This document shows positions 1 through 64,000 of a DNA stretch of 64,000 nt, piece after piece. The DNA lies in NCBI GenBank assembly GCA_017402445.1, contig JAFPME010000040.1, positions 1-64,000 of the forward strand. The letters run 5' to 3'. The stretch's first letter is position 1, and each line of letters begins with the position of its first letter. The notes under the pieces were generated by a model. The model worked only from the letters and a program-made list of their open reading frames with translations, searched no databases and was not told where the DNA came from. The translations under genes were made by a program, and so were the position numbers. Source of the stretch: Prevotella sp. (lineage in GTDB: Bacteria > Bacteroidota > Bacteroidia > Bacteroidales > Bacteroidaceae).

Positions 1-284
1 CTGATACCCGTGCACTTGCCAAGCAGCACCTTCTTGATAAACAACGTCAACGGAATCGCCACGTCGTGCTCCAACTCGACAAAACGATTGTATGAGACAA
101 CGTGCGGGAACAGATGGCGCATGTGTTTACAGACGGCTTCCTGATAGAAGTGCTTCAGGCAGCGGTAGCCGGAGTCGTGGAAAAGTATCAGGATGAGCAT
201 CACTTCCGACTTGGACAGTGTAGAATCACGGTGATAAGCGCGCTTTTTAGCCTCCTTTATGGTATATTTTGCCAGAGCATTCAT
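1..284 (-). pseudogene. IS982-like transposase, partial (N-terminal part, cut by window edge)
   Basis: The reverse strand reads open from an ATG at 284 to the left edge, giving about 94 residues. The motifs SKSEVMLILILFHDSG, CLKHFYQEAVCKHMRHLFP, VSYNRFVELE and LGKCTGI are typical of the N-terminal half of IS982-family transposases, where they precede the DDE catalytic core. That core would lie outside the window. The usual 20-30 residues before this region (an IIDEFCK-like segment) are not visible upstream, where the frame reads unrelated residues. The 5' end may therefore be eroded, or a non-standard start may be used. Whether the element is intact cannot be judged because its other end is off the window. 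Family assignment is fairly sure; functional status is unknown. Confidence 0.65.
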
Positions 285-605
285 TGTTGCAATTCGACTC
301 GTGAGAAAAGGAAACGACACGTAGTCTTTTTCTCTCCCACACAAAGAGTGAACTCTTGCATAACTTTGTCTGGTTTTCACAGAAACTTATGTTAGCCAGC
401 ATGTAACCATAGCAGGTTTCTACAATTCATAATGCGAGACATTAATACTAATTTCAGAAGCAGACGACTTGGCTGCAGTCTGACACCAAGGCATCGTGAA
501 TCCCGTACAGTTCGAGTAGGGAGATTCTCAGGCACATGACATTGGGGCCAATCAGACCGCGGTGACAGCCTGACTGGACCTTGTAACGTGGCGGCTGCGT
601 CGTTT
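285..605. other. Intergenic stretch, no gene recognised
   Basis: About 320 bases lie between the transposase fragment and the flavoprotein gene. Only short open frames without a convincing start or similarity were seen, and no clear insertion-sequence inverted repeat could be fixed by eye. Confidence 0.4.
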
Positions 606-1406
606 TTACCGGATGAAGTTCATGGAGTGCCTTTCGTTCTCACGCGCAGGAGCCGACGGACTGCCGTCATGCAGTTTCTCTAAGAGCCAGGCCATGTTGT
701 TGGCCAGCGTGCGCATGGTTTGCATGCCCTCGCTGTCGAGCTTCGCCTCACCCTTGTTCATGCCGTAGGCGATATTCCAGTACTGCGAGCCGACGACATA
801 CATGTTCATCATCTGGAACATCATGTTCAGGGTCTGGAAAGCTGCCGTGGCCCCGCCGCGACGACAGACGGTCACGGCAGCCGCAGGCTTGTTCTGAACG
901 TATCTGCCCGACGAGAAGAACAGACGCTGCATCAGCGAGAGCACACCACCGTTGGGCTGACCGTAGTAGACGGGGCTTCCGACGACCAGCGCGTCCGAGT
1001 GGGCCATTTTCCGTGCCACGTCGTTGCACAAATCGTCATTGAACACACACTCGCCCTTCTTGTGGCAGGCACCACAAGCGATGCACGAACGCACAGCCTT
1101 TCTTCCAATCTGCACGATTTCTGCTTCGACGCCGTGCTTTTCCAGCTGAGTGGCAATCTCCTTGAGCGCACCGAAAGTGTTTCCGTCGGGCCTCGGACTG
1201 CCATTAATCAATAATACCTTCATTTTCCTGTTTGCTTTTTCATTGGTTTGTTCCGCTTCCTCGTCGGCTGCTGGCGACGACTGTTGCGTGCCTTCACCGT
1301 CCGTTTCGTGTATTCCTGCAGCAGACAACATGGCCGCCACGGGTGCGGTGATGGCGGTACCTGCAGCTGCCAAGGCTGTTTTCTTGATAAAATCTCTTCT
1401 GTCCAT
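606..1406 (-). CDS. Tat-exported iron-sulfur flavoprotein / NAD(P)H-dependent FMN reductase family
   Basis: The 266-residue protein has two parts. Residues 1-60 form a twin-arginine signal (MDRRDFIKK followed by an Ala-rich hydrophobic stretch) and an acidic spacer. From about residue 63 a flavodoxin-like FMN domain begins with KVLLINGSPRPDGNT, the phosphate-binding loop of the family. A compact cysteine motif, CIACGACHKKGEC (C-x2-C-x2-C-x5-C), matches the [4Fe-4S] site of Isf-type flavoproteins. GSPVYYGQPNG is the usual flavin-contact loop. By family it should be an electron-transfer flavoprotein or quinone/nitro reductase; the signal suggests it works outside the cytoplasm after folding with cofactors. 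The substrate is not predictable. It is a single gene with its own promoter at 1479-1509. Confidence 0.85.
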   Translation of the reverse strand: MDRRDFIKKTALAAAGTAITAPVAAMLSAAGIHETDGEGTQQSSPAADEEAEQTNEKANRKMKVLLINGSPRPDGNTFGALKEIATQLEKHGVEAEIVQIGRKAVRSCIACGACHKKGECVFNDDLCNDVARKMAHSDALVVGSPVYYGQPNGGVLSLMQRLFFSSGRYVQNKPAAAVTVCRRGGATAAFQTLNMMFQMMNMYVVGSQYWNIAYGMNKGEAKLDSEGMQTMRTLANNMAWLLEKLHDGSPSAPARENERHSMNFIR

Positions 1407-1478
1407 AGCCGTGTAAAACTGTTTTGGGTCCGTATTTTTGTTCAGAATATGAATCCCGGCAATGACGATTCATGAGGA

Positions 1479-1509
1479 CAAAGATACGAAAAAGAATGCT
1501 ATGTTCAAA
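1479..1509 (-). promoter_or_regulatory. Bacteroidetes-type promoter for the flavoprotein gene
   Basis: On the minus strand, TTTG (1509-1506), 19 bases, then TATCTTTG (1486-1479) matches the Bacteroidetes housekeeping sigma consensus. It lies 73 bases upstream of the ATG at 1406. Confidence 0.65.
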
Positions 1510-1635
1510 ATGAAAGATTGCTTTTATTTCCGGTGTCGGGTGGAAAAGCCCGTCGGGGCCATGTAGTCCTTGGTGCGTAGGGCATGGGAACAGGGCCGCT
1601 CTGCGTCCGGAATCGGAGAGGAAGACACCATTACG

Positions 1636-2010
1636 TCGCTCTGAAAAAAGCGGACAAAAAGTACGAAAAAGTGCTCTGAGAATCGATTATTCTGAAATTA
1701 AAATCCTGCGGCCGCAAATACGCGAAATTTGAGAGTTTTCTAAAACACTGGAAACAAAGTACTTGTATTTTCTTTACATTTTCGGAGCTTTCAAAATGAC
1801 TCATTTTGCACTTCAAAACGGCCCTATTGAGCTGGCAGAATGATTCATTTTGTCGAGCAGAATGGGCCATTTTGAAATGCAAAACGGGCCATTCTGGAAA
1901 TCAGCATTATTTTTATTGTTGTCTTGTACGACTTTTTTACCAAAAAAGAACGAATCGGGCTCTGAAAAAAGTAAAAAAATCCTGCGAAATTTTTCAGTAA
2001 TTTTTCTTCA
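1636..2010. repeat. Intergenic element copy A with five ~21-bp palindromic units
   Basis: This non-coding block is clearly similar to 34627-34998. Shared blocks include a GCTCTGAAAAA-like left end, CAAAGTACTTGTATTTTCTTTACA, and CAGAATGATTCATTTTG followed by CGAGCA. Its core (1791-1899) holds five successive units of about 21-22 bp built around AAAATGGGCCATTTT-like palindromes (variants AAAATGACTCATTTT, AAACGGCCCTATT, GAATGATTCATTTTG). The right part is A/T-rich and ends near a TTTTTCAGTAATTTTTC segment. No protein-coding function is convincing; see the findings. Confidence 0.7.
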
Positions 2011-2056
2011 CAAACATGGTTTCAGTGTCACACGGCCGTACCGTGAAGGGAACAGC

Positions 2057-2093
2057 ACGGCCTGCCCCTTGGTGATGCCAAAGGGCAGGCCGT
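2057..2093 (-). terminator. Hairpin just downstream of the GH115 gene
   Basis: ACGGCCTGCCC (2057-2067) pairs with GGGCAGGCCGT (2083-2093) around a loop of about 15 bases, part of which can also pair. It sits 10 bases past the stop codon of the minus-strand GH115 gene. There is no U-tract, so its role as a terminator is inferred from position. Confidence 0.5.
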
Positions 2094-2103
2094 CGGCCGT
2101 CGG

Positions 2104-4509
2104 TCACTGGTAGGTGATTTTCTGAACCATCTGCCCCGGGTCCACAATGGAGAGCGTGACGACGTGCTCACGACGCTGCCGGTCGAGCGGCAACGACAGA
2201 ACGAACTCCTTCCGATTCTCCAAGACCTGTATCTTCCACTCGCGCCCCCACTCCTTGAAGACGTTCTTGCAGACCACGTTCTTGCCGCGGTCCACGCTGA
2301 CAGCAAAGCGGTTGCTGCGGTCCGTGGCGACAGGCCACACGGGAACCACCGAGATGCAGAGCGAAATGGAGTCGGCATCGCTGGCCAGCGTGGCGGAAGG
2401 AATCGGAATGTCGATGCTTCCCGTCGTGTTCAGGCTGAGCGGCTGTCCCATCTGCAGAGCCGTCCAGTCGGTGCCGATGCCGCGCAGCAGGCGGAAAGGC
2501 TCGCTCACGTTGAGCGTGGTCAGGTCTATCTTGCGACCGAACTCCGGGTGCCGCTGGCTGTCGGGAAGGCGGAAGGCGGTCGTTGGCGTGTCGGTAAGCT
2601 CGGGCATCTGATGGTAGAGGGCTGTGTATCCCGGCGGTATCTCCGAGATCATCTGGTCCCACTTGCCATCGAAGAGGGCGTGATAGCGGCCGATGAGCCG
2701 TTGCAGCTCCTCGTGGGCGTGGCGCGACTGACGGGCAAAGGCGGTCTCGCCCGTCTCGTGGTTGGCCTGGGCATAGAGGAACTTGCGGTTCATCTGACAG
2801 GAGGAATGCACCGCGTAGCCCAACAGCTCGAAGAGTGCCGGGCGCTGCTCGGGAGCCACCGCACGCTCAATGGCATCGTAAGCGAAGCAGATGTCCTGAT
2901 AGTCGACGAGCCGTTTCTGCGCAGAGCCCGTCTCGAAGGAGAAGTCGGTATCGTAGAGCCGCGCATAGGCCGGTTCGTCCCACTCCATCTCGTAGCCCAT
3001 GAACTCCGGTTTGCGGTCCCAGGCCAGACGGTAGTAGTTGTCGAGAATGAACTGGAAGGAGGACTGATGGTCCGCGCCGAACACGCGGGCCAGCCACCGT
3101 GCCTGGTAGTCGTTCGCATTGTCGTAGCTGAACGAGCCGAAGTCGTAGGCCATGTCCATGAACATCTGCGTCTCAACCTCCATCGGTTTGATGTCGCCCA
3201 CGTTGAGCAGCCAGTAGCGATCGGCCCCAGCGGCGTAGGCTTTCAGCAGCTCTTCGTACATCAGCATGGGTGGTGTGGTGGGAAGCCAGAGATTGTCGTG
3301 GGGCACACCGCAGTAGCTCAGATGGTAGTACACGCCACTGCGGCCGCTGCGCCGCTGTTCTGCGGCGTTGCTCACGCGCTTCATGTAGCCGTAGTTGTCG
3401 TCGGGCCACACCAGGGTGATGTCGTCCGGCACGCGCAGACCGGCATCGTAGATGTCGAGCGTTTCCTTGTAAGGTACGAAAATCTGCGGGAGCGACGTGG
3501 CTTTGCGCTGTTTGTGCCGTTCAAGTATGTCGCGCTGGCGGGCAAAGACCGTCTCCAGGGTGCGTGCCCGGTCCTTCGGATCGGTGCTTCCCCGCATGGC
3601 TTCGTCGTGCAGTCCGCGCATGCCCATGGTGTAGATGTTGTCGAACGAGGCCGTCTCGCGGATGCGGTCATCGAGTTTCTTCAGGATGGTCGCGCTGTTG
3701 GTCTCGTAGTTCCACTCGCCGTCGCGCTGCTTGTCCCACTCAGAAGCGGCGGCATTGTTGAAAAGCAGCGGCTCGCAATGGCTCGTGGTGATCATGATTC
3801 CCCAACGGTCGGCCACGCGCTGGCTCTCAGGATGGCTGTAGAAAGCACCGGTGCACGAGTGCATGGCGGGGGCCAACATGTTGCCCTTCAGACGCAGTAT
3901 CAGCTCGCAGACGCGGTCGTAGGTCTTGGGGCCGATGTCGCCCAGGTCTTTCTCGAACGTCCGGGCCGCCCACGTCTTCAGTCCCCAGTCCTCGTCGTTG
4001 ATGAAGATGCCCCGGTACTTCACGCTCGGCGACTTGCTGACGCAGTTCTCGCGGTAGTCGAAGACACGCTTGCCCGACTTGTCCGCGGGCACATCGGCGA
4101 ACCAATACCACGGACTGACGCCGATGGCCTCGCTCACATGGAACACGCCGTAGGCCACACCACGGGCATCCGAACCGGTGACGTAGAGGGTCTCGTCGCC
4201 CCGACGGCCGATCTTCGTGTCGATGGCATAGCGTTCCCACGTGCCGCGCAGCTCGCGGTGCTGTCCCGTGTGCTTTGTTGTTCCCACCACAATCTGCGGA
4301 CCCGTGCCGCGACGCGTGCTCACCTGCGGCCGAGTGCCCGCCACGCGCTCAATGTCGTCGGCCAGCACCTGTGCCAGATGTGCCACCAGCGGGGCATCGG
4401 CCGGAGCATAGACAATGGTCGCCTTGCTCAGGTCGAGCGCCATCGCGTTCAGGCAGAGGCACGAAGCCACCATCGCCGCGCAGAGCCTTTTCCTGTTTTT
4501 ACCCTTCAT
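2104..4509 (-). CDS. Glycoside hydrolase family 115 (xylan alpha-1,2-glucuronidase)
   Basis: The 801-residue protein starts MKGKNRKRL, followed by a hydrophobic signal peptide. This ATG is preferred over one six codons upstream because it gives a normal signal. The body resembles GH115 throughout: a GxxDARGVAYGVFHVSE segment, SPWYWFADVPAD near residue 135, VKYRGIFINDEDWGLKTW near residue 165, LRLKGNMLAPAMH, a GMRGLHDEAM catalytic-region motif, LVWPDDNYGYMKR, and YYHLSYCGVPHDNLW. GH115 enzymes remove 4-O-methyl-glucuronic acid from internal and terminal xylose of glucuronoxylan. The C-terminal beta-sandwich region after about residue 640 is also typical of the family. The signal points to periplasmic or surface action in plant xylan use. 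No susC/susD or regulator genes are nearby, so this is not a complete utilisation locus. Length is normal. Confidence 0.88.
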   Translation of the reverse strand: MKGKNRKRLCAAMVASCLCLNAMALDLSKATIVYAPADAPLVAHLAQVLADDIERVAGTRPQVSTRRGTGPQIVVGTTKHTGQHRELRGTWERYAIDTKIGRRGDETLYVTGSDARGVAYGVFHVSEAIGVSPWYWFADVPADKSGKRVFDYRENCVSKSPSVKYRGIFINDEDWGLKTWAARTFEKDLGDIGPKTYDRVCELILRLKGNMLAPAMHSCTGAFYSHPESQRVADRWGIMITTSHCEPLLFNNAAASEWDKQRDGEWNYETNSATILKKLDDRIRETASFDNIYTMGMRGLHDEAMRGSTDPKDRARTLETVFARQRDILERHKQRKATSLPQIFVPYKETLDIYDAGLRVPDDITLVWPDDNYGYMKRVSNAAEQRRSGRSGVYYHLSYCGVPHDNLWLPTTPPMLMYEELLKAYAAGADRYWLLNVGDIKPMEVETQMFMDMAYDFGSFSYDNANDYQARWLARVFGADHQSSFQFILDNYYRLAWDRKPEFMGYEMEWDEPAYARLYDTDFSFETGSAQKRLVDYQDICFAYDAIERAVAPEQRPALFELLGYAVHSSCQMNRKFLYAQANHETGETAFARQSRHAHEELQRLIGRYHALFDGKWDQMISEIPPGYTALYHQMPELTDTPTTAFRLPDSQRHPEFGRKIDLTTLNVSEPFRLLRGIGTDWTALQMGQPLSLNTTGSIDIPIPSATLASDADSISLCISVVPVWPVATDRSNRFAVSVDRGKNVVCKNVFKEWGREWKIQVLENRKEFVLSLPLDRQRREHVVTLSIVDPGQMVQKITYQ

Positions 4510-4522
4510 CACTTCCCACTTA

Positions 4523-4594
4523 TGCATTATGAATTATGCATTATGAATTATGCATTATGCATTATGAATTATGCATTATGAATTATGCATTAGA
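4523..4594. repeat. AT-rich GCATTATGAATTAT tandem array
   Basis: Alternating GCATTATGAATTAT and GCATTATGCATTAT units fill the gap between two minus-strand genes and run up to the TAA stop of the PPOX lipoprotein gene. The unit is nearly self-complementary. The same sequence recurs at 5150-5217, 21676-21778, 25072-25104, 29149-29243 and 30355-30412. Confidence 0.85.
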
Positions 4595-5135
4595 AAGAAA
4601 CCTTGCGCTCCGGTTCGGTGAAAGAGCAGAAACGGGCCGTGGCCTTCGTCACCTGCAGCACAGCCATGTTGTCATCGTCGGCTTTGTACATGGACTTCAG
4701 GCTCTCGTTGCGGTTGAGGAATTCTTCCTTCACGGCCAGCGTCTCGTCGTTGACGAGCGTACCGCTGAGTCGCATCCACTCGCTGCCCGACGACTTCAGG
4801 GCGCAGATCTCAAACTTTCCGTTCTTCTCAATCTGTTTGTACACGTCCTTCACCTTGCCCGTCATGATGTAGAGACGGCCGTCGATGATTTCGGAAACGC
4901 CGAACGGACGAACGCGCGGCTGGTCGCCGTCGGCCGTAGCGATGAAGAAGGCACCACACTCTTTCAGGTATGCCTGCACTTCCTTCATGTTCGCTTGCTT
5001 GGTTTCCTCGCTCAGGGTGTCACTGACCGCTTCCTGCGAAGGTTCTTCGTTCTCCACCGCCTGGTTAGGCTTGCTCTGCTGGCAGGCTGCCATCGAAAGC
5101 AGCACGGCCATAACGACTAAAATCTTTTTCATCAT
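4590..5135 (-). CDS. PPOX-family (pyridoxamine 5'-phosphate oxidase-like) lipoprotein
   Basis: The 181-residue protein has a lipoprotein signal (KKILVVMAVLLSMAAC, lipobox Cys at residue 18) and a linker rich in Glu and Ser to about residue 45. A split-barrel flavin-binding domain follows, with motifs CGAFFIATADGDQPRVRPFG and GRLYIMTGKVKDVYKQI typical of small PPOX-like flavin reductases. Family members bind FMN, F420 or haem; which applies here is not visible. The second codon is also Met (5132), so either start is possible. A minus-strand TATCTTTGC promoter element lies at 5232-5240. Attachment to the envelope is unusual for this family, which is mostly cytosolic. Confidence 0.75.
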   Translation of the reverse strand: MMKKILVVMAVLLSMAACQQSKPNQAVENEEPSQEAVSDTLSEETKQANMKEVQAYLKECGAFFIATADGDQPRVRPFGVSEIIDGRLYIMTGKVKDVYKQIEKNGKFEICALKSSGSEWMRLSGTLVNDETLAVKEEFLNRNESLKSMYKADDDNMAVLQVTKATARFCSFTEPERKVSF

Positions 5136-5149
5136 TCTGTAATTATACT

Positions 5150-5217
5150 AAATATGAATTATGCATTACGCATTATGAATTATGCATTATGAATTATGCA
5201 TTATGAATTATGCATTA
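5150..5217. repeat. AT-rich GCATTATGAATTAT tandem array
   Basis: This is a second array of the same unit as at 4523-4594, on the other side of the PPOX lipoprotein gene. The gene is thus bracketed by two arrays. Confidence 0.85.
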
Positions 5218-5231
5218 AGATATGTGCATTT

Positions 5232-5240
5232 GCAAAGATA
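5232..5240 (-). promoter_or_regulatory. Bacteroidetes -7 element, minus strand
   Basis: GCAAAGATA on the plus strand is TATCTTTGC on the minus strand, about 97 bases upstream of the PPOX lipoprotein start. A clear -33 TTTG was not found at the usual distance. Confidence 0.45.
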
Positions 5241-5334
5241 GTCGTTTTCTTTGAAACTGTAAGGATTTTCGCGATAAAACTTGTCATCTTTCATTTTTTC
5301 GCTTCGAAAGATGCCGACAAACGAATTCTATTGT

Positions 5335-5343
5335 TATCTTTGC
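5335..5343 (+). promoter_or_regulatory. Bacteroidetes -7 element upstream of msrA
   Basis: TATCTTTGC lies 38 bases upstream of the msrA ATG. The -33 box is weak, but position and match to TAnnTTTGC are good. Confidence 0.55.
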
Positions 5344-5380
5344 ACCGTCAAAACAAACGAATCTTCAAATAAACAAAAAA

Positions 5381-5932
5381 ATGAAAGAAACAGAACAAGC
5401 TATAAAACGCACCGACGGAAACAAAGAAATATACCTCGCTGGCGGTTGCTTCTGGGGAACCGAGCACTACTTCAAGATGATCAGTGGCGTAGTGGAGACT
5501 GAGGTTGGCTATGCCAACGGCATCACGGACAACCCCACCTACAAAGACGTGTGCACGGACAAAACGCAGTATGCCGAAACAGTGCGCATCGTGTACGACC
5601 CGAAACGCGTCGGCCTGCGCTTCCTCTTGCGCATGTTCTTCAAAGCCATCGACCCCATCAGCATCAACAGACAGGGACACGACGTGGGAACACAGTACAG
5701 GACAGGCATCTACTACACCGATCCGAGCGACCTGCCCATTGTTGAAGAGGTGTGGCAAGAGGAACAGGCGCTCGAAGAAGAGCCGCTGGCCGTGGAGAAG
5801 CTACCGCTGGTGAACTTCCATCCCGCCGAAGAGTACCATCAGGACTATCTCGACAAGAATCCCGAAGGCTACTGCCATCTGCCTATCGAGTTGTTCAAGT
5901 TCGCCAAGGAAGCAAAGCCTGAGACCGACTAA
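5381..5932 (+). CDS. msrA: Peptide-methionine (S)-S-oxide reductase MsrA
   Basis: This 183-residue protein reduces the S-epimer of methionine sulfoxide in proteins, using thioredoxin. It carries the catalytic motif GGCFWG (Cys near residue 28), then TEVGYANG, the T-Q-Y-AE segment, RTGIYY and a C-terminal FHPAEEYHQDYLDKNP block, all characteristic of MsrA. There is no signal peptide, so it is cytosolic. No MsrB domain is fused. It is a single gene with its own promoter at 5335-5343, and is probably followed by the terminator at 6092-6145, shared with the converging surface-protein gene. Confidence 0.95.
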   Translation: MKETEQAIKRTDGNKEIYLAGGCFWGTEHYFKMISGVVETEVGYANGITDNPTYKDVCTDKTQYAETVRIVYDPKRVGLRFLLRMFFKAIDPISINRQGHDVGTQYRTGIYYTDPSDLPIVEEVWQEEQALEEEPLAVEKLPLVNFHPAEEYHQDYLDKNPEGYCHLPIELFKFAKEAKPETD

Positions 5933-6091
5933 GCTCACGTCTGACAAACAGAAATATCAAGAAACAAAACAGGAGCACCCGTCGAGGGTCCCACTTACGC
6001 ACCGTACCAGCGGTCGCATCTACCGTTCAACAGAGTCTGCTGACACATCGGCGATGACAAGGTCGGCAAAGTGCGCTGGAGGGAAACAGAA

Positions 6092-6145
6092 AAACGAGGA
6101 CGATCCAGTCAGGAAAACCGCACTGGGAACGTCCTCGTTTCTTTT
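6092..6145. terminator. Bidirectional hairpin terminator
   Basis: AAACGAGGACG (6092-6102) pairs with CGTCCTCGTTT (6130-6140). An inner CCAGT/ACTGG pair extends the stem, and TCTTTTG follows on the plus strand. It lies between msrA (plus) and the LRR gene (minus), which converge. The rest of the roughly 310-base gap holds nothing else recognisable. Confidence 0.75.
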
Positions 6146-6243
6146 GTTGCATAGCTTCAGGTCGGCAAAGAGCAGTACCTCCTGCGGGGTTCTCTCGCCC
6201 CGTGACGAACGAGAGGACGAAGAGCGCAGTGACTCAGGGCCGG

Positions 6244-9111
6244 TTATTTCACCAGGATTTTCTTTCCGTTCCTGATGTAAATGCCCGCAGCAGTCTTTCT
6301 GGTCAGCATGTCACTGTCCACGCGCTGGCCGTTCAGGTTGTAGACAGCACCGTCCTCCTGCTCACCATCAGTCAGACGGACCGGTGTCACGACGCCTTCC
6401 TCGTCGCTGATCACCTCGAAGCCGTAGATTTTCAGAGCCGACTCTGTCGCATCCACGCGCCTCATGCCCTTTGCATGGGCCGTACTGCTGCTGCCGCCAT
6501 AGATGTAGACATACGATTCCTCGCTCACGTTGTAGGGAACTGTCATCTTCAGCTTGCCCTGCAGCACCAGCTCGATGGGGTCGTTGTCGCCGATCTTCAC
6601 CTTCAGCACCATTGCGCCCAGCGTCTCGGCCTCCACTATCACCTTACCCTTACCGGGTGCTACCTTGAAGACAATGCCCGAGAAGTTGTCCTTGAAGTCC
6701 TCGCCGAAGATGTCCTTGCCGTCAATGGCCGAGTCGTCTGTAGGAGTGGTCACCACAATGCAGCCATCCACGGGGTCGTAAGAGCCGTCACCACTGCTGA
6801 TGTTGAAATAGACATCGCCCACCACGGTGCCGTCGAGGTCGGTATCCTCGTCAAGCTCCGACCCGAAGTCGACGGTCTCACCCTGATCGACAGGAGTGAT
6901 ATCCTGCGGGTCGCTGCCTTCGTATTCTACCCAGTCCCATATATCTGGCGAGAAACGAAGCGGCGTCCAACCATTCTCCTTCGCTGCTGCCACCTGAGTC
7001 GTGGTCAACACATTGTGCTCAGATTCATCTGAAGGATCAAAAGCATAGAATACGCCTCCTGTTGAAGGAAGTCCTGCTATCAAGGCATCCATATCAGCAC
7101 CATTGATCCTGTTGAGACTGATGTGCAACTCCGTCAACGCGGTGTGCTGCGACACGTCAAGGCTCGTCAGCTGATTGGCTGCGCAGTTCAACAGTTCAAG
7201 AGCTGAACAATCGGAAACATCGAGTTCAGTCAATGAGTTATTATAGCAATATAAATACCGCAATAAATTGCACCCTGACACATCGAGAGTTGTCAGTTGG
7301 TTGTCACCACAATCCAAAACTGTCAGCGCGGTGTTAAGCGACACGTCAAGGCTCGACAGCTGATTGCTAGAGCATTGCAAATCAGACAGCGCGGTATTCT
7401 GAGACAACTCAAGGCTTGTCAGCTGATTGTCGTCGCAACCCAAATTTGTCAGCGCGGTGTTATACGACACATCAAGGTTAGTCAGCTGATTGCCCGAGCA
7501 ACCCAACACTGTCAGCGCGGTGTTATGCGACACGTCAAGGCTCGGCAGCTGACAAATCCCGCAATCCAACCATGTCAGCGCGGTGTTATGCGACACGTCA
7601 AGGCTCGGCAGCTGATTGCTGGAGCAAACCAACGATGTCAGCGCGGTGTTATGCGACACGTCAAGGCTCGACAGCTGATTGTCAGAGCAATCCAAAGATG
7701 TCAGCGCGGTGTTCTGCGACACGTCAAGGCTCGTCAGCTGATTGCCGGAGCATTGCAACGTTGTCAGCGCGGTATTATACGACACGTTAAGGCTCGGCAG
7801 CTGATTGTAATAGCATTGCAAATTATACAGCGCGGTATTCTGAGACACGTCAAGGCTTGTCAGCTGATTGCGGCCACATTCCAACTCTTTCAACGCGGTG
7901 TTATGCGACACGTCAAGGCTCGTCAGCTGATTCTCAAAGCACAACAAAAATTCCAAAGCCGTGAAATGTTCAACACCCTTCAGGCTTGATATGCCTCTGC
8001 CGCCAACTTCAATCCTTGTCACTGAGTTGAGGACCTCACTATTTAGCATTTCACCTTCTGCCACACCCGTAATAGAAGAAATGTACGCGCGGAAGATGTC
8101 GTCGGGGAAATTGTCGGCATTGAGTACTACACCACTTGCCTCTTCGGCACTTGTGATAGTGACCGTCACCTCCATGTTACCGGCAACGCTGTTGTCGGTG
8201 TTGTATTGGTATGTAACGGATGTAGGGACAGTCGACGAAGTGAACTGCAGCTTACCGTTCGACAAGGTCGGGGTCACAACGTATGAATTGACCGTAAATG
8301 AAGACACCTTCGACAAATCGAAACCGGAAGGAACATCAATGCTGTATTGATTCGAGCCTAAGGAAGAAGCAACCATGGTTTTTGATTGACTATTCACATT
8401 TGCGAAAGAAATATTCGAGCACATGCTTAAATCAAGACTCATCAGCTGGTCGCCGTAACAATGGAATGATGTCAGTGCGGTATTTTGCGACACGTCAAGG
8501 ATCGACAACGGATTGTCGTAGCAATCAAGATATGTCAGCGCTTTATTCTGCGAAACATCAAGACTCGTCAGCTGACTCTCATGGCAAGACAACGATGTCA
8601 GCGCAGTGTTTTGCGAAACGTCAAGGCTCGACATGGGATTCTCGCCGCAAGACAAACTTTTCAGCGCAGTGTTATACGATACGTCAAGGCTCGGCAACTG
8701 ATTGCCGAAGCAATACAACCCTGTCAGCGCGGTGTTATGCGACACGTCGAGGCTCGGCAGCTGATTGTTGGAGCAATACAACTCTGTCAGCGCGGTGAAA
8801 TGCTCTACTCCTTTCAGGCTTGTTATGCCTCCATTGGCAGAGTATGTTCCACTGACGTTGATGCTGGTTACCGACTTCAGTTTCTCTTCACTCAGCGTTC
8901 CTCCTTCTGCCACACCCGTAATAGAAGAAATGTACACGCGGAAGGTGTCGTCGGGGAAGTTAGTCGCGTCGAGGACTACTCCTGAAGAAGCACCAGCTTC
9001 CGTGTTGTTATTCTGGGCACTGACATTTGTCGCCGAAGGCAACAGTACCAAAAGAAACAGCCACAGTACCTTTGCACTGAAAGCTGAATAGAAATGGTTT
9101 AGTTGTTTCAT
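6244..9111 (-). CDS. Secreted Cys-ladder leucine-rich-repeat surface protein
   Basis: The 955-residue protein has a signal peptide (to about residue 32), then two LRR blocks, near residues 85-230 and 370-680. Each repeat has 21 residues of the form LTSLDVSQNTALTxLxCSxNQ, the BspA/internalin-like short LRR with a conserved Cys at the convex turn. Each block is preceded by the same cap-like sequence (FPDDTFRVYISSITGVAEG or FPDDIFRAYISSITGVAEG), so the two modules are duplicated. A beta-sandwich-type region follows. The last 35 residues (VYNLNGQRV ... GIYIRNGKKILVK) resemble the type IX secretion C-terminal signal seen on Prevotella surface proteins. Role is probably adhesion or host binding, by family. 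The 63-bp DNA repeats make copy number prone to change by recombination. Confidence 0.85.
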   Translation of the reverse strand: MKQLNHFYSAFSAKVLWLFLLVLLPSATNVSAQNNNTEAGASSGVVLDATNFPDDTFRVYISSITGVAEGGTLSEEKLKSVTSINVSGTYSANGGITSLKGVEHFTALTELYCSNNQLPSLDVSHNTALTGLYCFGNQLPSLDVSYNTALKSLSCGENPMSSLDVSQNTALTSLSCHESQLTSLDVSQNKALTYLDCYDNPLSILDVSQNTALTSFHCYGDQLMSLDLSMCSNISFANVNSQSKTMVASSLGSNQYSIDVPSGFDLSKVSSFTVNSYVVTPTLSNGKLQFTSSTVPTSVTYQYNTDNSVAGNMEVTVTITSAEEASGVVLNADNFPDDIFRAYISSITGVAEGEMLNSEVLNSVTRIEVGGRGISSLKGVEHFTALEFLLCFENQLTSLDVSHNTALKELECGRNQLTSLDVSQNTALYNLQCYYNQLPSLNVSYNTALTTLQCSGNQLTSLDVSQNTALTSLDCSDNQLSSLDVSHNTALTSLVCSSNQLPSLDVSHNTALTWLDCGICQLPSLDVSHNTALTVLGCSGNQLTNLDVSYNTALTNLGCDDNQLTSLELSQNTALSDLQCSSNQLSSLDVSLNTALTVLDCGDNQLTTLDVSGCNLLRYLYCYNNSLTELDVSDCSALELLNCAANQLTSLDVSQHTALTELHISLNRINGADMDALIAGLPSTGGVFYAFDPSDESEHNVLTTTQVAAAKENGWTPLRFSPDIWDWVEYEGSDPQDITPVDQGETVDFGSELDEDTDLDGTVVGDVYFNISSGDGSYDPVDGCIVVTTPTDDSAIDGKDIFGEDFKDNFSGIVFKVAPGKGKVIVEAETLGAMVLKVKIGDNDPIELVLQGKLKMTVPYNVSEESYVYIYGGSSSTAHAKGMRRVDATESALKIYGFEVISDEEGVVTPVRLTDGEQEDGAVYNLNGQRVDSDMLTRKTAAGIYIRNGKKILVK
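7290..7960. repeat. 63-bp tandem DNA repeats inside the LRR gene (block 2)
   Basis: The 63-bp period encodes the 21-residue LRR. GTCAGCGCGGTGTTATGCG and GACACGTCAAGGCTCG recur almost unchanged in successive copies. The first block, around 8470-8800, has fewer and more diverged copies. Confidence 0.8.
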
Positions 9112-9251
9112 ATTGTTTTTGGTTTGATGATTTAAAGAGGTAAACTTAGTTGCTCAGGACACCTACTGTTAATATGTTACGAAACACGATTCATCGAATG
9201 TAGCCGCGCTTGACGGTAAAAGTGTTGGTCGTCCTGTCACTGTTACGGCTA

Positions 9252-9259
9252 CAAAGATA
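9252..9259 (-). promoter_or_regulatory. Bacteroidetes -7 element for the LRR gene
   Basis: CAAAGATA on plus is TATCTTTG on minus, 141 bases upstream of the LRR start. The -33 box is not clear. Confidence 0.4.
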
Positions 9260-9280
9260 ATTAAAATAGTCGATATAATC

Positions 9281-9312
9281 TTGCTTTTCCTCTATTTTTT
9301 TACTACCTTTGC
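9281..9312 (+). promoter_or_regulatory. Bacteroidetes promoter upstream of the fucose-isomerase-like gene
   Basis: TTG (9281-9283), 20 bases, then TACCTTTGC (9304-9312). The -7 box ends only 12 bases before the ATG at 9324, which implies a leaderless or nearly leaderless mRNA. Confidence 0.65.
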
Positions 9313-9323
9313 AAAAAAAAGAA

Positions 9324-10532
9324 ATGAGCATTGCCATTTATCAACTGACGTCCACGCTGCACAGCGAGCAGCAGGTAGAACAAGCTGCATCTGCGTTCTT
9401 GTCAACATTGGCTCTGGATTACGTCATGTGCGGGGGCGACTTCGCATCATACGGTACGCATTCGTTAGACCTGATTTTCGTCAGGACGGGTGGAACAGAA
9501 AACACGTTCCGCGAGCTACTGCCCGCACTGCAGCAAGCATCCTCCGCGCCTTTCTACCTCCTGACCTCGGGTGAGAGCAATTCGCTGGCTGCGGCGATGG
9601 AGATACTGTCGTACTTGCAGTCGATGGGCTGTCACGGTGAAATCATTCATGGCAGTCCCTCCCGGGTTTCTGACCGCATCCGCTTGTTGGCTAAGGTGGA
9701 GCAAGCGCGTCGAAAGCTCGCAGGAGTGCGTCTGGGTATTGTAGGAGCGCCTTCTGACTGGCTCATTTCCAGCCGTTGGGACGTTCATGCCGTGAAGCGG
9801 CTTTTGGGCATCGAGCTGGTGAATATCCCCATGGAGGAGCTGCTCAGCGAGATCGAGCTGACAGCGGTACGCCCGCTCTCGCCTGCGGAGCTGTCGAGAT
9901 ATGGCGACTGCAACATGGGAATCAAGGATTCGCTGCCTGTGGCCCTGCAGGTGCACGAGGCCTTGCGCTCGCTTGTCAGCCGTCATTCGCTGCAAGGCTT
10001 TACGCTCAGGTGCTTCGACCTGTTGTCGGCAGTGCGCAATACGGGCTGCCTGGCGCTGGCCTTGCTGAATGCGGACGGTATTGTGGCAGGCTGTGAGGGC
10101 GACGTTCCGGCTATGCTCAGCATGAAGTTAGGACAGGCGCTCACGCAATCGAGCGGTTTCCAAGCCAATCCCGCACATATCGACCCCGACACGGGGGAGA
10201 TTCTGTTTGCACACTGCACGATTCCTTTCAATATGGTGCGGCGATATGAGCTCGACACCCATTTTGAGTCGGGCATCGGAGTGGGCATACGCGGCTACGT
10301 GGAGCCGGGGCCCGTTACGGTGTTCAAGGTTGCAGGCGACCTGAGCCGATACTACGTGGAAGAGGGTGAGCTGATACGCTGTGAGGCCTCGCCTGGTTTG
10401 TGTCGTACGCAGATGGTACTGCGCCTTCCGCATACGGACTATTTCCTCACCCACCCCATCGGCAATCACCACATCATCTTCCAAGGGCACCATCGGGCAG
10501 CCTTCGAAGAGCTCTTGAAAGTTAAGAATTAA
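9324..10532 (+). CDS. L-fucose/L-arabinose isomerase-like protein
   Basis: The 402-residue protein starts at ATG MSIAIYQLTS. An upstream in-frame TTG overlaps the promoter box and is rejected. It resembles the predicted L-fucose/L-arabinose isomerase-fold family found in Bacteroidetes and Firmicutes. Features are an N-terminal Rossmann-like domain (FVRTGGTEN, FYLLTSGESNSLAAAMEIL), a second domain beginning LGIVGAPSDWLISS, and a C-terminal barrel with HIDPDTGEILFAHCTIPFNM, where acidic and His residues could hold a metal. Sugar isomerase activity is inferred from fold; no sugar kinase, aldolase or transporter lies nearby to name a substrate. A short AT-rich stretch follows and no terminator was found. 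Confidence 0.65.
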   Translation: MSIAIYQLTSTLHSEQQVEQAASAFLSTLALDYVMCGGDFASYGTHSLDLIFVRTGGTENTFRELLPALQQASSAPFYLLTSGESNSLAAAMEILSYLQSMGCHGEIIHGSPSRVSDRIRLLAKVEQARRKLAGVRLGIVGAPSDWLISSRWDVHAVKRLLGIELVNIPMEELLSEIELTAVRPLSPAELSRYGDCNMGIKDSLPVALQVHEALRSLVSRHSLQGFTLRCFDLLSAVRNTGCLALALLNADGIVAGCEGDVPAMLSMKLGQALTQSSGFQANPAHIDPDTGEILFAHCTIPFNMVRRYELDTHFESGIGVGIRGYVEPGPVTVFKVAGDLSRYYVEEGELIRCEASPGLCRTQMVLRLPHTDYFLTHPIGNHHIIFQGHHRAAFEELLKVKN

Positions 10533-10629
10533 GAGATAAGAATTAAAAGTTATCTTTTTAGGGTTAAGGATTAAGGGGAATCATTTTTATATACTATTAT
10601 AATAGTAAGGAGGAGAGCTGAGGGGTGTG

Positions 10630-11541
10630 TCAGAAGAGAACGTTGACGGTTCCGATGATACAGCCGAGCAAGGCACCGAGCCACACGATGGCGCGCAGTT
10701 CGTGGCGCATGACGCTAAGGATGATGGCCTCTGCCTCCTGCATGTCCATGTCGTTGATGCGGTCGCGGACAATCCGGCTGATGTCGATGGCCTTCAGAAT
10801 GCGGGGCAGCCGCGTGTTGATGACGTTGATGTAGGCGTTGATGATGACGGTGCGCAGCTGCTGAAGTTGCTCGTCGTGATCCTTCAGTAGTTCGCATACG
10901 GGCCTGTCGAGCAGGTTCTGCGATTCGTTTGCGATGAGATCGCGGACGATTTCCTCGGAGTGATCACCTATGATGCCGTTGATGTGCTTGGCCAACAGAC
11001 TCTCGGCAGGCTCTGCCAACAGCTTGGCGAAATGGCCGGCACCGGGCGCAAGCCCCAGCAAACTGTTCTCCATCTTGCCGATGGCATGGCCTACGGCAGC
11101 ATGGGCCAGTCGGTTTCCAATCTCGGAATCGGCCAGACGATTGTGGATGAGCTGCGCCAGTTGATGACTTGTATCCTTCTGTATGGCATCGATGTCGTCC
11201 GAAGGCAAATAGTGGTGCAGGAAAGTGCGCAGCGTCTCGGTGTTCTGTTTCTGCCGATTTACGAACCGATCATAGCCGCTGCCGATTTTTTCCAGCATGT
11301 CGGCCGACAGCAGACTGCGCTCCAGCACCTCTCGGTTCATGAGATTTTCGCTGATGGAGGAACCTACGGCTTCGGCTATGCGGCCTCGTTCCTTGGGAAT
11401 GATGCCCGGCGTGAAAGGAATACGCAAGCCGAAGATGTACTTTGGCTGATGCGGACGGAACATCATTCGGATGGCAATGTCGTTGGTGACATAGCCGATG
11501 ACGCCGCCCAACAGGGGTCCGAGTAGATAAGAATAATCCAT
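10630..11541 (-). CDS. DUF445 family membrane protein
   Basis: The 303-residue protein has a hydrophobic N-terminus (LLGPLLGGVIGYVTNDIAIRMMFRPH), the signature of DUF445 (YheB-type) proteins. RIPFTPGIIPKERGRIAEAVG is a second highly typical block. A long amphipathic helical middle follows, then one C-terminal membrane helix (WLGALLGCIIGTVNVLF). Members are inner-membrane proteins of unknown function. On the minus strand TACTTTTGC at 11613-11605 may be its -7 element. It is divergent from the LolA-like gene. Confidence 0.8.
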   Translation of the reverse strand: MDYSYLLGPLLGGVIGYVTNDIAIRMMFRPHQPKYIFGLRIPFTPGIIPKERGRIAEAVGSSISENLMNREVLERSLLSADMLEKIGSGYDRFVNRQKQNTETLRTFLHHYLPSDDIDAIQKDTSHQLAQLIHNRLADSEIGNRLAHAAVGHAIGKMENSLLGLAPGAGHFAKLLAEPAESLLAKHINGIIGDHSEEIVRDLIANESQNLLDRPVCELLKDHDEQLQQLRTVIINAYINVINTRLPRILKAIDISRIVRDRINDMDMQEAEAIILSVMRHELRAIVWLGALLGCIIGTVNVLF

Positions 11542-11686
11542 GTTCTTGAGGTTTTGCCTCCTTCACGATAAGCCTGCGTACGTCGCAGCTCCGTGTCGGC
11601 GTGTGCAAAAGTAGGCATTTTCTTTGGTATTGCTTCCGTTTTTGTTTTTTTTGTTAAGAAAAAAGCTTTTTCTTGCAAATAGTTAC

Positions 11687-11695
11687 TAACTTTGC
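11687..11695 (+). promoter_or_regulatory. Bacteroidetes -7 element for the LolA-like gene
   Basis: TAACTTTGC lies 26 bases upstream of the chosen ATG at 11721. No good -33 was seen. Its place also argues against the longer open frame starting at 11673, which would put the promoter inside the gene. Confidence 0.55.
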
Positions 11696-11720
11696 AGCCG
11701 TTTTTCAAGTACAGAAAGGA

Positions 11721-12335
11721 ATGTTTTCAAGACTTAGACTACTCATCATACTCATTGCCCTCCCTCTTGCAGGGGCTGCACAGACGCCCAACGAACAGCA
11801 AGCACGGAAGATGTTCGACCAAGTTTACGACATGGTGTTCGGACCGCAAGGCTCCTCACTCCACTATTCTGTAAACATCATCGGGCTGTTCAAGACCGAA
11901 GGAACCATCTGGTATAAAGGAAAGAAGAGCAAGTTCGTCGATGAGAAATACGATGCCTACAGCGACGGAGTCACCTATTGGCGTGCCGAACGCAAAAAAC
12001 AAGAGGTTCTCGTATACAGCATGAACGACCCTTCGCGCGACAAGTATGCTACCAAATTCAAGTTCTCGCCCGACAACTACCAATACAGCATCAGCCGCGA
12101 TGATAAGGCATACTGGATCACACTGAAAGCAAAGCGCGGCGTGAAAGGTATCAAGGAAGCACGCGTACAGCTCGACCTTCATACTCGCTATCCGCAAGCC
12201 ATCCGCATCAAACTGGGCATTTTCCACACCACGGTGAAGATTACGAACTTCAAGACAGGCAGCATCTCCGACCAGATATTTGTCTTCGACAAGCATCGCT
12301 ACCCTGGCTACACCATCGTTGACAAACGAAAATGA
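11721..12335 (+). CDS. LolA-like periplasmic outer-membrane lipoprotein carrier
   Basis: This is a 204-residue protein. Its start MFSRLRLLIILIALPLAGAAQ is a clean signal peptide and lies just after the promoter box. The mature part has the open beta-barrel pattern of LolA-like proteins: YSVNIIGLFKTEGTIWYKGKKSKF, then strands YDAYSDGVTYW, KFKFSPDNYQYSI and AYWITLKAK. By family it would bind acyl chains of lipoproteins, or another lipid, in the periplasm. No LolB or LolCDE is adjacent, and many Bacteroidetes have several such paralogues, so the cargo is uncertain. Confidence 0.7.
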   Translation: MFSRLRLLIILIALPLAGAAQTPNEQQARKMFDQVYDMVFGPQGSSLHYSVNIIGLFKTEGTIWYKGKKSKFVDEKYDAYSDGVTYWRAERKKQEVLVYSMNDPSRDKYATKFKFSPDNYQYSISRDDKAYWITLKAKRGVKGIKEARVQLDLHTRYPQAIRIKLGIFHTTVKITNFKTGSISDQIFVFDKHRYPGYTIVDKRK

Positions 12336-12404
12336 CGAGGAAAATGTGTTAAAATCCTCCTAATTACACCGTCCTTTACGGAAAAATGCGTATCTTTACG
12401 GCAC

Positions 12405-12680
12405 AAAGACACCATCGAGCACTACTTTGGCGGCCCCTACCGGGTCGTCGACTTGCAGCCCAAGCAAGTGACAGCGGGACAAGGCGGCAACTGCTTTGAA
12501 GTGGAACAGCACTGCCTGTCGCCAGCAGAAGACACAATCCGGCGACGGAAGTTCTGCAACTTTCTGCTGAAGCTCTACTGTTACTACGACTTCCGACTGT
12601 CAACCGACGGAGTCAACCGAGCGGAACAACCCGCAGCCACGCTGGCTCGTACGGGCGGTGAACGCCACCATGCAACATAA
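12405..12680 (+). pseudogene. Possible degraded small gene or gene with a non-standard start
   Basis: One frame stays open for 92 codons to a TAA at 12678 and reads like a real protein: DTIEHYFGGPYRVVDLQPKQV, GGNCFEVEQHCLS, RKFCNFLLKLYCYYDFRLS. There is no ATG, GTG or TTG at its natural left end; the only in-frame start (TTG 12453) would remove the best part. An ATG at 12386 is in another frame and would need a one-base shift to join. A TATCTTTAC sequence at 12391 resembles a -7 box. I read it as a decayed or frameshifted gene. Function not recognised. The rest of the 12336-12727 gap holds nothing else. Confidence 0.4.
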
Positions 12681-12727
12681 AACGGATACCACATCCCCTA
12701 TCTTGAACACATAATCCTATCACTAAC

Positions 12728-13987
12728 ATGAAAAAAGCTTTAACGACAGTGCTCCTCATGGTCCTTACCATCACAGCGGGAGCACAGACAAACGTCCTGG
12801 AACAACTGAATGAGAACCCCCAGAAAGCATACGGCAACGACTGTCCATACCCTTTCGACAACACAAAACTGACCAAGACGCCGAAAGGTTACAAGCCCTT
12901 TTACATCAGCCACTATGCGCGTCACGGCTCGCGATACTACTGGAACGACAAACTCTACAAGGAACTGGACACCCTGCTGAACACCGCTCACGACAAACAC
13001 CAGCTGACCGCTGAAGGAGAAGCCTTCAGAAGCCGGTTTATGGCAGCTAAACAGGAGCTGACCACCGGTGTGAGCGAACTCACGCAACTGGGCTGGGAGC
13101 AGCACCAACGCATCGCCCGAATCATGTACAACAACTTCCCGCAGGTGTTCAAAAAGGGTGGAGACGTGCTTGCCATTGCATCGCTGTCGGGCCGTTGTGT
13201 CATCAGCATGTCAGCATTCTGCCAGGAACTCGTACAGTGCAATCCGAACATCGAAATCAGAGAGCAGTCGTCGCGATTCACACTCGACGGAGTCGTGCCC
13301 ACAGACGGGCAGAATCCCGTCAAGCACCGCTTTCCGAGAGTGCGCCCACGCTTCGAAAAGAACCGCGACAAGTTCAAAATCGCCAACACACTGCACGACG
13401 ACATCATCAAACGCGTATTCACTTCCACCGAAGGACTGCCCGGCAACCTGCATCACATAAGCAGCAACCTCATCAACCTCTACACTTCGCTGCCCAACAT
13501 CGGCCATCAAGGAATGATGGGCAACATCATCACCGACAAGGAAATAGCCGAACAGTGGGAAGCTTCCAACCTCGGATCATATTCGTGGGTGTTCGGTCCC
13601 CAGTACCAAATGATTCCCATTCTGCAGGACATCATACGGAAAGCTGACAACGTCATCAGTGGAAGAAGTGACAGACTGGCCGACCTGCGCTTCGGGCACG
13701 ACACCTGCATAGGCCCACTCACCGTGCTCATGGGCATCAACGGAGCCGACCGCGACCCAGAAGATCCCTACGAAGTGAAGAACTGCTACCAAAACTGGCA
13801 GACATGCAAGGCTTCAAACATACAGCTCGTGTTCTACCGGGGCAAGAAACAGAGCGACCCCATTCTCGTGAAATGCCTCCTCAACGGCAACGAGGCCACA
13901 CTGCCACTGCCTGCCGACCTGTTCCCCTACTACCGATGGGCCGACTTCCAGCAGTTCTACACCGCTCGCTGCGACAGCATCAAGTAG
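12728..13987 (+). CDS. Secreted histidine-type acid phosphatase (MINPP/phytase-like)
   Basis: The 419-residue protein has a signal peptide (MKKALTTVLLMVLTITAGAQ). The catalytic motif of branch-2 histidine phosphatases is visible as YARHGSRYYW near residue 61 (RHGxRxx), and the C-terminal proton-donor motif as FGHDTCIGPL near residue 320 (HD). In between, SLSGRCVISMSAFCQEL matches the MINPP-like region. By family it hydrolyses phosphomonoesters such as inositol polyphosphates outside the cytoplasm. RHGSRYY replaces the more usual RHGxRxP, which fits Bacteroidetes members. The next gene follows after 60 bases and may be co-transcribed. Confidence 0.8.
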   Translation: MKKALTTVLLMVLTITAGAQTNVLEQLNENPQKAYGNDCPYPFDNTKLTKTPKGYKPFYISHYARHGSRYYWNDKLYKELDTLLNTAHDKHQLTAEGEAFRSRFMAAKQELTTGVSELTQLGWEQHQRIARIMYNNFPQVFKKGGDVLAIASLSGRCVISMSAFCQELVQCNPNIEIREQSSRFTLDGVVPTDGQNPVKHRFPRVRPRFEKNRDKFKIANTLHDDIIKRVFTSTEGLPGNLHHISSNLINLYTSLPNIGHQGMMGNIITDKEIAEQWEASNLGSYSWVFGPQYQMIPILQDIIRKADNVISGRSDRLADLRFGHDTCIGPLTVLMGINGADRDPEDPYEVKNCYQNWQTCKASNIQLVFYRGKKQSDPILVKCLLNGNEATLPLPADLFPYYRWADFQQFYTARCDSIK

Positions 13988-14047
13988 AGAGAAGCTGGCC
14001 TTCACAACCTTTTTACAAACTACAACCCATCTAAAGAAAGAACCACT

Positions 14048-14644
14048 ATGAAAAGAACGGTCACTATCCTGTTGCTCATTGCCGCATGCTGGCACAACCT
14101 CTGTGCCCAAAACACGGTGGAAAGCATCCGACAGCGATATGCTGGCATCAAGGACGACATCACAGAAATGATGAAGGAGGACGGTTTCCCGCCCGTGTAC
14201 TACGAAGTGAAAGTCGTGCAGAACCTGCCTGGCACCGGACCTCACCACGAAATCACCAAGATGTTCTACGACGAACGCGACGACGACGAAATCTATCCTT
14301 CGCACTACCTGACCTTCGCCACCTTGAAGTACAACTTCGCTGCACGCGAGTACTACGAGGAATATCTCTTCGACGACGACGGAAAGATTGCGTTCATCTA
14401 TGCTCGCACGCCCGAAGCCGATGAAGACACATCCACTATGCACGAACTACGATTCTACTTCTCCAACGGAAAGCCTTTTCGGACAATTGTCAAGAAGGCC
14501 ATGGTTGATTCGGAAGACTTCAAAACCGAATTCTCTGGCAATAAAACACCGAAGGCTTACGAGGACCTCTACTCGCAATACATAATGACGTCCGACCGTA
14601 TCAAGAAGCTCTTCGAGGTCACTGAAGCCTCAACCCACATCTGA
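14048..14644 (+). CDS. Periplasmic hypothetical protein
   Basis: The 198-residue protein has a signal peptide (MKRTVTILLLIAACWHNLCAQ) and no recognised domain. The mature part is acidic and rich in Tyr, Asp and Glu (EVKVVQNLPGTGPHHEITKMFYDERDDDEIYPSHYL), with predicted beta strands such as LTFATLKYNF and HELRFYFSNGKPF. It lies in a same-strand run phosphatase - this gene - PP2C-like gene with gaps of 60 and 25 bases, so they are probably one operon. No function can be named. Confidence 0.7.
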   Translation: MKRTVTILLLIAACWHNLCAQNTVESIRQRYAGIKDDITEMMKEDGFPPVYYEVKVVQNLPGTGPHHEITKMFYDERDDDEIYPSHYLTFATLKYNFAAREYYEEYLFDDDGKIAFIYARTPEADEDTSTMHELRFYFSNGKPFRTIVKKAMVDSEDFKTEFSGNKTPKAYEDLYSQYIMTSDRIKKLFEVTEASTHI

Positions 14645-14669
14645 GAAGCAAAAGAACAAACAACGAACG

Positions 14670-15482
14670 ATGACCATCATTGAACAATGCAGCATCGGAA
14701 AAGCGGGGCAGGACAAGTGCGAAGACGCTGTCGTCGCGAACGGACGCTTTGCGGCTGTCATCGACGGCAGCACCAGCAAGAGCCACCAATGGTTCGACCC
14801 AGACATGAGCAACGGCCGTCTCTGCATGACACTGGTGCGCCAACAGCTCAACAACATGCCGGCCGACACTTCTTGCGAACGCTTCTGCCATGACATTACG
14901 GAAAATGTTCGCGCAGTCTACGAGCGTGCCGCTGCCGACATGGAGCTGCTCACCAACCATCCCACCGAGCGGATGGCAGCCAGTGCCGCCGTCTACAGCC
15001 CGGCACGGCGTGAAGTGTGGCTCGTCGGCGACTGTCAGTGCCTGGTGGACGGACAGCCTTACGACAACCCGAAGCCTTACGAAGAGCCCGTAGCCGAAAT
15101 GCGTGCCGCCTACATACGCCTGCAACTGATGCAAGGTCGGCCTGTCAGCGATTTCCAGAAACACGACGAGGGCCGCGACTTCGTCCTGCCTGTACTGATT
15201 GACAGCTGCCGCTACCAGAACAAGACGTTCGCCGTCATCGACGGATTCAGCATTCCGACAGCGAAGATACGGATCATCGACGTCAGCAAGGCCCGCGAAA
15301 TCGTTCTGGCCACCGACGGATACCCCCTCTTGCGGCCCACGCTCGCCGACAGCGAACACGAGTTGGCGCAGCTCCTGGCCGAAGACCCTCTTTGCATCCA
15401 TCGTTTCAAAGCCACCAAAGGACTCATGCAAGGCAACAAGTCCTTCGACGACCGCAGCTACCTCCGGCTGCTCACTCAATGA
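14670..15482 (+). CDS. PP2C/PPM-fold phosphatase-like protein
   Basis: The 270-residue cytosolic protein has motif order fitting the PPM family. KCEDAVVANGRFAAVIDGSTSK (residues 17-38) contains the metal-binding Asp of the ExD...DG pair, WLVGDCQCLV lies near residue 116, and IVLATDGYPLL with a final NKSFDDRSYLRLL gives the C-terminal DD motif. Such proteins usually remove phosphate from Ser or Thr. The sequence is diverged from classical PP2C, and some members act on small molecules, so the substrate is unknown. Its stop codon overlaps by seven bases the end of the convergent radical SAM gene. Confidence 0.65.
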   Translation: MTIIEQCSIGKAGQDKCEDAVVANGRFAAVIDGSTSKSHQWFDPDMSNGRLCMTLVRQQLNNMPADTSCERFCHDITENVRAVYERAAADMELLTNHPTERMAASAAVYSPARREVWLVGDCQCLVDGQPYDNPKPYEEPVAEMRAAYIRLQLMQGRPVSDFQKHDEGRDFVLPVLIDSCRYQNKTFAVIDGFSIPTAKIRIIDVSKAREIVLATDGYPLLRPTLADSEHELAQLLAEDPLCIHRFKATKGLMQGNKSFDDRSYLRLLTQ

Positions 15483-16351
15483 ACATTGCCCAAATGGACC
15501 ACGCGCAGCCCCTCGTCGGTCGCTATGCGGCGAGCCGTCTGTAGCGTAGATAGCGGCGTAGGCTCCACATGGCGCATCCTGTAGTGCGGGAAGAAACGTG
15601 TGAGATGGAGCGGAACACTTTCCAAACCGTTCTCCACCATCCACCGACACATGCTCCGAAAGCAGTCCATATCGTCGTTTACATTGGGAATCAGCAAGTT
15701 CGTCAGCTCCACCCAAACGCCCGCATCGCGCATGGCAAGAATCGTATCTAGCACAACCTGCAGGCGCCCGCCGCTCACCTTGCGGTACGTGTCGTCGTTG
15801 AAGTACTTCAGGTCCACATTGGCAGCATCGATGAACGGCAACAGGTCGTTCAACGGTTCGCTGCATACATAGCCTGCCGTGACAAGAATATTCCACAAAC
15901 CTTTCTCATGTGCCAACCGCGCCGTATCCATTACATATTCTATGTAGGTGAGCGGTTCGGTGTACGTGTACGCAATGCCCGGACAACCGCGCGCCAGACA
16001 GAGGCCGACCACCTGTTCGGGCGTCAGCTCGGCGTGCCCGACATCGTCGGGAGCAGCCTGCGAAATGTCGTGGTTCTGGCAGTGAAGGCAGTGCAGATTG
16101 CACCCCGTACAGGCGATGGACAGGCAAGTCGTTCCGGGATGGAAGTGGTACAGTGGCTTCTTCTCTATCGGATCGACGGCCAAAGCGCACGGGCGGCCAT
16201 AGACCTCGCTCACCAGTGACCCACCGACCAGTCGCCGACTGCGGCACAGACCGCTCCGCCCCTCGCCGATGTGGCAGTGGTGGGGACAGAGCAGGCACTC
16301 CACGTCCCCACTCTGCAGCCTTTTGTAGTATCGACATTCGTGTTCGTGCAT
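15476..16351 (-). CDS. amrS: AmmeMemoRadiSam system radical SAM enzyme
   Basis: The 291-residue protein starts at the ATG at 16351, which overlaps the stop of the upstream gene as TGATG; this overlap decides the start over a longer frame. A first Cys set (CLLCPHHCHIGEGRSGLC) precedes the radical SAM motif CTGCNLHCLHCQN, with CNLHCLHC giving the CxxxCxxC ligands of the [4Fe-4S] cluster. Later motifs are AYTYTEPLTYIEYVMDTA, NVDLKYFNDDTYRKVSGG and LTRFFPHYRM. It belongs to the AmmeMemoRadiSam radical SAM family, related to pyruvate formate-lyase activases, that always travels with Memo-like and AMMECR1-like domains. The modified substrate is not established. Confidence 0.88.
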   Translation of the reverse strand: MHEHECRYYKRLQSGDVECLLCPHHCHIGEGRSGLCRSRRLVGGSLVSEVYGRPCALAVDPIEKKPLYHFHPGTTCLSIACTGCNLHCLHCQNHDISQAAPDDVGHAELTPEQVVGLCLARGCPGIAYTYTEPLTYIEYVMDTARLAHEKGLWNILVTAGYVCSEPLNDLLPFIDAANVDLKYFNDDTYRKVSGGRLQVVLDTILAMRDAGVWVELTNLLIPNVNDDMDCFRSMCRWMVENGLESVPLHLTRFFPHYRMRHVEPTPLSTLQTARRIATDEGLRVVHLGNVH

Positions 16352-17886
16352 CAGAAAACAATGGCTTCGTAGACATACAGTTCGGCATCGCGCCAGCCGT
16401 CCCAACCCAGTCCGGCCTTGTCGCGCGAGCAGTGACCGGCAAACTCCTCCTTCGTCCAGTTCACTTCGTCGGCCACTTGCGGAAGGAAGGTGCCGCTACG
16501 GCGCCCCTTCCGGATGTAAAGCCCGTGGCGATGCAGCTCAAATTCGTCCAGACTGTGGATGCGACGCATCGGCGTGAGCACGGAAATCTCAATATCAACG
16601 TCGGGCAGCTCGTCGGCACGCAGGCGTGGGAAACGCGGATCTTCAAAAGCGGCGGCCCGCGCCATCTCTGCAACCGTGGCATGCAGCGGTGCATCTTCGC
16701 CGAAATGGCCGATGCAACCGCGCAGCCGTCCGTTCTTGTTCAGTGTCACGAAGGCACCGCAAGGCTGTTCCAGGACAGGCATGTCGCGGCACAGGGCAGC
16801 AGAAGAGAACGCCGTTCCGTCGCAGGCCGAGCTTATGCTCGCACGGGCAATGGCCTTGAGCCGTTCTTTTTCAGGCGCAGCCAACGTGAAGCGGCCGTCC
16901 GAAGCACCGTCGCCACCGGCAGAAGCAGTGCGCCGGAGAATGGCAAAGGCATGATAGCCCACCACCCGGCGATGGTCATGGTTGTCGATGTCGCCCGAAT
17001 TCTGATAGAGCAGATGCTTCACTTCGTAGCCGTCGTTGAGCATCAGCAGCAGCGTGACGATGGGATATGACCCGCAGGCACTGGTCGACAGCCCGCGCAC
17101 GCCGCTGCCTGCGTTTTCTTCAAGCGCGGCGACAAAACGCTCCACGCTGCCACTCTCGATGGCCTTACCTGTCAGAGCATCCACACGGTAAGCATCTTCG
17201 TACGAAGGATAGTGCGAGAAGTCGCTGCTGATGACGAAGAGGTTGTCTTCGTTGAAATAAGGTCGGAGCGCGGCGGCTATCTTTTTCAGCTTCGCGTAGC
17301 TGTCGGTCGAGATGATGATGGGCACGATGGGAGGCACGTTGCCCAGCCTGCGCTGCAGGAATGGCAGCTGCACCTCCAGACAATGCTCGCGGTCGTGCGC
17401 CTCGGCGCGGTAGCTGAACACGCTGTCGGCCTCCGTCAGCCGCAGGGCCGTCTCTCGGTCCACCTTCACCTGTCCCAAAGGAGTGGCATAGCTGTCGGCT
17501 TCGGTGTTCACGGAAGCCCCGTCGAGCCATTCATAGTGGCTCGGACCTATCAGGAAAATGCGTTTGAACGGTCTGTCGGGATTGAGCGCCATGTAGGCTG
17601 CAGCAGCCACGTTGCCTGAAAAATAATGGCCTGCGTGCGGCACAATGAGCGCAGCGACATGGTCGAAAGGTACCCGCTCGGCGTGGTTGGCCAGCAAGCT
17701 GTCCACATCGTGGCTCAGCCGCTGCGGACTGCTCTCGTAGAAGCGTCCTGCCTGCGTAGCCCCTCTCACTGTCGGAGTGTTGCGGCGAATTGTTGAGTCA
17801 TCGCTGTTCATATTCATAAACGTTAGTATTAAAGCCGTTAAAAACCATCTGGCTGATGCGGACATGAGGAAAAACGTCTTGAGCAT
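16351..17886 (-). CDS. AmmeMemoRadiSam proteins B and A fused (Memo1-like + AMMECR1-like)
   Basis: The 511-residue protein has a hydrophobic N-terminus (SASARWFLTALILTF), possibly an anchor or signal. The Memo-like domain spans about residues 40-325: AGRFYESS, LIVPHAGHYFSGNVAA, FLIGPSHY, EHCLEVQLPFLQ, VISSDFSHYP and DNHDHRRVVGYHAF, with His and Asp/Glu residues like those of ring-opening dioxygenases. The AMMECR1 domain spans about 340-511: GAFVTLNKNGRLRGCIGHF, then DVDIEISVLTPM, and an ending with WDGWRDAELYVYEAIVF. Fusion of the two parts and overlap with the radical SAM gene make the full tripartite system. The reaction is unknown; the domains suggest oxidative or radical modification of a small molecule or nucleotide. 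A promoter lies at 17945-17975. Confidence 0.88.
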   Translation of the reverse strand: MLKTFFLMSASARWFLTALILTFMNMNSDDSTIRRNTPTVRGATQAGRFYESSPQRLSHDVDSLLANHAERVPFDHVAALIVPHAGHYFSGNVAAAAYMALNPDRPFKRIFLIGPSHYEWLDGASVNTEADSYATPLGQVKVDRETALRLTEADSVFSYRAEAHDREHCLEVQLPFLQRRLGNVPPIVPIIISTDSYAKLKKIAAALRPYFNEDNLFVISSDFSHYPSYEDAYRVDALTGKAIESGSVERFVAALEENAGSGVRGLSTSACGSYPIVTLLLMLNDGYEVKHLLYQNSGDIDNHDHRRVVGYHAFAILRRTASAGGDGASDGRFTLAAPEKERLKAIARASISSACDGTAFSSAALCRDMPVLEQPCGAFVTLNKNGRLRGCIGHFGEDAPLHATVAEMARAAAFEDPRFPRLRADELPDVDIEISVLTPMRRIHSLDEFELHRHGLYIRKGRRSGTFLPQVADEVNWTKEEFAGHCSRDKAGLGWDGWRDAELYVYEAIVF

Positions 17887-17944
17887 CGTCGTCTGTTTTC
17901 ATGAATCGTTTGTCGTCGGCATGCGTCCACATGCCATCGTCCCT

Positions 17945-17975
17945 GCAAAAATAGTAAAAAAAAGCCATAACACAA
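17945..17975 (-). promoter_or_regulatory. Bacteroidetes promoter for the AmmeMemoRadiSam operon
   Basis: On the minus strand, TTG (17975-17973), 19 bases, TATTTTTGC (17953-17945), 59 bases upstream of the start at 17886. Confidence 0.6.
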
Positions 17976-18256
17976 GGTCTCCGACAGTTTTTTTGTCTCG
18001 TTTTTTTCTGCACGACGGCGACTTCAGTCTTCCGCTCGGCCGAGTCTCCGCCTTAGACCACCTCATAGAGTCAAACAAAGACAGAAGTAAGAAAAGTCCT
18101 AATAGTCCTAAAAGTCCTTAGAAATAAATAAGAGAAGTCCGTAGTGCAAGGTCAGACGGAATGGAGAATGTCCGAAACGTTCTGTCTGAACGTGCTGTCT
18201 GTCTCGTCAACAGCATCTCCGAAGATTGCCAAAGCTGCGTGCCTGGACTGCCATTT

Positions 18257-18331
18257 CAGTGAAATTGCGCAGTAATATCAATGAAATTGCACAGCAAAAT
18301 CAGTGAAATTGCTGAGCAAAATCAGTGAAAC
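18257..18331. repeat. 22-bp tandem repeat, 3.4 copies
   Basis: Units at 18257-18278, 18279-18300 and 18301-18322 plus a partial CAGTGAAAC follow the pattern CAGTGAAATTGCxxAGCAAAAT. Copies differ at one to five positions. Apart from this and the promoter, the gap 17887-18450 contains only short AGTCCT-rich sequence around 18085-18120 and no gene. Confidence 0.8.
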
Positions 18332-18450
18332 GACAAGTCATTGCTGTCGGTTTGCCAACTCATCTGAAGCCTTCCGTCAAGACCACTGCGGCCTACAGGC
18401 ACATCAAGGACAATCCTTCGGAAAGGAAGCAGCCGAGGTCCGTCCGCTCT

Positions 18451-19107
18451 TCAGCTGCATTTCGCTTTCGGACAATGGCTGCAGATGTAGGTGTAGACGA
18501 ACTCGAAGTCATCGTCCACGTAGATTTGGTTCTTACAGAAAGGCTCATTCACCTTGATGAGATGTCGGCGAGGATAAGCCTTCACGCGTCTGACGGCCGA
18601 GAACGTGGAGTAACTGGAGGTCTTCGTTGCCGACAGCAGGCCCGATCCGGCAGCCGTCGGTTTGCCCGCCGCGAGGGCGGCGAAGGCAGAAATCCAGCCG
18701 ACCACCTGCCCCTTCTTCACCTGTTTCTGCAGCTGGCGGTGAAGAATGCCTTTGTCGTCCATCTCGAACACCACCACATACTTGCCTCCATACATGGCAG
18801 CCACGATGAGATAGCCCGCAAGTGTGAGGAAAAAGAAGATGGCACTGATGATGAGAACAATCTGAACGCCGCTCTTCAAGGCGTTGATGCCACCTCCCTC
18901 GAAGAGCCCGATGAGCGTGATGAACGCTCCGATGCCGAGGATGATGCTTCCGAAGACCTTGAAGAGCAGGAAAAAAATGGTAGGATTGCGAAACATGTCA
19001 AGCTCGCTGATCCAACGGTACTTGCCGTCGGCGCAGAGCGTGACCTGCCGCAGCCGGACGTTGGTCGTCCCCGCGTCGGACGGGACGGGATTCGCATTTT
19101 GTTCCAT
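18451..19107 (-). CDS. Hypothetical membrane protein of the LemA/DUF2207 operon
   Basis: The 218-residue protein starts at MEQNANPVPSD (19107), chosen because longer starts overlap the end of the DUF2207 gene and give a basic, low-complexity leader. It has two hydrophobic segments: NPTIFFLLFKVFGSIILGIGAFITLIGLF near residue 45 and VQIVLIISAIFFFLTLAGYLIVAAMYG near residue 80. A cytosolic C-terminal half follows, ending ICSHCPKAKCS, with Cys-x2-Cys and a further Cys. Function not recognised. It follows DUF2207 by about 45 bases and LemA before that, so the three probably form one membrane complex or pathway. Confidence 0.65.
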   Translation of the reverse strand: MEQNANPVPSDAGTTNVRLRQVTLCADGKYRWISELDMFRNPTIFFLLFKVFGSIILGIGAFITLIGLFEGGGINALKSGVQIVLIISAIFFFLTLAGYLIVAAMYGGKYVVVFEMDDKGILHRQLQKQVKKGQVVGWISAFAALAAGKPTAAGSGLLSATKTSSYSTFSAVRRVKAYPRRHLIKVNEPFCKNQIYVDDDFEFVYTYICSHCPKAKCS

Positions 19108-19151
19108 GAGGGCTGTCTTTTTGTTTTTGGTTACAAGAGATGGGCAGCCGG

Positions 19152-20834
19152 TCAGCGCACGCCACCGCCCGAACCGCCACCTGAGAAGCCGCCGCCACCA
19201 CTCCACGACGACGACCCACCGCGTCCGCTGGCCCTTGCTTCGCGCTGAGCCTTCAGCCGTTCGGCCTTCGACGTGCCCGAGAGGAAGGCTGTCTGGATGG
19301 CAGGCAGCGTGAAGTCGTCGGCCATCTGCTGCGCCACCTGGTCCATCTTGAAGAATTCGGGATTGATGTTCTTCATGTCCTTGACGACCTGGTCGGCGAT
19401 TCCGAAGAGTGCGGCGTAGATCATGTAGTCCTTCCAGAGCGACACTTCGTTCACATGCCGCTCGTCGATGAGCGAGAATTCCTTGAGGAATTTCTTCAAG
19501 CCGAACAGCTGGCGCACCTCGTCTAACTGGTTTTTAAGATTGCTGATGCTCCGTTTGGTGTGCAGCGTCTGCAAGAAGTCGTCGGTCAGGTCCTGATTCT
19601 CACTCCGCTTCATCCATTTCTTCAGTTCCTTCGGCTCCAAGATGGCATCGTCGCCTGCCGCAAGGCGGAAGATGTTGTGTATCTGGCGAAGCAGCTTGGG
19701 CTGACGGTCGGCGTCTTTGAGTGGGTGGATGACGAACTGCTGCACCACTTTCCCCTTCCTGTTCATTCCCGTCTCTATGCCGATGGCCCCGAGGTTCATC
19801 AGTTTCAGTACGCTGGCCGAGAGCAGGTTTTTGTAGTTCGGGGAGAAGTATTTGTAGGCATTGATTACCTCGTTGCCCCACTGCAGGTTGCCGTTGGCCG
19901 GAATGTCGCGATACCAGAGCAGGTCTTTCTGCACCTGCTTGCGCGACTTCCATACATAATAGATGTACAGTCCGATAAGAAGGGGCGGCATCAAGAAGAT
20001 GAAGATGATGAGCAGCATCAGGTAGAAGTCTTCCTTCGCGCTTCTCTCGCTGATGCCGACAGAAAGATAGTCGCTGTTCTCGAATGCCCGCTCGCGTACT
20101 TGCTCGAAAGAGCCGCTCTCAGTAACAGCCGGTGAGAAGAGTCCCTTGTCGAAACGAGCCATCACGATCAGCGCACTGCCGCTGCTGAAGGGCTCGCTGG
20201 TCTCGGCCACGATGGAACCGTTCTCCACCTGGACGTCGCCACGATAGCGGAACGCCCACACACCGGTGTTCTCAACGTTCAGCCACACGCCTTTTCCGCC
20301 CGCGGCAGCAAGCGAGTCGGCGGCCGACGCTGCGGGAACGATGGTCACGCGCACATGGTCGGGTCGCGGACTGAGGTTCTCGGCCGCGAACATGTAGTTG
20401 AAGCCGTCGGCATCAGAGTAGGCACGAAGCAGGTTGGTGACCGTGTATGTCGTCGTATAGACACGACTGCCCGTGTCGCCCAGCCCCCAGCACAGCTCGT
20501 AGCCGCTGCTCGTAGTGACGATGCCGCACTGGTTGGTCTTCTCGATGCGCGTGCGGTCGACATCCCACGAGCCGATGTTCTCGAACTTGTTTCCCTTCTC
20601 GTCGGACACCTGCAGGTCGCGCACTTCGCTGCCGTTAAGGTTCCCCACGACGATGTAGCACTCGGTGCCTTCAAGGTCAATCTCCATGTAGCGCGTTTCG
20701 GTGATGCGCGCATCGCCGTTGGGACTCAGCACGACCTGAATCTGCAGGTCGTTCAGCTGCGGTGCAGCGCGGCCTGTCAGACAACATGCCGCGAGCAGCA
20801 GCACAAGACAGAGAGGAAAGAGCTTCCTGTTCAT
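19152..20834 (-). CDS. DUF2207 family predicted membrane protein
   Basis: The 560-residue protein has a signal peptide (LFPLCLVLLLAACCLTGRA), an extracytoplasmic beta-rich domain to about residue 260 that begins LQIQVVLSPNGDARITETRYM, and a membrane helix FYLMLLIIFIFLMPPLLIGLYIYYVW near residues 265-290. A cytosolic region follows, with more helices near 470 and the Gly/Ser-rich end GGGGFSGGGSGGGVR seen in almost all DUF2207 proteins. It is separated from LemA by one base. DUF2207-LemA pairs are widespread; a role in envelope quality control or signalling is suspected but not established. Confidence 0.85.
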   Translation of the reverse strand: MNRKLFPLCLVLLLAACCLTGRAAPQLNDLQIQVVLSPNGDARITETRYMEIDLEGTECYIVVGNLNGSEVRDLQVSDEKGNKFENIGSWDVDRTRIEKTNQCGIVTTSSGYELCWGLGDTGSRVYTTTYTVTNLLRAYSDADGFNYMFAAENLSPRPDHVRVTIVPAASAADSLAAAGGKGVWLNVENTGVWAFRYRGDVQVENGSIVAETSEPFSSGSALIVMARFDKGLFSPAVTESGSFEQVRERAFENSDYLSVGISERSAKEDFYLMLLIIFIFLMPPLLIGLYIYYVWKSRKQVQKDLLWYRDIPANGNLQWGNEVINAYKYFSPNYKNLLSASVLKLMNLGAIGIETGMNRKGKVVQQFVIHPLKDADRQPKLLRQIHNIFRLAAGDDAILEPKELKKWMKRSENQDLTDDFLQTLHTKRSISNLKNQLDEVRQLFGLKKFLKEFSLIDERHVNEVSLWKDYMIYAALFGIADQVVKDMKNINPEFFKMDQVAQQMADDFTLPAIQTAFLSGTSKAERLKAQREARASGRGGSSSWSGGGGFSGGGSGGGVR

Positions 20835-20835
20835 C

Positions 20836-21402
20836 TTATTTCTTGAACGCTTCGTTAAGATTGGGGTAGCCCTTCTTCTGCGGTTCGTCGGTCTTCAGAT
20901 AGTCTCTCTGACTGAAGTTCAGCATGGATGCCACGATGGACGAGGGCCACTGGCGAACCATACGGTTCATTTTCGTCGCCGTGTCGTTGTAAATCATACG
21001 CGACATGCGCACATGCTCTTCGTATTGGCGCACACCCTCGGTCACCTCCTTGTACAGATCGGCGGCCTTCAGGTCGGGATATGCTTCGCCGATAGCAATC
21101 AGACGGCCCATCACCTGCTGCAATGCGCCTTGCTGTTCGTTGACGGCGGCAGGCGAATTGACATCTTCACCACGCCGCTGACGAATCACTTCGATGAGCG
21201 TTTCCGACTCATGCTTGGCATACTGCGCCGCCGTCTGCGCCAATGCTAACATGGCATCCCAGCGCGAATTCAGCTGCACCTCAATCTGACTGAGCGCATT
21301 CTTACACATTTCATCAAGGTTGACCAGCGAACGCTGCGTGCTCACGAAGTAGCCAATCACGATGACTACCAAAAGGACAATAACAATTAAAGCTGGAATC
21401 AT
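20836..21402 (-). CDS. lemA: LemA family protein
   Basis: The 188-residue protein has one N-terminal membrane helix (IPALIVIVLLVVIVIGYFVST) followed by the helical-bundle LemA domain: LVNLDEMCKNALSQIEVQLNSRWD, then AYPDLKA, SRMIYNDTATKMN and the WPSSIVASMLNF motif near the C-terminus. Its N-terminus faces out and the helical domain is on one face of the membrane. It is the first gene of the three-gene operon, with a minus-strand TATATTTG box at 21479-21472. The molecular function of LemA is still unclear. Confidence 0.92.
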   Translation of the reverse strand: MIPALIVIVLLVVIVIGYFVSTQRSLVNLDEMCKNALSQIEVQLNSRWDAMLALAQTAAQYAKHESETLIEVIRQRRGEDVNSPAAVNEQQGALQQVMGRLIAIGEAYPDLKAADLYKEVTEGVRQYEEHVRMSRMIYNDTATKMNRMVRQWPSSIVASMLNFSQRDYLKTDEPQKKGYPNLNEAFKK

Positions 21403-21471
21403 AGTTTTGTGGATTTAAAAATGTTCATACTGCAGAAATGAGGAAAGTTGCCGACGCTAACTTCTTGGGCA

Positions 21472-21479
21472 CAAATATA
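21472..21479 (-). promoter_or_regulatory. Bacteroidetes -7 element for lemA operon
   Basis: CAAATATA on plus is TATATTTG on minus, 70 bases upstream of lemA. The -33 spacing is not ideal. Confidence 0.45.
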
Positions 21480-21633
21480 AACAAAATCTTTCAAACGGTG
21501 GCACAAAATGTAAAATATTTTAGTTTTTTCGCACGAAGAGCAAAAAATTGTCACAATCGGCCAGAACCGCATCGCTTTTATCAACGATTTCAACAAGAAA
21601 CTCTATGTTGTCACAAAAAAAGAAGGGATTCGC

Positions 21634-21665
21634 TTTGTACTGCACACCTTTTTTCGTAACTTTGC
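21634..21665 (+). promoter_or_regulatory. Bacteroidetes promoter upstream of the aldo/keto reductase gene
   Basis: TTTG (21634-21637), exactly 19 bases, TAACTTTGC (21657-21665). The transcript would carry the AT-rich repeat array at 21676-21778 as its leader. Confidence 0.75.
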
Positions 21666-21675
21666 GGCGAAAGCC

Positions 21676-21778
21676 ATCATGCATTACTACCTATGCATTA
21701 TGAATTACTAACTTTGCATTGCTAACTATGCATTATGCATTATGAATTATGAATTATGCATTATGAATTATGCATTAT
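21676..21778. repeat. AT-rich GCATTATGAATTAT array in a 5' leader
   Basis: Units of the GCATTATGAATTAT family fill the space between the promoter and the ATG at 21790. Variants such as CATTACTACCTATGCATTATGAATTACTAACTTTGC are seen at the left end. As RNA the near-palindromic units could fold with each other. Confidence 0.8.
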
Positions 21779-21789
21779 AACTCCCCCCT

Positions 21790-23157
21790 ATGGAAAAGAA
21801 AAACAGACAGCGTAACGACATGAGTCGCCGCGACTTCCTGCGACGGCTCGGAATAGGAGCAGGATCAGCCATGGCCCTCATGGCCATGGACCCGCTGAGC
21901 ATACTCGCACATGACGAAAAGAAAACAACCGGCGACAACCGCATGACCTACCGCATACAGCGAGGCACAGGCGAACAGATTTCCCTCTTAGGCTTCGGCA
22001 TGATGCGACTGCCCAACAATCAGGAAGAGGTCAACCAGCTCGTCGACTATGCCATCGAGCACGGGGTGAACTACTTCGACACCGCGCCGATGTACATGAG
22101 AGGCAATTCGGAAGTGCTCATGGGCAACGCACTTTCACGACATCCACGCGAAAAATACTATGTTGCCACGAAGATGTCAAACCAGAACGAACGCCTGTGG
22201 CCGATCGATGAATCGAAAAAGCTCTACTACCAGTCGTTCCAACGCCTGAAAACAGACCATCTCGACTACTATCTGCTACACGGCATCGGCACAGGAGGCA
22301 TGGATACCCTGAAAGGACGGTTCCTCGACAACGGACTGCTGGACTTCCTCATGGCAGAACGCGAGGCTGGACGCATACGGCATCTCGGATTCTCATACCA
22401 CGGCGACGTCAGAGTGTTCGACTGGCTCCTTGACCACAACGACACATACCACTGGGACTTCGTACAGATACAGATGAACTTACTCGACTGGCGTCACGCC
22501 TCGCTGAACAAGAACGGGTGGAGGAAAGATGCCGACGCGGAGTACCTGTACAACAAATGCGAGAAGCTCAACATACAGTGCGTCATCATGGAACCGCTCA
22601 GGGGCGGCGCTTTGGGCAAACTGCAAAAGGAACTGACAGAGCCGCTGACCGCCCTGCGACCCGACGACAGCCCTTCACGGTGGGCTTTCAGGTGGGTGGG
22701 GTCGCACTCAAACATCCTCACCGTGCTCAGCGGCATGAACCGCATGGACCATCTCGAAGAGAACGTGCAGACATTCTCACCCCTCGATCCCTGCAACGAG
22801 AACGAGAACACACTGCTCGCCAGCATCGCCGACACCATGGCCGGATTCCCCACCATTCCTTGCACCACTTGCGGCTACTGCATGCCGTGCCCCTTCGGAG
22901 TGGACATCCCCGGCAACTTCGCCTACTACAACGACGCGGTGAACAACAAAATCCTGCCACTGCCCGATGCAAACGCCGCCGACTTCGCAGACCGACAGAA
23001 GCAGTTCGCCGACGGTCTGCGTTCAGCCCTAAACGACACGGCCACATGGGCTACGGCCTGTCAGGACTGTGAGGAATGTCTGCCCAAGTGCCCGCAGCAG
23101 ATACGCATACCCAACCAGATGGCACGCATCGTGGAGACGCTGCCAAGAAAGGAGTAA
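21790..23157 (+). CDS. Tat-exported aldo/keto reductase with C-terminal ferredoxin clusters
   Basis: The 455-residue protein has a twin-arginine signal (MSRRDFLRRLGIGAGSAMALMAMDP, from residue 11). The aldo/keto reductase barrel spans about residues 55-350: LGFGMMRLP, NYFDTAPMYMRGNSE with the catalytic Asp and Tyr, the catalytic Lys in YVATKMS, and YYLLHGIG. Two cysteine clusters follow at the end, CTTCGYCMPCPFGVDIP and CQDCEECLPKCPQQIRIP, each CxxCxxCxxxCP as in bacterial 2x[4Fe-4S] ferredoxins. This fusion is common in anaerobes, where substrate and physiological partner are unknown. The long first signal codons (MEKKNRQRND) may be replaced by the Met at residue 11. Confidence 0.88.
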   Translation: MEKKNRQRNDMSRRDFLRRLGIGAGSAMALMAMDPLSILAHDEKKTTGDNRMTYRIQRGTGEQISLLGFGMMRLPNNQEEVNQLVDYAIEHGVNYFDTAPMYMRGNSEVLMGNALSRHPREKYYVATKMSNQNERLWPIDESKKLYYQSFQRLKTDHLDYYLLHGIGTGGMDTLKGRFLDNGLLDFLMAEREAGRIRHLGFSYHGDVRVFDWLLDHNDTYHWDFVQIQMNLLDWRHASLNKNGWRKDADAEYLYNKCEKLNIQCVIMEPLRGGALGKLQKELTEPLTALRPDDSPSRWAFRWVGSHSNILTVLSGMNRMDHLEENVQTFSPLDPCNENENTLLASIADTMAGFPTIPCTTCGYCMPCPFGVDIPGNFAYYNDAVNNKILPLPDANAADFADRQKQFADGLRSALNDTATWATACQDCEECLPKCPQQIRIPNQMARIVETLPRKE

Positions 23158-23163
23158 ACGAAG

Positions 23164-23877
23164 CTACGGAAGGAGCGAGAAGGCAACATCCATCATGTGC
23201 GTGAACGTGGTCTGACGCTCCTCCGCCGTGGTTGCCTCGCCCGTGAGCAGGTGGTCGGAAACGGTGCAGATGGCCAGCGCACGGTTGCCTGAGCGCGCAG
23301 CATTCATGTACAGAGCCGCAATCTCCATTTCAACCGCCAGCACACCCATCTTCATCCACTTGTCGTTGTGAGGAGTGTCGGCGTAGAAAAAGTCGGACGA
23401 GACAACGTTGCCTACCTTGTAACGGTAGCCCAGACGGTCGCAACAATCAGCAGCCGTACGCAGCAGCGAAAAGTCTGCGATTGGAGCGAAAGTGCCCGGA
23501 AGCTCGAACTGGGAAGCATAGTTCGAGTCCGTGCAGGCACCCATGGCAATCACAAGGTCGCCAACATGGAGCTCGGGATGCATCGCTCCTGCCGACCCGA
23601 CCCTGATGATTGTCTTCACACCGTAGAAATGAAACAGCTCATACGTGTAGATAGAGATGGAAGGCATACCCATGCCGTGGCCCATCACGCTGACACGCTT
23701 CCCCTGACGCGTGCCAGTGTAGCCCAGCATGCCGCGCACGCTGTTGAAGAGCACGGGGTTCTCAAGATAATTCTCTGCCATGAACTTTGCCCGCAAGGGG
23801 TCGCCAGCCATGATCACGGTCTCTGCAATCTCGCCCATTTGGGCGCCGATGTGCGGTGTTGGAGGATTTTTACTCAT
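23164..23877 (-). CDS. deoD: Purine-nucleoside phosphorylase, DeoD type
   Basis: The 237-residue protein starts [17 protein letters not shown] longer frame adds a leader encoded by the duplicated intergenic sequence and is rejected. It splits purine (deoxy)nucleosides with phosphate to give the base and ribose-1-phosphate. Hexameric trimer-of-dimers family signs are visible: [17 protein letters not shown] (phosphate-binding GDPxR), [39 protein letters not shown] and the catalytic Asp in [10 protein letters not shown]. It converges on the reductase gene with seven bases between stops. Confidence 0.93.
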
Positions 23878-23881
23878 AGTT

Positions 23882-24065
23882 GATAGTTTTAAAGATTTGA
23901 GCGTTCCCATTAACCGGGAAGCGGCGTAAGCCTAAGAACAGTTAAAAAGGACAAAGGACGCGAGGACAAAAAGAATGATGAACCATGCATTAATATGAAG
24001 AAGAGTAGCATACTGGCTTTATCATTTGCCATTTGTCATTTGTCATTTAGCCCTGCAAGGGCGAA
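23882..24065. repeat. Direct repeat copy 1 (duplicated upstream region and signal-peptide start)
   Basis: GATAGTTTTAAAGATTTGAGCGTTCCC and the following ~180 bases recur at 24971-25173 with about 85-90% identity by eye. In copy 2 the sequence leads into the real gene MKKSSILALSF..., starting at 25105. In copy 1 the same ATG (23996) encodes only the signal peptide, then runs into tandem duplications and a stop. It is therefore a truncated copy of the DUF4424-like gene start, and the two copies flank the glutathione peroxidase gene. Confidence 0.85.
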
Positions 24066-24181
24066 CATACTGGCTTTATCATTTGTCCATCTGTCATTTG
24101 TCATTTAGCCCTGCAAGGGCGAACATACTGGCTTTATCATTTGTCCATCTGTCATTCGTCATTTAGCCCAGCAAGGGCGAA
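24009..24181. repeat. 57-58-bp tandem triplication of a signal-peptide coding segment
   Basis: Three units (24009-24065, 24066-24123, 24124-24181), each CATACTGGCTTTATCATTTG ... AGCCCTGCAAGGGCGAA. This is the segment coding SILALSFxIC..LSFSPARAN in the intact gene at 25105. The 58-bp unit length is not a multiple of three, so the copies cannot keep one frame. The remainder of 24182-24357 holds the promoter of the peroxidase gene. Confidence 0.85.
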
Positions 24182-24272
24182 CGACAAGGGCAAAAATAAG
24201 AAAAAAACAACAAACCCGCAAACAATAAGTCATTTTTCTTTCAACAAACGACCTGTTTCGCTTTTTTTCCTG

Positions 24273-24281
24273 TATATTTGC
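24273..24281 (+). promoter_or_regulatory. Bacteroidetes -7 element for the glutathione peroxidase gene
   Basis: TATATTTGC lies 77 bases upstream of the ATG at 24358. The -33 box is weak. Confidence 0.5.
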
Positions 24282-24357
24282 AAGGCAAAATGCGCATCAT
24301 CTCATCGTCGTAGACGATTTTACAAAGCCAAGCAACTAAAAGAATTATAAAGGCAAA

Positions 24358-24975
24358 ATGAAAATGAAGAAAATGTTTTTAATGCTCACCCTCGCCTGCC
24401 TGTGCATACTAAAGGCAGCCGCACAAGGGGTCTACGACTACAATGTGAAGGACGACATGGGAAACGATGTCAGCCTCAGACAGTACAAAGGAAAAGTACT
24501 GCTCATCGTCAACACCGCAACACGATGCGGATTCACACCCCAATACAAAGACCTGCAGACACTCTACGAGAAATACCGCGCACAAGGATTCGAAATCCTC
24601 GACTTCCCCTGTAATCAGTTCGGACAGCAGGCACCCGACTCCATACAGCAGATACACCAGTTCTGCACGGCCAACTTCAACATCGAGTTCACACAGTTTG
24701 ACAAAATCGACGTCAACGGCGAAAACGCACACCCACTGTTCACATACCTGAAAAAATGCAAAGGATTCGCAGGATTCAACCTACAAGACCGCATCGGAAA
24801 ACTCCTCGACCAGCGTTTCAGCCAACAAGACCCCGACTACGCAAAGAACCCAGACATCAAATGGAACTTCACCAAGTTCCTCATCGATAAAGACGGACAA
24901 GTGGTCAAGCGCTTCGAGCCAACAGCAACGGCACAAGACATGGACGAAGACATCAGCAACCTGCTCCGCAGATAG
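24358..24975 (+). CDS. Exported glutathione peroxidase-family thiol peroxidase
   Basis: The 205-residue protein has a signal peptide (KKMFLMLTLACLCILKAAAQ), so it should work in the periplasm. The core has LLIVNTATRCGFTPQY, with Cys in the position of the peroxidatic selenocysteine, then ILDFPCNQFGQQAPDS, where Gln is the conserved tetrad residue and the Cys fits the resolving position of thioredoxin-dependent types. IKWNFTKFLIDKDGQVVKRF carries the Trp and Asn. It is a normal-length, Cys-based enzyme reducing hydroperoxides, probably with thioredoxin. It sits between two copies of a direct repeat. Confidence 0.9.
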   Translation: MKMKKMFLMLTLACLCILKAAAQGVYDYNVKDDMGNDVSLRQYKGKVLLIVNTATRCGFTPQYKDLQTLYEKYRAQGFEILDFPCNQFGQQAPDSIQQIHQFCTANFNIEFTQFDKIDVNGENAHPLFTYLKKCKGFAGFNLQDRIGKLLDQRFSQQDPDYAKNPDIKWNFTKFLIDKDGQVVKRFEPTATAQDMDEDISNLLRR

Positions 24976-25173
24976 TTTTAAAGATTTGAGCGTTCCCGTC
25001 AAGTGGGAAGCAGCGTAAGCCTAAGAGCAGTTAAAAAGGATAAAGGATGCGGGGACTAAAAGAATGATGAACTATGCATTATGAATTATAAATTAAGCAT
25101 TAATATGAAGAAGAGTAGCATACTGGCTTTATCATTTATCATTTGTCTTTTGTCATTTAGCCCTGCAAGGGCG
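24971..25173. repeat. Direct repeat copy 2
   Basis: This is the partner of 23882-24065. It begins at the TAG stop of the peroxidase gene and extends through a short AT-rich array (25072-25104) into the signal-peptide codons of the next gene. Confidence 0.85.
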
Positions 25174-26229
25174 AACGATGGGGTGTACTACATGAACGGC
25201 AACCAGCTCGTGCCACTCACGGAAACCGACATCACCATAGCCAAAGAGGTCCTAACCATCAGCATCGGCGACGACGGTTATGCACGAGTTGACGTACAAT
25301 ATGAATTCATGAATAACGGAAAAGCCAAGGAAGTCCAGATGGGATTTGAGGCCAACGCACCCTACAACGATGCCACAGCACCACTCAACAAGGAAGGACA
25401 ACACCCCTACATCCATGATTTCACCGTCACAATGAACGGACAACGACTTCATTACACCAATGCTGTTGTCGCCTTTTCCTACGATGGAACCGACTTCCAA
25501 CCCCTCGACCTCAATAAGTGGAAACCCGATCACAATCTCGATTGCCACGAATTGAAAGAAGAAGGAACAGACAGCATCACTCCCTTTTCATACGCTTACC
25601 TATTCAAAGCGCACTTCGAGAAGGGACTAAACACCGTACACCACACCTACCGCTACATGATGTCGTTCGGCATCGGCCGGACCTTCGAGATACCCTACTG
25701 GCTCAAACCAGCCATGCGATGGGCCAATCATCAGATAGATGACTTCACACTGCGAATCAAGGCAGAGAACACAGCCAAGCACTTCTGTCTGGACGACTCT
25801 CTGTTCCAGTCCGCTCCATTCAGAGTCACACAGGGAACAGGAAAGGTGAGGTACGTAATGCGCTATGGAGACACGAAAACAGTCGAGGTTTCACTCAGGA
25901 ACGGAACCGTCGAATGGCATGGACGAAACTTCGTTCCTGCGTGCAACATCAACATATCATCTGCAGATGTCCTCTATGAATTTTCTTCCGACGGCATGAA
26001 GCTCGGCACATTCTACGACCGAAGCGAGCATTTCACACTGATGTTCGTCGACCCCAAAACCGTCAACAAGCGCATCCTGCGCAACCTGCCCTATGCTCAT
26101 CGCGGCTATGTTTTCAAAAGCAAAGAACTGCAGAAGTACTTCAGACAGCTATGGTGGTACATGCCCGACCCGCAATGGCAGCCCTCTACCGATGACTTCA
26201 AAGCTAACGAGATGAAACTGATCAACTGA
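25105..26229 (+). CDS. DUF4424-like exported protein
   Basis: The 374-residue protein starts MKKSSILALSFIICLLSFSPARAND, a signal peptide. The frame continues eight codons upstream through repeat sequence, so the inner Met is chosen. The mature part begins ANDGVYYMNGNQLVPLTETDI and has EVLTISIGDDGYARVDVQYEFMNNGKAKEVQMGFEA, the pattern of DUF4424-type proteins that begin with a YYxxGNxLxP motif and a beta-sandwich. A YARHG-like tail is suggested by the end (NLPYAHRGYVFKSKELQKYFRQLWWY). Function unknown; probably periplasmic. Confidence 0.65.
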   Translation: MKKSSILALSFIICLLSFSPARANDGVYYMNGNQLVPLTETDITIAKEVLTISIGDDGYARVDVQYEFMNNGKAKEVQMGFEANAPYNDATAPLNKEGQHPYIHDFTVTMNGQRLHYTNAVVAFSYDGTDFQPLDLNKWKPDHNLDCHELKEEGTDSITPFSYAYLFKAHFEKGLNTVHHTYRYMMSFGIGRTFEIPYWLKPAMRWANHQIDDFTLRIKAENTAKHFCLDDSLFQSAPFRVTQGTGKVRYVMRYGDTKTVEVSLRNGTVEWHGRNFVPACNINISSADVLYEFSSDGMKLGTFYDRSEHFTLMFVDPKTVNKRILRNLPYAHRGYVFKSKELQKYFRQLWWYMPDPQWQPSTDDFKANEMKLIN

Positions 26230-26346
26230 GGACCCCACCACCAACTCCCGCGAAAGGGGAGGGAGGTATGGTTTCCAGCGCCCGAGAAGGACGGGGAAAA
26301 CACGATTCGCTTCAATAACAAATTACAAAAAAGAGACATTTCCGTT

Positions 26347-27099
26347 TCACGCCATCGAATGGAAAGAAGAAGAGATGGCCGTAACGAGAATAATGAGTCC
26401 GCTGATTCCTATATAGACATAAACGATGTAGCGGAAGAATCGTGTGGGAATACGGTTGAAAACGTATGCTCCGAGCCATATTCCGATGACGACGCCCCCG
26501 ACTCCATACAGATAATCAGTCATGACGGCCGTGGTGAGAAATCCGTTCAGTGCCCGGACGAATGTCATCATCAGGTTTCCGACGAGGAAATAGGTCTGCG
26601 CCATGGCCATGTAGTGCTTTTTGTCGGGCTCGGAAGCAATGAAGTAAAGCACGGCAGGCGGTCCCTGCATGCCGAAGAGGCCTCCCATCAGACCGCTCAG
26701 CACGCCCGCTCCGACCTGAACGGAAGGCCTTGTCGGCAGCTTGATGCGATAGCTGAAGAGGCAGAAATAAAGACTGATGAGCACGAGGGTGCCACCGAGG
26801 ATGATGTGCAGGTCATGGTCGTGGATTCGCGTAAGTGCGACAATGGCGAAAGCGGAGACAATGATGAATGTCAGCAGGATTCGCCATAGCCGTATCCAAA
26901 CGATGTACCGACGCAGTCGCCACACGATGGCCGCCGATGTGGTCATTGCGAGCAGCCCTGACAGCGTGGTTGCTTCCCCGTACGAGGGCAGGAAGAACGG
27001 CAGCATGGTCATGATGAAGATGCCGAATCCAAATCCTGTCGTACGTTGCACGAAGCTGGCTCCGATGCAGAGCAAGAAGATGGCCAGTGTAATTGCCAT
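26347..27099 (-). CDS. TauE/SafE family membrane exporter
   Basis: The 250-residue protein has about eight hydrophobic segments. Family signs are GASFVQRTTGFGFGIFIMTMLPF at the N-terminus and the repeat-like GAGVLSGLMGGLFGMQGPPAVLYF in the second half. The family transports sulfite, sulfonates or other small organic anions across the inner membrane; the substrate here is not predictable. It lies 9 bases downstream of the SIMPL gene and is probably in the same operon. Confidence 0.85.
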   Translation of the reverse strand: MAITLAIFLLCIGASFVQRTTGFGFGIFIMTMLPFFLPSYGEATTLSGLLAMTTSAAIVWRLRRYIVWIRLWRILLTFIIVSAFAIVALTRIHDHDLHIILGGTLVLISLYFCLFSYRIKLPTRPSVQVGAGVLSGLMGGLFGMQGPPAVLYFIASEPDKKHYMAMAQTYFLVGNLMMTFVRALNGFLTTAVMTDYLYGVGGVVIGIWLGAYVFNRIPTRFFRYIVYVYIGISGLIILVTAISSSFHSMA

Positions 27100-27108
27100 C
27101 GTAGTCGA

Positions 27109-27813
27109 TCAGTCCTTGAGTGAATAAGTGACAGTTGTCACGACGCGTACCTTCTTTATATATGGTGTATTCTCGTCGCGGTTGTCGATGGAGAACTGTC
27201 CTTGGTCGGCCGACACGATTTTGTTCAGACTGCTGTGACTGTTCTCGGCAAACTGCTGAGCTGTCTTCTGTGCGTTTTCGATGGCCTCCTGCATCATCTT
27301 GGGCTTCATGTCGCTGAACGACACAAACTCATACTTGATAGGATTCTCGTATCCTCCGTTGACAATAGCGACTCCCTCCTTGAGCAGTTCGCCTTGCCGT
27401 GCGATGATGGAGCGTACGAGTTTGACGTTCTGCGAAGTGACGGTGATGATGGAGGTGATGTTGTAGCGGTAGCCCTTCTGGTTGTTCATGTACTGTTCTG
27501 CGTTGAGATCGATGACGACGGGGGCGTTGACGTCGATTTCCGTCTCTTTGATTCCGTTTCGTACGAGGAAGTTCTTGATTTTCGCCTGCGTATTGCCGAT
27601 GGCGCGGTAGAGTTCGGGCAGGTCATTACCGAGCTCCTTGGAGAGGATTGGCCACGTCACCTTGTCGGCTTGCACTTCTTTTTCCGAGAGCCCTTTGACG
27701 GTTACCTTGCGGTCTTTGTTGGCATAGTTGTCGATGCCTCCCTTGATGCACAGACCGAGAACAACGATACCTGCTGCGATGATTGCTGCAGAAATGACTT
27801 TTTCTTTCATCAT
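27109..27813 (-). CDS. SIMPL domain (DUF541) protein
   Basis: The 234-residue protein has an N-terminal anchor (VISAAIIAAGIVVLGLCIKGG) and then the SIMPL domain. VTVKGLSEKEVQADKVTWPI, VRNGIKETEIDVNAPVVIDL, YRYNITSIITVTSQNVKLVRSI and AIENAQKTAQQFAENSHSSL are characteristic. These proteins form ring-like periplasmic or membrane-attached oligomers of uncertain role. It is the first gene of a two-gene operon with the TauE-like exporter. Confidence 0.85.
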   Translation of the reverse strand: MMKEKVISAAIIAAGIVVLGLCIKGGIDNYANKDRKVTVKGLSEKEVQADKVTWPILSKELGNDLPELYRAIGNTQAKIKNFLVRNGIKETEIDVNAPVVIDLNAEQYMNNQKGYRYNITSIITVTSQNVKLVRSIIARQGELLKEGVAIVNGGYENPIKYEFVSFSDMKPKMMQEAIENAQKTAQQFAENSHSSLNKIVSADQGQFSIDNRDENTPYIKKVRVVTTVTYSLKD

Positions 27814-28082
27814 AGACTCATGCTTTTAAATGATTAATACTGCAAATTAACAGCTTTTTCTTCGGCCGGAACGGGGAAAAACCCTAAAAGCGGAGGGGGA
27901 TTTCCCTAATTCTTTTTGTCGCTTCGCTTTGTAAAGGCATCTACGACGATGACATAATGCATAAAGCTTAATTTATAAAGCATGATGAGCAGCCCATTTC
28001 CTTGGAAAACGAATCGCATGGCAGAAATACGGGAAAACAATATTTTTTCTCGTGTTTTGTTTCATGTCTCGTTTTTTATTGC

Positions 28083-28090
28083 TATATTTG
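28083..28090 (+). promoter_or_regulatory. Bacteroidetes -7 element for the epimerase gene
   Basis: TATATTTG, 39 bases upstream of the ATG at 28129. A TTTTG 23 bases before it could serve as -33 with long spacing. Confidence 0.5.
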
Positions 28091-28128
28091 TCGCGCACAA
28101 AGATGTCAAACCCCCAAAAGAATAACTT

Positions 28129-29163
28129 ATGAAAATCTTGTTTATCGGTGGAACGGGAACCATCAGCAGCGCTATCACGCAACAATTGGCAGCAAGCGAA
28201 CACGAACTCTGGCTACTGAACCGCGGCAACCGACAGGCAGAAGTGCCTCACGGCGTACGTCAGATCATTGCCGACATCAACGACGAGGCAGAAGTGGACC
28301 GAATCCTCGGCGCGCAGATGTTCGATGCCGTGTGCGAATTCATCGGATTCGTGCCGGCACAGGTCGAGCGCGACTACCGACTCTTCGCGCAGCGCACGCA
28401 TCAGTACGTGTACATCAGCTCAGCTTCGGCCTACAACAAACCCGTGCGCAGTCACGTCATCAGCGAAGGTACGACGCTCGCAAACCCCCATTGGCAGTAC
28501 TCGCGCGACAAGATAGCATGCGAAGAGCTGCTGATGAACCTCTATCGAGAAAGGCAGTTCCCCGTCACCATCGTCCGCCCCAGTCACACCTACTGCGAAC
28601 GCAGTGTACCCGTCGGGCTCCATGGCACGAAAGGCAGCTGGCAGGTGCTGAAGCGGATGATGGACCGTAAGCCAGTGCTGGTGCATGGCGACGGCAGCTC
28701 GCTTTGGACGCTGACGTGGAACGGCGACTTCGCAAAGGCATTCATCGGCCTGTTAGGAAACGCGAAAGCTATCGGAGAGGCGTTCCAGATCATGTCAGAC
28801 GAGTCGCTCACATGGAACCAGATCTATGAAGCGGTGGCCAAGGCACTCGGCGTTCCGTTCAAGCCATACTATGTATCGTCGGCATTCTTAGCATCGGTGG
28901 CACCGAAGGAGTATGACGTGGAAGGCAACCTCCTGGGCGACAAGGCTGCGACGGTGGTCTTCGACTGCTCGAAGGTGAAACGGGCCGTGCCCGGTTATCA
29001 GGCCAGCGTGCGCTTCGAGGAGGGCGTTCGTCGCTGCGTGGCCTACGTGCTGTCCCATCCCGAATGCCAGCAAGAGGATGCCGTGTTCGATGAATGGTGC
29101 GACCGTGTGATAGCTGCACAGGAAAAAGCAAAGAAAGAACTCTTGGCAATGCATAATTCATAA
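28129..29163 (+). CDS. NAD-dependent epimerase/dehydratase family protein
   Basis: The 344-residue extended short-chain dehydrogenase has an N-terminal KILFIGGTGTISSAI, the GGxGxxG dinucleotide-binding loop. YISSASAYNKP is the strand before the active site, and QYSRDKIACEELL gives the YxxxK catalytic pair. VTIVRPSHTY and the C-terminal TWNQIYEAVAKALG are typical of sugar-nucleotide epimerase or isoflavone-reductase-like proteins in Bacteroidetes. Substrate unknown. The last codons (LLAMHNS) and stop come from an AT-rich repeat unit, so the C-terminus has probably been altered by repeat insertion. Confidence 0.8.
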   Translation: MKILFIGGTGTISSAITQQLAASEHELWLLNRGNRQAEVPHGVRQIIADINDEAEVDRILGAQMFDAVCEFIGFVPAQVERDYRLFAQRTHQYVYISSASAYNKPVRSHVISEGTTLANPHWQYSRDKIACEELLMNLYRERQFPVTIVRPSHTYCERSVPVGLHGTKGSWQVLKRMMDRKPVLVHGDGSSLWTLTWNGDFAKAFIGLLGNAKAIGEAFQIMSDESLTWNQIYEAVAKALGVPFKPYYVSSAFLASVAPKEYDVEGNLLGDKAATVVFDCSKVKRAVPGYQASVRFEEGVRRCVAYVLSHPECQQEDAVFDEWCDRVIAAQEKAKKELLAMHNS

Positions 29164-29243
29164 TGGATAATTTATTGGCCGTCGTGGTACGACGGCATAC
29201 AGGACGTTCTTGGTAATGCACAATTCATAATGCATAATTGATA
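29149..29243. repeat. AT-rich repeat units in reverse orientation
   Basis: ATGCATAATTCATAATG-type units at both ends of the gap between the epimerase and the YARHG lipoprotein are reverse complements of the unit at 4523. The first unit includes the epimerase stop codon. Confidence 0.75.
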
Positions 29244-29253
29244 ATCGAACGAT

Positions 29254-30354
29254 ATGAGAAAGAAAGGACTTACAGCCTTGTTGTTCGCAGCAGTCGTCAC
29301 TGCGGCAGCATCGTGCCAGACGAAGGCCGAAAAAACGGTTGCAACAGAAACGGATCCGGCAAAAGTGACGGAAGAGGTGCCCGTACAGAAAGTAGACATC
29401 GACACGACGGACTCACAGGGCAGGCTGAAGGATGGGCAACACTGGACGGACGGATTCGCCTCGTACGTCGTGGAAAAACGAGGTGACTGCTTCTTCTTCT
29501 TCGGAGGAACCACACATGAAGGCGGATACACATTCGGACTGCAACCACAGAACGACGGCTCATACCGAGTGAAAGAGAGCAACTGGTCGATGATTGAAGA
29601 CAAAGAAGCAACCGAACCTAAAGAAGAAGGCTACGTCTCGCTGAACGGGGCAGGACAACTTCTGAATGCCCGTCACTGCCGTTTGGCTGGCGAAGAACTG
29701 CTGGTCGTGAGCAACGAAGGTGGACAAGCAACCGACGTGCTCGTGCTCTACGACGGAGAACTGAGCAACCGCATCGTCTATGAAAAACGCCTCATCCTGG
29801 CAGGGAAATACCAGCAACTGGACGGAAACGGCGAACTGAAGTTCACAAACGACGGGAAAGTGCTGATGCCTGGCGAAACAAAGCCCGTGGCGTTCGTCTT
29901 CGAGCCCGACGGCAACGACCTCTACTGCGACGTATTCAAAGTGAACGGACGTTATTACGGATTCATGATGACAGAAGACGGATTGGAACTCTACGAAACA
30001 AACAAGAACGCTGACGAAGGAAACTACGAACAAGGCCGACTGGTGGGGAAATACAAGAAAACAGCCTCGGCAGACAATCCCAACAGCAGCTGGCCCTACG
30101 GCTTCACGTCACACACGGTACTTACAACCGGCATGCTGGAATCGTTCTCCGTATCCATGCTCCGCCTCATCCGCAACGAGATATGGGCCCGACACGGATA
30201 TGTCTTTGCCGATGCCGAACTGGCCAAACGCTTCAGCAGCCGACGCGACTACAAGCCCGCCGACGACAACAACGCCATCGAGCTCTCACCATTGGAGCAA
30301 GTCAACGTGAGCCTCCTGCGTTCGGAAGAACTGCGCCGCAACAAGTTCGAATAA
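29254..30354 (+). CDS. YARHG-domain lipoprotein
   Basis: The 366-residue protein has a lipoprotein signal (TALLFAAVVTAAASC, Cys at residue 21) and a Thr/Glu-rich linker. A beta-rich middle (GGTTHEGGYTFGLQPQNDG, LLVVSNEGGQATDVLVLYDGELS) follows. The C-terminal YARHG domain (MLRLIRNEIWARHGYVFADAELAKRFSSRRDYKP, split here by its Arg-His-Gly core) is a small extracytoplasmic domain with a suspected peptidoglycan or surface role. Function not established. Confidence 0.75.
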   Translation: MRKKGLTALLFAAVVTAAASCQTKAEKTVATETDPAKVTEEVPVQKVDIDTTDSQGRLKDGQHWTDGFASYVVEKRGDCFFFFGGTTHEGGYTFGLQPQNDGSYRVKESNWSMIEDKEATEPKEEGYVSLNGAGQLLNARHCRLAGEELLVVSNEGGQATDVLVLYDGELSNRIVYEKRLILAGKYQQLDGNGELKFTNDGKVLMPGETKPVAFVFEPDGNDLYCDVFKVNGRYYGFMMTEDGLELYETNKNADEGNYEQGRLVGKYKKTASADNPNSSWPYGFTSHTVLTTGMLESFSVSMLRLIRNEIWARHGYVFADAELAKRFSSRRDYKPADDNNAIELSPLEQVNVSLLRSEELRRNKFE

Positions 30355-30412
30355 ATGCATTAAGCATTATTCATTATGCATTATGCATTAAACATTATGC
30401 ATTATTCATAAC
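30355..30412. repeat. AT-rich GCATTATTCATTATGC array
   Basis: This array of the same family lies in the gap between converging genes and overlaps the last codons of the CHAT gene. Confidence 0.75.
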
Positions 30413-33270
30413 GCGTCAAGAAGAATGAAGGCTGCCCAGTAGTAAGGGTCCTGATAAAGCTTCTTGATGCTGTTCTTTTTTGCCCTCTTCTTCCGAGCGG
30501 AGAAAGCCCTTCGCTTGCTGCCGGAAGCTGTCTCCACGTCAAGCGTGCGCAGGTACTGCTGAGCGCGACGCAGGGCTTCATGCTTACCCACACCCTCCAT
30601 CAGGTAGTCATAGAACCGCGACATCAGCAGGCGCGTCGCAGCGTCGTCAACCTTCCACAGGCTCATGAGCAGCGTCTGGGCACCGGCCTTCTTGAAACCG
30701 CGCTGTAGCCCGAAGACACCGTCGCCCGTCACCTTTCCCAAACCCGTCTGACAGGCAGACAAGACGAGCAGGTCGAGCCCCCGCAGATTGAGCAGCGAGA
30801 TTTCCTTAGCCGTCAGCACGCCGTCGTCGTCCTCCTTCAGCATGCGGTTGCCACGCAGCGCATGGTTGGCACCCGTGAACAACAAGCCCGACCGCGACAA
30901 TGCCTTGTCGGCGTCATCCATGTTTCCGTACATCGAAAGGAACTGCAGTTTCTCGTCCAGAACGCCCTCCTGCACCTCGCTGTCGGTCCAGTAGAAACCG
31001 TGAGTGGCAATGTGGACCAGGCTGGAGCAGTGGCCCGAGAGCTGCTTGAAAGCGTTTTCGGTGGCGGCATCGCCTACGAACAGCCGCGTCGCAATGCCGT
31101 GCTCGCCGAAACGCCGACCTATCTCCTCGGCTTCTTTCTTCGTCCCCGGCAGATATTTGGCCGCGTCGCTACGCCCTTTCCGCACAATGTGTGCCGACTT
31201 GTTCCCCGTTGTCGTGACAGCATCGTAGTTCATGCCGCCGTAGACCGATATGGACGGCTGCTTTCGCCTTTGCTTTCCGGCCGAAAGAGCAATCTCACGC
31301 GTCGATGACAAGCGGAAGATGTTCCAGCAATCCGACATCACCGACGGCTTCCCCTCACCCGGTTCCCACAGCGGAAGCGACTCAACGGCAATGTTGTACA
31401 GTTCGCCAGCCGGTGCGAAGAAGACACGGCGCGCCTTCTTCAGGTATTTTTCGAGCGGTTGCCAGAGCATGCGCGTCAGACGGTCGCTCGTGTAGAGCTC
31501 CTTCGGCGGAATGGCTGCCAGCTGCTGGTCGTCCATCAGGGGAACGAAGACGGGGTGTCTGGACTGCCGGTTGACGACGAGTGCCGCATAACGGCCCGTA
31601 CCTCCGGCAGAACGGTAGTGCACGAACTCAACGGCGCAGTCGTCTGTGCGCAGCAGCGCCGCAATGCGCTCCCACCCGATACGCAGCGGCTGCGTGTAGT
31701 TGCCGTAGGTCTTCGACCGTTTGACGAGTCGTCGCTCCTGCTTGGTAATGACGCGTTGCAGCGAGTCGATGTTCAGGGTGCGAAGGCTCCGCGGCGTTTC
31801 AAACTGCCTGAGCAGCAGCGAACGGTTGGCCTGCAGCTTTCGGTAGGCATCCACGGCAGCCGCGTCGCCGCTTTCCATGAGCATGTTCACCATTTCTTCT
31901 TCACTCTTCAGCAGCAGGCCTTTGGCCAGTAGCGTGCCGTTGAACGCACTCGACACCATCATGTCCGTAGGGCTTTTCTCCGTCAGTTGCAGTATGGTGT
32001 TCGTGAACCAGGGCTTCACCTTCATCCAGAAGAGGTCGCGCTCGGCAGCCGTGAGGTCGGCGAAGGTGTTCAGGATGACCTTCGTGAACTGTTGTGTGGC
32101 CTTGAACGCAAAGGCTTCAGCCTCGGTGTCCTGACCGTTGGCAGAGTAGAAAGTAGCCATCTTGCACAGCGACTGCGCGTAGGCAGGATGCTCCTCGCCC
32201 AGCAGTTGCTGCTGCAGGCCGATGACCTGCTCTTCAAGTGCGACGGCTTCCGGCAGGTTGCCAACGGCAAAATGATAGCCTGCGAGGTTGGACAGCGACT
32301 CGGCGTAGTCGGGATGCTGCGTTCCGAGCACGGCCTTGCGTATGTCCATGGCCTCTGTACCGCAGCGCATAGCCTCTTCAGTGTTGCCTGTTTTCTGATA
32401 GTAGTCGGCCAGGTTGCTCAGCGCCGTGGCGTATTCGGGATGGCGTTTGCCGTAGATGGCCTCACGCGTTGCCAGCGCTTCCTTTTCCAATCTGATGGCA
32501 ACGTCGTACTGTCCTACGAAGTAATGGTACTTGGCCAGGTTGTTCAGCGATTCGGCATAGTCGGGATGATTCCTGCCCAGCGTCTTTTCGCGGATGCGAA
32601 GAGCTTCCTGCCCCAGCCGGATGGCTTCGCTGTAGTTACCGATTCTCGACATGTAGCCAGCCAGATTGCTCACCGACTGTGCGTAGTCGGCATTGTTTGT
32701 GCCAAGCAGCAGCTCCTTCAGCTCCATGGCCTTTCGACCGATGGAGATGGCTTCCATGTAGTTTCCGAGGTAGGAATGGTAGCGGGCAACGTTGTTCAGC
32801 GACTGCGCATACTCGGCATGCGCCTTTCCCATGACGCTGTCGCGGATGTTCAGCGCCTCCGTTCCCAAGCGCAATGCCTCCTGATAGTCACCGGCCCGAC
32901 TGTAGTAGCCAGCAAGGTCGGAGAGCGTCTGCGCGTATTCGGCATTCTGTTTACCTGCTATCTGCTCCGTCACGGCAAGCGACTTCGTCCCCCACGCGAT
33001 GGCTTCCTTCTGGCGGCCTGCGTACGAGAGGAACTTTGAAAGACGCGCTGCCGAAAGGGCATAGGCCGCTGTCTGGCAGCCACCCTGCGCAGCTCTCAGC
33101 CTGACCGCCTCCTGTGCCAGCCTGACCGCCTCCCAATGATTGCTCTCCCGGGCGCGCACCAGTGCCTGTTCGTCGAGCGAGTCGGCGGCTGTCTGCGTCG
33201 GCGTCCCCTGGGCAAAGGCCCCGAGCAGGGCCCAGCACCATACGGCTGTCAGCATCCAAAGCCTTCTCAT
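30406..33270 (-). CDS. Secreted TPR-CHAT protease-like protein
   Basis: The 954-residue protein has a signal peptide (LWMLTAVWCWALLGAFAQ). Residues about 40-385 hold at least seven 42-residue TPR/kinesin-light-chain-like repeats (pattern YAQSLNNLARYHSYLGNYMEAI). A helical linker follows, then a C-terminal CHAT domain, about 640-954. The caspase-like dyad is visible: His in LVHIATHGFYW and Cys in LVLSACQTGLG, followed by GDGVFGLQRGFKKAGAQTLLMSLW. CHAT proteins are cysteine peptidases; several take part in defence or cell-death pathways, but this one is exported. A lipoprotein gene three bases upstream is its probable operon partner. No gasdermin-like target was seen. Confidence 0.85.
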   Translation of the reverse strand: MRRLWMLTAVWCWALLGAFAQGTPTQTAADSLDEQALVRARESNHWEAVRLAQEAVRLRAAQGGCQTAAYALSAARLSKFLSYAGRQKEAIAWGTKSLAVTEQIAGKQNAEYAQTLSDLAGYYSRAGDYQEALRLGTEALNIRDSVMGKAHAEYAQSLNNVARYHSYLGNYMEAISIGRKAMELKELLLGTNNADYAQSVSNLAGYMSRIGNYSEAIRLGQEALRIREKTLGRNHPDYAESLNNLAKYHYFVGQYDVAIRLEKEALATREAIYGKRHPEYATALSNLADYYQKTGNTEEAMRCGTEAMDIRKAVLGTQHPDYAESLSNLAGYHFAVGNLPEAVALEEQVIGLQQQLLGEEHPAYAQSLCKMATFYSANGQDTEAEAFAFKATQQFTKVILNTFADLTAAERDLFWMKVKPWFTNTILQLTEKSPTDMMVSSAFNGTLLAKGLLLKSEEEMVNMLMESGDAAAVDAYRKLQANRSLLLRQFETPRSLRTLNIDSLQRVITKQERRLVKRSKTYGNYTQPLRIGWERIAALLRTDDCAVEFVHYRSAGGTGRYAALVVNRQSRHPVFVPLMDDQQLAAIPPKELYTSDRLTRMLWQPLEKYLKKARRVFFAPAGELYNIAVESLPLWEPGEGKPSVMSDCWNIFRLSSTREIALSAGKQRRKQPSISVYGGMNYDAVTTTGNKSAHIVRKGRSDAAKYLPGTKKEAEEIGRRFGEHGIATRLFVGDAATENAFKQLSGHCSSLVHIATHGFYWTDSEVQEGVLDEKLQFLSMYGNMDDADKALSRSGLLFTGANHALRGNRMLKEDDDGVLTAKEISLLNLRGLDLLVLSACQTGLGKVTGDGVFGLQRGFKKAGAQTLLMSLWKVDDAATRLLMSRFYDYLMEGVGKHEALRRAQQYLRTLDVETASGSKRRAFSARKKRAKKNSIKKLYQDPYYWAAFILLDAL

Positions 33271-33273
33271 CGC

Positions 33274-34452
33274 TCACTCCTCCTTGAGTCCCAACTGGTT
33301 GATGAGGTCGGACGACAGCTTGCTGGCAGGCGCTTTCAGCGTCGTGATGACCCACGACTGCGCCAGCTCGTCCCACTTCTGACTGGAAATCATCTGCCAT
33401 GTCTGCTCGGCCAAAGTCTGGTGTTTGCCGACTTTGGCCAGCCGACGCCGATGCTTGTAGTCTTCCTTCCACCTGGCACGGTACTGGTCGGTGACGTCGC
33501 ACGTCTCTTTGATGGTGACGGTCAGCTTGTACTCGCCCGTTCCCCAGCAGTCCTTGAAGTTGTCCTTGTCGTCACGGAAGCCCATATACGACCGCGGAAC
33601 GATGAAGCACTCGCCCACCACGGCGTAGCGGGGAGCCTCGTCGGCACGGCGTGCGTAGCGCAGGAACCCGTCTTTGCCGAGCACCTTCTGGTCCACGGGG
33701 ATGTTGATGTGGAAGAGTCCCAGTTCCTGGTCCTTCTGCAACTGCACGATTTCGTTCATCCACGACGACGTGATGGCGATGTCCATGGCCAGGGTGAAGT
33801 TCTTCCGGTCCTCGAACGAGTAGGGAATGTCAAGGCGCGTGTTGGGCAGATTGGAGTGTCTGGGGCTGACGATGAGCGTGTCGAGCACCAGCTCGAATTT
33901 CGAGTGGTTGATGATGCGGTGAATCTTGCTGCGGTCAATGTGGCAGGAGACGTAGAACATGGTGTCGCGACCCTCGGTGCGCAGGCAGCCGATGCCGTCG
34001 AAGCGCATGCCCTTGGGGTCCATGGCGCCGTCGAACGACGTGTCGTCGTAGAAGTCGCTCATCTCGGAGACGGAATTGATGACCGTCTGGAAGACGTTCT
34101 CCTTCTTCACCTCCTCTTCCCATGCCTTCTTCCTGCGCGAGTTCCGGGTGAAGAGCGAGCCGATGGCGTTCACGCCCAGGTCGAAGAACGACGTGACGTA
34201 GCCTCCGGCAATGCCCTTCATCGAGTTCTTCGAAGCATCGAAAAGGTCGCCGAGATAGCCGCGCGACGCGTCGCGCTCGCCGTTCATCTTGCTGATTTCG
34301 TTGGCCAGTTCGTTGCTGGTGTAGACAAAAGTCGTGTATTTGGTTTCCTGCACACCTTTGTTGGTTTCCTGTGCGCAGCCGGGTAAAGGCAGCATCGCCG
34401 CCATGCATAAGGCAAAAGTCTTCCTGTAAATCGTCTTGAATGTCGTTTCCAT
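33274..34452 (-). CDS. Hypothetical lipoprotein, partner of the CHAT protease
   Basis: The 392-residue protein starts METTFKTIYRKTF. A longer frame overlaps the promoter at 34487 and is rejected. The signal ends in a lipobox-like LPLPGC, Cys near residue 25. The mature protein has no domain I recognise. It has segments such as SFFDLGVNAIGSLFTRNSRRKK and YDDTSFDGAMDPKGMRFDGIGC, then beta-rich stretches (FYVSCHIDRSKIHRIINHSKFELVLDTL). It is transcribed with the CHAT gene (3 bases apart), so it may be substrate, anchor or regulator of the protease. Confidence 0.65.
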   Translation of the reverse strand: METTFKTIYRKTFALCMAAMLPLPGCAQETNKGVQETKYTTFVYTSNELANEISKMNGERDASRGYLGDLFDASKNSMKGIAGGYVTSFFDLGVNAIGSLFTRNSRRKKAWEEEVKKENVFQTVINSVSEMSDFYDDTSFDGAMDPKGMRFDGIGCLRTEGRDTMFYVSCHIDRSKIHRIINHSKFELVLDTLIVSPRHSNLPNTRLDIPYSFEDRKNFTLAMDIAITSSWMNEIVQLQKDQELGLFHINIPVDQKVLGKDGFLRYARRADEAPRYAVVGECFIVPRSYMGFRDDKDNFKDCWGTGEYKLTVTIKETCDVTDQYRARWKEDYKHRRRLAKVGKHQTLAEQTWQMISSQKWDELAQSWVITTLKAPASKLSSDLINQLGLKEE

Positions 34453-34486
34453 GGTCAGTTTTTTGTTTATTGTCTTGTTTCGTTGT

Positions 34487-34524
34487 GCAAATATAGTCAT
34501 TTTTCCTGAGACTGATGCTCAGGA
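34487..34524 (-). promoter_or_regulatory. -7 element with adjacent inverted repeat upstream of the lipoprotein/CHAT operon
   Basis: TATATTTGC on the minus strand (34495-34487), 35 bases before the ATG at 34452. Just upstream, TCCTGAG (34504-34510) and CTCAGGA (34518-34524) form a perfect 7-bp inverted repeat with a 7-base spacer, where a repressor or activator could bind. Confidence 0.5.
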
Positions 34525-34626
34525 ACGCACAAAAAAAACTGTTTTTCTTTCACTCACGCTCATCAGTCGCTGCACTTTGGAAAGGCCGGTTGCGCGCGGT
34601 CTGCCGTCCCGACGGGTATCCTTCGC

Positions 34627-34998
34627 GCGCTGAAAAATCAGGACAAAACCCTCGTTTTTGCCTTCTGTGAAGGCCATCTTTTCAAAATAAAAATCAGGAG
34701 CACGCGTACGCGCGAAATATGAGGACTTCGTAAAATCCTGAACACAAAGCTCTTGTAATTTCTTTACAAAAAAACGGCTTCTAAAATGGCCCGTTTTACA
34801 TTTCAAAATGGCCCTTTCTGTCGCGCAGAATGATTCATTTTGGCGAGCAAAACGGGCCGTTTCGCGAAGTAAAATGGGCCGTTTTGAAAAACGACCTGGA
34901 TTTTTCATCGGTTTTGTATGAACTTTTTACCGATTCAAGAGCTTTCGGCCTCAAAAAAAGAGCAAAAAATTCTGCAGAATTTTACGGTAATTTTTATT
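34627..34998. repeat. Intergenic element copy B with five ~21-bp palindromic units
   Basis: This is the partner of 1636-2010 in the same orientation. The core 34781-34888 holds AAAATGGCCCGTTTT, AAAATGGCCCTTTCT, GAATGATTCATTTTG, AAAACGGGCCGTTTC and AAAATGGGCCGTTTT in succession, spaced 21-22 bases. The left flank shares ACACAAAGCTCTTGTAATTTCTTTACA with copy A. It lies between the CHAT operon and the secretion locus. Confidence 0.7.
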
Positions 34999-35244
34999 TA
35001 CTTCCGCACCCATTCTCCGACAAGACCGTGCACGAGTTTCCGCCGACGTCCGCATCCGTTTCGTAACAGGGCGCGCCAGTCACCTTCATCCTGGAACACA
35101 GAAGTGCAGACAGTACGGTTGATCGGCGACATATATATATAAAAGTAAAACATTATTCGATATACGACTGATATGTCATGACGATGCAAAGAAAATGAAA
35201 AAACAAACATTTTTCCTTTTCATCAACTTTTTTTTGAGCAGATG

Positions 35245-35277
35245 TTTGGCAGTTTGTCATTTTTTTCTTATATTTGC
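35245..35277 (+). promoter_or_regulatory. Promoter of the secretion/ubiquitin-like locus
   Basis: TTTG (35245-35248), exactly 20 bases, TATATTTGC (35269-35277): the best-matching promoter in the window. It is followed by a leader of about 180 bases and the NusG-like gene. No other comparably good promoter was seen in the short gaps downstream to 64 kb. Confidence 0.75.
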
Positions 35278-35386
35278 GGACGATAAAGGTGCCTCACCTC
35301 ATCTTTTCATAATACAACAATTCATTGCTGTTGCTGGATGCCAGCGCAAAGAGATGGAGCGTTTTATTAGCCACACAATAACTAAT

Positions 35387-35414
35387 GTCACCTGCATACC
35401 TGTTTTGCAGTGAC
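35387..35414 (+). promoter_or_regulatory. Leader hairpin before the NusG-like gene
   Basis: GTCAC-C-TGCA (35387-35396) pairs with TGCAGTGAC (35406-35414), nine pairs with one bulged C and a nine-base loop. It could be a pause or recognition element for the antiterminator encoded just downstream. That role is inferred. Confidence 0.4.
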
Positions 35415-35460
35415 CCTCTTTATTTGCCCAAACACAAATAGAACTACACTCTTTTTCTTT

Positions 35461-36006
35461 ATGGATCTTTCTGGTAACTTGCAATGGTTTCCCATGCGCG
35501 TGACGTACAACAGGGAACTCAAAATCAAGGAGTCGCTCGACGAGCTTGGTGTGGAGAACTTCATACCCATGCACTACGAGCTGGTCGACACGAAGGAAGG
35601 ACGGAAAAGAATGCTCGTTCCGGCAATCCATAACCTCATCTTCGTTCATTCCACGCAGGAGTTCATCACCCATCTGAAAATGACACGCAAAGAGTTTGAA
35701 CCACTGCGCTACATCATCAAGACCTCGTTGGAGAAGACGTCGAGCGTCATCCTGCGCGTTCCCGACCAGCAGATGGAGAACTTCATGCGCGTGGCAACGG
35801 TTCAGGACGAGAGCGTCATGTTCCTCGACTACAAAGACTTCATCGGGAAAGAGGGCCGGAGGGTGCGCATCAACGAGGGCAGTTTCGCCGGAGTGGAAGG
35901 CACCATCAAGCGCATCAAGAAGAACAAGCACGTCGTGGTGCAGATAGAAGGAGTGGCGGCAGTGGCCATCACGTTTGTACCGTCCAATTATTTAAGCTTC
36001 ATATAA
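35461..36006 (+). CDS. NusG-like transcription antiterminator (UpxY type)
   Basis: The 181-residue protein starts MDLSGNLQWFPMRVTYNREL. The inner ATG is chosen because WFPMRVTY is where NusG paralogues begin and the extra upstream codons look like leader. The NGN domain covers residues 1-110 (QWFPMRVTYNRELKIKESL, ENFIPMHYE, MLVPAIHNLIFVHST). A KOW domain follows (GRRVRINEGSFAGVEGTIKRIKKNKHVVVQIEG). Locus-specific NusG paralogues such as UpxY and RfaH let RNA polymerase read through pauses and terminators in long operons. It is the first gene of the locus, 14 bases before clpV, and probably controls it in cis. Confidence 0.85.
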   Translation: MDLSGNLQWFPMRVTYNRELKIKESLDELGVENFIPMHYELVDTKEGRKRMLVPAIHNLIFVHSTQEFITHLKMTRKEFEPLRYIIKTSLEKTSSVILRVPDQQMENFMRVATVQDESVMFLDYKDFIGKEGRRVRINEGSFAGVEGTIKRIKKNKHVVVQIEGVAAVAITFVPSNYLSFI

Positions 36007-36020
36007 AAACTACAAGACCT

Positions 36021-38321
36021 ATGGACAAATACTCTGAAATGTTAGCGAATCTTCCGTTCGACTTGTTGCACATCGCACAGTCGTTTGCCAATGACAACAA
36101 GTCGCCGAAGATAGAGCCGGCACACCTGCTGCGTGCGTTGCTTCACAAGAGTGCCGGACTTGTCGGATTCATCGAGGACACGCTCGATGAGGATTACTAC
36201 TACATGCTCGACTGGGCTGACATGCGCATGAAACAGTGCGACAAGTCACCCTACGGAATGAAGGGAATCGAGCTGTCGAACGACTCTAAGAACGTGGTGA
36301 AGGCCGCGAAGGAGATTGCCGAGGAGAGCGGCCTGGGCGAAATCAATGCCGTCTGCCTGCTGGCAGCACTGGTCATGCCGGGCATTGGCTTCAGTTACGA
36401 ACAGCTGAAGACGCTGCCCCTGCAGGCCGACAAGGTGAAAGCGACGCTCGGTGCAGGTGCGACGGCGGCCAGGCCGACGGGCAGCGCGGGCGCATCGGGC
36501 AGCAGTGCCGTTGCCGGAGCTGGCGGACCGTCGGAATACTGCGTCGCCATGCTCGCCGAAGTGGAAGAGACACCCGTCATCGGCTTCGATAAAGAGGTGC
36601 TGTCCATCGTGGAAATCCTGGCCCGCAAGGACCGTGCGAACATTCTCATCGTGGGCGAAACGGGCGTAGGCAAGACCAGCCTGATCAACAGCATCGTGCA
36701 GCGCATCCGCGACAAGCGCGTGCCTGCCTCGCTGGAGGGCATGCAGCCCTACGAACTCGACCTGATAGCGCTGAGCCAAGGCGTCAGCTACAAGGGCGAG
36801 ATAGAAGACCGCTTCAAGAAAGTAACTGAAGAGCTGCTCAACCAGACGCAACCCGTGCTGGTCATCGAGAACTTCCACCGCGTGGAGGACAAGCAGTCAA
36901 CGCTGAGCGGCATCCTGCCGGGGCTGAAGAAGCTGCTGTCGAAGAACCAGCTGCAGGTGGTCTGCACCGCTACCATCGACGGCTACACGAAGGACATCGA
37001 GAAGGACAAGGAGTTCACGGCGTTCTTCGAGAAAATCACCGTGGAAGAACCTACCGAGGAACAGGCCGTGGACATCATCCGCAGCAAGCGCGAAGGCTAC
37101 GAGCAGTTCCACCATCTGCCCATCGAGGAAAAGGTGCCCATGGAAATCGTCAGGCTGGCTAAGCGCTACATGCCGGACCGCCGGCTGCCGTCGTCTGCGC
37201 TCGACCTGCTCGACCGCGCCATGTCGTCGGTGAAGATAGCCAACGAAATGGCCGACCTGGCAGAGGGCGACACCGCCGCCACCAAGCACTCCGTGCTGGA
37301 GAAAGACGCCGTGCGCGACGTGGTGGCAAAGATGACGGGCATCCCGATGGGAAACATCCAGTCGGAAGAACGCGAGAAGCTGGGCAACGCCGAGGCCATC
37401 CTGCACCAGCGCGTCGTGGGCCAGAACCACGCCATCAAGAGCATTCTCGACGCCATCTTTGAAAGCCGCTCGGGCCTGAACAAGAAAGGACAGCCGATGG
37501 GCTCGTTCTTCTTCCTCGGTCCGACGGGTACCGGTAAGACCGAGTTGGCCAAGTCGCTGGCCAATTTCCTCTTCGACGACGAGACAGCCATGCTGCGCTT
37601 CGACATGTCGGAGTACAAGGAAGAGCACTCGGTAGCGCTGCTCTACGGTGCACCTCCGGGATACGTGGGCTACGAAGAGGGCGGCCTGCTCGTCAACCAG
37701 ATTCGTCAGCATCCCTACTCAGTGGTGTTGTTCGACGAGATTGAGAAGGCTCACAAGTCGGTGTTCGACCTCTTCCTGCAGATACTCGACGAAGGCAAGC
37801 TGCACGACAGGCTGGGCCGCGTGGGCGACTTCTCCAACTCGCTCATCATCTTCACATCGAACATCGGAAGCGACTACATCTTCAAGTCGTTCGGCGAAGG
37901 CGTCGTTCCCACGCACGACAAGCTGCTGGAGGTGATGCAGGGCAGCTTCCGGCCGGAGTTCCTGGCCCGTCTGACCGAGATTGTTCCGTTCTCGCCCATC
38001 ACCGAAGAGATGATTGACCGCATCTTCGACATCCACATCAAGAACCTGCTGAAGACGTTGAACGAGCAGAACATCAAGCTCGTCATCGACGAAACGGCAC
38101 GCAAGTACGTGACGAAGGTCGGTTTCAACGCTCACTACGGCGCGCGTCCCATCCTGGGCATCATCAGAAAGGAGATACGCCGGCCGCTCTCGAAGCTCAT
38201 CATTGCCGGCGACGTGGCTCCGGGCGACACCGTCACGATGAAGTACGACGAGGAGCAGAAGCAGATTCAGTGGGACATCGACTCGCCGGACGAAACGGAA
38301 GCCCCGGCAGCCGAGAGCTGA
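36021..38321 (+). CDS. tssH: Type VI secretion AAA+ ATPase TssH/ClpV-like
   Basis: The 766-residue protein has a Clp-N-like domain (1-145) and a Gly/Ala linker (145-170). AAA1 has Walker A GETGVGKT (212-219) and pore loop SYKGEIEDR. AAA2 has Walker A GPTGTGKT (500-507), pore loop GYVGYEEGG, Walker B VVLFDE (568-573), and a ClpB D2 C-terminal domain. ClpV pulls apart the contracted TssB-TssC sheath for reuse. AAA1 is degenerate: its Walker B reads VLVIEN instead of xDE, and the arginine-finger stretch is EFTAFFE where ClpB has ERRF. The middle domain is nearly absent. AAA1 may bind but not hydrolyse ATP. It is shorter than typical ClpV (about 850-880). Confidence 0.92.
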   Translation: MDKYSEMLANLPFDLLHIAQSFANDNKSPKIEPAHLLRALLHKSAGLVGFIEDTLDEDYYYMLDWADMRMKQCDKSPYGMKGIELSNDSKNVVKAAKEIAEESGLGEINAVCLLAALVMPGIGFSYEQLKTLPLQADKVKATLGAGATAARPTGSAGASGSSAVAGAGGPSEYCVAMLAEVEETPVIGFDKEVLSIVEILARKDRANILIVGETGVGKTSLINSIVQRIRDKRVPASLEGMQPYELDLIALSQGVSYKGEIEDRFKKVTEELLNQTQPVLVIENFHRVEDKQSTLSGILPGLKKLLSKNQLQVVCTATIDGYTKDIEKDKEFTAFFEKITVEEPTEEQAVDIIRSKREGYEQFHHLPIEEKVPMEIVRLAKRYMPDRRLPSSALDLLDRAMSSVKIANEMADLAEGDTAATKHSVLEKDAVRDVVAKMTGIPMGNIQSEEREKLGNAEAILHQRVVGQNHAIKSILDAIFESRSGLNKKGQPMGSFFFLGPTGTGKTELAKSLANFLFDDETAMLRFDMSEYKEEHSVALLYGAPPGYVGYEEGGLLVNQIRQHPYSVVLFDEIEKAHKSVFDLFLQILDEGKLHDRLGRVGDFSNSLIIFTSNIGSDYIFKSFGEGVVPTHDKLLEVMQGSFRPEFLARLTEIVPFSPITEEMIDRIFDIHIKNLLKTLNEQNIKLVIDETARKYVTKVGFNAHYGARPILGIIRKEIRRPLSKLIIAGDVAPGDTVTMKYDEEQKQIQWDIDSPDETEAPAAES

Positions 38322-38424
38322 GAACCAGGAGCGGTGAGCAGGATGTGACTTTCATCCGTACCTCTTCCACCCTACTCTACACCTTAAACAAAAACACATT
38401 CATTAACAATAATCATCAATAACT

Positions 38425-38880
38425 ATGGCAAGAAAGACTGTTATTACCAAGGTGCTCGACGTGGATGCACAAGACGGCATCATCGAGTTCCCGCAAAACC
38501 GAACGCTGTATGCCGACCAGTTCACTGACGAGGCTCCGAACACCGACGACGACCGCGAAGGCTTCAAACCGAAAAACATGAAAGAGGTCTTCGAGCACTA
38601 CCAGCCCAGCAAGAAGGGCGTGACACTGGAGACCGAAGAAGGCGGCGCTGTCTATGAAGACTTCGACTTCAAGCAAATCAAGGACTTCGAGGATGAGCAG
38701 CTCATCGAACAGAGCGACCTGATGGGTGCGGCCAAAGGCAAGATTGACGCCTACAATTCGGTCATCCGTCAGCTGGAGAAGAACAAGACACTGCGCAACA
38801 CACTCAAGGACGAAGCAGCCCGCGGCAACCTGAAGAGCGCGCTGAAGGCCCTGCTGGCAGAGCTCGACGAGGCTGATTAA
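38425..38880 (+). CDS. tssB: Type VI sheath small subunit TssB
   Basis: The 151-residue protein pairs with TssC to build the contractile sheath. FKPKNMKEVFEHYQPS lies near residue 47. The helical C-terminal part has EQSDLMGAAKGKIDAYNSVIRQLEKNKTLRNTLKD, matching the Bacteroidetes TssB (VipA/IglA) pattern in which this helix is followed by a short tail. Position directly before TssC supports the call. A 104-base gap precedes it, with no obvious promoter. Confidence 0.88.
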   Translation: MARKTVITKVLDVDAQDGIIEFPQNRTLYADQFTDEAPNTDDDREGFKPKNMKEVFEHYQPSKKGVTLETEEGGAVYEDFDFKQIKDFEDEQLIEQSDLMGAAKGKIDAYNSVIRQLEKNKTLRNTLKDEAARGNLKSALKALLAELDEAD

Positions 38881-38916
38881 CTGTAGTACGAACCTAACTA
38901 AAAAGAGAAAAAGAAT

Positions 38917-40299
38917 ATGGCAGCAGAAGAACAAAAGAAAGAAGCACTGGGCGAACCCGTAGCGCTTCGTGAAAGAGAAAAAATAGAAGATCCCGCGGCC
39001 CTGCTTCAGCAAAGTCTTGACGGACTGAACAAGTTCGGCGGATTCCAGATGGTGAAGGGCCTCATCAAGGGAGTGGAGAACATGGACCCGCGCCGCAAGG
39101 CAGTGAAGAACATCTTCCTCTCGGACGCAGCCTACGCAGACAGCCGTCAGAAACTGAAGAACGAACTGGAGCTGTGGGTGAACATCCTCGAAAGCGGCGG
39201 CACCGACCCCATGCAGATCATCGACTCGTGCAAGGCAAAACGCGACAAGGCTGAGCAGAACCTGAAGTCGAACCTCTTCAACGTGCACGAGGAAATCAAA
39301 AAGCTGGAGGTGACCTACCGCTCGCTCGATTCCTTCTTTGCCAACGCCGGACAGGGCAAGATTGACTGCATCACGCTGATGAACGTCAACAAAGAGGAGC
39401 TGGAATACCACGACTCGGAGGACACACTGGCCATCCGTGACGAGATGGAGCGCTACTACGACCGCCTGAGCCTGAAGAACAACTACAGCCTGCTGGTCGT
39501 CCCCGGCTATCTGGGCGATGCCAACACCATCCGTATGTGGGCCGATACGGCCTACCGCAACAAGGTGATGATGATCACCGACTTTAAGGACAGCCAGAAC
39601 TTCAGCATGCTCAAGGACGAACTCGACGACGCCAACCTGCAAGGACAGGACGCGAAACTGGCCAATGTCGTCATGACATGCAACTACCTGCTGGGACGCA
39701 AGAAGTCGGAACTGGCCGACGAGGACGACGATCTCTACATACCCGCCTCGGCAGCACTGGCCGGACGCATGACCAACACCGACGAGATTGTCATCGCACA
39801 GGGCGCAGCCGGAAAGAAATACGGCACGCTGAGCAACGTGAAGGGAGCCCGACTCGACCTCCGCAAGTCGGAGATAGCTGCGCTCATCGACCAGGGCGTC
39901 ATCCCCATGGTGGAGGAAGACGGCCGCACGATGGCTTTCTCGAACCGCTCGCTCTACAACGGTGCCACCATCGGACTGCAGGAATATCCGATCGTCCGCG
40001 TGTTCGACTGGATCGGAAAAGTGTTCCAGAACTTCTTCAACGACGAGGCGTTCATCAACTGGAACTCGTCCGTGAAGGCTGAGCTGCAGCAGGCCGTGCA
40101 CGACTTCCTGAGCGACTACAAGGGCCCGGGCAAGCTGATTGAGAACTACAACCTCAAGAACATCAACCAAGATCCGAAGACAAAGGACATCAAGATTGAG
40201 GTCGAACTGAAACCGTTCTTCGCAGCGAAGAACTTCTTCATCGAGCTGACCGGACACAACGGACAGGCCGGTGTGGAATGGGATCAGAACGTTCAGTAA
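38917..40299 (+). CDS. tssC: Type VI sheath large subunit TssC
   Basis: The 460-residue protein has a helical N-terminal handshake region to about residue 170. The conserved sheath core has YSLLVVPGYLGDANTIRMWADTAYRNKVMMITDF and DDLYIPASAALAGRMTNTDEI, and ends with an NFFIELTGHNGQAGVEWDQNV C-terminus typical of VipB/IglB-like proteins of Bacteroidetes. It forms the sheath that contracts to fire the Hcp tube and is the substrate remodelled by ClpV. Confidence 0.92.
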   Translation: MAAEEQKKEALGEPVALREREKIEDPAALLQQSLDGLNKFGGFQMVKGLIKGVENMDPRRKAVKNIFLSDAAYADSRQKLKNELELWVNILESGGTDPMQIIDSCKAKRDKAEQNLKSNLFNVHEEIKKLEVTYRSLDSFFANAGQGKIDCITLMNVNKEELEYHDSEDTLAIRDEMERYYDRLSLKNNYSLLVVPGYLGDANTIRMWADTAYRNKVMMITDFKDSQNFSMLKDELDDANLQGQDAKLANVVMTCNYLLGRKKSELADEDDDLYIPASAALAGRMTNTDEIVIAQGAAGKKYGTLSNVKGARLDLRKSEIAALIDQGVIPMVEEDGRTMAFSNRSLYNGATIGLQEYPIVRVFDWIGKVFQNFFNDEAFINWNSSVKAELQQAVHDFLSDYKGPGKLIENYNLKNINQDPKTKDIKIEVELKPFFAAKNFFIELTGHNGQAGVEWDQNVQ

Positions 40300-40357
40300 C
40301 CGCAACTTATTATTTCAACATCATTTTTATTTATTAACCCTTTAAACCAATACAATT

Positions 40358-40765
40358 ATGGCATCAACAAGAACTGTTACGCTGAACGCTGACGGCATCG
40401 CCGAGCGCGAGGTAATGTATGTACGTTATGAACTGAATCAGCAGACCGACGTGGAAGGACAGCCCACCGGCACCACACGCGGCGGAAAGATTCACTTCAA
40501 GGTAAAGTCGAACGACGACGGAAACACTGACCTGCTGGAGTGGATGTGCGACACCTACATGGCTAAGAGCGGAACCATCTCATGGCCCAACCGTCAGGGC
40601 GGCGAGATGAAGCATCTCGACTTCAAGGAGGGCTATATGGTGGAATACGCTGAGACCTACGACAACAAGAACGAGGTTCAGCAGTACGAGGAGTTCACCA
40701 TCTCGGCCAAGGAAATCAGCATCGGCAACGCTCGTCACAACAACCGCTGGACAATCGACAACTAA
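40358..40765 (+). CDS. tssD: Type VI tube protein Hcp/TssD (copy 1)
   Basis: The 135-residue protein is of the Bacteroidetes Hcp family. ELNQQTDVEGQPTGTTRGGKIHFKV, DLLEWMCDTYMAKSGTISW, and a C-terminal FTISAKEISIGNARHNNRW match the conserved strands of that family. Hexameric rings stack into the inner tube and can carry effectors in the lumen. It is followed by a strong hairpin and a second, diverged Hcp. Confidence 0.92.
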   Translation: MASTRTVTLNADGIAEREVMYVRYELNQQTDVEGQPTGTTRGGKIHFKVKSNDDGNTDLLEWMCDTYMAKSGTISWPNRQGGEMKHLDFKEGYMVEYAETYDNKNEVQQYEEFTISAKEISIGNARHNNRWTIDN

Positions 40766-40775
40766 TACACACAAA

Positions 40776-40811
40776 AAGGTTTCGGGGCTGACAAACGATC
40801 CCCGAAACCTT
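40776..40811 (+). terminator. Perfect 12-bp hairpin between the two hcp genes
   Basis: AAGGTTTCGGGG (40776-40787) and CCCCGAAACCTT (40800-40811) are exact reverse complements around a 12-base loop. It begins 11 bases after the first hcp stop, and ACACCTTATTTTATATATATA follows. It could be a partial terminator or an mRNA stabiliser giving high Hcp yield, with read-through aided by the NusG-like protein. Confidence 0.7.
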
Positions 40812-40834
40812 ACACCTTATTTTATATATATACT

Positions 40835-41242
40835 ATGGCACTACAAGGAAAAGTCGTCATTATGGGGAAAAGCTACGGCGTCGTGCAGGCTCAGTACGAG
40901 TTCTCGCAAACCGTAGACCAGACCAACAAGCCTACATCGCGCACCCGGGGTGGCACCATTACCTTCGTCATGCCCACCACCAACGACGAGGACCAGATGT
41001 TCTACAGGTGGATGTTCAACAAGACAGAGGTGAAAAGCGGCGTCTTCACCTTCACGGTGTGGACACATAACAACCGACGCAGCTACAAGACAGTGGCCTT
41101 CACCAATGCCTACTGTGTAGGTCTGAAAGACTATTTCAACGATTCCGACAGCAAACTGATGTACACTACCGTCACCATCGTGGCCGAGTCCATCACCGTC
41201 GGACGTCTCGACCTGGCCGTGTTCCACAACGAGTGGACGTAG
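40835..41242 (+). CDS. tssD: Type VI tube protein Hcp/TssD (copy 2)
   Basis: The 135-residue paralogue of the preceding gene shares the layout YEFSQTVDQTNKPTSRTRGGTITFV, FYRWMFNKTEVKSGVFTF and a final ESITVGRLDLAVFHNEW. Identity to copy 1 is low by eye (about a quarter to a third). It may form mixed tubes, a cap ring next to VgrG, or an adaptor for particular cargo. The VgrG gene follows after 44 bases. Confidence 0.88.
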   Translation: MALQGKVVIMGKSYGVVQAQYEFSQTVDQTNKPTSRTRGGTITFVMPTTNDEDQMFYRWMFNKTEVKSGVFTFTVWTHNNRRSYKTVAFTNAYCVGLKDYFNDSDSKLMYTTVTIVAESITVGRLDLAVFHNEWT

Positions 41243-41286
41243 TTACGGCAACCATCATTCAAAAACATTTCAGAGACTTTCGCCCC

Positions 41287-43527
41287 ATGTCTATCTCAGT
41301 CAAAAACATTTCCGTCAGCATTGCTGGCATACGCTCCAACAGATTCAACATAGAACTGTCGGGAGACAAATTCTCCTTGGCCAACTTCGTCATCACGGAG
41401 CGCCTGCTTGACCACTGCAGGCTTAGTTTCAACCTTATCAAGGCGCCCGACGAGTCCATCGGTGACACTCAGTTCCAAGTCTGTGCCGACATCATCGGCA
41501 AGGAAGTAACGCTATTCCTTGAGACTGACAACATGGAAAACGAAATCCAAGGATTCAGCAGCGGCGACCAGAATGCAGACATCGAGTTCAAGGGATTCAT
41601 CTGCAACGCTTCCGCCTCGCGCGCAAGCAACGCCCAGTACGCCATCAGCGTAGAAGCAGTGAGCTGGGACGGCCAGCTCGATGACAGCCCGGATGTCATG
41701 CATTACAATAACGAGAGCCAGACGCTGGGACAGATTGTGGAGAACGAACTGATGTTCGCAGAGAAACTGGAATCGGAGGTTGAACCGATGTTCGATGAGG
41801 CTTCTGAGCCACTGAACTACTGTGTGAAATGGAATGAGACGACCTGGGGCTTCATCCGACGGCTGGCCATCCGCCACGGTGAGTGGCTCTTCAGCGACGG
41901 CAGGAAGCTCTACTTCGGCCGATTGCCTGAAAAAGAGCAGGTGAAGCTGTTCTATCCCAGCCGGGACCTGACGGACTACGGCGCCAGTCTGAGTGTGAAT
42001 CACCTGAACTATGCTCAGATCATCTTGTCTGACCATCAGGTCTATGCAAAGAACAATATATGGGGCAACTACCGTGAAGCGAAAAACGACAAGATGACCG
42101 ATGTGCTGAACAACCTGAACGAAGCGGCTTTCGAAGCATCTAACGAGAACTTCCAGCGACTGACCATCGAGTCGCTCGTGGGCAGTGGCATGAAATGGGA
42201 GTTCAACGGCACATCAGAGCATCTTGACATCATGCAGACACCTCAGGCGAAAGGTCGTAAGGCATCGTTACTTAACTATCAGGGATCATCTTCGTGCTCC
42301 AGGCTGAGCGTCGGATGCAAGCTGACCATCGTGGACAACTATATCACTGACGCGCAATCGAACACAAAGAGTGACGTTCCTCAGGACGAGATACTCATCA
42401 CATCGGTGGTGCACATATTCTCCAATGACGAAACCTACGAGAACACTTTCAACGGACTGGCCGCAGCCACACAATATCCACCTTATGCAAACCCCGCAGC
42501 AGTGCCGAGGGCATTTCCTTGCTGCGGATGGGTTGCCGACAACAGGGATCCGGAACGCATGGGACGCGTCAGAGTCGCGTTTGAACCCGAAATACTGAAA
42601 AAGCTGAACGGACACATTGACGCGGGGATGACGCCGTGGATACGCGTCGTACAACCCTACACTTTCGTCAGGGGCCGCGGTGCTTACCTCATCCCGGAAA
42701 AGAACATCCAAGTGCTTGTGGACTTTGAAGGAGGGAATGCCGAAATGCCGTATGTGCGCGGCTGCCTCTATGCTTCCAGCCATGATAACGACGGTCCCGT
42801 AATGACTGCGGGCTCCGAAGACACCAGTGCCGAGTATCTCCATGAGGCACCCGACCGGAACTGGACCAGCAGCGAGAACGTTGAAAACAACGAAGTAAAG
42901 GCACTGAGGACAAAAAGCGGGCACACCATAGAAATTCATGACAAGGGACCGAAAGGAATGTTCAACCACGAAGGCTATATCCGAATCTACAATGCCCACA
43001 AGCCACATTACGAAATCTTGCTTTCTTCCGACCGCAACCTCATCAAACTGAGATCGGAGGGCAACATCGAGCTGGATGCCGCAAATGACATCATCATGAA
43101 GGCCGGCAATGACATGAAGATAACAGTCGGTAATGACCACAGCACAGAGGCGAAGCATGACATCAAAGAAAATGCCCACAACGAACTTAGCTCACACTCC
43201 GACAAGAACATGTTCCTTGACACAGGTAGCGAACTGCACGTCTTCGCTCAGGAGAATATGTTCCAAGCGACGTATGCGGACTATACACTGACCGTGGAAG
43301 GGAACCAGAAAACAAACATAACGAAGAATCTTACCATCGATGTACATGAAAGCATGGACATGGCCGTCACCAACAACATGGAGACAGCTGCCATGAACAT
43401 GAACTTACAGGCACAGAACGAAATGAGACAATACTCAGTAACCCATAATATAAGCGCAACTAACTCAATAGCCGTATCGGCAACGTCAAGCATTGACCTG
43501 AAAGCAATGATCATAAAGGAGAATTGA
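41287..43527 (+). CDS. tssI: Type VI spike protein VgrG/TssI
   Basis: The 746-residue protein starts at the ATG MSISVKNISVSIAG. A GTG at 41233 would overlap the hcp gene and is less likely. A gp27-like base (residues 1-390) includes WNETTWGFIRRLAIRHGEWLF. The gp5-like OB fold begins CCGWVADNRDPERMGRVRV. A long beta-helix follows, with repeats of the type NIELDAANDIIMKAGNDMKITVGNDHSTEA, ending in a tail of short polar and hydrophobic repeats. It forms the needle tip on which the PAAR-like protein and effectors sit. No extra effector domain is fused. Confidence 0.93.
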   Translation: MSISVKNISVSIAGIRSNRFNIELSGDKFSLANFVITERLLDHCRLSFNLIKAPDESIGDTQFQVCADIIGKEVTLFLETDNMENEIQGFSSGDQNADIEFKGFICNASASRASNAQYAISVEAVSWDGQLDDSPDVMHYNNESQTLGQIVENELMFAEKLESEVEPMFDEASEPLNYCVKWNETTWGFIRRLAIRHGEWLFSDGRKLYFGRLPEKEQVKLFYPSRDLTDYGASLSVNHLNYAQIILSDHQVYAKNNIWGNYREAKNDKMTDVLNNLNEAAFEASNENFQRLTIESLVGSGMKWEFNGTSEHLDIMQTPQAKGRKASLLNYQGSSSCSRLSVGCKLTIVDNYITDAQSNTKSDVPQDEILITSVVHIFSNDETYENTFNGLAAATQYPPYANPAAVPRAFPCCGWVADNRDPERMGRVRVAFEPEILKKLNGHIDAGMTPWIRVVQPYTFVRGRGAYLIPEKNIQVLVDFEGGNAEMPYVRGCLYASSHDNDGPVMTAGSEDTSAEYLHEAPDRNWTSSENVENNEVKALRTKSGHTIEIHDKGPKGMFNHEGYIRIYNAHKPHYEILLSSDRNLIKLRSEGNIELDAANDIIMKAGNDMKITVGNDHSTEAKHDIKENAHNELSSHSDKNMFLDTGSELHVFAQENMFQATYADYTLTVEGNQKTNITKNLTIDVHESMDMAVTNNMETAAMNMNLQAQNEMRQYSVTHNISATNSIAVSATSSIDLKAMIIKEN

Positions 43528-43537
43528 CCTTCAAAGC

Positions 43538-44449
43538 ATGAATGACAACTGGGAAGACAAGTTTGCAGCCTACGACATCGGACTGCCGAAGTCGAATGGC
43601 ACCAGCTCTAACGATGCCACAGACATTGTCAGTGAAGTCGCGCCCCCTATTTTTTTACAGGATGAGCAAGTCGTTAGCTCCATAAAACCAGAAACGGTCA
43701 AAGCAGACAAATCCGTTCAGAGAATTCAGACCAAGCGGTACATGGACTTTCCTGAAACGGGAAATATGGACCTGACGGCTGCTGACTTGCAGCAAATGTC
43801 AATCCATCAAGAGAATTACAAGAGAGTGATAGGTGAGATGTACAATCAGGCATTGAAGATGTCAGCACCTGATACATCTTTGCGATTGCCCAAGGGGTTA
43901 CGTACTATCGTACAACATCTCGGAGACATTGTTCATGTCATCACAGCCACTAAGGCGATAATCGATACCTATTTGGACATAAGTATAGAGTCTCTTTTCC
44001 AATCAATTGAAGAAAACGGTCTTAAATCCAGTGTCACCTGTTTTGGCAGGTTGCTTGAGGCAAACGCTCCGACCTTGCAAGCAGGACTTAATGACATCAG
44101 TAGCATGATGGATGGTGTTTACGAACGTCCCAGTGCCAACCTCAGGACACGCATTGTAAAGGGGCAGTCTACCGTGCTTTTGACGTACGCCGTCCAGCAG
44201 GCAGAAGCTTTAGCACACACGATAGACGCCTTCCCCTTGGAGAACGGCGACCTGCTTCTGCTCAGCATGATAGCAGGAAAAGGCGACATAGACATCATGA
44301 CATCGATTGACAAGACGATGTGCATGGCTAACAGCGCACAGGTCCTTACGGCTGACGCTCCGACCATGCTCAAAGCCATTCAAGAAAACAACCAGAAGAC
44401 GATATGCCTTCTTCAACAACGTTTAATAGAAGTACGAGCCCAATCCTAA
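43538..44449 (+). CDS. Hypothetical protein of the spike module
   Basis: The 303-residue protein lies between VgrG and the PAAR-like gene, 10 bases after VgrG. Residues 1-75 look disordered (Ser, Asp, Pro-rich). The rest is helical (LPKGLRTIVQHLGDIVHVITATKAI, VLLTYAVQQAEALAHTIDAF, DLLLLSMIAGKGDIDIM). No domain is recognised. Position suggests an adaptor or chaperone that loads an effector onto VgrG or PAAR. Base composition from here to about 48.3 kb is more AT-rich than the flanking sheath genes. Confidence 0.6.
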   Translation: MNDNWEDKFAAYDIGLPKSNGTSSNDATDIVSEVAPPIFLQDEQVVSSIKPETVKADKSVQRIQTKRYMDFPETGNMDLTAADLQQMSIHQENYKRVIGEMYNQALKMSAPDTSLRLPKGLRTIVQHLGDIVHVITATKAIIDTYLDISIESLFQSIEENGLKSSVTCFGRLLEANAPTLQAGLNDISSMMDGVYERPSANLRTRIVKGQSTVLLTYAVQQAEALAHTIDAFPLENGDLLLLSMIAGKGDIDIMTSIDKTMCMANSAQVLTADAPTMLKAIQENNQKTICLLQQRLIEVRAQS

Positions 44450-44456
44450 AAATAAA

Positions 44457-45500
44457 ATGCAAGACTCCTACGTATGTACTTCAGCCATGATGACATGCTC
44501 CTTCGGTATGGGTACCAGCACGCTGACGGTCAATCCTTCGCGGACGGTGATGCTGCAAGGAAAGCAACGTGCCAACATCGGTGACTATATCCCATCGATA
44601 AATATAGGCCCCTTCGGAATGTGCTCAGCACCCTCAAATCCATCTGTCATCTCAGCAACAGCCGCCGCCATGGGTGTGCCAACCCCCATGCCCTGTTTTC
44701 CAGTTATAACCACTCCATGGTTTCCAGGCAAGCCAGACGTGCTGATTCAAGGAATGCCTGCACTGACCCGCTCAAGCAAAAACATGTGCGTGTGGCTTGG
44801 ACAAATTACTTTCGTCACTGACGGACAGACCCCGACTCCACCGCCGATGAATATGACACCACGAGGAAAGCTTGACTGTGAACCTAAAGGAAACAGTGCT
44901 GCACTCACAACTGATGAACTCAAAAACCTGTCAGAAGAGGATAAAGAGCATTACAAGAATGATTTGGAAAAGGCAGAGCAAGCTGGTGCCAAAGAACAAC
45001 TGTTAGCTGGCGCTTGGGCAAAAACGGCTGAAGACTATGAACGTAAAGGAGAGGCGGGTAAAGCAGAAATGGCCCGACAGATGGAGGAAAAGAACAGAAA
45101 CATTGCCACTGACAAGAAGAACCAGGCCATTAGCGATGTCAATCGCCAATACCGCGAGACACTCCCTCCTTCTAAGGAAGACTTAGACAAACTAAGCAAC
45201 AGCCAACGACAAGAGTACGAACAGAAACGGACAGCCATCAATGCCGAAAAGCAGAAAGCATACAGAGAAGCGGAAATAGACCGTCAGCTGTCCGACAACG
45301 TAGCCAAAGACATGATGGCCCCAGACAATTATGGTGACCCACGAGAGATGCAAGCCAACAAATCGACGGCCCTTCTTATTAGCGTCACCGGCGCCGCACG
45401 CGAGCAAAGTGCCAAGAAAAAAGCTGACGAGAATGCTTACAACAAGATGAAGCTGCTAAACCAAGAGACACGCCTTCAGATACAACAAGATGGTTGTTAA
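44457..45500 (+). CDS. DUF4280 PAAR-like spike-tip protein with helical C-terminal extension
   Basis: This is a 347-residue protein. Residues 1-125 match DUF4280: SAMMTCSFGMGTSTLTV, then GPFGMCSAPSNPSV, PCFPVITTPWFPGKPDVLIQGMPALT and CVWLGQITFV, a PAAR-like fold that caps VgrG in Bacteroidetes. From 140 to the end is a long charged helical segment (DLEKAEQAGAKEQLLAGAW, EEKNRNIATDKKNQA, YEQKRTAINAEKQKA), probably a coiled coil. The extension has no known toxic motif; it may hold the next gene product. Confidence 0.82.
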   Translation: MQDSYVCTSAMMTCSFGMGTSTLTVNPSRTVMLQGKQRANIGDYIPSINIGPFGMCSAPSNPSVISATAAAMGVPTPMPCFPVITTPWFPGKPDVLIQGMPALTRSSKNMCVWLGQITFVTDGQTPTPPPMNMTPRGKLDCEPKGNSAALTTDELKNLSEEDKEHYKNDLEKAEQAGAKEQLLAGAWAKTAEDYERKGEAGKAEMARQMEEKNRNIATDKKNQAISDVNRQYRETLPPSKEDLDKLSNSQRQEYEQKRTAINAEKQKAYREAEIDRQLSDNVAKDMMAPDNYGDPREMQANKSTALLISVTGAAREQSAKKKADENAYNKMKLLNQETRLQIQQDGC

Positions 45501-45543
45501 TTCCAGATAAAGCCCGACAATCAATATCAAGTTCACCCCCAAC

Positions 45544-47208
45544 ATGCAAATACTACTCGGTGCCAACGCGTCACGTCCTCCGCAGAATACACAAGCAAAA
45601 GAAGATGTGAAAATGGAGAAACGGATTAATGTCGTTTTTTCCCTTTGTCCACCTCAGATGTTGCGTGACCCAGGCGGCGACTTGAAAGAAAAAGGGATAA
45701 TTCACATCATCCAAAAACGCCTCTTGGATTTTGGAACGAATCCGATGAGCTCTGAAAACGACAAAGACGTCTTCGACTATCCTGTTTGGATTGACTGCAG
45801 CGATCTTATTTGGGATACTTGTGCCTGCAAAATGTATTCCGTTGACGACATGATGCGAAAAATGGAAGAAGCGTTGAACAAGATGGAACCATTCTTGAAA
45901 AGTCTGCTGATTTATCGAGATGTCAAAGTAAAGCTTTGCGTGTCAGGATTCAAACCCATTGAGGGTCTTGTCTATGGTTTTTGTAGTCTCTTCGATTACG
46001 AACTGCGTGCATGGGAAGATGACAGGACAGCACAAGAAGAGTATAAGTCTTTTTCCGAATATGCCAAGACAAATTTGGCAAAGACACAGTGGTTTAACCT
46101 TTTTAAGAAAAACGGAAGGTGCTTTGAAGTGGAATATGCCTCCATTCTGGAATTGATAGCACTCTATCAAGAATCCGAGAAAGAACGCCAAGAACGCATC
46201 AAAAAAGAAGAAGAGGCACGTCGTAAGCTGGAACAAGCCATTGAAGAAGAGAACGAACGACGTCGCAAAGTCGCAGAATGGGAAAACGACAAGCAGCGGA
46301 ACCATTGGGTGATTGGCGCATGCATAGTGGGGCTTGTCGTACTTACCGTCGTCGCTGCACCGGTTGCTGTTGCAGCAGGTGCAATAACAGCTGCCACTGC
46401 TACGTCCATCGCCACAGCTGCAGCTACAACTACAGCTGTAGCAACAGCACTTGACGTTGGCCTGCATGTCTATGAGACTGTCCGAGAAGAATTTGACCCA
46501 GACCTCTATAACGATGTTGAAGGCCACGGTAAAGCCGTGCTTACCGATGGTGTTTTCCTACTTCTGAACTGGGAACGAGTGGTTAGCATTTTAAGATTGG
46601 AGCCAGCACTAACAGTGGCCAAAGCAAAGACACTTCCTACCCTGAATAAAGTGGGTGTGTATACTGCTCGTTTCAAGGGATATATTAATGCTGCAAGGAA
46701 CTCCGGCCCGATCATCTTGGAAAGGCTTCAAGAAAGTCTAAGTGTCATGAAAAAAACTGCCGAAGCTCAGCGCGAAAGTTTGCGGACGCAAATCACTAAT
46801 CTATGCGGGAAAGGCGTCAATGCCGAGAAAGTTTCTCAAGCATATATAGAGGGACGAATCTCACCACAAATGTCACTTAAAAGGGTTAAACAGAATGGAG
46901 GCGGGTCATTAAAACGCAGGGATGATGTAAAGTCTTTGATAGATTTGGGTAAAAAGATTCGGGAAACAGATACAGCCATCGCCATGAAAGAAGCAGAAAT
47001 CATAGACTTCAAAAACTCTTTCATCTCATTGGGTGATATTGTGAGTGGTATTCCAAAAGCCTATAATCTTAGTATGGAATGGGCAGGGAATGCCATTACA
47101 GTTGACGGTTTCACGAATGGCTACAAATTAACATCGTATGAAAAACTTCAATCATCCGTTCCAGATATCGATGAAGATACGAGATTGAAAAATATTTCTA
47201 TCTATTGA
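45544..47208 (+). CDS. Putative membrane-active T6SS effector
   Basis: This is a 554-residue protein; an inner start at MEKRINVVFSL (45613) is possible. There is an unknown N-terminal domain to about 215, then a charged coiled coil (ESEKERQERIKKEEEARRKLE). A hydrophobic pair of segments follows, near 258-300 (VIGACIVGLVVLTVVAAPVAVAAGAITAATA), then a further helical region. The order spike-PAAR-this gene-small unknown gene is that of an effector-immunity cassette. A hydrophobic hairpin after a coiled coil resembles pore-forming or membrane-inserting effectors, but no named toxin family is recognised. Relatively AT-rich. Confidence 0.5.
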   Translation: MQILLGANASRPPQNTQAKEDVKMEKRINVVFSLCPPQMLRDPGGDLKEKGIIHIIQKRLLDFGTNPMSSENDKDVFDYPVWIDCSDLIWDTCACKMYSVDDMMRKMEEALNKMEPFLKSLLIYRDVKVKLCVSGFKPIEGLVYGFCSLFDYELRAWEDDRTAQEEYKSFSEYAKTNLAKTQWFNLFKKNGRCFEVEYASILELIALYQESEKERQERIKKEEEARRKLEQAIEEENERRRKVAEWENDKQRNHWVIGACIVGLVVLTVVAAPVAVAAGAITAATATSIATAAATTTAVATALDVGLHVYETVREEFDPDLYNDVEGHGKAVLTDGVFLLLNWERVVSILRLEPALTVAKAKTLPTLNKVGVYTARFKGYINAARNSGPIILERLQESLSVMKKTAEAQRESLRTQITNLCGKGVNAEKVSQAYIEGRISPQMSLKRVKQNGGGSLKRRDDVKSLIDLGKKIRETDTAIAMKEAEIIDFKNSFISLGDIVSGIPKAYNLSMEWAGNAITVDGFTNGYKLTSYEKLQSSVPDIDEDTRLKNISIY

Positions 47209-47212
47209 GTCA

Positions 47213-48250
47213 ATGCTTCACACTCTTACAGTATCCTGCCAGACGCCATTCCCCTATCCTGTCAAACTTTTGCTCATTGGACTGTTTGATACGGAGGGGA
47301 AAGGTATTGAAACTGTCATTGAGAACCAATGCACCAAGGTGTGGGGTGAGCGTTCCTCTTTTGACATAGTAAGCAGCCGGAAGTATCCTTTCCCAGTCAG
47401 ACTTGTCGCTATGTGGGTATCGGCTGCAGAACAGTGCTGCTATCGTGCAGATTTTTCCATAGACACACAAAGAGCTGAAGCAATTATAAACGAGCATAAG
47501 TGTCTGACATCAGAGCTTCGCATGGAATATCTCACCATCGGAATAGCTCCGTTTGGGGGGGTGGCAGTTTGGCTGTCTTCTTATGAAGAATCGTTACTGC
47601 TGAATTGGGAAAAGGCCATACAAATATCCCAGAATAATCAAATCGGGAGAGACAGAGTGGTAACCATCTGCCAGGAGCTGTTTTCAACCTATTATGAAGC
47701 TCAAAGCAGTTTAGCAAATAATGGCCTGCCATCACAGAATCTGTTTGAAAGGCGAATGACGAAGTACGACTATCGTTTCGTTGCATTAGAGGAGTACTAT
47801 GACGGCCAAGACTGGCGAGCCTATTCTGATGAAGATCTGTATTATGACGACTTGGATCTTGACAGTATATACGTACTTCGTCTTGACGGTACGTTAGACA
47901 AGAGAGCCGGCTTCGAATTGCTCAATTATCATCATGCAGGTGTACCAAGCAGGATTTCCGTGAAATGGCATAGTGGAAAGGCACAATATTCAGCTTATTT
48001 TTGGCTTGAACTATTAGGCAGCATGAGAATGTTTGAACGCTTTTTCATTATAGATTCTCTAAGGCCCGCCGATTTGTTACTTCGCCTTGATAGTCGTGCG
48101 CAACGTTATGAACTGGCATTGAGTCGTGCGGGGGAACAGACTATTTCCAGTTTTAATGATGAAGCCTATCAAGCCATTGTTTTTCGTGACGGCCGAGAAT
48201 TTTACCGAACTCCAAATTATAATCAACCCGACGGAGCCTGGGTATGGTAA
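47213..48250 (+). CDS. Putative immunity protein, possibly DUF2931-like
   Basis: This is a 345-residue protein starting four bases after the effector candidate. Motifs include YPFPVRLVAMWVSAAEQCCYRADFSID and YLTIGIAPFGGVAVWLSS. These resemble, by memory, the DUF2931-type proteins that often sit beside Bacteroidetes T6SS effectors; this match is tentative. No signal peptide is seen. It is the most AT-rich gene of the locus. If the upstream gene is a toxin, this is its natural neutraliser, but a structural or adaptor role cannot be excluded. Confidence 0.45.
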   Translation: MLHTLTVSCQTPFPYPVKLLLIGLFDTEGKGIETVIENQCTKVWGERSSFDIVSSRKYPFPVRLVAMWVSAAEQCCYRADFSIDTQRAEAIINEHKCLTSELRMEYLTIGIAPFGGVAVWLSSYEESLLLNWEKAIQISQNNQIGRDRVVTICQELFSTYYEAQSSLANNGLPSQNLFERRMTKYDYRFVALEEYYDGQDWRAYSDEDLYYDDLDLDSIYVLRLDGTLDKRAGFELLNYHHAGVPSRISVKWHSGKAQYSAYFWLELLGSMRMFERFFIIDSLRPADLLLRLDSRAQRYELALSRAGEQTISSFNDEAYQAIVFRDGREFYRTPNYNQPDGAWVW

Positions 48251-48372
48251 TATCCCATACATAAAAAAAACGATTCAGATAACGTTGTTTATTTTATATG
48301 GTAGTGTGTAAGATGTTACCCCGTGGTTCTAAAACTAATAAAAAAAAAATATAACATAAAACAATAACAATT

Positions 48373-48699
48373 ATGACAGACCAGGAATTTTATCAAGACG
48401 AGTTTATCGTGCTGTTGACGATTGACGGCACATCCTATGATGAGATTGAAGTGAAGGTGACAGACCCGAACAAGACGATTCGGGACCAGATCAACAGCAT
48501 CGTGCAGGTGTTCGAACTTCCCAAGATGGACAACGGCGGCAACCCCATCCAGTACTTGCTCGGCAAGCTGATGGAAAACGACGAAGAGCCCGTCATCTTG
48601 GAATTCGAGGATGAGAACGGCCGCGAGATGGCTCTGATAGACTATGATATCCAGCCTTTGGACCATCTGCACCTGATTTCTGTTCCCATTGCTGGCTGA
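48373..48699 (+). CDS. Ubiquitin-like beta-grasp modifier
   Basis: This is a 108-residue protein. The pattern FIVLLTIDGTSYDEIEVKV, then TIRDQINSIVQVFELP, PIQYLLGKLMEND, EEPVILEF and DYDIQPLDHLHLISVPIAG follows the beta-grasp order: two strands, helix, two short strands, final strand. The C-terminus is exactly Ala-Gly with no extension, so it would be ready for activation without processing. It sits directly before an E2 and upstream of E1, JAMM and RING-like genes in the same operon. YukD-like and bacterial ubiquitin-like proteins share this layout. A gap of 122 bases precedes it. Confidence 0.75.
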   Translation: MTDQEFYQDEFIVLLTIDGTSYDEIEVKVTDPNKTIRDQINSIVQVFELPKMDNGGNPIQYLLGKLMENDEEPVILEFEDENGREMALIDYDIQPLDHLHLISVPIAG

Positions 48700-48750
48700 A
48701 AAGAGTCATCATCAAGACAATAGTAATAACCTTGCTAAAACCTATCGACT

Positions 48751-49413
48751 ATGAATCCAATGTTGAATAACTTCAATCTGAAAGAACTGAAGGGACGCGA
48801 TGCCCGTCTGTTCCAGGAATGGAAAGAGCTGGATGCACTTTGCAGCAAACGGAAACAGCAGAGCCCGAATCCGTTCAAGCCTTCTCTTTCGTATATCATA
48901 CGCAGGAAGAACGTCATCGGACTGCCTACAGAGTTTGAAATCTGGTATCGTTGCAAGAGCATCGTCGGCGTGGAAGAGACGGAACCGCCTCGCAAGCCCA
49001 TCTTCGGCGACTTGCACAAGATGAGCGTCGTGCTGCCCAACAACTATCCTTCCGCCGACGGCAATCCCGTGTTTACGTTCATTACAGACATCTGGCACCC
49101 GAACATCCGCCACTCCGGCAGTTTCAAGGGACATGTCTGTCTGACCATCAAAGAAATGGGCGTGCTGGCCAGCATCAAGGATCTGGTGTTGCGTGTGGAA
49201 CGCTATCTGAAGTATCAGATGTACCACGCCCAGAACACCTATCCTTACCCAGAGGATCAGGGCGTGGCCGAGTGGGTCCGCGAAGAAGGTGAGCCCAACG
49301 GTTGGGTGAAGTTCGCGCAGGACAGCGCCGAACCGGCCCCCACTCCACCTCAGCAGTCATCCGACAACAATGAAGAAAAACCTCGGAAACCCAAAGTGTC
49401 GTTGAGTATATGA
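48751..49413 (+). CDS. E2 ubiquitin-conjugating enzyme-like protein
   Basis: The 220-residue protein has a UBC core at about residues 15-165. It includes LPNNYPSADGNPVFTFITDIWHPNI (YP...P.v.F), then GSFKGHVCL, so the eukaryotic-type HPNI...G.VCL motif is present with Cys130 as the expected thioester cysteine. EFEIWYRCKSI corresponds to the central strands. A Pro/Ser-rich tail (residues 190-220) follows. Its TGA overlaps the ATG of the next gene. It should accept the beta-grasp modifier from the E1 at 56080 and pass it to a target, perhaps with the RING-like protein. Confidence 0.85.
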   Translation: MNPMLNNFNLKELKGRDARLFQEWKELDALCSKRKQQSPNPFKPSLSYIIRRKNVIGLPTEFEIWYRCKSIVGVEETEPPRKPIFGDLHKMSVVLPNNYPSADGNPVFTFITDIWHPNIRHSGSFKGHVCLTIKEMGVLASIKDLVLRVERYLKYQMYHAQNTYPYPEDQGVAEWVREEGEPNGWVKFAQDSAEPAPTPPQQSSDNNEEKPRKPKVSLSI

Positions 49414-50483
49414 AAAAAACACTGTTCTTATTCGTATTGTTGTTCACGCTGGCCTCGACAGCTCTGGCTGACGAACAGAAAAAGATAACGCTGAACGGCG
49501 ACCATCCGCAGGAAACCATAACGCTGGCCTACGCGAACATCTTCGTCTCGCTTGCCGAGAACGACGGCGAGAGCGGAAAGGTGAAGATCGAGATTGAGAA
49601 CCTGGACGAATCCAACGTGTTGGTGCTCTTCGACCGTGCCTACGATGAAAAGACGATCAAGAAGATGCCGACGTCGATTACATTCGACAAGACATTTGGC
49701 GGAACAAAGAACAAGCGTGTCATCGAGCCTTACAGCGGCGACGGCGACCGCGTCATCCTGTTCCGTCCTTCCGACAAGTACGACCTGCCCCTGCTGTCCG
49801 TTTCGAACGGAAGTGCGCAGGTCTGCCGCCTTCCCATCTATATCGGCAAATACAAGGGAAAGAAGATGAACAAGGTCCTGCTGTTAGAAAAACAGATCAT
49901 CGAGCTGAACATCGAGGCCGAGTTCAAGCCCAGTGCGGAATACCTGGGGCTGAAGGACAAGTGCGACAACCTGGAAAGGGAGATCTCGCGCGCCGTGCTG
50001 TGCACGAATCCGAAGCACAAACCATCGCTGGACCGTCAGCGAGTCGGCTATGTCAACAAGATTGATGCCTTGAAGAAAGACATCGACGAAGCCATAGCCC
50101 GACACAACTGGACTCCCTCCGACAACGGATATGTGCGCTACACGGCTTTGAAGAAGACCTTGGACAGCATCGATCTCGATTCGCGCGAGCGTGACTGCGG
50201 ACGCCATAAGGCAGCCAGTGGCGGCGGCGGTGGCGGCCACAAGTGCAGTTACTGTTCGCTGTCCTTGCAGCAGATATACCACAAGCTGGACGATCTGTAC
50301 AAGAGGATCTACAGCAGTTCCGACCGCAAGGCGGCCAAGAAGGCCGTCATGAGTCAGGTGAACGCCCTTTATCGGTGCTGCACGGATGCCTCTTGCAGCA
50401 AGCATGCAGCGCAGTGGAAGAGCGGCGGCGATGGTTATAAGTCGAAGATAACAGAGCGTTATAATCGTATCAACGGAATATGA
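49410..50483 (+). CDS. Periplasmic protein of the ubiquitin-like/T6SS locus (paralogue 1)
   Basis: The 357-residue protein has a signal peptide (KKTLFLFVLLFTLASTALA) and no membrane segment. A beta domain at about 22-165 contains VLVLFDRAYDE, SNGSAQVCRLPIYIGKYKGKKMNKVLLLE. These elements recur in the next gene product (VAVVMFDRTGN, TSGSKAQLSIPLYLAHYEGKRHYKVF), so the two are paralogues. A helical part follows, then a Gly-rich stretch and a Cys/His-rich region (HKCSYCSLS ... CCTDASCSKH) that could bind metal or form disulfides. It overlaps its neighbours by ATGA on both sides. Probably part of the envelope complex. Confidence 0.65.
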   Translation: MKKTLFLFVLLFTLASTALADEQKKITLNGDHPQETITLAYANIFVSLAENDGESGKVKIEIENLDESNVLVLFDRAYDEKTIKKMPTSITFDKTFGGTKNKRVIEPYSGDGDRVILFRPSDKYDLPLLSVSNGSAQVCRLPIYIGKYKGKKMNKVLLLEKQIIELNIEAEFKPSAEYLGLKDKCDNLEREISRAVLCTNPKHKPSLDRQRVGYVNKIDALKKDIDEAIARHNWTPSDNGYVRYTALKKTLDSIDLDSRERDCGRHKAASGGGGGGHKCSYCSLSLQQIYHKLDDLYKRIYSSSDRKAAKKAVMSQVNALYRCCTDASCSKHAAQWKSGGDGYKSKITERYNRINGI

Positions 50484-51874
50484 TCACATCAAGGTTTTCC
50501 TGCTTGACACTCTTTTTCCTGCTTGCATTGACGGCACAGGCTAAAGACGTGAAAGACACGCTCTACTCAAGTGGTGGCGACCGCATCATAGTGAACTATT
50601 CCATTGTTCAAAACGGCGGCCAGGTGTCGGTGCGTTTTCAAGGTGTGCACAAGAAATTAGGGCAGAAACATCAGGAGAAATACAAGAAGCTGAACGAAGT
50701 GGCTGTTGTCATGTTCGACAGGACCGGCAACTACAGCGACATCAAGTTTGACGGAATGACCGCCGATGCCTTCATGGTGCCTTCAAACCTGAACTACTCC
50801 AAGTCGTCCGACGGCTATTTCCTGTTGCAGGACGAACCGTCTCTTTCCTTCAGTCTGACATCGGGCAGCAAGGCCCAGCTAAGCATTCCACTCTATCTTG
50901 CCCATTATGAAGGCAAACGCCACTACAAGGTTTTTGCCAAATGCGGTGACCTTCAACTGACATCAAGCGGAGAGAACCGCCGTAGCAGCAGCCCTTCGTA
51001 TGGTACAAGTGAGGTGACGATGGAGACGGTATCGTCTGCAGCAGAAGAGGAAGTGCTGGTTGACGAAGGCATGTCGCCCGTCGACGAGGCCGCCATCAGA
51101 ATCAATTCGCTCAACTCCATGCTTGAACGAGCCAACAAGTTCCCGTTGTCTGAGGACCTGACGCACGAGGCACAGATGCTTCGCGAACTGCGTTTCAAGG
51201 TGACCGACCCTGAGACTTCGGCACAGATTAACAAGGCTCTGGAGAACTATGAAAACAAGAAACAAGAGCTGGAAAGCCAGGCCGACGCCAACCAACAACA
51301 AGCCGCTGCTGCACAGGCCGCTGCTGCTCAGGCACAACAGGCCCGTGCCGATTCCATTGCAGCGGCACAGGCAGAGCAGTCGTCGAAAGACAAAAAGGAC
51401 ATGATGTGGCTGATTGGCGGACTCGGTGCCCTGACGGTTTTGTTCATGGGTGTCAAGCAGGTGGTTCAAAGCATCAAGAACAACAAGATGCAGAAGCAGA
51501 TGATGGATTCCATCAAGCAAGCACAGAGTGCCGCCCAGCGTGCTACTCAGGAAGCCATGAACGGTGCCAATCCGCTGAATGGGATAAACACTCCGCAAGG
51601 AGGAGCCAATCCCCTGAACCAAATGGCGCAGAAAGTACAGCAGGAAGGTAAGCGCGCCATGAGCAAGGAGGCCGAAGCTGCGAAGAAACGGCTGATGGAA
51701 ATGCGCAAGGGCAAGAATGCCCCAGACATGGAGCAGAGTCAGGCAAAGGCAGAATCCAAGACGCCCCCGTCGCCCAAGCCTCACCGTCCTTCCATGAATG
51801 ATGTGATTCCGTCAAAATACAAGCGTTGGCGGAAACCAGGACAAGAGAATAACAATAATAATGTTTCAATTTGA
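50480..51874 (+). CDS. Signal peptide-coiled coil-TM protein of the locus (paralogue 2)
   Basis: This is a 464-residue protein. A signal peptide (SCLTLFFLLALTAQA) leads into a periplasmic beta domain related to that of the preceding gene (about 22-155). Next are a helical region and an Ala/Gln-rich coiled coil (QQQAAAAQAAAAQAQQARADS, about 270-300), a membrane helix MWLIGGLGALTVLFMGV (about 308-325), and a 140-residue, Met/Gln/Asn-rich, mostly disordered cytosolic tail. The layout (outside domain, one helix, inside tail) equals that of the JAMM and vWA-RING proteins that follow. It may help form the trans-envelope platform that replaces TssJLM. Confidence 0.65.
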   Translation: MITSRFSCLTLFFLLALTAQAKDVKDTLYSSGGDRIIVNYSIVQNGGQVSVRFQGVHKKLGQKHQEKYKKLNEVAVVMFDRTGNYSDIKFDGMTADAFMVPSNLNYSKSSDGYFLLQDEPSLSFSLTSGSKAQLSIPLYLAHYEGKRHYKVFAKCGDLQLTSSGENRRSSSPSYGTSEVTMETVSSAAEEEVLVDEGMSPVDEAAIRINSLNSMLERANKFPLSEDLTHEAQMLRELRFKVTDPETSAQINKALENYENKKQELESQADANQQQAAAAQAAAAQAQQARADSIAAAQAEQSSKDKKDMMWLIGGLGALTVLFMGVKQVVQSIKNNKMQKQMMDSIKQAQSAAQRATQEAMNGANPLNGINTPQGGANPLNQMAQKVQQEGKRAMSKEAEAAKKRLMEMRKGKNAPDMEQSQAKAESKTPPSPKPHRPSMNDVIPSKYKRWRKPGQENNNNNVSI

Positions 51875-51880
51875 CGTGTT

Positions 51881-53638
51881 ATGAAAACATCAAACGCACT
51901 TGCGATGATTGCTTTGCTCTTCTTCTTGGCAGGTGGACAGGTGCATGCACTTCCATCCAAGAAAGGCAAAAACACATCGAACAAAGAAGACGCGACGGTG
52001 GTCGTAGAAGAATTCCGCAAACATGTGGAGACCGTTCCCTATTTTTCTGACACAGCTCTGACAGCAGTCCGAAACCAGATTGACGAGCACATCAAGTGCC
52101 TCAAGAACTGGAATGACCGCGAGGCATACATCGAGGAGCATCAGCTGAAAGAGTATATTAGCACCTATCGTGATTCGCTGCAATACTATAAGGGCATTGC
52201 AACGGTGCTGATTGACAATTTCCTCAAACAACACAAAGTCGGTCCCGATGAAGAACAGGAGTGCCTGAACAGCATGAAGGGAATACTGGACGACAAGTTG
52301 GGAGCACGGGAGACAAGCCTGAACCTGCTTGACCGCGAACTCAACACCGTCACAGAAAAGTCATCGTCTGACTGGAAGACCGTTGGATGGATTGCAGGCG
52401 GCATACTGCTTGTAGGTGTGTTGGTGGCAGCCTTCCGGAAGAAAGGAAACCGACCTGCGCCCCCCGCACCTGTCAGGACTGCGCCGACGGGGCAGCCAGG
52501 CGCCGACGGGGGAATCATCGTTCGCCGCAAGACCGCGACCATCTTGAAGAAACAGAGTCTGGAGGATGTGATTGGCAATCCGAACTACCTACAGATAGAT
52601 GTTGCCGATTTCAGCTATGAGTCGGCCGTCCGCCGCATATACATCAAGAACACCTGTATTGTTGACATATATAATATGTATGCAGGAGACATCAGCAACC
52701 CTGACAATGCAAAGGAATATGGATGCATGGTGCTGGGACGCTGGGTCTTTGACAATGAAAGTCAGGAGTACTACGTGTCGTTGGAGCAGATTGTGTTGCC
52801 GGGAGACGATGCAGTGTTTGCTGAGTATGAGCTGAATTTCGGAGGAAAGATCAAGCTGCGCGTGCTGGAACAGTTGCGGAAGCTCCGTCGTGAAACCAAT
52901 TTCCAGTACGACCTGACGTGCTGGGTTCATTCTCATCCCGGGCTTGGTGTCTTCTTCAGCAACTCGGACGTGAGCGTGCAGACGCAGCTGAAACATCCGA
53001 CACACCCCAATTTCCTGACAGCTATCGTCGTGGATGTCCTCACGCCGACACAGGAACTGGGCATCTTCACCTTCCGTCGCGACCAGAACATCAATTCGAA
53101 AAACGACTTGAAACGGCTTTATTCACTGAAAGAATGGTACGAGTGGGCCGTCAAGTCGATGGGTGAAAACATGCCTGATGCCAATGAAGAGTTCCAGCAC
53201 TCCGACTTCTTCGATACACTCTCGGAAGCGAAGTCGTACTATGATGTTTGCAAGTGCGTGTTGCTGAATCGTGAGATTATCGTAGACATGTGCATGTCGA
53301 TGAGTGCACAGAGCAGCGGATTCGTCGGATATGTCCATGGACGCTCCTATCAGAAAGACCAAAAAGTGGAGCATCTGGCTGAACTGCTATCGAACAACGA
53401 ATCGGTGTCGAAGCTCGACTTGGTCGGCTGTTTTGTCACTGATACACATTTCAGCATTCCGACCATCCGGAAAGCTGTGGAGAACAACTTGGAGAAAATG
53501 AACTTCGTCCTGTTCTACTCACCTGTAACAGGTGTGCTGACGACGATACCCGTCATCGACGGAAAGCTGGCAACGGATGAGAATTATTACGGAGAAAAAC
53601 AATTAGAAGACCTGAAGATATGGACAAGAAAAAAGTAG
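51881..53638 (+). CDS. Membrane-anchored JAMM/MPN+ isopeptidase (deubiquitinase-like)
   Basis: This is a 585-residue protein. A signal peptide (1-24) is followed by a helical periplasmic domain to 165, a membrane helix WIAGGILLVGVLVAAF (170-185) and a Pro-rich linker. The cytosolic JAMM domain spans about 240-430. All zinc-metalloprotease signature residues are present: Glu279 in EYGCMVLG, His350 and His352 in WVHSHPG, then Ser360 and Asp363 in FFSNSD, an exact HxHx7Sx2D. Such enzymes cut ubiquitin-like proteins from targets. With the modifier already ending in Gly, its job is probably deconjugation. A second domain (about 440-585) looks like a degenerate MPN copy. It overlaps the next gene by 19 bases. 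Confidence 0.85.
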   Translation: MKTSNALAMIALLFFLAGGQVHALPSKKGKNTSNKEDATVVVEEFRKHVETVPYFSDTALTAVRNQIDEHIKCLKNWNDREAYIEEHQLKEYISTYRDSLQYYKGIATVLIDNFLKQHKVGPDEEQECLNSMKGILDDKLGARETSLNLLDRELNTVTEKSSSDWKTVGWIAGGILLVGVLVAAFRKKGNRPAPPAPVRTAPTGQPGADGGIIVRRKTATILKKQSLEDVIGNPNYLQIDVADFSYESAVRRIYIKNTCIVDIYNMYAGDISNPDNAKEYGCMVLGRWVFDNESQEYYVSLEQIVLPGDDAVFAEYELNFGGKIKLRVLEQLRKLRRETNFQYDLTCWVHSHPGLGVFFSNSDVSVQTQLKHPTHPNFLTAIVVDVLTPTQELGIFTFRRDQNINSKNDLKRLYSLKEWYEWAVKSMGENMPDANEEFQHSDFFDTLSEAKSYYDVCKCVLLNREIIVDMCMSMSAQSSGFVGYVHGRSYQKDQKVEHLAELLSNNESVSKLDLVGCFVTDTHFSIPTIRKAVENNLEKMNFVLFYSPVTGVLTTIPVIDGKLATDENYYGEKQLEDLKIWTRKK

Positions 53639-56025
53639 TTTTTGTTCAGAGATTTCTGAGCATGTTGGTTTGTGCAGCTTGGATGGTTCCTGCGCTTGCA
53701 CAGGACGTGTCGCGCATCCAGTTTTGTGACAAGAAATACGAGTATGGCCAGGGAAAAGACAGCATCACCTTGTTTTTGAAAGTATTGGACGGGAAAGGAG
53801 TTTCGACGAAAGATGTCAGTGTGGCTGATTTGGAAAAATACTTAGTGGTGAATGAAGAGGGGACTCTGATTTCTCCCGACCGTCGAAAAATAACAGCCGT
53901 CAGCTCGGGCCAACGCATTCCGAGCGACTTCACGTTCTCCGTCCTGGTTGACCTGGGAATACCTGAAGAAGGTAAAGACAGGATCTACTCCACCATAGGC
54001 AAGCTGGTGGACAGTGCACCGGACAGCTGTGTCTATCTGTCTTTCTTTGGCGACGAGGTTTCATCGAGCGAGATGGTGACCAAAGCGAACTACAAGAGCT
54101 TCCAAGCACGTTTCCATGCTACGGCCGAAGCGAAGCATTTCTACAGTGCACTGTATTCAAAACTGACAGAATTCAGCTCCGCAGCAGGCGAGTTCGAGCA
54201 GGACGTGAAAGCTGTTGCAGGTTACAAGAAGAACACAGACATCCTGAAACGCGCACAGTTGGCCAAGGACAAGAATGTTCTGATAGTCTTTACCGATGGA
54301 AATACCCGCTCGGAAGACGAGACCATCACTTTCCTTGAAGTGACCGACTATCAGTCGAATCCCGCTCATTTCGTCCCACGTGTCTATGCCATGTACTACA
54401 CGGGGAACGGTGTCGACGAGAACGTGAAGCTCACACTTGAGGGCGTTTCTGTCCCGCGCGACACGACAGGAACCATTCTGAAGGAGCGTCAGGGATCATA
54501 CAAGCCCTCAGACGATATGAATAAAGTGCTGCAAAATTTCGAAGAAGTGGTCAATGACGCCATGTACGATTTCGCTTTCACCTATCGTGCCACAGAGGGT
54601 AAGGCTTATACTGGCAGAATTGCCTATGTCGCCGAGTGGAAAGGTATGGAAGCCGGACAAGGCGACTACTCTATCGGCACGGCAGAAACACCTTGGCCTC
54701 TGAAGGCTGAGAGTGCAGCCGACTCTTTGCTGAAATTTGTTGTGGCCTTGCTGGTGGCCTTTTTGACTGCCGTCTTCTTCTTCCTGATAATGAAGATTGT
54801 GATTCCATACATCAAGTCGAAGCGTTTCTCCATGCAGTATTATAAGAAATATGAACCCGAAGCCAATGTACAGCGCCGCATCTGTACCTATTGCAGACAG
54901 GACATAGAACCGGGACAGCTGGTGGTTGTGAAGTGCAAGCACATCATGCACGTCAGCTGCTGGCAGCAAAACGGTTACAAATGCGTGGAGTACGGTCAGA
55001 ACTGCAAGGAGGGCATTCAGGACCACGTTGACATGAAAGAGATTTTCAGCCGTTCGTCACTGCTCGAGAGCTATCAGGCATTATCGGGAATCGTGGCCGC
55101 ACTGGTCAGCTGGATATGTTTCGAGCTGATGGGCCGAGGCATTCTGACATCCTTGGCGTCGGGCATTGCGAAGACCTTCTTCCGCAACGAAGAGCAGATG
55201 GGGAATCTGTTCAATGACTGTGTGCAGAAAGTGTCAGCTTTCCTGGCCGTCGGTCTGTTGTTGGGTTTCTTCCTTTCGCTCGTTTTCCGTTGGAATGACG
55301 AGTACCGAAAGAAAGATGCAAAGACTTGTCTGAAGATATTCGGGCTGTCGGTATTCTCGGGAGTCGTCGGCATGCTGGCATTCGCTGTAGGCGGCATCAT
55401 CTTCTGTCTGTTGCTGTCTGCGGTCGGAACGACCTACATCCCGTGGTATTGTTCTTTGCCTGCCTACATTCTGTTCTCCATTTGCGTGGCACTCAGCCTT
55501 ACGGTAAAGTCGTCCATACCGATGAAGAGCGCTTTGGTTGGAGGTTTATGCTCCGCCGTCATCGGCTTCGTTGTACTGGCATTCAGTGGTGTCGTAGGGG
55601 CCAAGTACGGATGGATGAGCATGCTGCTTGACTTTATCATCTATGGAGGCGGACTTGGAGCCTCGCTCGTCACAGTCCGTATGCTGGCAGAGAAATTCTT
55701 CCTTGTCATCAAAAACGGTGTGAAGGCAGGTCAACGCATTCCAATCCATAAGTGGATGAATGCTACTGGTGGCGGAAACAAGGTATCAATCGGTATGACA
55801 GGCGAATGTGAGATACAGATGAACTGGGAGAAGAGCAACAAGGTGGCCAAAGAGCACGTCCAGCTCTTCATTGACAAAGCTAAGAATCTTCCGATGATGA
55901 AGCCATTGGCTCCCGGTGTGGTCTATAATGTCCGCACGGAACTGCCTGCCAGCCGTCAGGTAGTATTGTCGAATGGCGATACGTTCAAGGTCGGCGACAC
56001 CATCTTTGAATATGTAGAATCGTAG
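53620..56025 (+). CDS. vWA-TM-RING-like-FHA membrane protein, candidate E3
   Basis: This is an 801-residue protein. A signal peptide (to 28) precedes a periplasmic vWA-like domain (about 103-330; FSVLVDLGIP, where the MIDAS DxSxS is lost, and VLIVFTDGN). Next come a membrane helix (371-397) and a zinc-finger-like segment with C422, C425, C439, H441, H444, C447, C455 and C462. This follows the RING-H2 order C-C-C-H-H-C-C-C, though the last pair is spaced C-x6-C, not C-x2-C. About six more membrane segments (485-690) and a C-terminal FHA-like domain (715-801; NKVAKEHVQLF, SNGDTFKVGDTIFEYV) follow. Topology puts RING and FHA in the cytosol, next to E2. FHA suggests phospho-control by the kinase at 63794. 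Confidence 0.75.
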   Translation: MDKKKVVFVQRFLSMLVCAAWMVPALAQDVSRIQFCDKKYEYGQGKDSITLFLKVLDGKGVSTKDVSVADLEKYLVVNEEGTLISPDRRKITAVSSGQRIPSDFTFSVLVDLGIPEEGKDRIYSTIGKLVDSAPDSCVYLSFFGDEVSSSEMVTKANYKSFQARFHATAEAKHFYSALYSKLTEFSSAAGEFEQDVKAVAGYKKNTDILKRAQLAKDKNVLIVFTDGNTRSEDETITFLEVTDYQSNPAHFVPRVYAMYYTGNGVDENVKLTLEGVSVPRDTTGTILKERQGSYKPSDDMNKVLQNFEEVVNDAMYDFAFTYRATEGKAYTGRIAYVAEWKGMEAGQGDYSIGTAETPWPLKAESAADSLLKFVVALLVAFLTAVFFFLIMKIVIPYIKSKRFSMQYYKKYEPEANVQRRICTYCRQDIEPGQLVVVKCKHIMHVSCWQQNGYKCVEYGQNCKEGIQDHVDMKEIFSRSSLLESYQALSGIVAALVSWICFELMGRGILTSLASGIAKTFFRNEEQMGNLFNDCVQKVSAFLAVGLLLGFFLSLVFRWNDEYRKKDAKTCLKIFGLSVFSGVVGMLAFAVGGIIFCLLLSAVGTTYIPWYCSLPAYILFSICVALSLTVKSSIPMKSALVGGLCSAVIGFVVLAFSGVVGAKYGWMSMLLDFIIYGGGLGASLVTVRMLAEKFFLVIKNGVKAGQRIPIHKWMNATGGGNKVSIGMTGECEIQMNWEKSNKVAKEHVQLFIDKAKNLPMMKPLAPGVVYNVRTELPASRQVVLSNGDTFKVGDTIFEYVES

Positions 56026-56079
56026 TTTTAGTTTTTCTTGAGTTTCAAGAAATCCAGAGTTTTCAAAGTGGCGGAAAAG

Positions 56080-57279
56080 ATGGAAAAGGAAAAGAGATAT
56101 GAGTGGGGAGAGGGTGTGTTCACGTTGCTCTCCTGGTTCAAAAAAGAAAAAGTCCGCAATGCCCGTGTGCTCGTCGCCGGGGCAGGAGCATTAGGCAATG
56201 AGGTCGTGAAAAACCTTGCGCTTTTCGGCGTCGGACATATATTCGTGGTCGATTTCGACCAGATTGAAATCTCCAACCTGACACGCTCGGTGCTGTTCCG
56301 CGAGGAGGATGCCTACAGTCATGCCTACAAGGCGGACATCGTAGCCAAACGGGCGATGGAGATCAACCCACAGATTAAAGTCACTCCCATTGTTGGCAAT
56401 CTGTTCTCAGAAGTCGGTCTTGGCATCTACCGTTCTGTCGACGTGGTCATTGGATGCCTTGACAGCCGCATTGCCCGCTATTTGCTCAACAGGCTATCCT
56501 TACGCGCTGGGAAAACGTGGATTGACGGCAGCATTGAGAATCTGACCGGAACAGTACGTGTGTTCACACCTGGCATTAGCTGCTATGAATGTGGACTGTC
56601 GCGCGAGGAATTCAACAATATCATGCTGAGAACAGGCTGTGCGGATGTAGTCAGAACACAAGGTTCGGCAGGACGTGTTGCCACGACACCAATCAGTGCT
56701 TCCATCGTTGGGGCACTGCAAGTGCAGGAGGCGATGAAAATCATACATCTCGACACGGAAGCCGCATCCCAGTTCCAAACACTGCAGGGCAAGATGATGC
56801 GCTATGAAGGCATGGTTAACGCCATGAACATCTACAAGTTCGCATCATGGAAAAACAACTGTCCAGCTCATGAGCATTGGGAAAACGTTGAACAGTGCAA
56901 GGATTTATCGGCAGGAATGTCTGTCAGAGAGGCTTTGTCGTTGCTGAAACAACACTTGGGAACGAATGCCGTTGAAATCAACATGCGCAACAACAAGTTC
57001 ATCGACATCATCATTTCTGACCGTCCGGAGAAGGAGTTTAAGGTTATGGTTCCTGAGTCGAAGCTTGACAATGTCATCAAAGAAAACAAGGAAATGCGGC
57101 AGCTTAGCTACCGAACTTTATTCCACAAACATTTCTATGAGAACATTGACGATACATTCCCTTACCAGGAGCTGACGTTACAACAAATAGGAATCCCATT
57201 CTATGACGTCATTCAGGTTTCTTCCGAGCGCGGAGTATCGTATGTAGAACTGAGCGCAGATGGCAAGTTATACGAATAG
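56080..57279 (+). CDS. E1-like ubiquitin-activating enzyme (ThiF/UBA superfamily)
   Basis: The 399-residue protein begins at ATG MEKEKRYEWGEG, chosen over an in-frame TTG (56038) or GTG (56068). ATP-binding VLVAGAGALGNEV (GxGxxG, residues 34-39), VVDFDQIEISNLTRSVLF with the acidic, Asn and Arg residues that contact ATP, AYKADIVAKRA with the adenylation Lys, and GCLDSRIARYLLN are all present. CYEC (168-171) is half of a possible zinc site. Cys187 in RTGCADVV is the best candidate for thioester formation. A C-terminal 130-residue region may be a ubiquitin-fold-like docking domain (FKVMVPESKLDNV, YVELSADGKLYE). It should adenylate the modifier's C-terminal Gly and hand it to the E2. Confidence 0.87.
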   Translation: MEKEKRYEWGEGVFTLLSWFKKEKVRNARVLVAGAGALGNEVVKNLALFGVGHIFVVDFDQIEISNLTRSVLFREEDAYSHAYKADIVAKRAMEINPQIKVTPIVGNLFSEVGLGIYRSVDVVIGCLDSRIARYLLNRLSLRAGKTWIDGSIENLTGTVRVFTPGISCYECGLSREEFNNIMLRTGCADVVRTQGSAGRVATTPISASIVGALQVQEAMKIIHLDTEAASQFQTLQGKMMRYEGMVNAMNIYKFASWKNNCPAHEHWENVEQCKDLSAGMSVREALSLLKQHLGTNAVEINMRNNKFIDIIISDRPEKEFKVMVPESKLDNVIKENKEMRQLSYRTLFHKHFYENIDDTFPYQELTLQQIGIPFYDVIQVSSERGVSYVELSADGKLYE

Positions 57280-57294
57280 GAGAGAAATAGGAAG

Positions 57295-58200
57295 ATGGAA
57301 AACAAACAGAAGGTAATGACCGTCCCTGAGAATTTCCCCTTCGATATCAGTGCAGAGACGCTGTTGAGTTTTTTCCCTGAAGACGGATGCTCCGTTTCCT
57401 TTCGTGGGCTTCACAAGAGGAACTCTTACAACGACATCGTCAATATAGAGGAAGACCATACAGACCGTCTGCATGTGGACATAGCCAGGTTCAGTCTTTA
57501 CAACTCTCTGCCGGAGTACATGTTCCATCCTATTGACCGTTTCGACAATCTTCCACAATACGAAGAAAAGGAACGATTCGAAGAACAACTGGAGGCCCAG
57601 CAGGAAGAGATTGCGAAGGCATACCGTTTTTTTGCACCAATCGACATTTTGCTGCTCAAACAGCGAATGGATGTGAAAGAACGAGTCCTGCCTTTAGCCC
57701 AACAGAATCGCATCATGGAAAGAATCATCGGCGACAACCTCACTGCCGAACAGCTTGAGAACCGTTTCATTCGCCTGTGCATTCCTTTCCTGCCTCAGTG
57801 CAAAAACATCAGAGGCAACAAGACCCTTCTGACGTTTCTGCTACGCAAAGTGCTCATGGAGGAAGGTCTGCAGGTAGAAGTGCATCACATGACCGAATTA
57901 CAACGGGATGAACATCCTCGTTACGAAGAATCGTTGGACTTGACACTGGGAGAAGGCTTCATGGGCAACGAGTACGTAGACATGGTAACGGTCTATGACA
58001 TCTCTTATTGGAGTGACGATGAATGCAATGAACAATTCCTTCATTTTATTAACGAAATCGAAGTCTTCCGAGTATTCCTGCAAGACTGGTTCTTGGCTGT
58101 AGGCGAGGAACTACGATTCAACATCACCCAAGACGAGTTGCCTCTTCGCCTGAATGACGAAGTGGTCTACAATTATTTGAATTACAATACTAACATATAA
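57295..58200 (+). CDS. tssG: Type VI baseplate protein TssG-like
   Basis: The 301-residue protein is assigned by context (next to TssK, TssE, TssF) and weak family pattern. It has RFFAPIDILLLKQRMDV, RFIRLCIPFLPQCKNIRGNKTLLTFLLRKVLMEEGLQVE and a C-terminal FLHFINEIEVFRVFLQDWFLAVGEELRF, similar in layout to Bacteroidetes TssG, in which two copies with TssF and TssE form the baseplate wedge. Sequence conservation in this family is low, so confidence is moderate. Confidence 0.65.
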   Translation: MENKQKVMTVPENFPFDISAETLLSFFPEDGCSVSFRGLHKRNSYNDIVNIEEDHTDRLHVDIARFSLYNSLPEYMFHPIDRFDNLPQYEEKERFEEQLEAQQEEIAKAYRFFAPIDILLLKQRMDVKERVLPLAQQNRIMERIIGDNLTAEQLENRFIRLCIPFLPQCKNIRGNKTLLTFLLRKVLMEEGLQVEVHHMTELQRDEHPRYEESLDLTLGEGFMGNEYVDMVTVYDISYWSDDECNEQFLHFINEIEVFRVFLQDWFLAVGEELRFNITQDELPLRLNDEVVYNYLNYNTNI

Positions 58201-58205
58201 TACTT

Positions 58206-59186
58206 ATGCCAAAAAGAATCAGTTGGAAGAAGGGAATGCGTCTGACCGACGAGGTACTCCTTGCTGCCGACCGCTGCAATGACGAGACTCTGGGACATGC
58301 ATTTGCTTTGGCATCAATGGGACGTTTAGGCCTGATGCCATCAACAAGGCCTTTCCGCTTGTCTATGAGTGTGACAAGAGGTTACATAGAAGTAGAAGCC
58401 CTCGATTGTCTGGGACTTACACGGGCTGGCGATGTTATTGACGTACAGTTCGGAACGAATTTCACCAATTCGTACGAGACTCGTGTCCAGATTCCTGGCG
58501 GAAGTGATGACAACGATTTCCTTCTGACCGTCAATGCTCACCCTGACGACTGGAAAGATGCAGAGGGAGGTTATCGTGAGCCCACCTACACTTTTTCTTT
58601 GGTTAGTCCAAAGACGGCTCTTTCGGAACATGCTCTGCCAATCGGGCGCATCGTTAACGATGGTGGTTGGCAGGAAGACGTGAACTACTTTGTTCCACCT
58701 TGTCTGCTAGTGTCGGCACATGCCAAATACGAGCAACTCCTTCAGCAATTCCTTGAAATATTGCAGTCTATTGATTCGAAGACCCGTCAGCAGCTGAAGA
58801 CCCCAGTGCGGACTGCCATCAGCATCTATTGGCCAGTGGTACAGCAGGTGTATGTAGAAGTGAACACTTGCCGCGAGGTGCTCACTCCGATACAGTTGCA
58901 GGCTTGTGTCCAGCGAGTCGTCAGGACTTTCGTTTGTGCCTGCGACCTTGATGACATTCTGACACTCGAAGATGCAGACATCTTCCTCAATTATTCAAGT
59001 GTCACTTATAATCCCAGCATAGCGTATCTCAGGATCAGACAAGGATTGGGCATGTGTTATTCAATCAGCGAAAAAATAGAGAAATTCAGTCTGCTGAAGG
59101 AAGAACCGACGGTAGCACCACCGCCGCCACCAAAGCCAGAACCACCGAAGGACGACCGTCGACGTTGGAACGGACCTAATATATGA
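58206..59186 (+). CDS. tssK: Type VI baseplate protein TssK-like
   Basis: This is a 326-residue protein. The N-terminus ISWKKGMRLTDEVLLAADRCND matches the TssK start (xxWxxGMxLxxxxFxxxD). A beta-rich domain follows, then a helical middle (YEQLLQQFLEILQSIDSKTRQQL), a C-terminal beta region and a Pro-rich tail. TssK normally links the baseplate to the membrane complex. With no TssL/M here, it would have to dock onto the unusual membrane proteins of this locus. Shorter than proteobacterial TssK (about 440). Overlaps tssE by ATGA. Confidence 0.7.
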   Translation: MPKRISWKKGMRLTDEVLLAADRCNDETLGHAFALASMGRLGLMPSTRPFRLSMSVTRGYIEVEALDCLGLTRAGDVIDVQFGTNFTNSYETRVQIPGGSDDNDFLLTVNAHPDDWKDAEGGYREPTYTFSLVSPKTALSEHALPIGRIVNDGGWQEDVNYFVPPCLLVSAHAKYEQLLQQFLEILQSIDSKTRQQLKTPVRTAISIYWPVVQQVYVEVNTCREVLTPIQLQACVQRVVRTFVCACDLDDILTLEDADIFLNYSSVTYNPSIAYLRIRQGLGMCYSISEKIEKFSLLKEEPTVAPPPPPKPEPPKDDRRRWNGPNI

Positions 59187-59677
59187 TGGAGTATATCGGC
59201 ACCCCCTTGAATATCAGTGATGACGGGCAGTTGGTTCGCGATGTCAACGAGCGTATTACTATGCTCGACAATCTGGTCGAACTGATCGTATTCACACCTC
59301 GTGGCAGTTTTGAGGCAGATCCGGATTTTGGCTTTGAATATTGGAACCATGAATATTCGAACGTCCACTACCGAGAATTCAACAACAGCCAGCTAGGAAA
59401 GGGTTCCTTCGGCCTGCATAATGACGTGACGAGAAAAGAATGCGAAGAAAGCATCCGAAACAGTTTGGCAACGTATGAGCCAATGCTGAAGAGTGTAGTT
59501 GTCTCAATTGAACTCGACACTGCTGTAGACAGACAACTGCGAAGGAATCGGATGCCATCCAAGTACGAGGTAAAAGTGATAGTAGAGGGAAATCTTGATG
59601 ATGGATTAGGCACCAAGGTTTCATATAGGAAGATGGTGACTTTCCTGATAGAACCTACCGTAAAACGATATCGATAA
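59183..59677 (+). CDS. tssE: Type VI baseplate protein TssE (gp25-like)
   Basis: The 164-residue protein carries the gp25-like pattern: ERITMLDNLVELIVFTPRGSFEADPDFGFEYW, then ESIRNSLATYEPMLKSVVVSIELD and a final strand VKVIVEGNLDD. TssE starts sheath assembly on the baseplate. The family EPR motif is represented by the YEPML segment. Overlaps tssK by four bases and is followed after 18 bases by tssF. Confidence 0.82.
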   Translation: MMEYIGTPLNISDDGQLVRDVNERITMLDNLVELIVFTPRGSFEADPDFGFEYWNHEYSNVHYREFNNSQLGKGSFGLHNDVTRKECEESIRNSLATYEPMLKSVVVSIELDTAVDRQLRRNRMPSKYEVKVIVEGNLDDGLGTKVSYRKMVTFLIEPTVKRYR

Positions 59678-59695
59678 GAAAAAGAACGCCAGACA

Positions 59696-61486
59696 ATGGA
59701 TGTAGAATTAGAGAAAAAAATCGGCGAAGCCATTGAGAGCATTCGGAACATGTCGACTGACAGGACAGACTTCCAACAAATGGATCCTGTAGCAAAGATG
59801 ATGCTCGTAGCACTTATTGCCGAAGAACAGAAAATACACGACCACATAGACAGCCTGCAGGAACGATTGGTTGAGCGGTTCTGCTCCGACTTCATTCCGC
59901 GGCGCAAGATTGAGGCCATTCCTGCTGTTTGCCTCATCAAGCCGGAAGTCAAACGGACATCCGATTCGTCAATGGTCAGTGTCGGCTCTGGTTCCGTTTT
60001 CTGTTACAAGGCAGACAACATCAAGCAGCCATTGAACTATATTCCGGTGTTTGAAACGTCGTTGCTGCCTCATCAGGGACTCTATCTGCTGACTCCCCGG
60101 CAGATGAAAGCAGATGGTAAAGTGATTCCTGTCAGAATGGAACGACAGGAACAAGTATGGATCGGCATCAAGACAACAACTGAAGTTGACAACCTCAAAG
60201 GATTGTCGCTGTTCATCAAAGGAACAGGTGGTGTCGTTCCAGAACATATCTATGCTGTCAATGACGGCAGCGAAATCGAGTTCTCCACCATGCTTGAGAT
60301 GGAAAACCTTGAAATGGCGGAGCCTTTTGATGCCCAACAGTCTTCGAGAGAGATGTTCTCGTTCATTGAGACATGGAAAGAGTGTATGCTAAATCTCGAG
60401 GACGCCAGTTTGGTTTACATTACGGACAATGCAGTGAACCGTGATTCGTTCAAGCCGAAAAGCTATCCGAGAGAGTTCCAACAGTGGCTGGAAAGTGACG
60501 TACTCAGCAGCTTTGAGGACGGGACCGTTTGGTTGAGGCTCGATTTTCCTGATGGTTTTGCCGTTCCTGACAGTTGTGAGATTGTACTGAATGTGCTGCC
60601 TGTCACCAATATTGACGTGAACAGTCTGATGCTCACACAGACACAGCCGATGGCGAAGCTTCAGAAGATTGAAGAATCTTTCTTTCTCTGCATCTTGGAA
60701 ACCACGACGGCATCGAACCGGCAAGGTTTTGGAATGCTGTCTGATGAGGTGATTGTCCGCGACTTTGATGCTTCATGCTACAACAACGGCGACCTTTATC
60801 GGGAAGTCCGAAATCTTTATAACCACTTCATCGACGATTATTACGCTTTCGTAGAGTACAACGGCATTAAGGACGGTGAAGTCTTGAAACAACTGCGTGA
60901 GACTATCAACAAGCTTGGAAAGAGCGTGGGGCAGCAGAATCAGACATTTTGTTTTGACAGTGGCACCTACGTGATGAAGAACATGAACCAATATCCTCCG
61001 ACATCTTCCACGAGGGTTTCCTATATAACGACAATGGGGCGAGTCGGAAACCTGCCTCAGACAGGAGACAACATGGACAACCGAAAGATACCTGCTCTCG
61101 GACAGAAAGTACAAGTAGTAGTAGGAGGAATGGGAGGAGCCGACAAAGCTACAGCAGACGAGCGTTACGAGCAACTTCGATATTATTCGCTGACCAACGA
61201 CCGCCTTTACACCCGTATGGATGTGGATGCTTTCATAAGGAAGGAAATCATCGGAGAGTTTGGCAAAGAGGAATTCCGAAGAATCTCTATCAAGACCAGC
61301 ATTGGAGGAACTGGTGGTTCCGCAAGTCTGCAACGCGGCCTTTACATTGATATTGAATTCAAGGACAAGAAGAACTACAACAGAGCTGTCGGCATGTTGT
61401 ACGACAAAATCCTGCAGCAGAAGATCATCAACAAGTCGTGCATTGCCATGCCAATTAAGGTGCAGCTCAGAAACCTTGAGGAATAA
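59696..61486 (+). CDS. tssF: Type VI baseplate protein TssF
   Basis: This is a 596-residue protein of normal size. It has an N-terminal helical part with DPVAKMMLVALIAEEQKIHDHIDSLQERLVERFCSDFIP, equivalent to the DPDVERLLEAFAFL-like start of TssF. Beta domains follow, with EIEFSTMLEMENLEMAEPF and VWLRLDFPDGFAVPDSCEIVLNVLPVTNI (matching the nCxPvvNlf element of TssF). The C-terminal domain ends RGLYIDIEFKDKKNYNRAVGMLYDKILQQKI. With TssG and TssE it makes the baseplate wedge. Confidence 0.85.
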   Translation: MDVELEKKIGEAIESIRNMSTDRTDFQQMDPVAKMMLVALIAEEQKIHDHIDSLQERLVERFCSDFIPRRKIEAIPAVCLIKPEVKRTSDSSMVSVGSGSVFCYKADNIKQPLNYIPVFETSLLPHQGLYLLTPRQMKADGKVIPVRMERQEQVWIGIKTTTEVDNLKGLSLFIKGTGGVVPEHIYAVNDGSEIEFSTMLEMENLEMAEPFDAQQSSREMFSFIETWKECMLNLEDASLVYITDNAVNRDSFKPKSYPREFQQWLESDVLSSFEDGTVWLRLDFPDGFAVPDSCEIVLNVLPVTNIDVNSLMLTQTQPMAKLQKIEESFFLCILETTTASNRQGFGMLSDEVIVRDFDASCYNNGDLYREVRNLYNHFIDDYYAFVEYNGIKDGEVLKQLRETINKLGKSVGQQNQTFCFDSGTYVMKNMNQYPPTSSTRVSYITTMGRVGNLPQTGDNMDNRKIPALGQKVQVVVGGMGGADKATADERYEQLRYYSLTNDRLYTRMDVDAFIRKEIIGEFGKEEFRRISIKTSIGGTGGSASLQRGLYIDIEFKDKKNYNRAVGMLYDKILQQKIINKSCIAMPIKVQLRNLEE

Positions 61487-61506
61487 ACCATTCACAGAAC
61501 GACACC

Positions 61507-62796
61507 ATGACCATTGCTTACGACAATTCCAACTTTGATTGGTACAATTTCAAAGAAGGAAATTTCGACATCAATAGGACTTTCCATGAAATTCATCTTC
61601 CCGTGAAAAAGGCAGATGACGGATACTATTACCAAGGCATTGCCTATATCACCCCCAGTCACCCACGCGATGGAGACGATCCCGAGTATGACTATGTGGA
61701 CATCAAGGTAACATATCATTTCGACTGGGACGGAAGATATAGCGCAAGCCATGGATACTACTACGATTCACAACGCTACAAGAAACTCTATCAAATTTCA
61801 AGAGACAAGGGACTGCCCGAAGTACACTTCTACAGATCAAAGCGGGCAAAGAAGCAAGCAACACAAACTTCAATCAACACTCCCTCGATAAAAAAAGAGC
61901 AATTTTCTGTCGATGCGGAGAAAATGACGGCTACACCTATCATCGACGAGAGTTTCGTTAAGAAGTTTGGCTCCTTCTTGGCCACTTGGGCAGGATGGAT
62001 GTCCACCGTTGGCAAAACGATTGTCGATGCGGTCAAAGAAGGAGTCACCAAGGAAGAGGCCATACGACGGGCAAAGGCCATCACGCCTCCTGCCAATACC
62101 GAGGAGATGATAAAAAAGATGGAGATTGAAGCCCAGCGCAGAGCCGAAGCACGAATCAAAGCCCAGAATGCCCAAGCGCATGCAAATGCCGAGAAGTACG
62201 GCGGAGGTGAGGAAATGTGGAAAGCTGTCGACAACAGCAAAGCTCGTCCACGAAGAGCCCCAAAGGTCCCGAAACCGCCTGCCGTGCCGAAAAACGGACC
62301 GAAGCCTTATGCCATCAAAGGTCTCACGGGCGCATCGCGGGCCCTTACTGGCTTGGCCATTCTCGGGTTAGGCGCAGAGGGCGTCATGGTTTATCTGAAC
62401 TATCTGGAATGGCAGTACGAGGAGAATGGACCTGCTGAAACATTCTACAAAAACGAGTTCGAATTGTCGTTGCTCGGATGGGGCAACTCGTTGGTGATCT
62501 TCGCCGGCTCTGTCGGGGTCGGAATGGCAACAGCAGGAACGGCTGCTGCCGCTGCGACAACTGCTGCTGCCGTAACGGCTTCCATCGCCATTGCTGGAAT
62601 AGGGAGCTTGTGGGCTATCCTTGACTTAGCCTGCTACTACGCCACCGGCGACCATCTTCCCGTATTTATTGCCAAGACCGTAACGCACGCAGCAGGTGCC
62701 ATTACCAACAGGGCAACAGGAGGAGCGGTCAACGAGTATGGCTTCAACTGGGATTTCTCGTCTTGGGATCTTTGGTGGTCGGTAAAGTTCCAATAG
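61507..62796 (+). CDS. Hypothetical protein with hydrophobic C-terminal domain, effector candidate
   Basis: This is a 429-residue protein. The unknown N-terminal domain is rich in Tyr and Asp (residues 1-115; DYVDIKVTYHFDWDGRY), with a helical charged middle (EEMIKKMEIEAQRRAEARIKAQ) and a C-terminal region with hydrophobic segments. These are LTGLAILGLGAEGVMVYLNYL near 286 and a long Ala/Thr/Val run near 335-375, VGVGMATAGTAAAAATTAAAV. The coiled coil plus hydrophobic hairpin resembles the effector candidate at 45544. It may be a second membrane-acting effector or an assembly factor. No toxin family is recognised. Confidence 0.45.
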   Translation: MTIAYDNSNFDWYNFKEGNFDINRTFHEIHLPVKKADDGYYYQGIAYITPSHPRDGDDPEYDYVDIKVTYHFDWDGRYSASHGYYYDSQRYKKLYQISRDKGLPEVHFYRSKRAKKQATQTSINTPSIKKEQFSVDAEKMTATPIIDESFVKKFGSFLATWAGWMSTVGKTIVDAVKEGVTKEEAIRRAKAITPPANTEEMIKKMEIEAQRRAEARIKAQNAQAHANAEKYGGGEEMWKAVDNSKARPRRAPKVPKPPAVPKNGPKPYAIKGLTGASRALTGLAILGLGAEGVMVYLNYLEWQYEENGPAETFYKNEFELSLLGWGNSLVIFAGSVGVGMATAGTAAAAATTAAAVTASIAIAGIGSLWAILDLACYYATGDHLPVFIAKTVTHAAGAITNRATGGAVNEYGFNWDFSSWDLWWSVKFQ

Positions 62797-62809
62797 AAAA
62801 ACACAAGAC

Positions 62810-63784
62810 ATGAAGCAGCAACTCATTATTCTATTGTTCGCCATCATATCAGCTACGGCTCAAGCACAGTCTGCAGCAGATATCAGAGCATACATTGCAA
62901 AATATACGCGCATTGCGCTGGATGAAGAGAGAGCCTTTGGCATCCCCGCACCGATAACGTTGGCACAAGGCATCCTCGAGTCGGGAGCCGGACGAAGCGG
63001 ACTGACTCGCAATGCCAACAATCATTTCGGAATCAAGGCTTTCGGCGGTTGGAAGGGTGCGGTCTATCAAGCCTGGGACGACGAACCTCAGAAGAGCCGC
63101 TTCCGCGTCTACGGTTCAGCAGCAGAATCGTTTCGCGACCATTCTCTTTTTCTGAAGAACAACACACGCTATCGTAGCCTTTTCTCCAAGAGCGTCTACG
63201 ATTACAGAGGATGGGCCATTGGCTTGCAGAACGCAGGTTATGCGACGGCGAAGACCTACGCGAAAGCACTCATCGGGTTCATTGATTCATACCAGCTCTA
63301 CGCTGTCAACGGCGGCGTCAAGCTCAAGGCTGGTAAGACCGTGAAAATCACTCGCTACGTGAAGGAGAAGCCAGTGTTTGATGCCGATTGCCAACTTGAC
63401 GAAGCCGAAGAGAGCGAGGAGCAGGAAACCGTTACCAAAGCTGTTCAGCGGTTTGTCGTAGAGATCAATGAGGTCCGCTGCACCATTCTTTATCCGGGAG
63501 AGACCATTTCGTCCATTTCCATGCGCTACGACATCCCCAAGGCGAAAATCCTTGAGTACAACGAAGTGACAAGCGAAGACGATTTCAACGAAGGCGACAT
63601 CGTCTTCATCGCAAAGAAAAAGAGCAAATACAATGGAGCCCAGGATTTCTACCGAGTGAAAGAAGGTGATACTCTTTATGAAATATGTCAGAACTATGGC
63701 ATCAAACTGGTCAGTTTGGCAAAAATGAATGATAAGGATATTTTCTCCCGTCTCAAAGAGGGAGAGAAAATTAAACTAAAATAA
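62810..63784 (+). CDS. Exported glucosaminidase (FlgJ/GH73-like) with LysM domains
   Basis: The 324-residue protein has a signal peptide (QLIILLFAIISATAQA). The glucosaminidase domain is at about 25-165: YTRIALDEERAFGIPAPITLAQGILESGAG (catalytic Glu expected in LESG), NNHFGIKAF, SFRDHSLFL and NAGYATAKTYAKALIGFID. There are two LysM-like segments, near 225-265 (YPGETISSISMRYDIPKAKILEYN) and 280-324 (YRVKEGDTLYEICQNYGIKLVSLAKMN). It cuts peptidoglycan glycan strands. In this operon it could open the wall for the apparatus or be a secreted effector; a Sec signal favours the first. Confidence 0.85.
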   Translation: MKQQLIILLFAIISATAQAQSAADIRAYIAKYTRIALDEERAFGIPAPITLAQGILESGAGRSGLTRNANNHFGIKAFGGWKGAVYQAWDDEPQKSRFRVYGSAAESFRDHSLFLKNNTRYRSLFSKSVYDYRGWAIGLQNAGYATAKTYAKALIGFIDSYQLYAVNGGVKLKAGKTVKITRYVKEKPVFDADCQLDEAEESEEQETVTKAVQRFVVEINEVRCTILYPGETISSISMRYDIPKAKILEYNEVTSEDDFNEGDIVFIAKKKSKYNGAQDFYRVKEGDTLYEICQNYGIKLVSLAKMNDKDIFSRLKEGEKIKLK

Positions 63785-63793
63785 TCGAATATT

Positions 63794-64000
63794 ATGATTG
63801 ATTTAGGACAGCTCGCTAACAGAAGCGAACTTTTCGATGGACGTTATAAGCTGCTGAGACCACTGAGCACCGACGGAGGTACGGCAGACGTATGGCTGGC
63901 CATCGACGTGAACACCATTGACAGTCCACTCGGTGAAGACGAGTACGAGAAAATGGAGAAAGGAGACGACACGGGCATGCTGGTCGCCATCAAAATCTAC
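63794..64000 (+). CDS. Serine/threonine protein kinase, N-terminal part (cut by window edge)
   Basis: Sixty-nine residues are visible from ATG MIDLGQLANRSELF. YKLLRPLSTDGGTADVWLAID is the nucleotide-binding Gly-rich loop of Hanks-type kinases, with DGGTADV in place of GxGxxG, and MLVAIKIY carries the ATP-binding Lys. It begins nine bases after the LysM gene and so belongs to the operon. T6SS loci often pair such a kinase (PpkA) with an FHA protein for firing control, and an FHA-like domain is present at 53620-56025. Confidence 0.82.
   Translation, partial: MIDLGQLANRSELFDGRYKLLRPLSTDGGTADVWLAIDVNTIDSPLGEDEYEKMEKGDDTGMLVAIKIY

Follow-up and report, generated by a model that had tools for sequence, protein, structure and literature searches.

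The DNA analysed here, hereafter the window, is a stretch of 64,000 nucleotides. Its source is a metagenome-assembled, Prevotella-like genome of 1.87 Mb and 50.7% completeness. It carries a type VI secretion system (T6SS) operon on the plus strand, which runs from a NusG-type gene at position 35410 to beyond the end of the window (Table 1). The left part of the operon encodes, in order, ClpV, TssB, TssC, two Hcp proteins, VgrG, a 303-aa protein, a DUF4280/PAAR-like protein and cargo genes. The right part encodes a ubiquitin-like modifier (Ubl), an E2, p357, p464, a JAMM protein, p801 and an E1, followed by TssG, TssK, TssE and TssF. Sheath, tube, spike, ClpV and baseplate genes are found together, as in a T6SS, with TssB, TssK and TssE each scoring under the cut-off and the TssG-like protein giving no match in a Pfam scan. 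Downstream of TssF lie a 429-aa protein and a glucosaminidase-LysM protein; a Ser/Thr kinase then spans the end of the window and is followed by a 597-aa protein and a PP2C phosphatase. The genes from E2 to TssF are joined by overlaps of 4-19 bp or gaps of 5-18 bp, and the gap between Ubl and E2 measures 51 bp. The first-pass annotation had described ubiquitin-type motifs in this order at 48373-57279, between VgrG/PAAR and TssG-K-E-F, and the sequence confirms both motifs and order.

Table 1. Genes of the T6SS operon and its ubiquitin-type block, with the evidence for each assignment (window positions unless marked).
Feature	Coordinates	Strand	Evidence
ClpV/TssH ATPase	36021..38321	+	Pfam AAA_2 and ClpB_D2-small
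TssB sheath (weak)	38425..38880	+	Pfam VipA E 0.035, under cut-off; adjoins TssC
TssC sheath	38917..40299	+	Pfam TssC PF17541, 443.6 bits
Two Hcp/TssD tube proteins	40358..41242	+	Pfam TssD
VgrG spike	41233..43527	+	Pfam Phage_base_V and Phage_GPD
PAAR-like DUF4280 protein	44457..45500	+	Pfam DUF4280, 108 bits
Ubiquitin-like modifier (Ubl), C-terminus IAG	48373..48699	+	model pLDDT 88, ubiquitin-fold matches
E2 conjugating enzyme (HPN...C)	48751..49413	+	Pfam UQ_con over cut-off; PDB profile E2-25K 3e-8
p357, signal peptide, predicted periplasmic	49410..50483	+	hydropathy; conserved Cys/His
p464, signal peptide, predicted periplasmic domain, one TM, cytosolic tail	50480..51874	+	hydropathy
JAMM isopeptidase, predicted membrane-anchored	51881..53638	+	signal, TM 167-185, C-terminal JAMM; hydropathy; RPN11 profile match 2e-6
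p801, 801 aa, predicted membrane RING E3	53620..56025	+	vWA 94-315, TM ~373-391, RING 422-462, ~six further TM, FHA 691-801
E1 activating enzyme	56038..57279	+	ThiF 168.8 bits; UBA7 profile match 5e-35
TssG-like baseplate protein	57295..58200	+	homologue of gene between ClpV and TssN in TssN-type loci L078-L080, 141-150 bits
TssK baseplate protein	58206..59186	+	Pfam VasE 4e-4, NCBIfam TssK 9e-8; both under cut-off
TssE (gp25-like)	59183..59677	+	Pfam GPW_gp25 E 3e-4, under cut-off
TssF-like baseplate protein	59696..61486	+	homologue of gene 3' of TssE in TssN-type T6SS, 439 bits
Ser/Thr kinase start, continuing past window	63794..64000	+	reading frame; Pfam Pkinase 129.9 bits beyond window (L129)
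PP2C phosphatase	contig position 67177-68058		Pfam PP2C_2 57.7 bits (L129)

The modifier was the least recognizable by profile. Its Pfam scan returned one match, taken as chance, and in the PDB profile search a single ubiquitin reached at best E 0.03, with polyubiquitin repeats lower. Because these matches were too weak, a fold model was built, which consists of one 108-aa domain. Gly is the last residue in 119 of 120 Ubl homologues among the matches listed (475 found), and model, fold matches and homologue C-termini together identify a beta-grasp modifier with a terminal Gly. In the E2, H116-P-N118 and C130 are invariant in 25 aligned rows, as in a conjugating enzyme. The E1 has one ThiF stretch (Pfam) in which the adenylation site and the conserved Cys residues are kept, with GxGxxG, D142 and C140, C182, C185, C201 and C275 invariant in 21 aligned rows; C201 is presumably the thioester Cys, by its position in the MoeB/Uba4 type. 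The JAMM active site is likewise intact, with E279 (the probable catalytic Glu), H350, H352, S360 and D363 invariant in 24 aligned rows. The ubiquitin-type character ascribed to these parts at first reading therefore holds, since the Ubl model has the ubiquitin fold, the active-site motifs of E1, E2 and JAMM are kept, and no wrong fold was seen in the two proteins modelled, Ubl and p801.

The p801 protein combines vWA, RING and FHA domains. Its structure model is middling (mean pLDDT 66, from 25 of 845 sequences), and the clear fold matches are to the vWA and FHA parts only. The RING zinc ligands are kept in 84 of 86 ORFs, with Pfam matches under cut-off and a PDB profile match at E 0.16. Across the family, the metal site of the vWA domain is degenerate, mostly D-L-S-I-P. 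FHA domains normally bind phosphate through an Arg, and in p801 this residue is not kept. If a signal peptide and one TM are followed by an even number of TMs, the RING and FHA domains would lie in the cytosol and the vWA domain in the periplasm, hydropathy giving the segments only. The predicted periplasmic p357 has four Cys and one His that are invariant in 20 rows.

The distribution of the block was followed with a p801 profile in one genome per species (84,980 species), which gave 73 loci. Nearly all are in records named Bacteroidales or its groups, with titles that include Prevotella, Prevotellaceae, Muribaculaceae, Barnesiella, Tidjanibacter and Dysgonamonadaceae, and one is labelled Lachnoclostridium. 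In 48 of these loci at least 8.5 kb flank p801 on each side, and the 25 with shorter flanks were left out. Ubl, E2, p357, JAMM, p801 and E1 are present in all 48 judgeable loci (p357 as only a weak match in L069 and L074), p464 in 45, TssG, TssK and TssF in 47 each, and TssE in 46. The exact full gene order is found in 45 of the 48, the misses being L035, L069 and L074. E1 adjoins TssG in 73 of the 74 loci in which the two genes are found, a count that includes a class with rearranged order and some genomes twice.

The module genes also change together with the secretion machine. Pairwise distances among loci L002-L068 were correlated with those of TssF, giving r values of 0.66 for Ubl, 0.70 for E2, 0.82 for p357, 0.84 for p464, 0.86 for E1, 0.87 for p801 and 0.89 for JAMM, and for all seven genes none of 500 permutations was as high. 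TssE, TssG and TssK gave 0.89-0.94, and the glucosaminidase gene 0.83. At the level of sequence, the association of module and T6SS is not chance. The first-pass annotation had proposed that the pathway serves the secretion machine and asked whether the two are always linked. The proposal gains support from gene order, E1-TssG adjacency, co-variation with TssF and presence by T6SS clade. T6SS genes accompany the module in 47 of 48 judgeable loci, but the module is not universal in T6SS, as TssN-type T6SS and one sister clade lack it. Random presence and absence across T6SS loci, named there as a refuting outcome, was not seen, presence following T6SS clade instead.

The T6SS described for Bacteroidota, T6SS-iii, shares TssB/C, Hcp, VgrG, PAAR, ClpV and TssE/F/G/K with the module type (PMC10781749). 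According to the parts of that study available to us, the TssNQOPR complex is found, whole or in part, in all 443 T6SS-iii of 1253 complete genomes. The module type differs from it by the ubiquitin-type block, by separate TssC and TssF clades and by having no detectable TssN, TssO, TssP or TssR, so that T6SS-iii as defined with TssNQOPR does not cover it, judging by sequence searches for these four proteins. A Pfam scan of the window genes gave no match to TssN (PF17555) or its partners, and TssN/O/P/R profiles built from TssN-type loci, of which the TssO profile also drew in a second small gene per locus, found nothing in the window at E 10. The module-type loci may have escaped the models of that study, perhaps as most sit in metagenome assemblies.

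Genome samples point to the same separation. Among 251 Bacteroidaceae genomes, 22 have TssC, and only among these 22 were p801 (9 genomes) and TssN over cut-off (9 genomes) found; both occur together only in G611, which has two TssC loci of different score. Among 393 genomes of the order, TssC was found in 18, p801 in 7 (5 with TssC) and TssN over cut-off in 8 (7 with TssC), and p801 and TssN together in none. The 37 TssC genomes combined comprise 12 with p801, 16 with TssN, 1 with both and 10 with neither (one-sided Fisher p 0.003, genomes being treated as independent, which they are not). TssN matches under cut-off, 5 in the first sample and 6 in the second, were left uncounted; one such match, in the module-bearing G633, lies elsewhere in the genome, away from its T6SS. 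Ten genomes reached via module loci (including G388 again) have TssC in 9 and TssN in none, the same TssN family having matched in both other samples. G000 gave no TssN match either, and in both G046 and G178 the module shares a contig with TssC.

Trees of TssC (22 rows) and TssF (33 rows, those of the window class thinned to one in five) split the TssN type from the module-bearing and module-free classes with support of 100 in both, long branches being flagged by the tool. In the TssC tree G485, labelled module-free, groups with module-bearing rows; no p801 was found in it and its contig stops after PAAR, which could reflect an assembly gap or module loss. As read from these sequences, the module-type loci form a T6SS lineage that has a predicted writer/eraser pair and lacks the membrane complex described for Bacteroidota.

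A second module-bearing class (G611, G609, G421 and G396) has the order E1-TssG-TssK-TssE-TssF-Ubl-E2, two further genes and a p801 homologue, and its Ubl ends in PFPG in all four. The search for a JAMM in the stretches fetched from these four genomes was negative, and reversal would thus not be universal. The module-free sister class (G583, G258 and G555, annotated by Pfam for G583 and by phmmer for the others; the contig of G428 is 5.7 kb) has no ubiquitin-type genes. Its members carry an M23 peptidase 5' of TssG and, 3' of TssF, a 146-aa FHA protein, a kinase-FHA protein and a second kinase. L035 has the module minus p464 and no T6SS genes around it, and TssC was not found in the 2.0 Mb assembly (completeness unstated) to which it belongs. 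In G016, where TssC was not found, diverged E1, Ubl, E2, JAB and VWA-RING genes lie beside an SrfB and a Virul_Fac gene, and the Ubl has a YLVV tail after IAG. Pfam VWA and JAB are over cut-off in this srfB-linked copy, and Prok-RING_1 and YukD are under it, as in the window proteins or their relatives (YukD 19.9-21.3 bits, Prok-RING_1 15.3-22.3 bits). A p801 match in G140 (E 1.5e-4, 95 residues) was dropped, as its 9.9 kb contig has no other module gene.

Phosphorylation may be a further layer. Of the 56 window-type module loci that extend at least 2.5 kb past TssF, 48 have the kinase at that place. This kinase is of another kind than those of the sister class, and in the stretches fetched for the second class, L069-L074 and the TssN-type loci its profile matched nothing. 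The idea that kinases mark the module-free sister clade, one system replacing the other, was rejected, since kinases are found in module loci too; phosphorylation and the ubiquitin-type module overlap without either being a simple substitute for the other. The presence of a kinase and a PP2C phosphatase in the operon points to phosphorylation as well, which the FHA domain of the RING protein may read, and this finding weighs both for and against the explanation that follows.

On balance, we lean towards a T6SS lineage with its own predicted E1-E2-RING-JAMM-Ubl cascade, which would likely modify the machine's own parts and license or reverse inner-membrane assembly. The basis is gene order, active-site motifs, the modelled Ubl, vWA and FHA folds, co-variation with the T6SS and the lack of detectable TssN/O/P/R. 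The E1 would adenylate the modifier and hand it to the E2, and the cytosolic RING of p801, with its vWA domain in the periplasm, would help transfer by directing the modifier to a membrane-near target. Candidate targets are the baseplate or the membrane anchor, likely the docking baseplate or partners of p801, and the baseplate is favoured because E1 nearly always adjoins tssG. The JAMM protein, tethered in the same membrane, would take the modifier off; since most Ubls end at Gly, removal is a more likely role for it than maturation, and the JAMM of G016, whose Ubl has a tail, could do both. The vWA domain, p357 and p464 may act as envelope sensors or contribute to the anchor. The likely role is a reversible, membrane-localised control of T6SS assembly, and such post-translational control is the likeliest reading because the kinase and phosphatase of the operon resemble other T6SS assembly controls. 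A bolder and rather unlikely elaboration would make the vWA-RING-FHA anchor itself a ubiquitin ligase replacing TssNQOPR, which would sense the envelope and conjugate Ubl to the baseplate to license docking, with JAMM reversing this and the kinase/phosphatase pair layered on.

Rather unlikely, in our view, is that the block is mainly a replacement membrane complex, in which p801, p464, p357 and the N-terminal half of JAMM would form a trans-envelope anchor and conjugation would be a one-off building step. Four consecutive predicted membrane or secreted proteins (hydropathy) are consistent with it, as is the restriction of TssN/O/P/R profile matches to TssN-type loci among 115 loci. A vWA domain is also present in TssR, and TssN has a cytosolic domain that is ubiquitin-like (PMC10781749). 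However, p801 has no similarity by hhalign to one TssR or one TssN, a weak test with one sequence each, and the invariable presence of JAMM in judgeable loci suggests reversal. The module-free sister clade also lacks TssN/O/P/R by profile search, and p801 as well, so the absence of these proteins alone does not make the ubiquitin-type proteins a replacement.

The first-pass annotation had also offered effector tagging, with the modifier attached to effectors or spike cargo for loading or for protecting the producer from them. VgrG, PAAR and cargo genes do lie directly 5' of the module, and the DUF2931 gene immediately upstream co-varies weakly with TssF (r 0.38, 34 loci). However, co-variation with the core is missing for PAAR (r -0.13 in 31 loci, 434 of 500 permutations as high), which disfavours cargo tagging, and the window's 554-aa cargo gene was found in 5 of 74 loci, many flanks ending before that position; this reading is improbable. 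It is more improbable still that an antiphage cassette of the Bil/Bub kind sits in the T6SS locus by accident: PADLOC E1-E2 models match the E1 (1.5e-14), with weak matches for JAB (0.012) and for p464 (PD-T4-6, 0.0028), but Ubl and E2 have no PADLOC match, and the fixed synteny and co-variation with the T6SS core speak against accident. Sulfur-carrier activation of the ThiS/MoaD type without protein conjugation can be set aside almost entirely, as the E1 does match ThiF/MoeB models but is conserved alongside an E2 with HPN and Cys, a RING and a JAMM.

In the cascade reading, there is a likeness in function to the threonine phosphorylation pathway of the Pseudomonas T6SS, which consists of a kinase, a PP2C phosphatase and an FHA protein. 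The module likewise has a writer, an eraser and an FHA domain at the membrane, and its operon also has a kinase and a PP2C phosphatase; the ubiquitin-type writer and eraser are additional here, and the likeness drawn is one of function. Burroughs and colleagues reportedly predicted in 2011 prokaryotic systems of RING, E1, E2, JAB and YukD-like Ubl. They are probably the same kind of cascade as the T6SS module, and to our knowledge no T6SS link was stated there. As far as we know, most bacterial ubiquitin-type cascades whose roles have been tested are antiphage, whereas the predicted cascade described here, which includes a RING protein and a protease, is a constant component of a secretion operon.

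A study of 2006 had already described bacterial E1-E2-JAB-Ubl operons (PMC1779556, seen in part). BilABCD likewise has Ubl, E1, E2 and JAB/JAMM in one operon, with a tandem-Ubl BilA and an E1 with two adenylation domains according to the portion of the source consulted (PMC11354881). Neither of these two features is found here, where one Ubl domain and one ThiF domain in E1 are joined by a membrane-anchored JAMM, an extra RING/vWA/FHA protein and a T6SS context. No paper linking a T6SS to an E1-E2-RING-JAMM set was among the matches listed in a literature search that left most subscription papers outside; the cascade is of a known kind, its T6SS-linked form not being found in print among those matches. 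The loci bring into view a T6SS lineage that does without the described Bacteroidota membrane complex. Among the module records are three named strains, Xylanibacter muris PMUR, Palleniella intestinalis PINT and Barnesiella sp. An22, so the role of a bacterial RING/E2 pair becomes testable.

The T6SS operon continues across the window end: a gene for a membrane Ser/Thr kinase is followed by one for a protein of 597 aa and then by one for a PP2C phosphatase. In its upstream part it encodes a NusG-type protein, which may be an operon-specific antiterminator.

Coordinates of the features discussed
Feature	Position	Remark
NusG-type protein	window 35410-36006	immediately 5' of ClpV; Pfam NusG, 37.1 bits
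p464	window 50480-51874	
p801 (vWA-TM-RING-FHA)	window 53620-56025	vWA metal-site motif at residues 111-115
Kinase, 597-aa protein, PP2C phosphatase	G000:C10 63794-68058	spans the end of the window; the adjoining part of the contig is L129
srfB-linked module	G016:C685:1-40000	loci L121 and L128

The p464 protein has a weak, below cut-off match (E 0.016) to the type VII (WXG100) secretion protein EssA, the modifier (Ubl) of the window is similar to the Ubl of EccD5, and relatives show weak matches to YukD; these likenesses may be either an echo of type VII secretion or chance. In the Ubl region of four other loci (L041, L050, L051, and L061) there are second Ubl copies without the terminal Gly, possibly representing non-conjugated partners.

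In the sampled genome G016, in which TssC was not found, a diverged E1-Ubl-E2-JAB-VWA/RING module adjoins genes for SrfB and Virul_Fac proteins, and is followed on the same contig by a second JAMM-like gene. The vWA metal-site motif of this srfB-linked copy is D-Y-S-G-S, whereas in the T6SS type it is mostly D-L-S-I-P.

The T6SS class of loci L081-L085 (genomes G583, G258, and G555) is without the ubiquitin-type genes, and TssN, TssO, TssP, and TssR were not detectable in it; it carries kinases, FHA proteins, and an M23 peptidase. Finally, the genome of locus L043 (G640) holds a second, lower-scoring TssC with one in-frame stop, which could be part of a decaying second T6SS.
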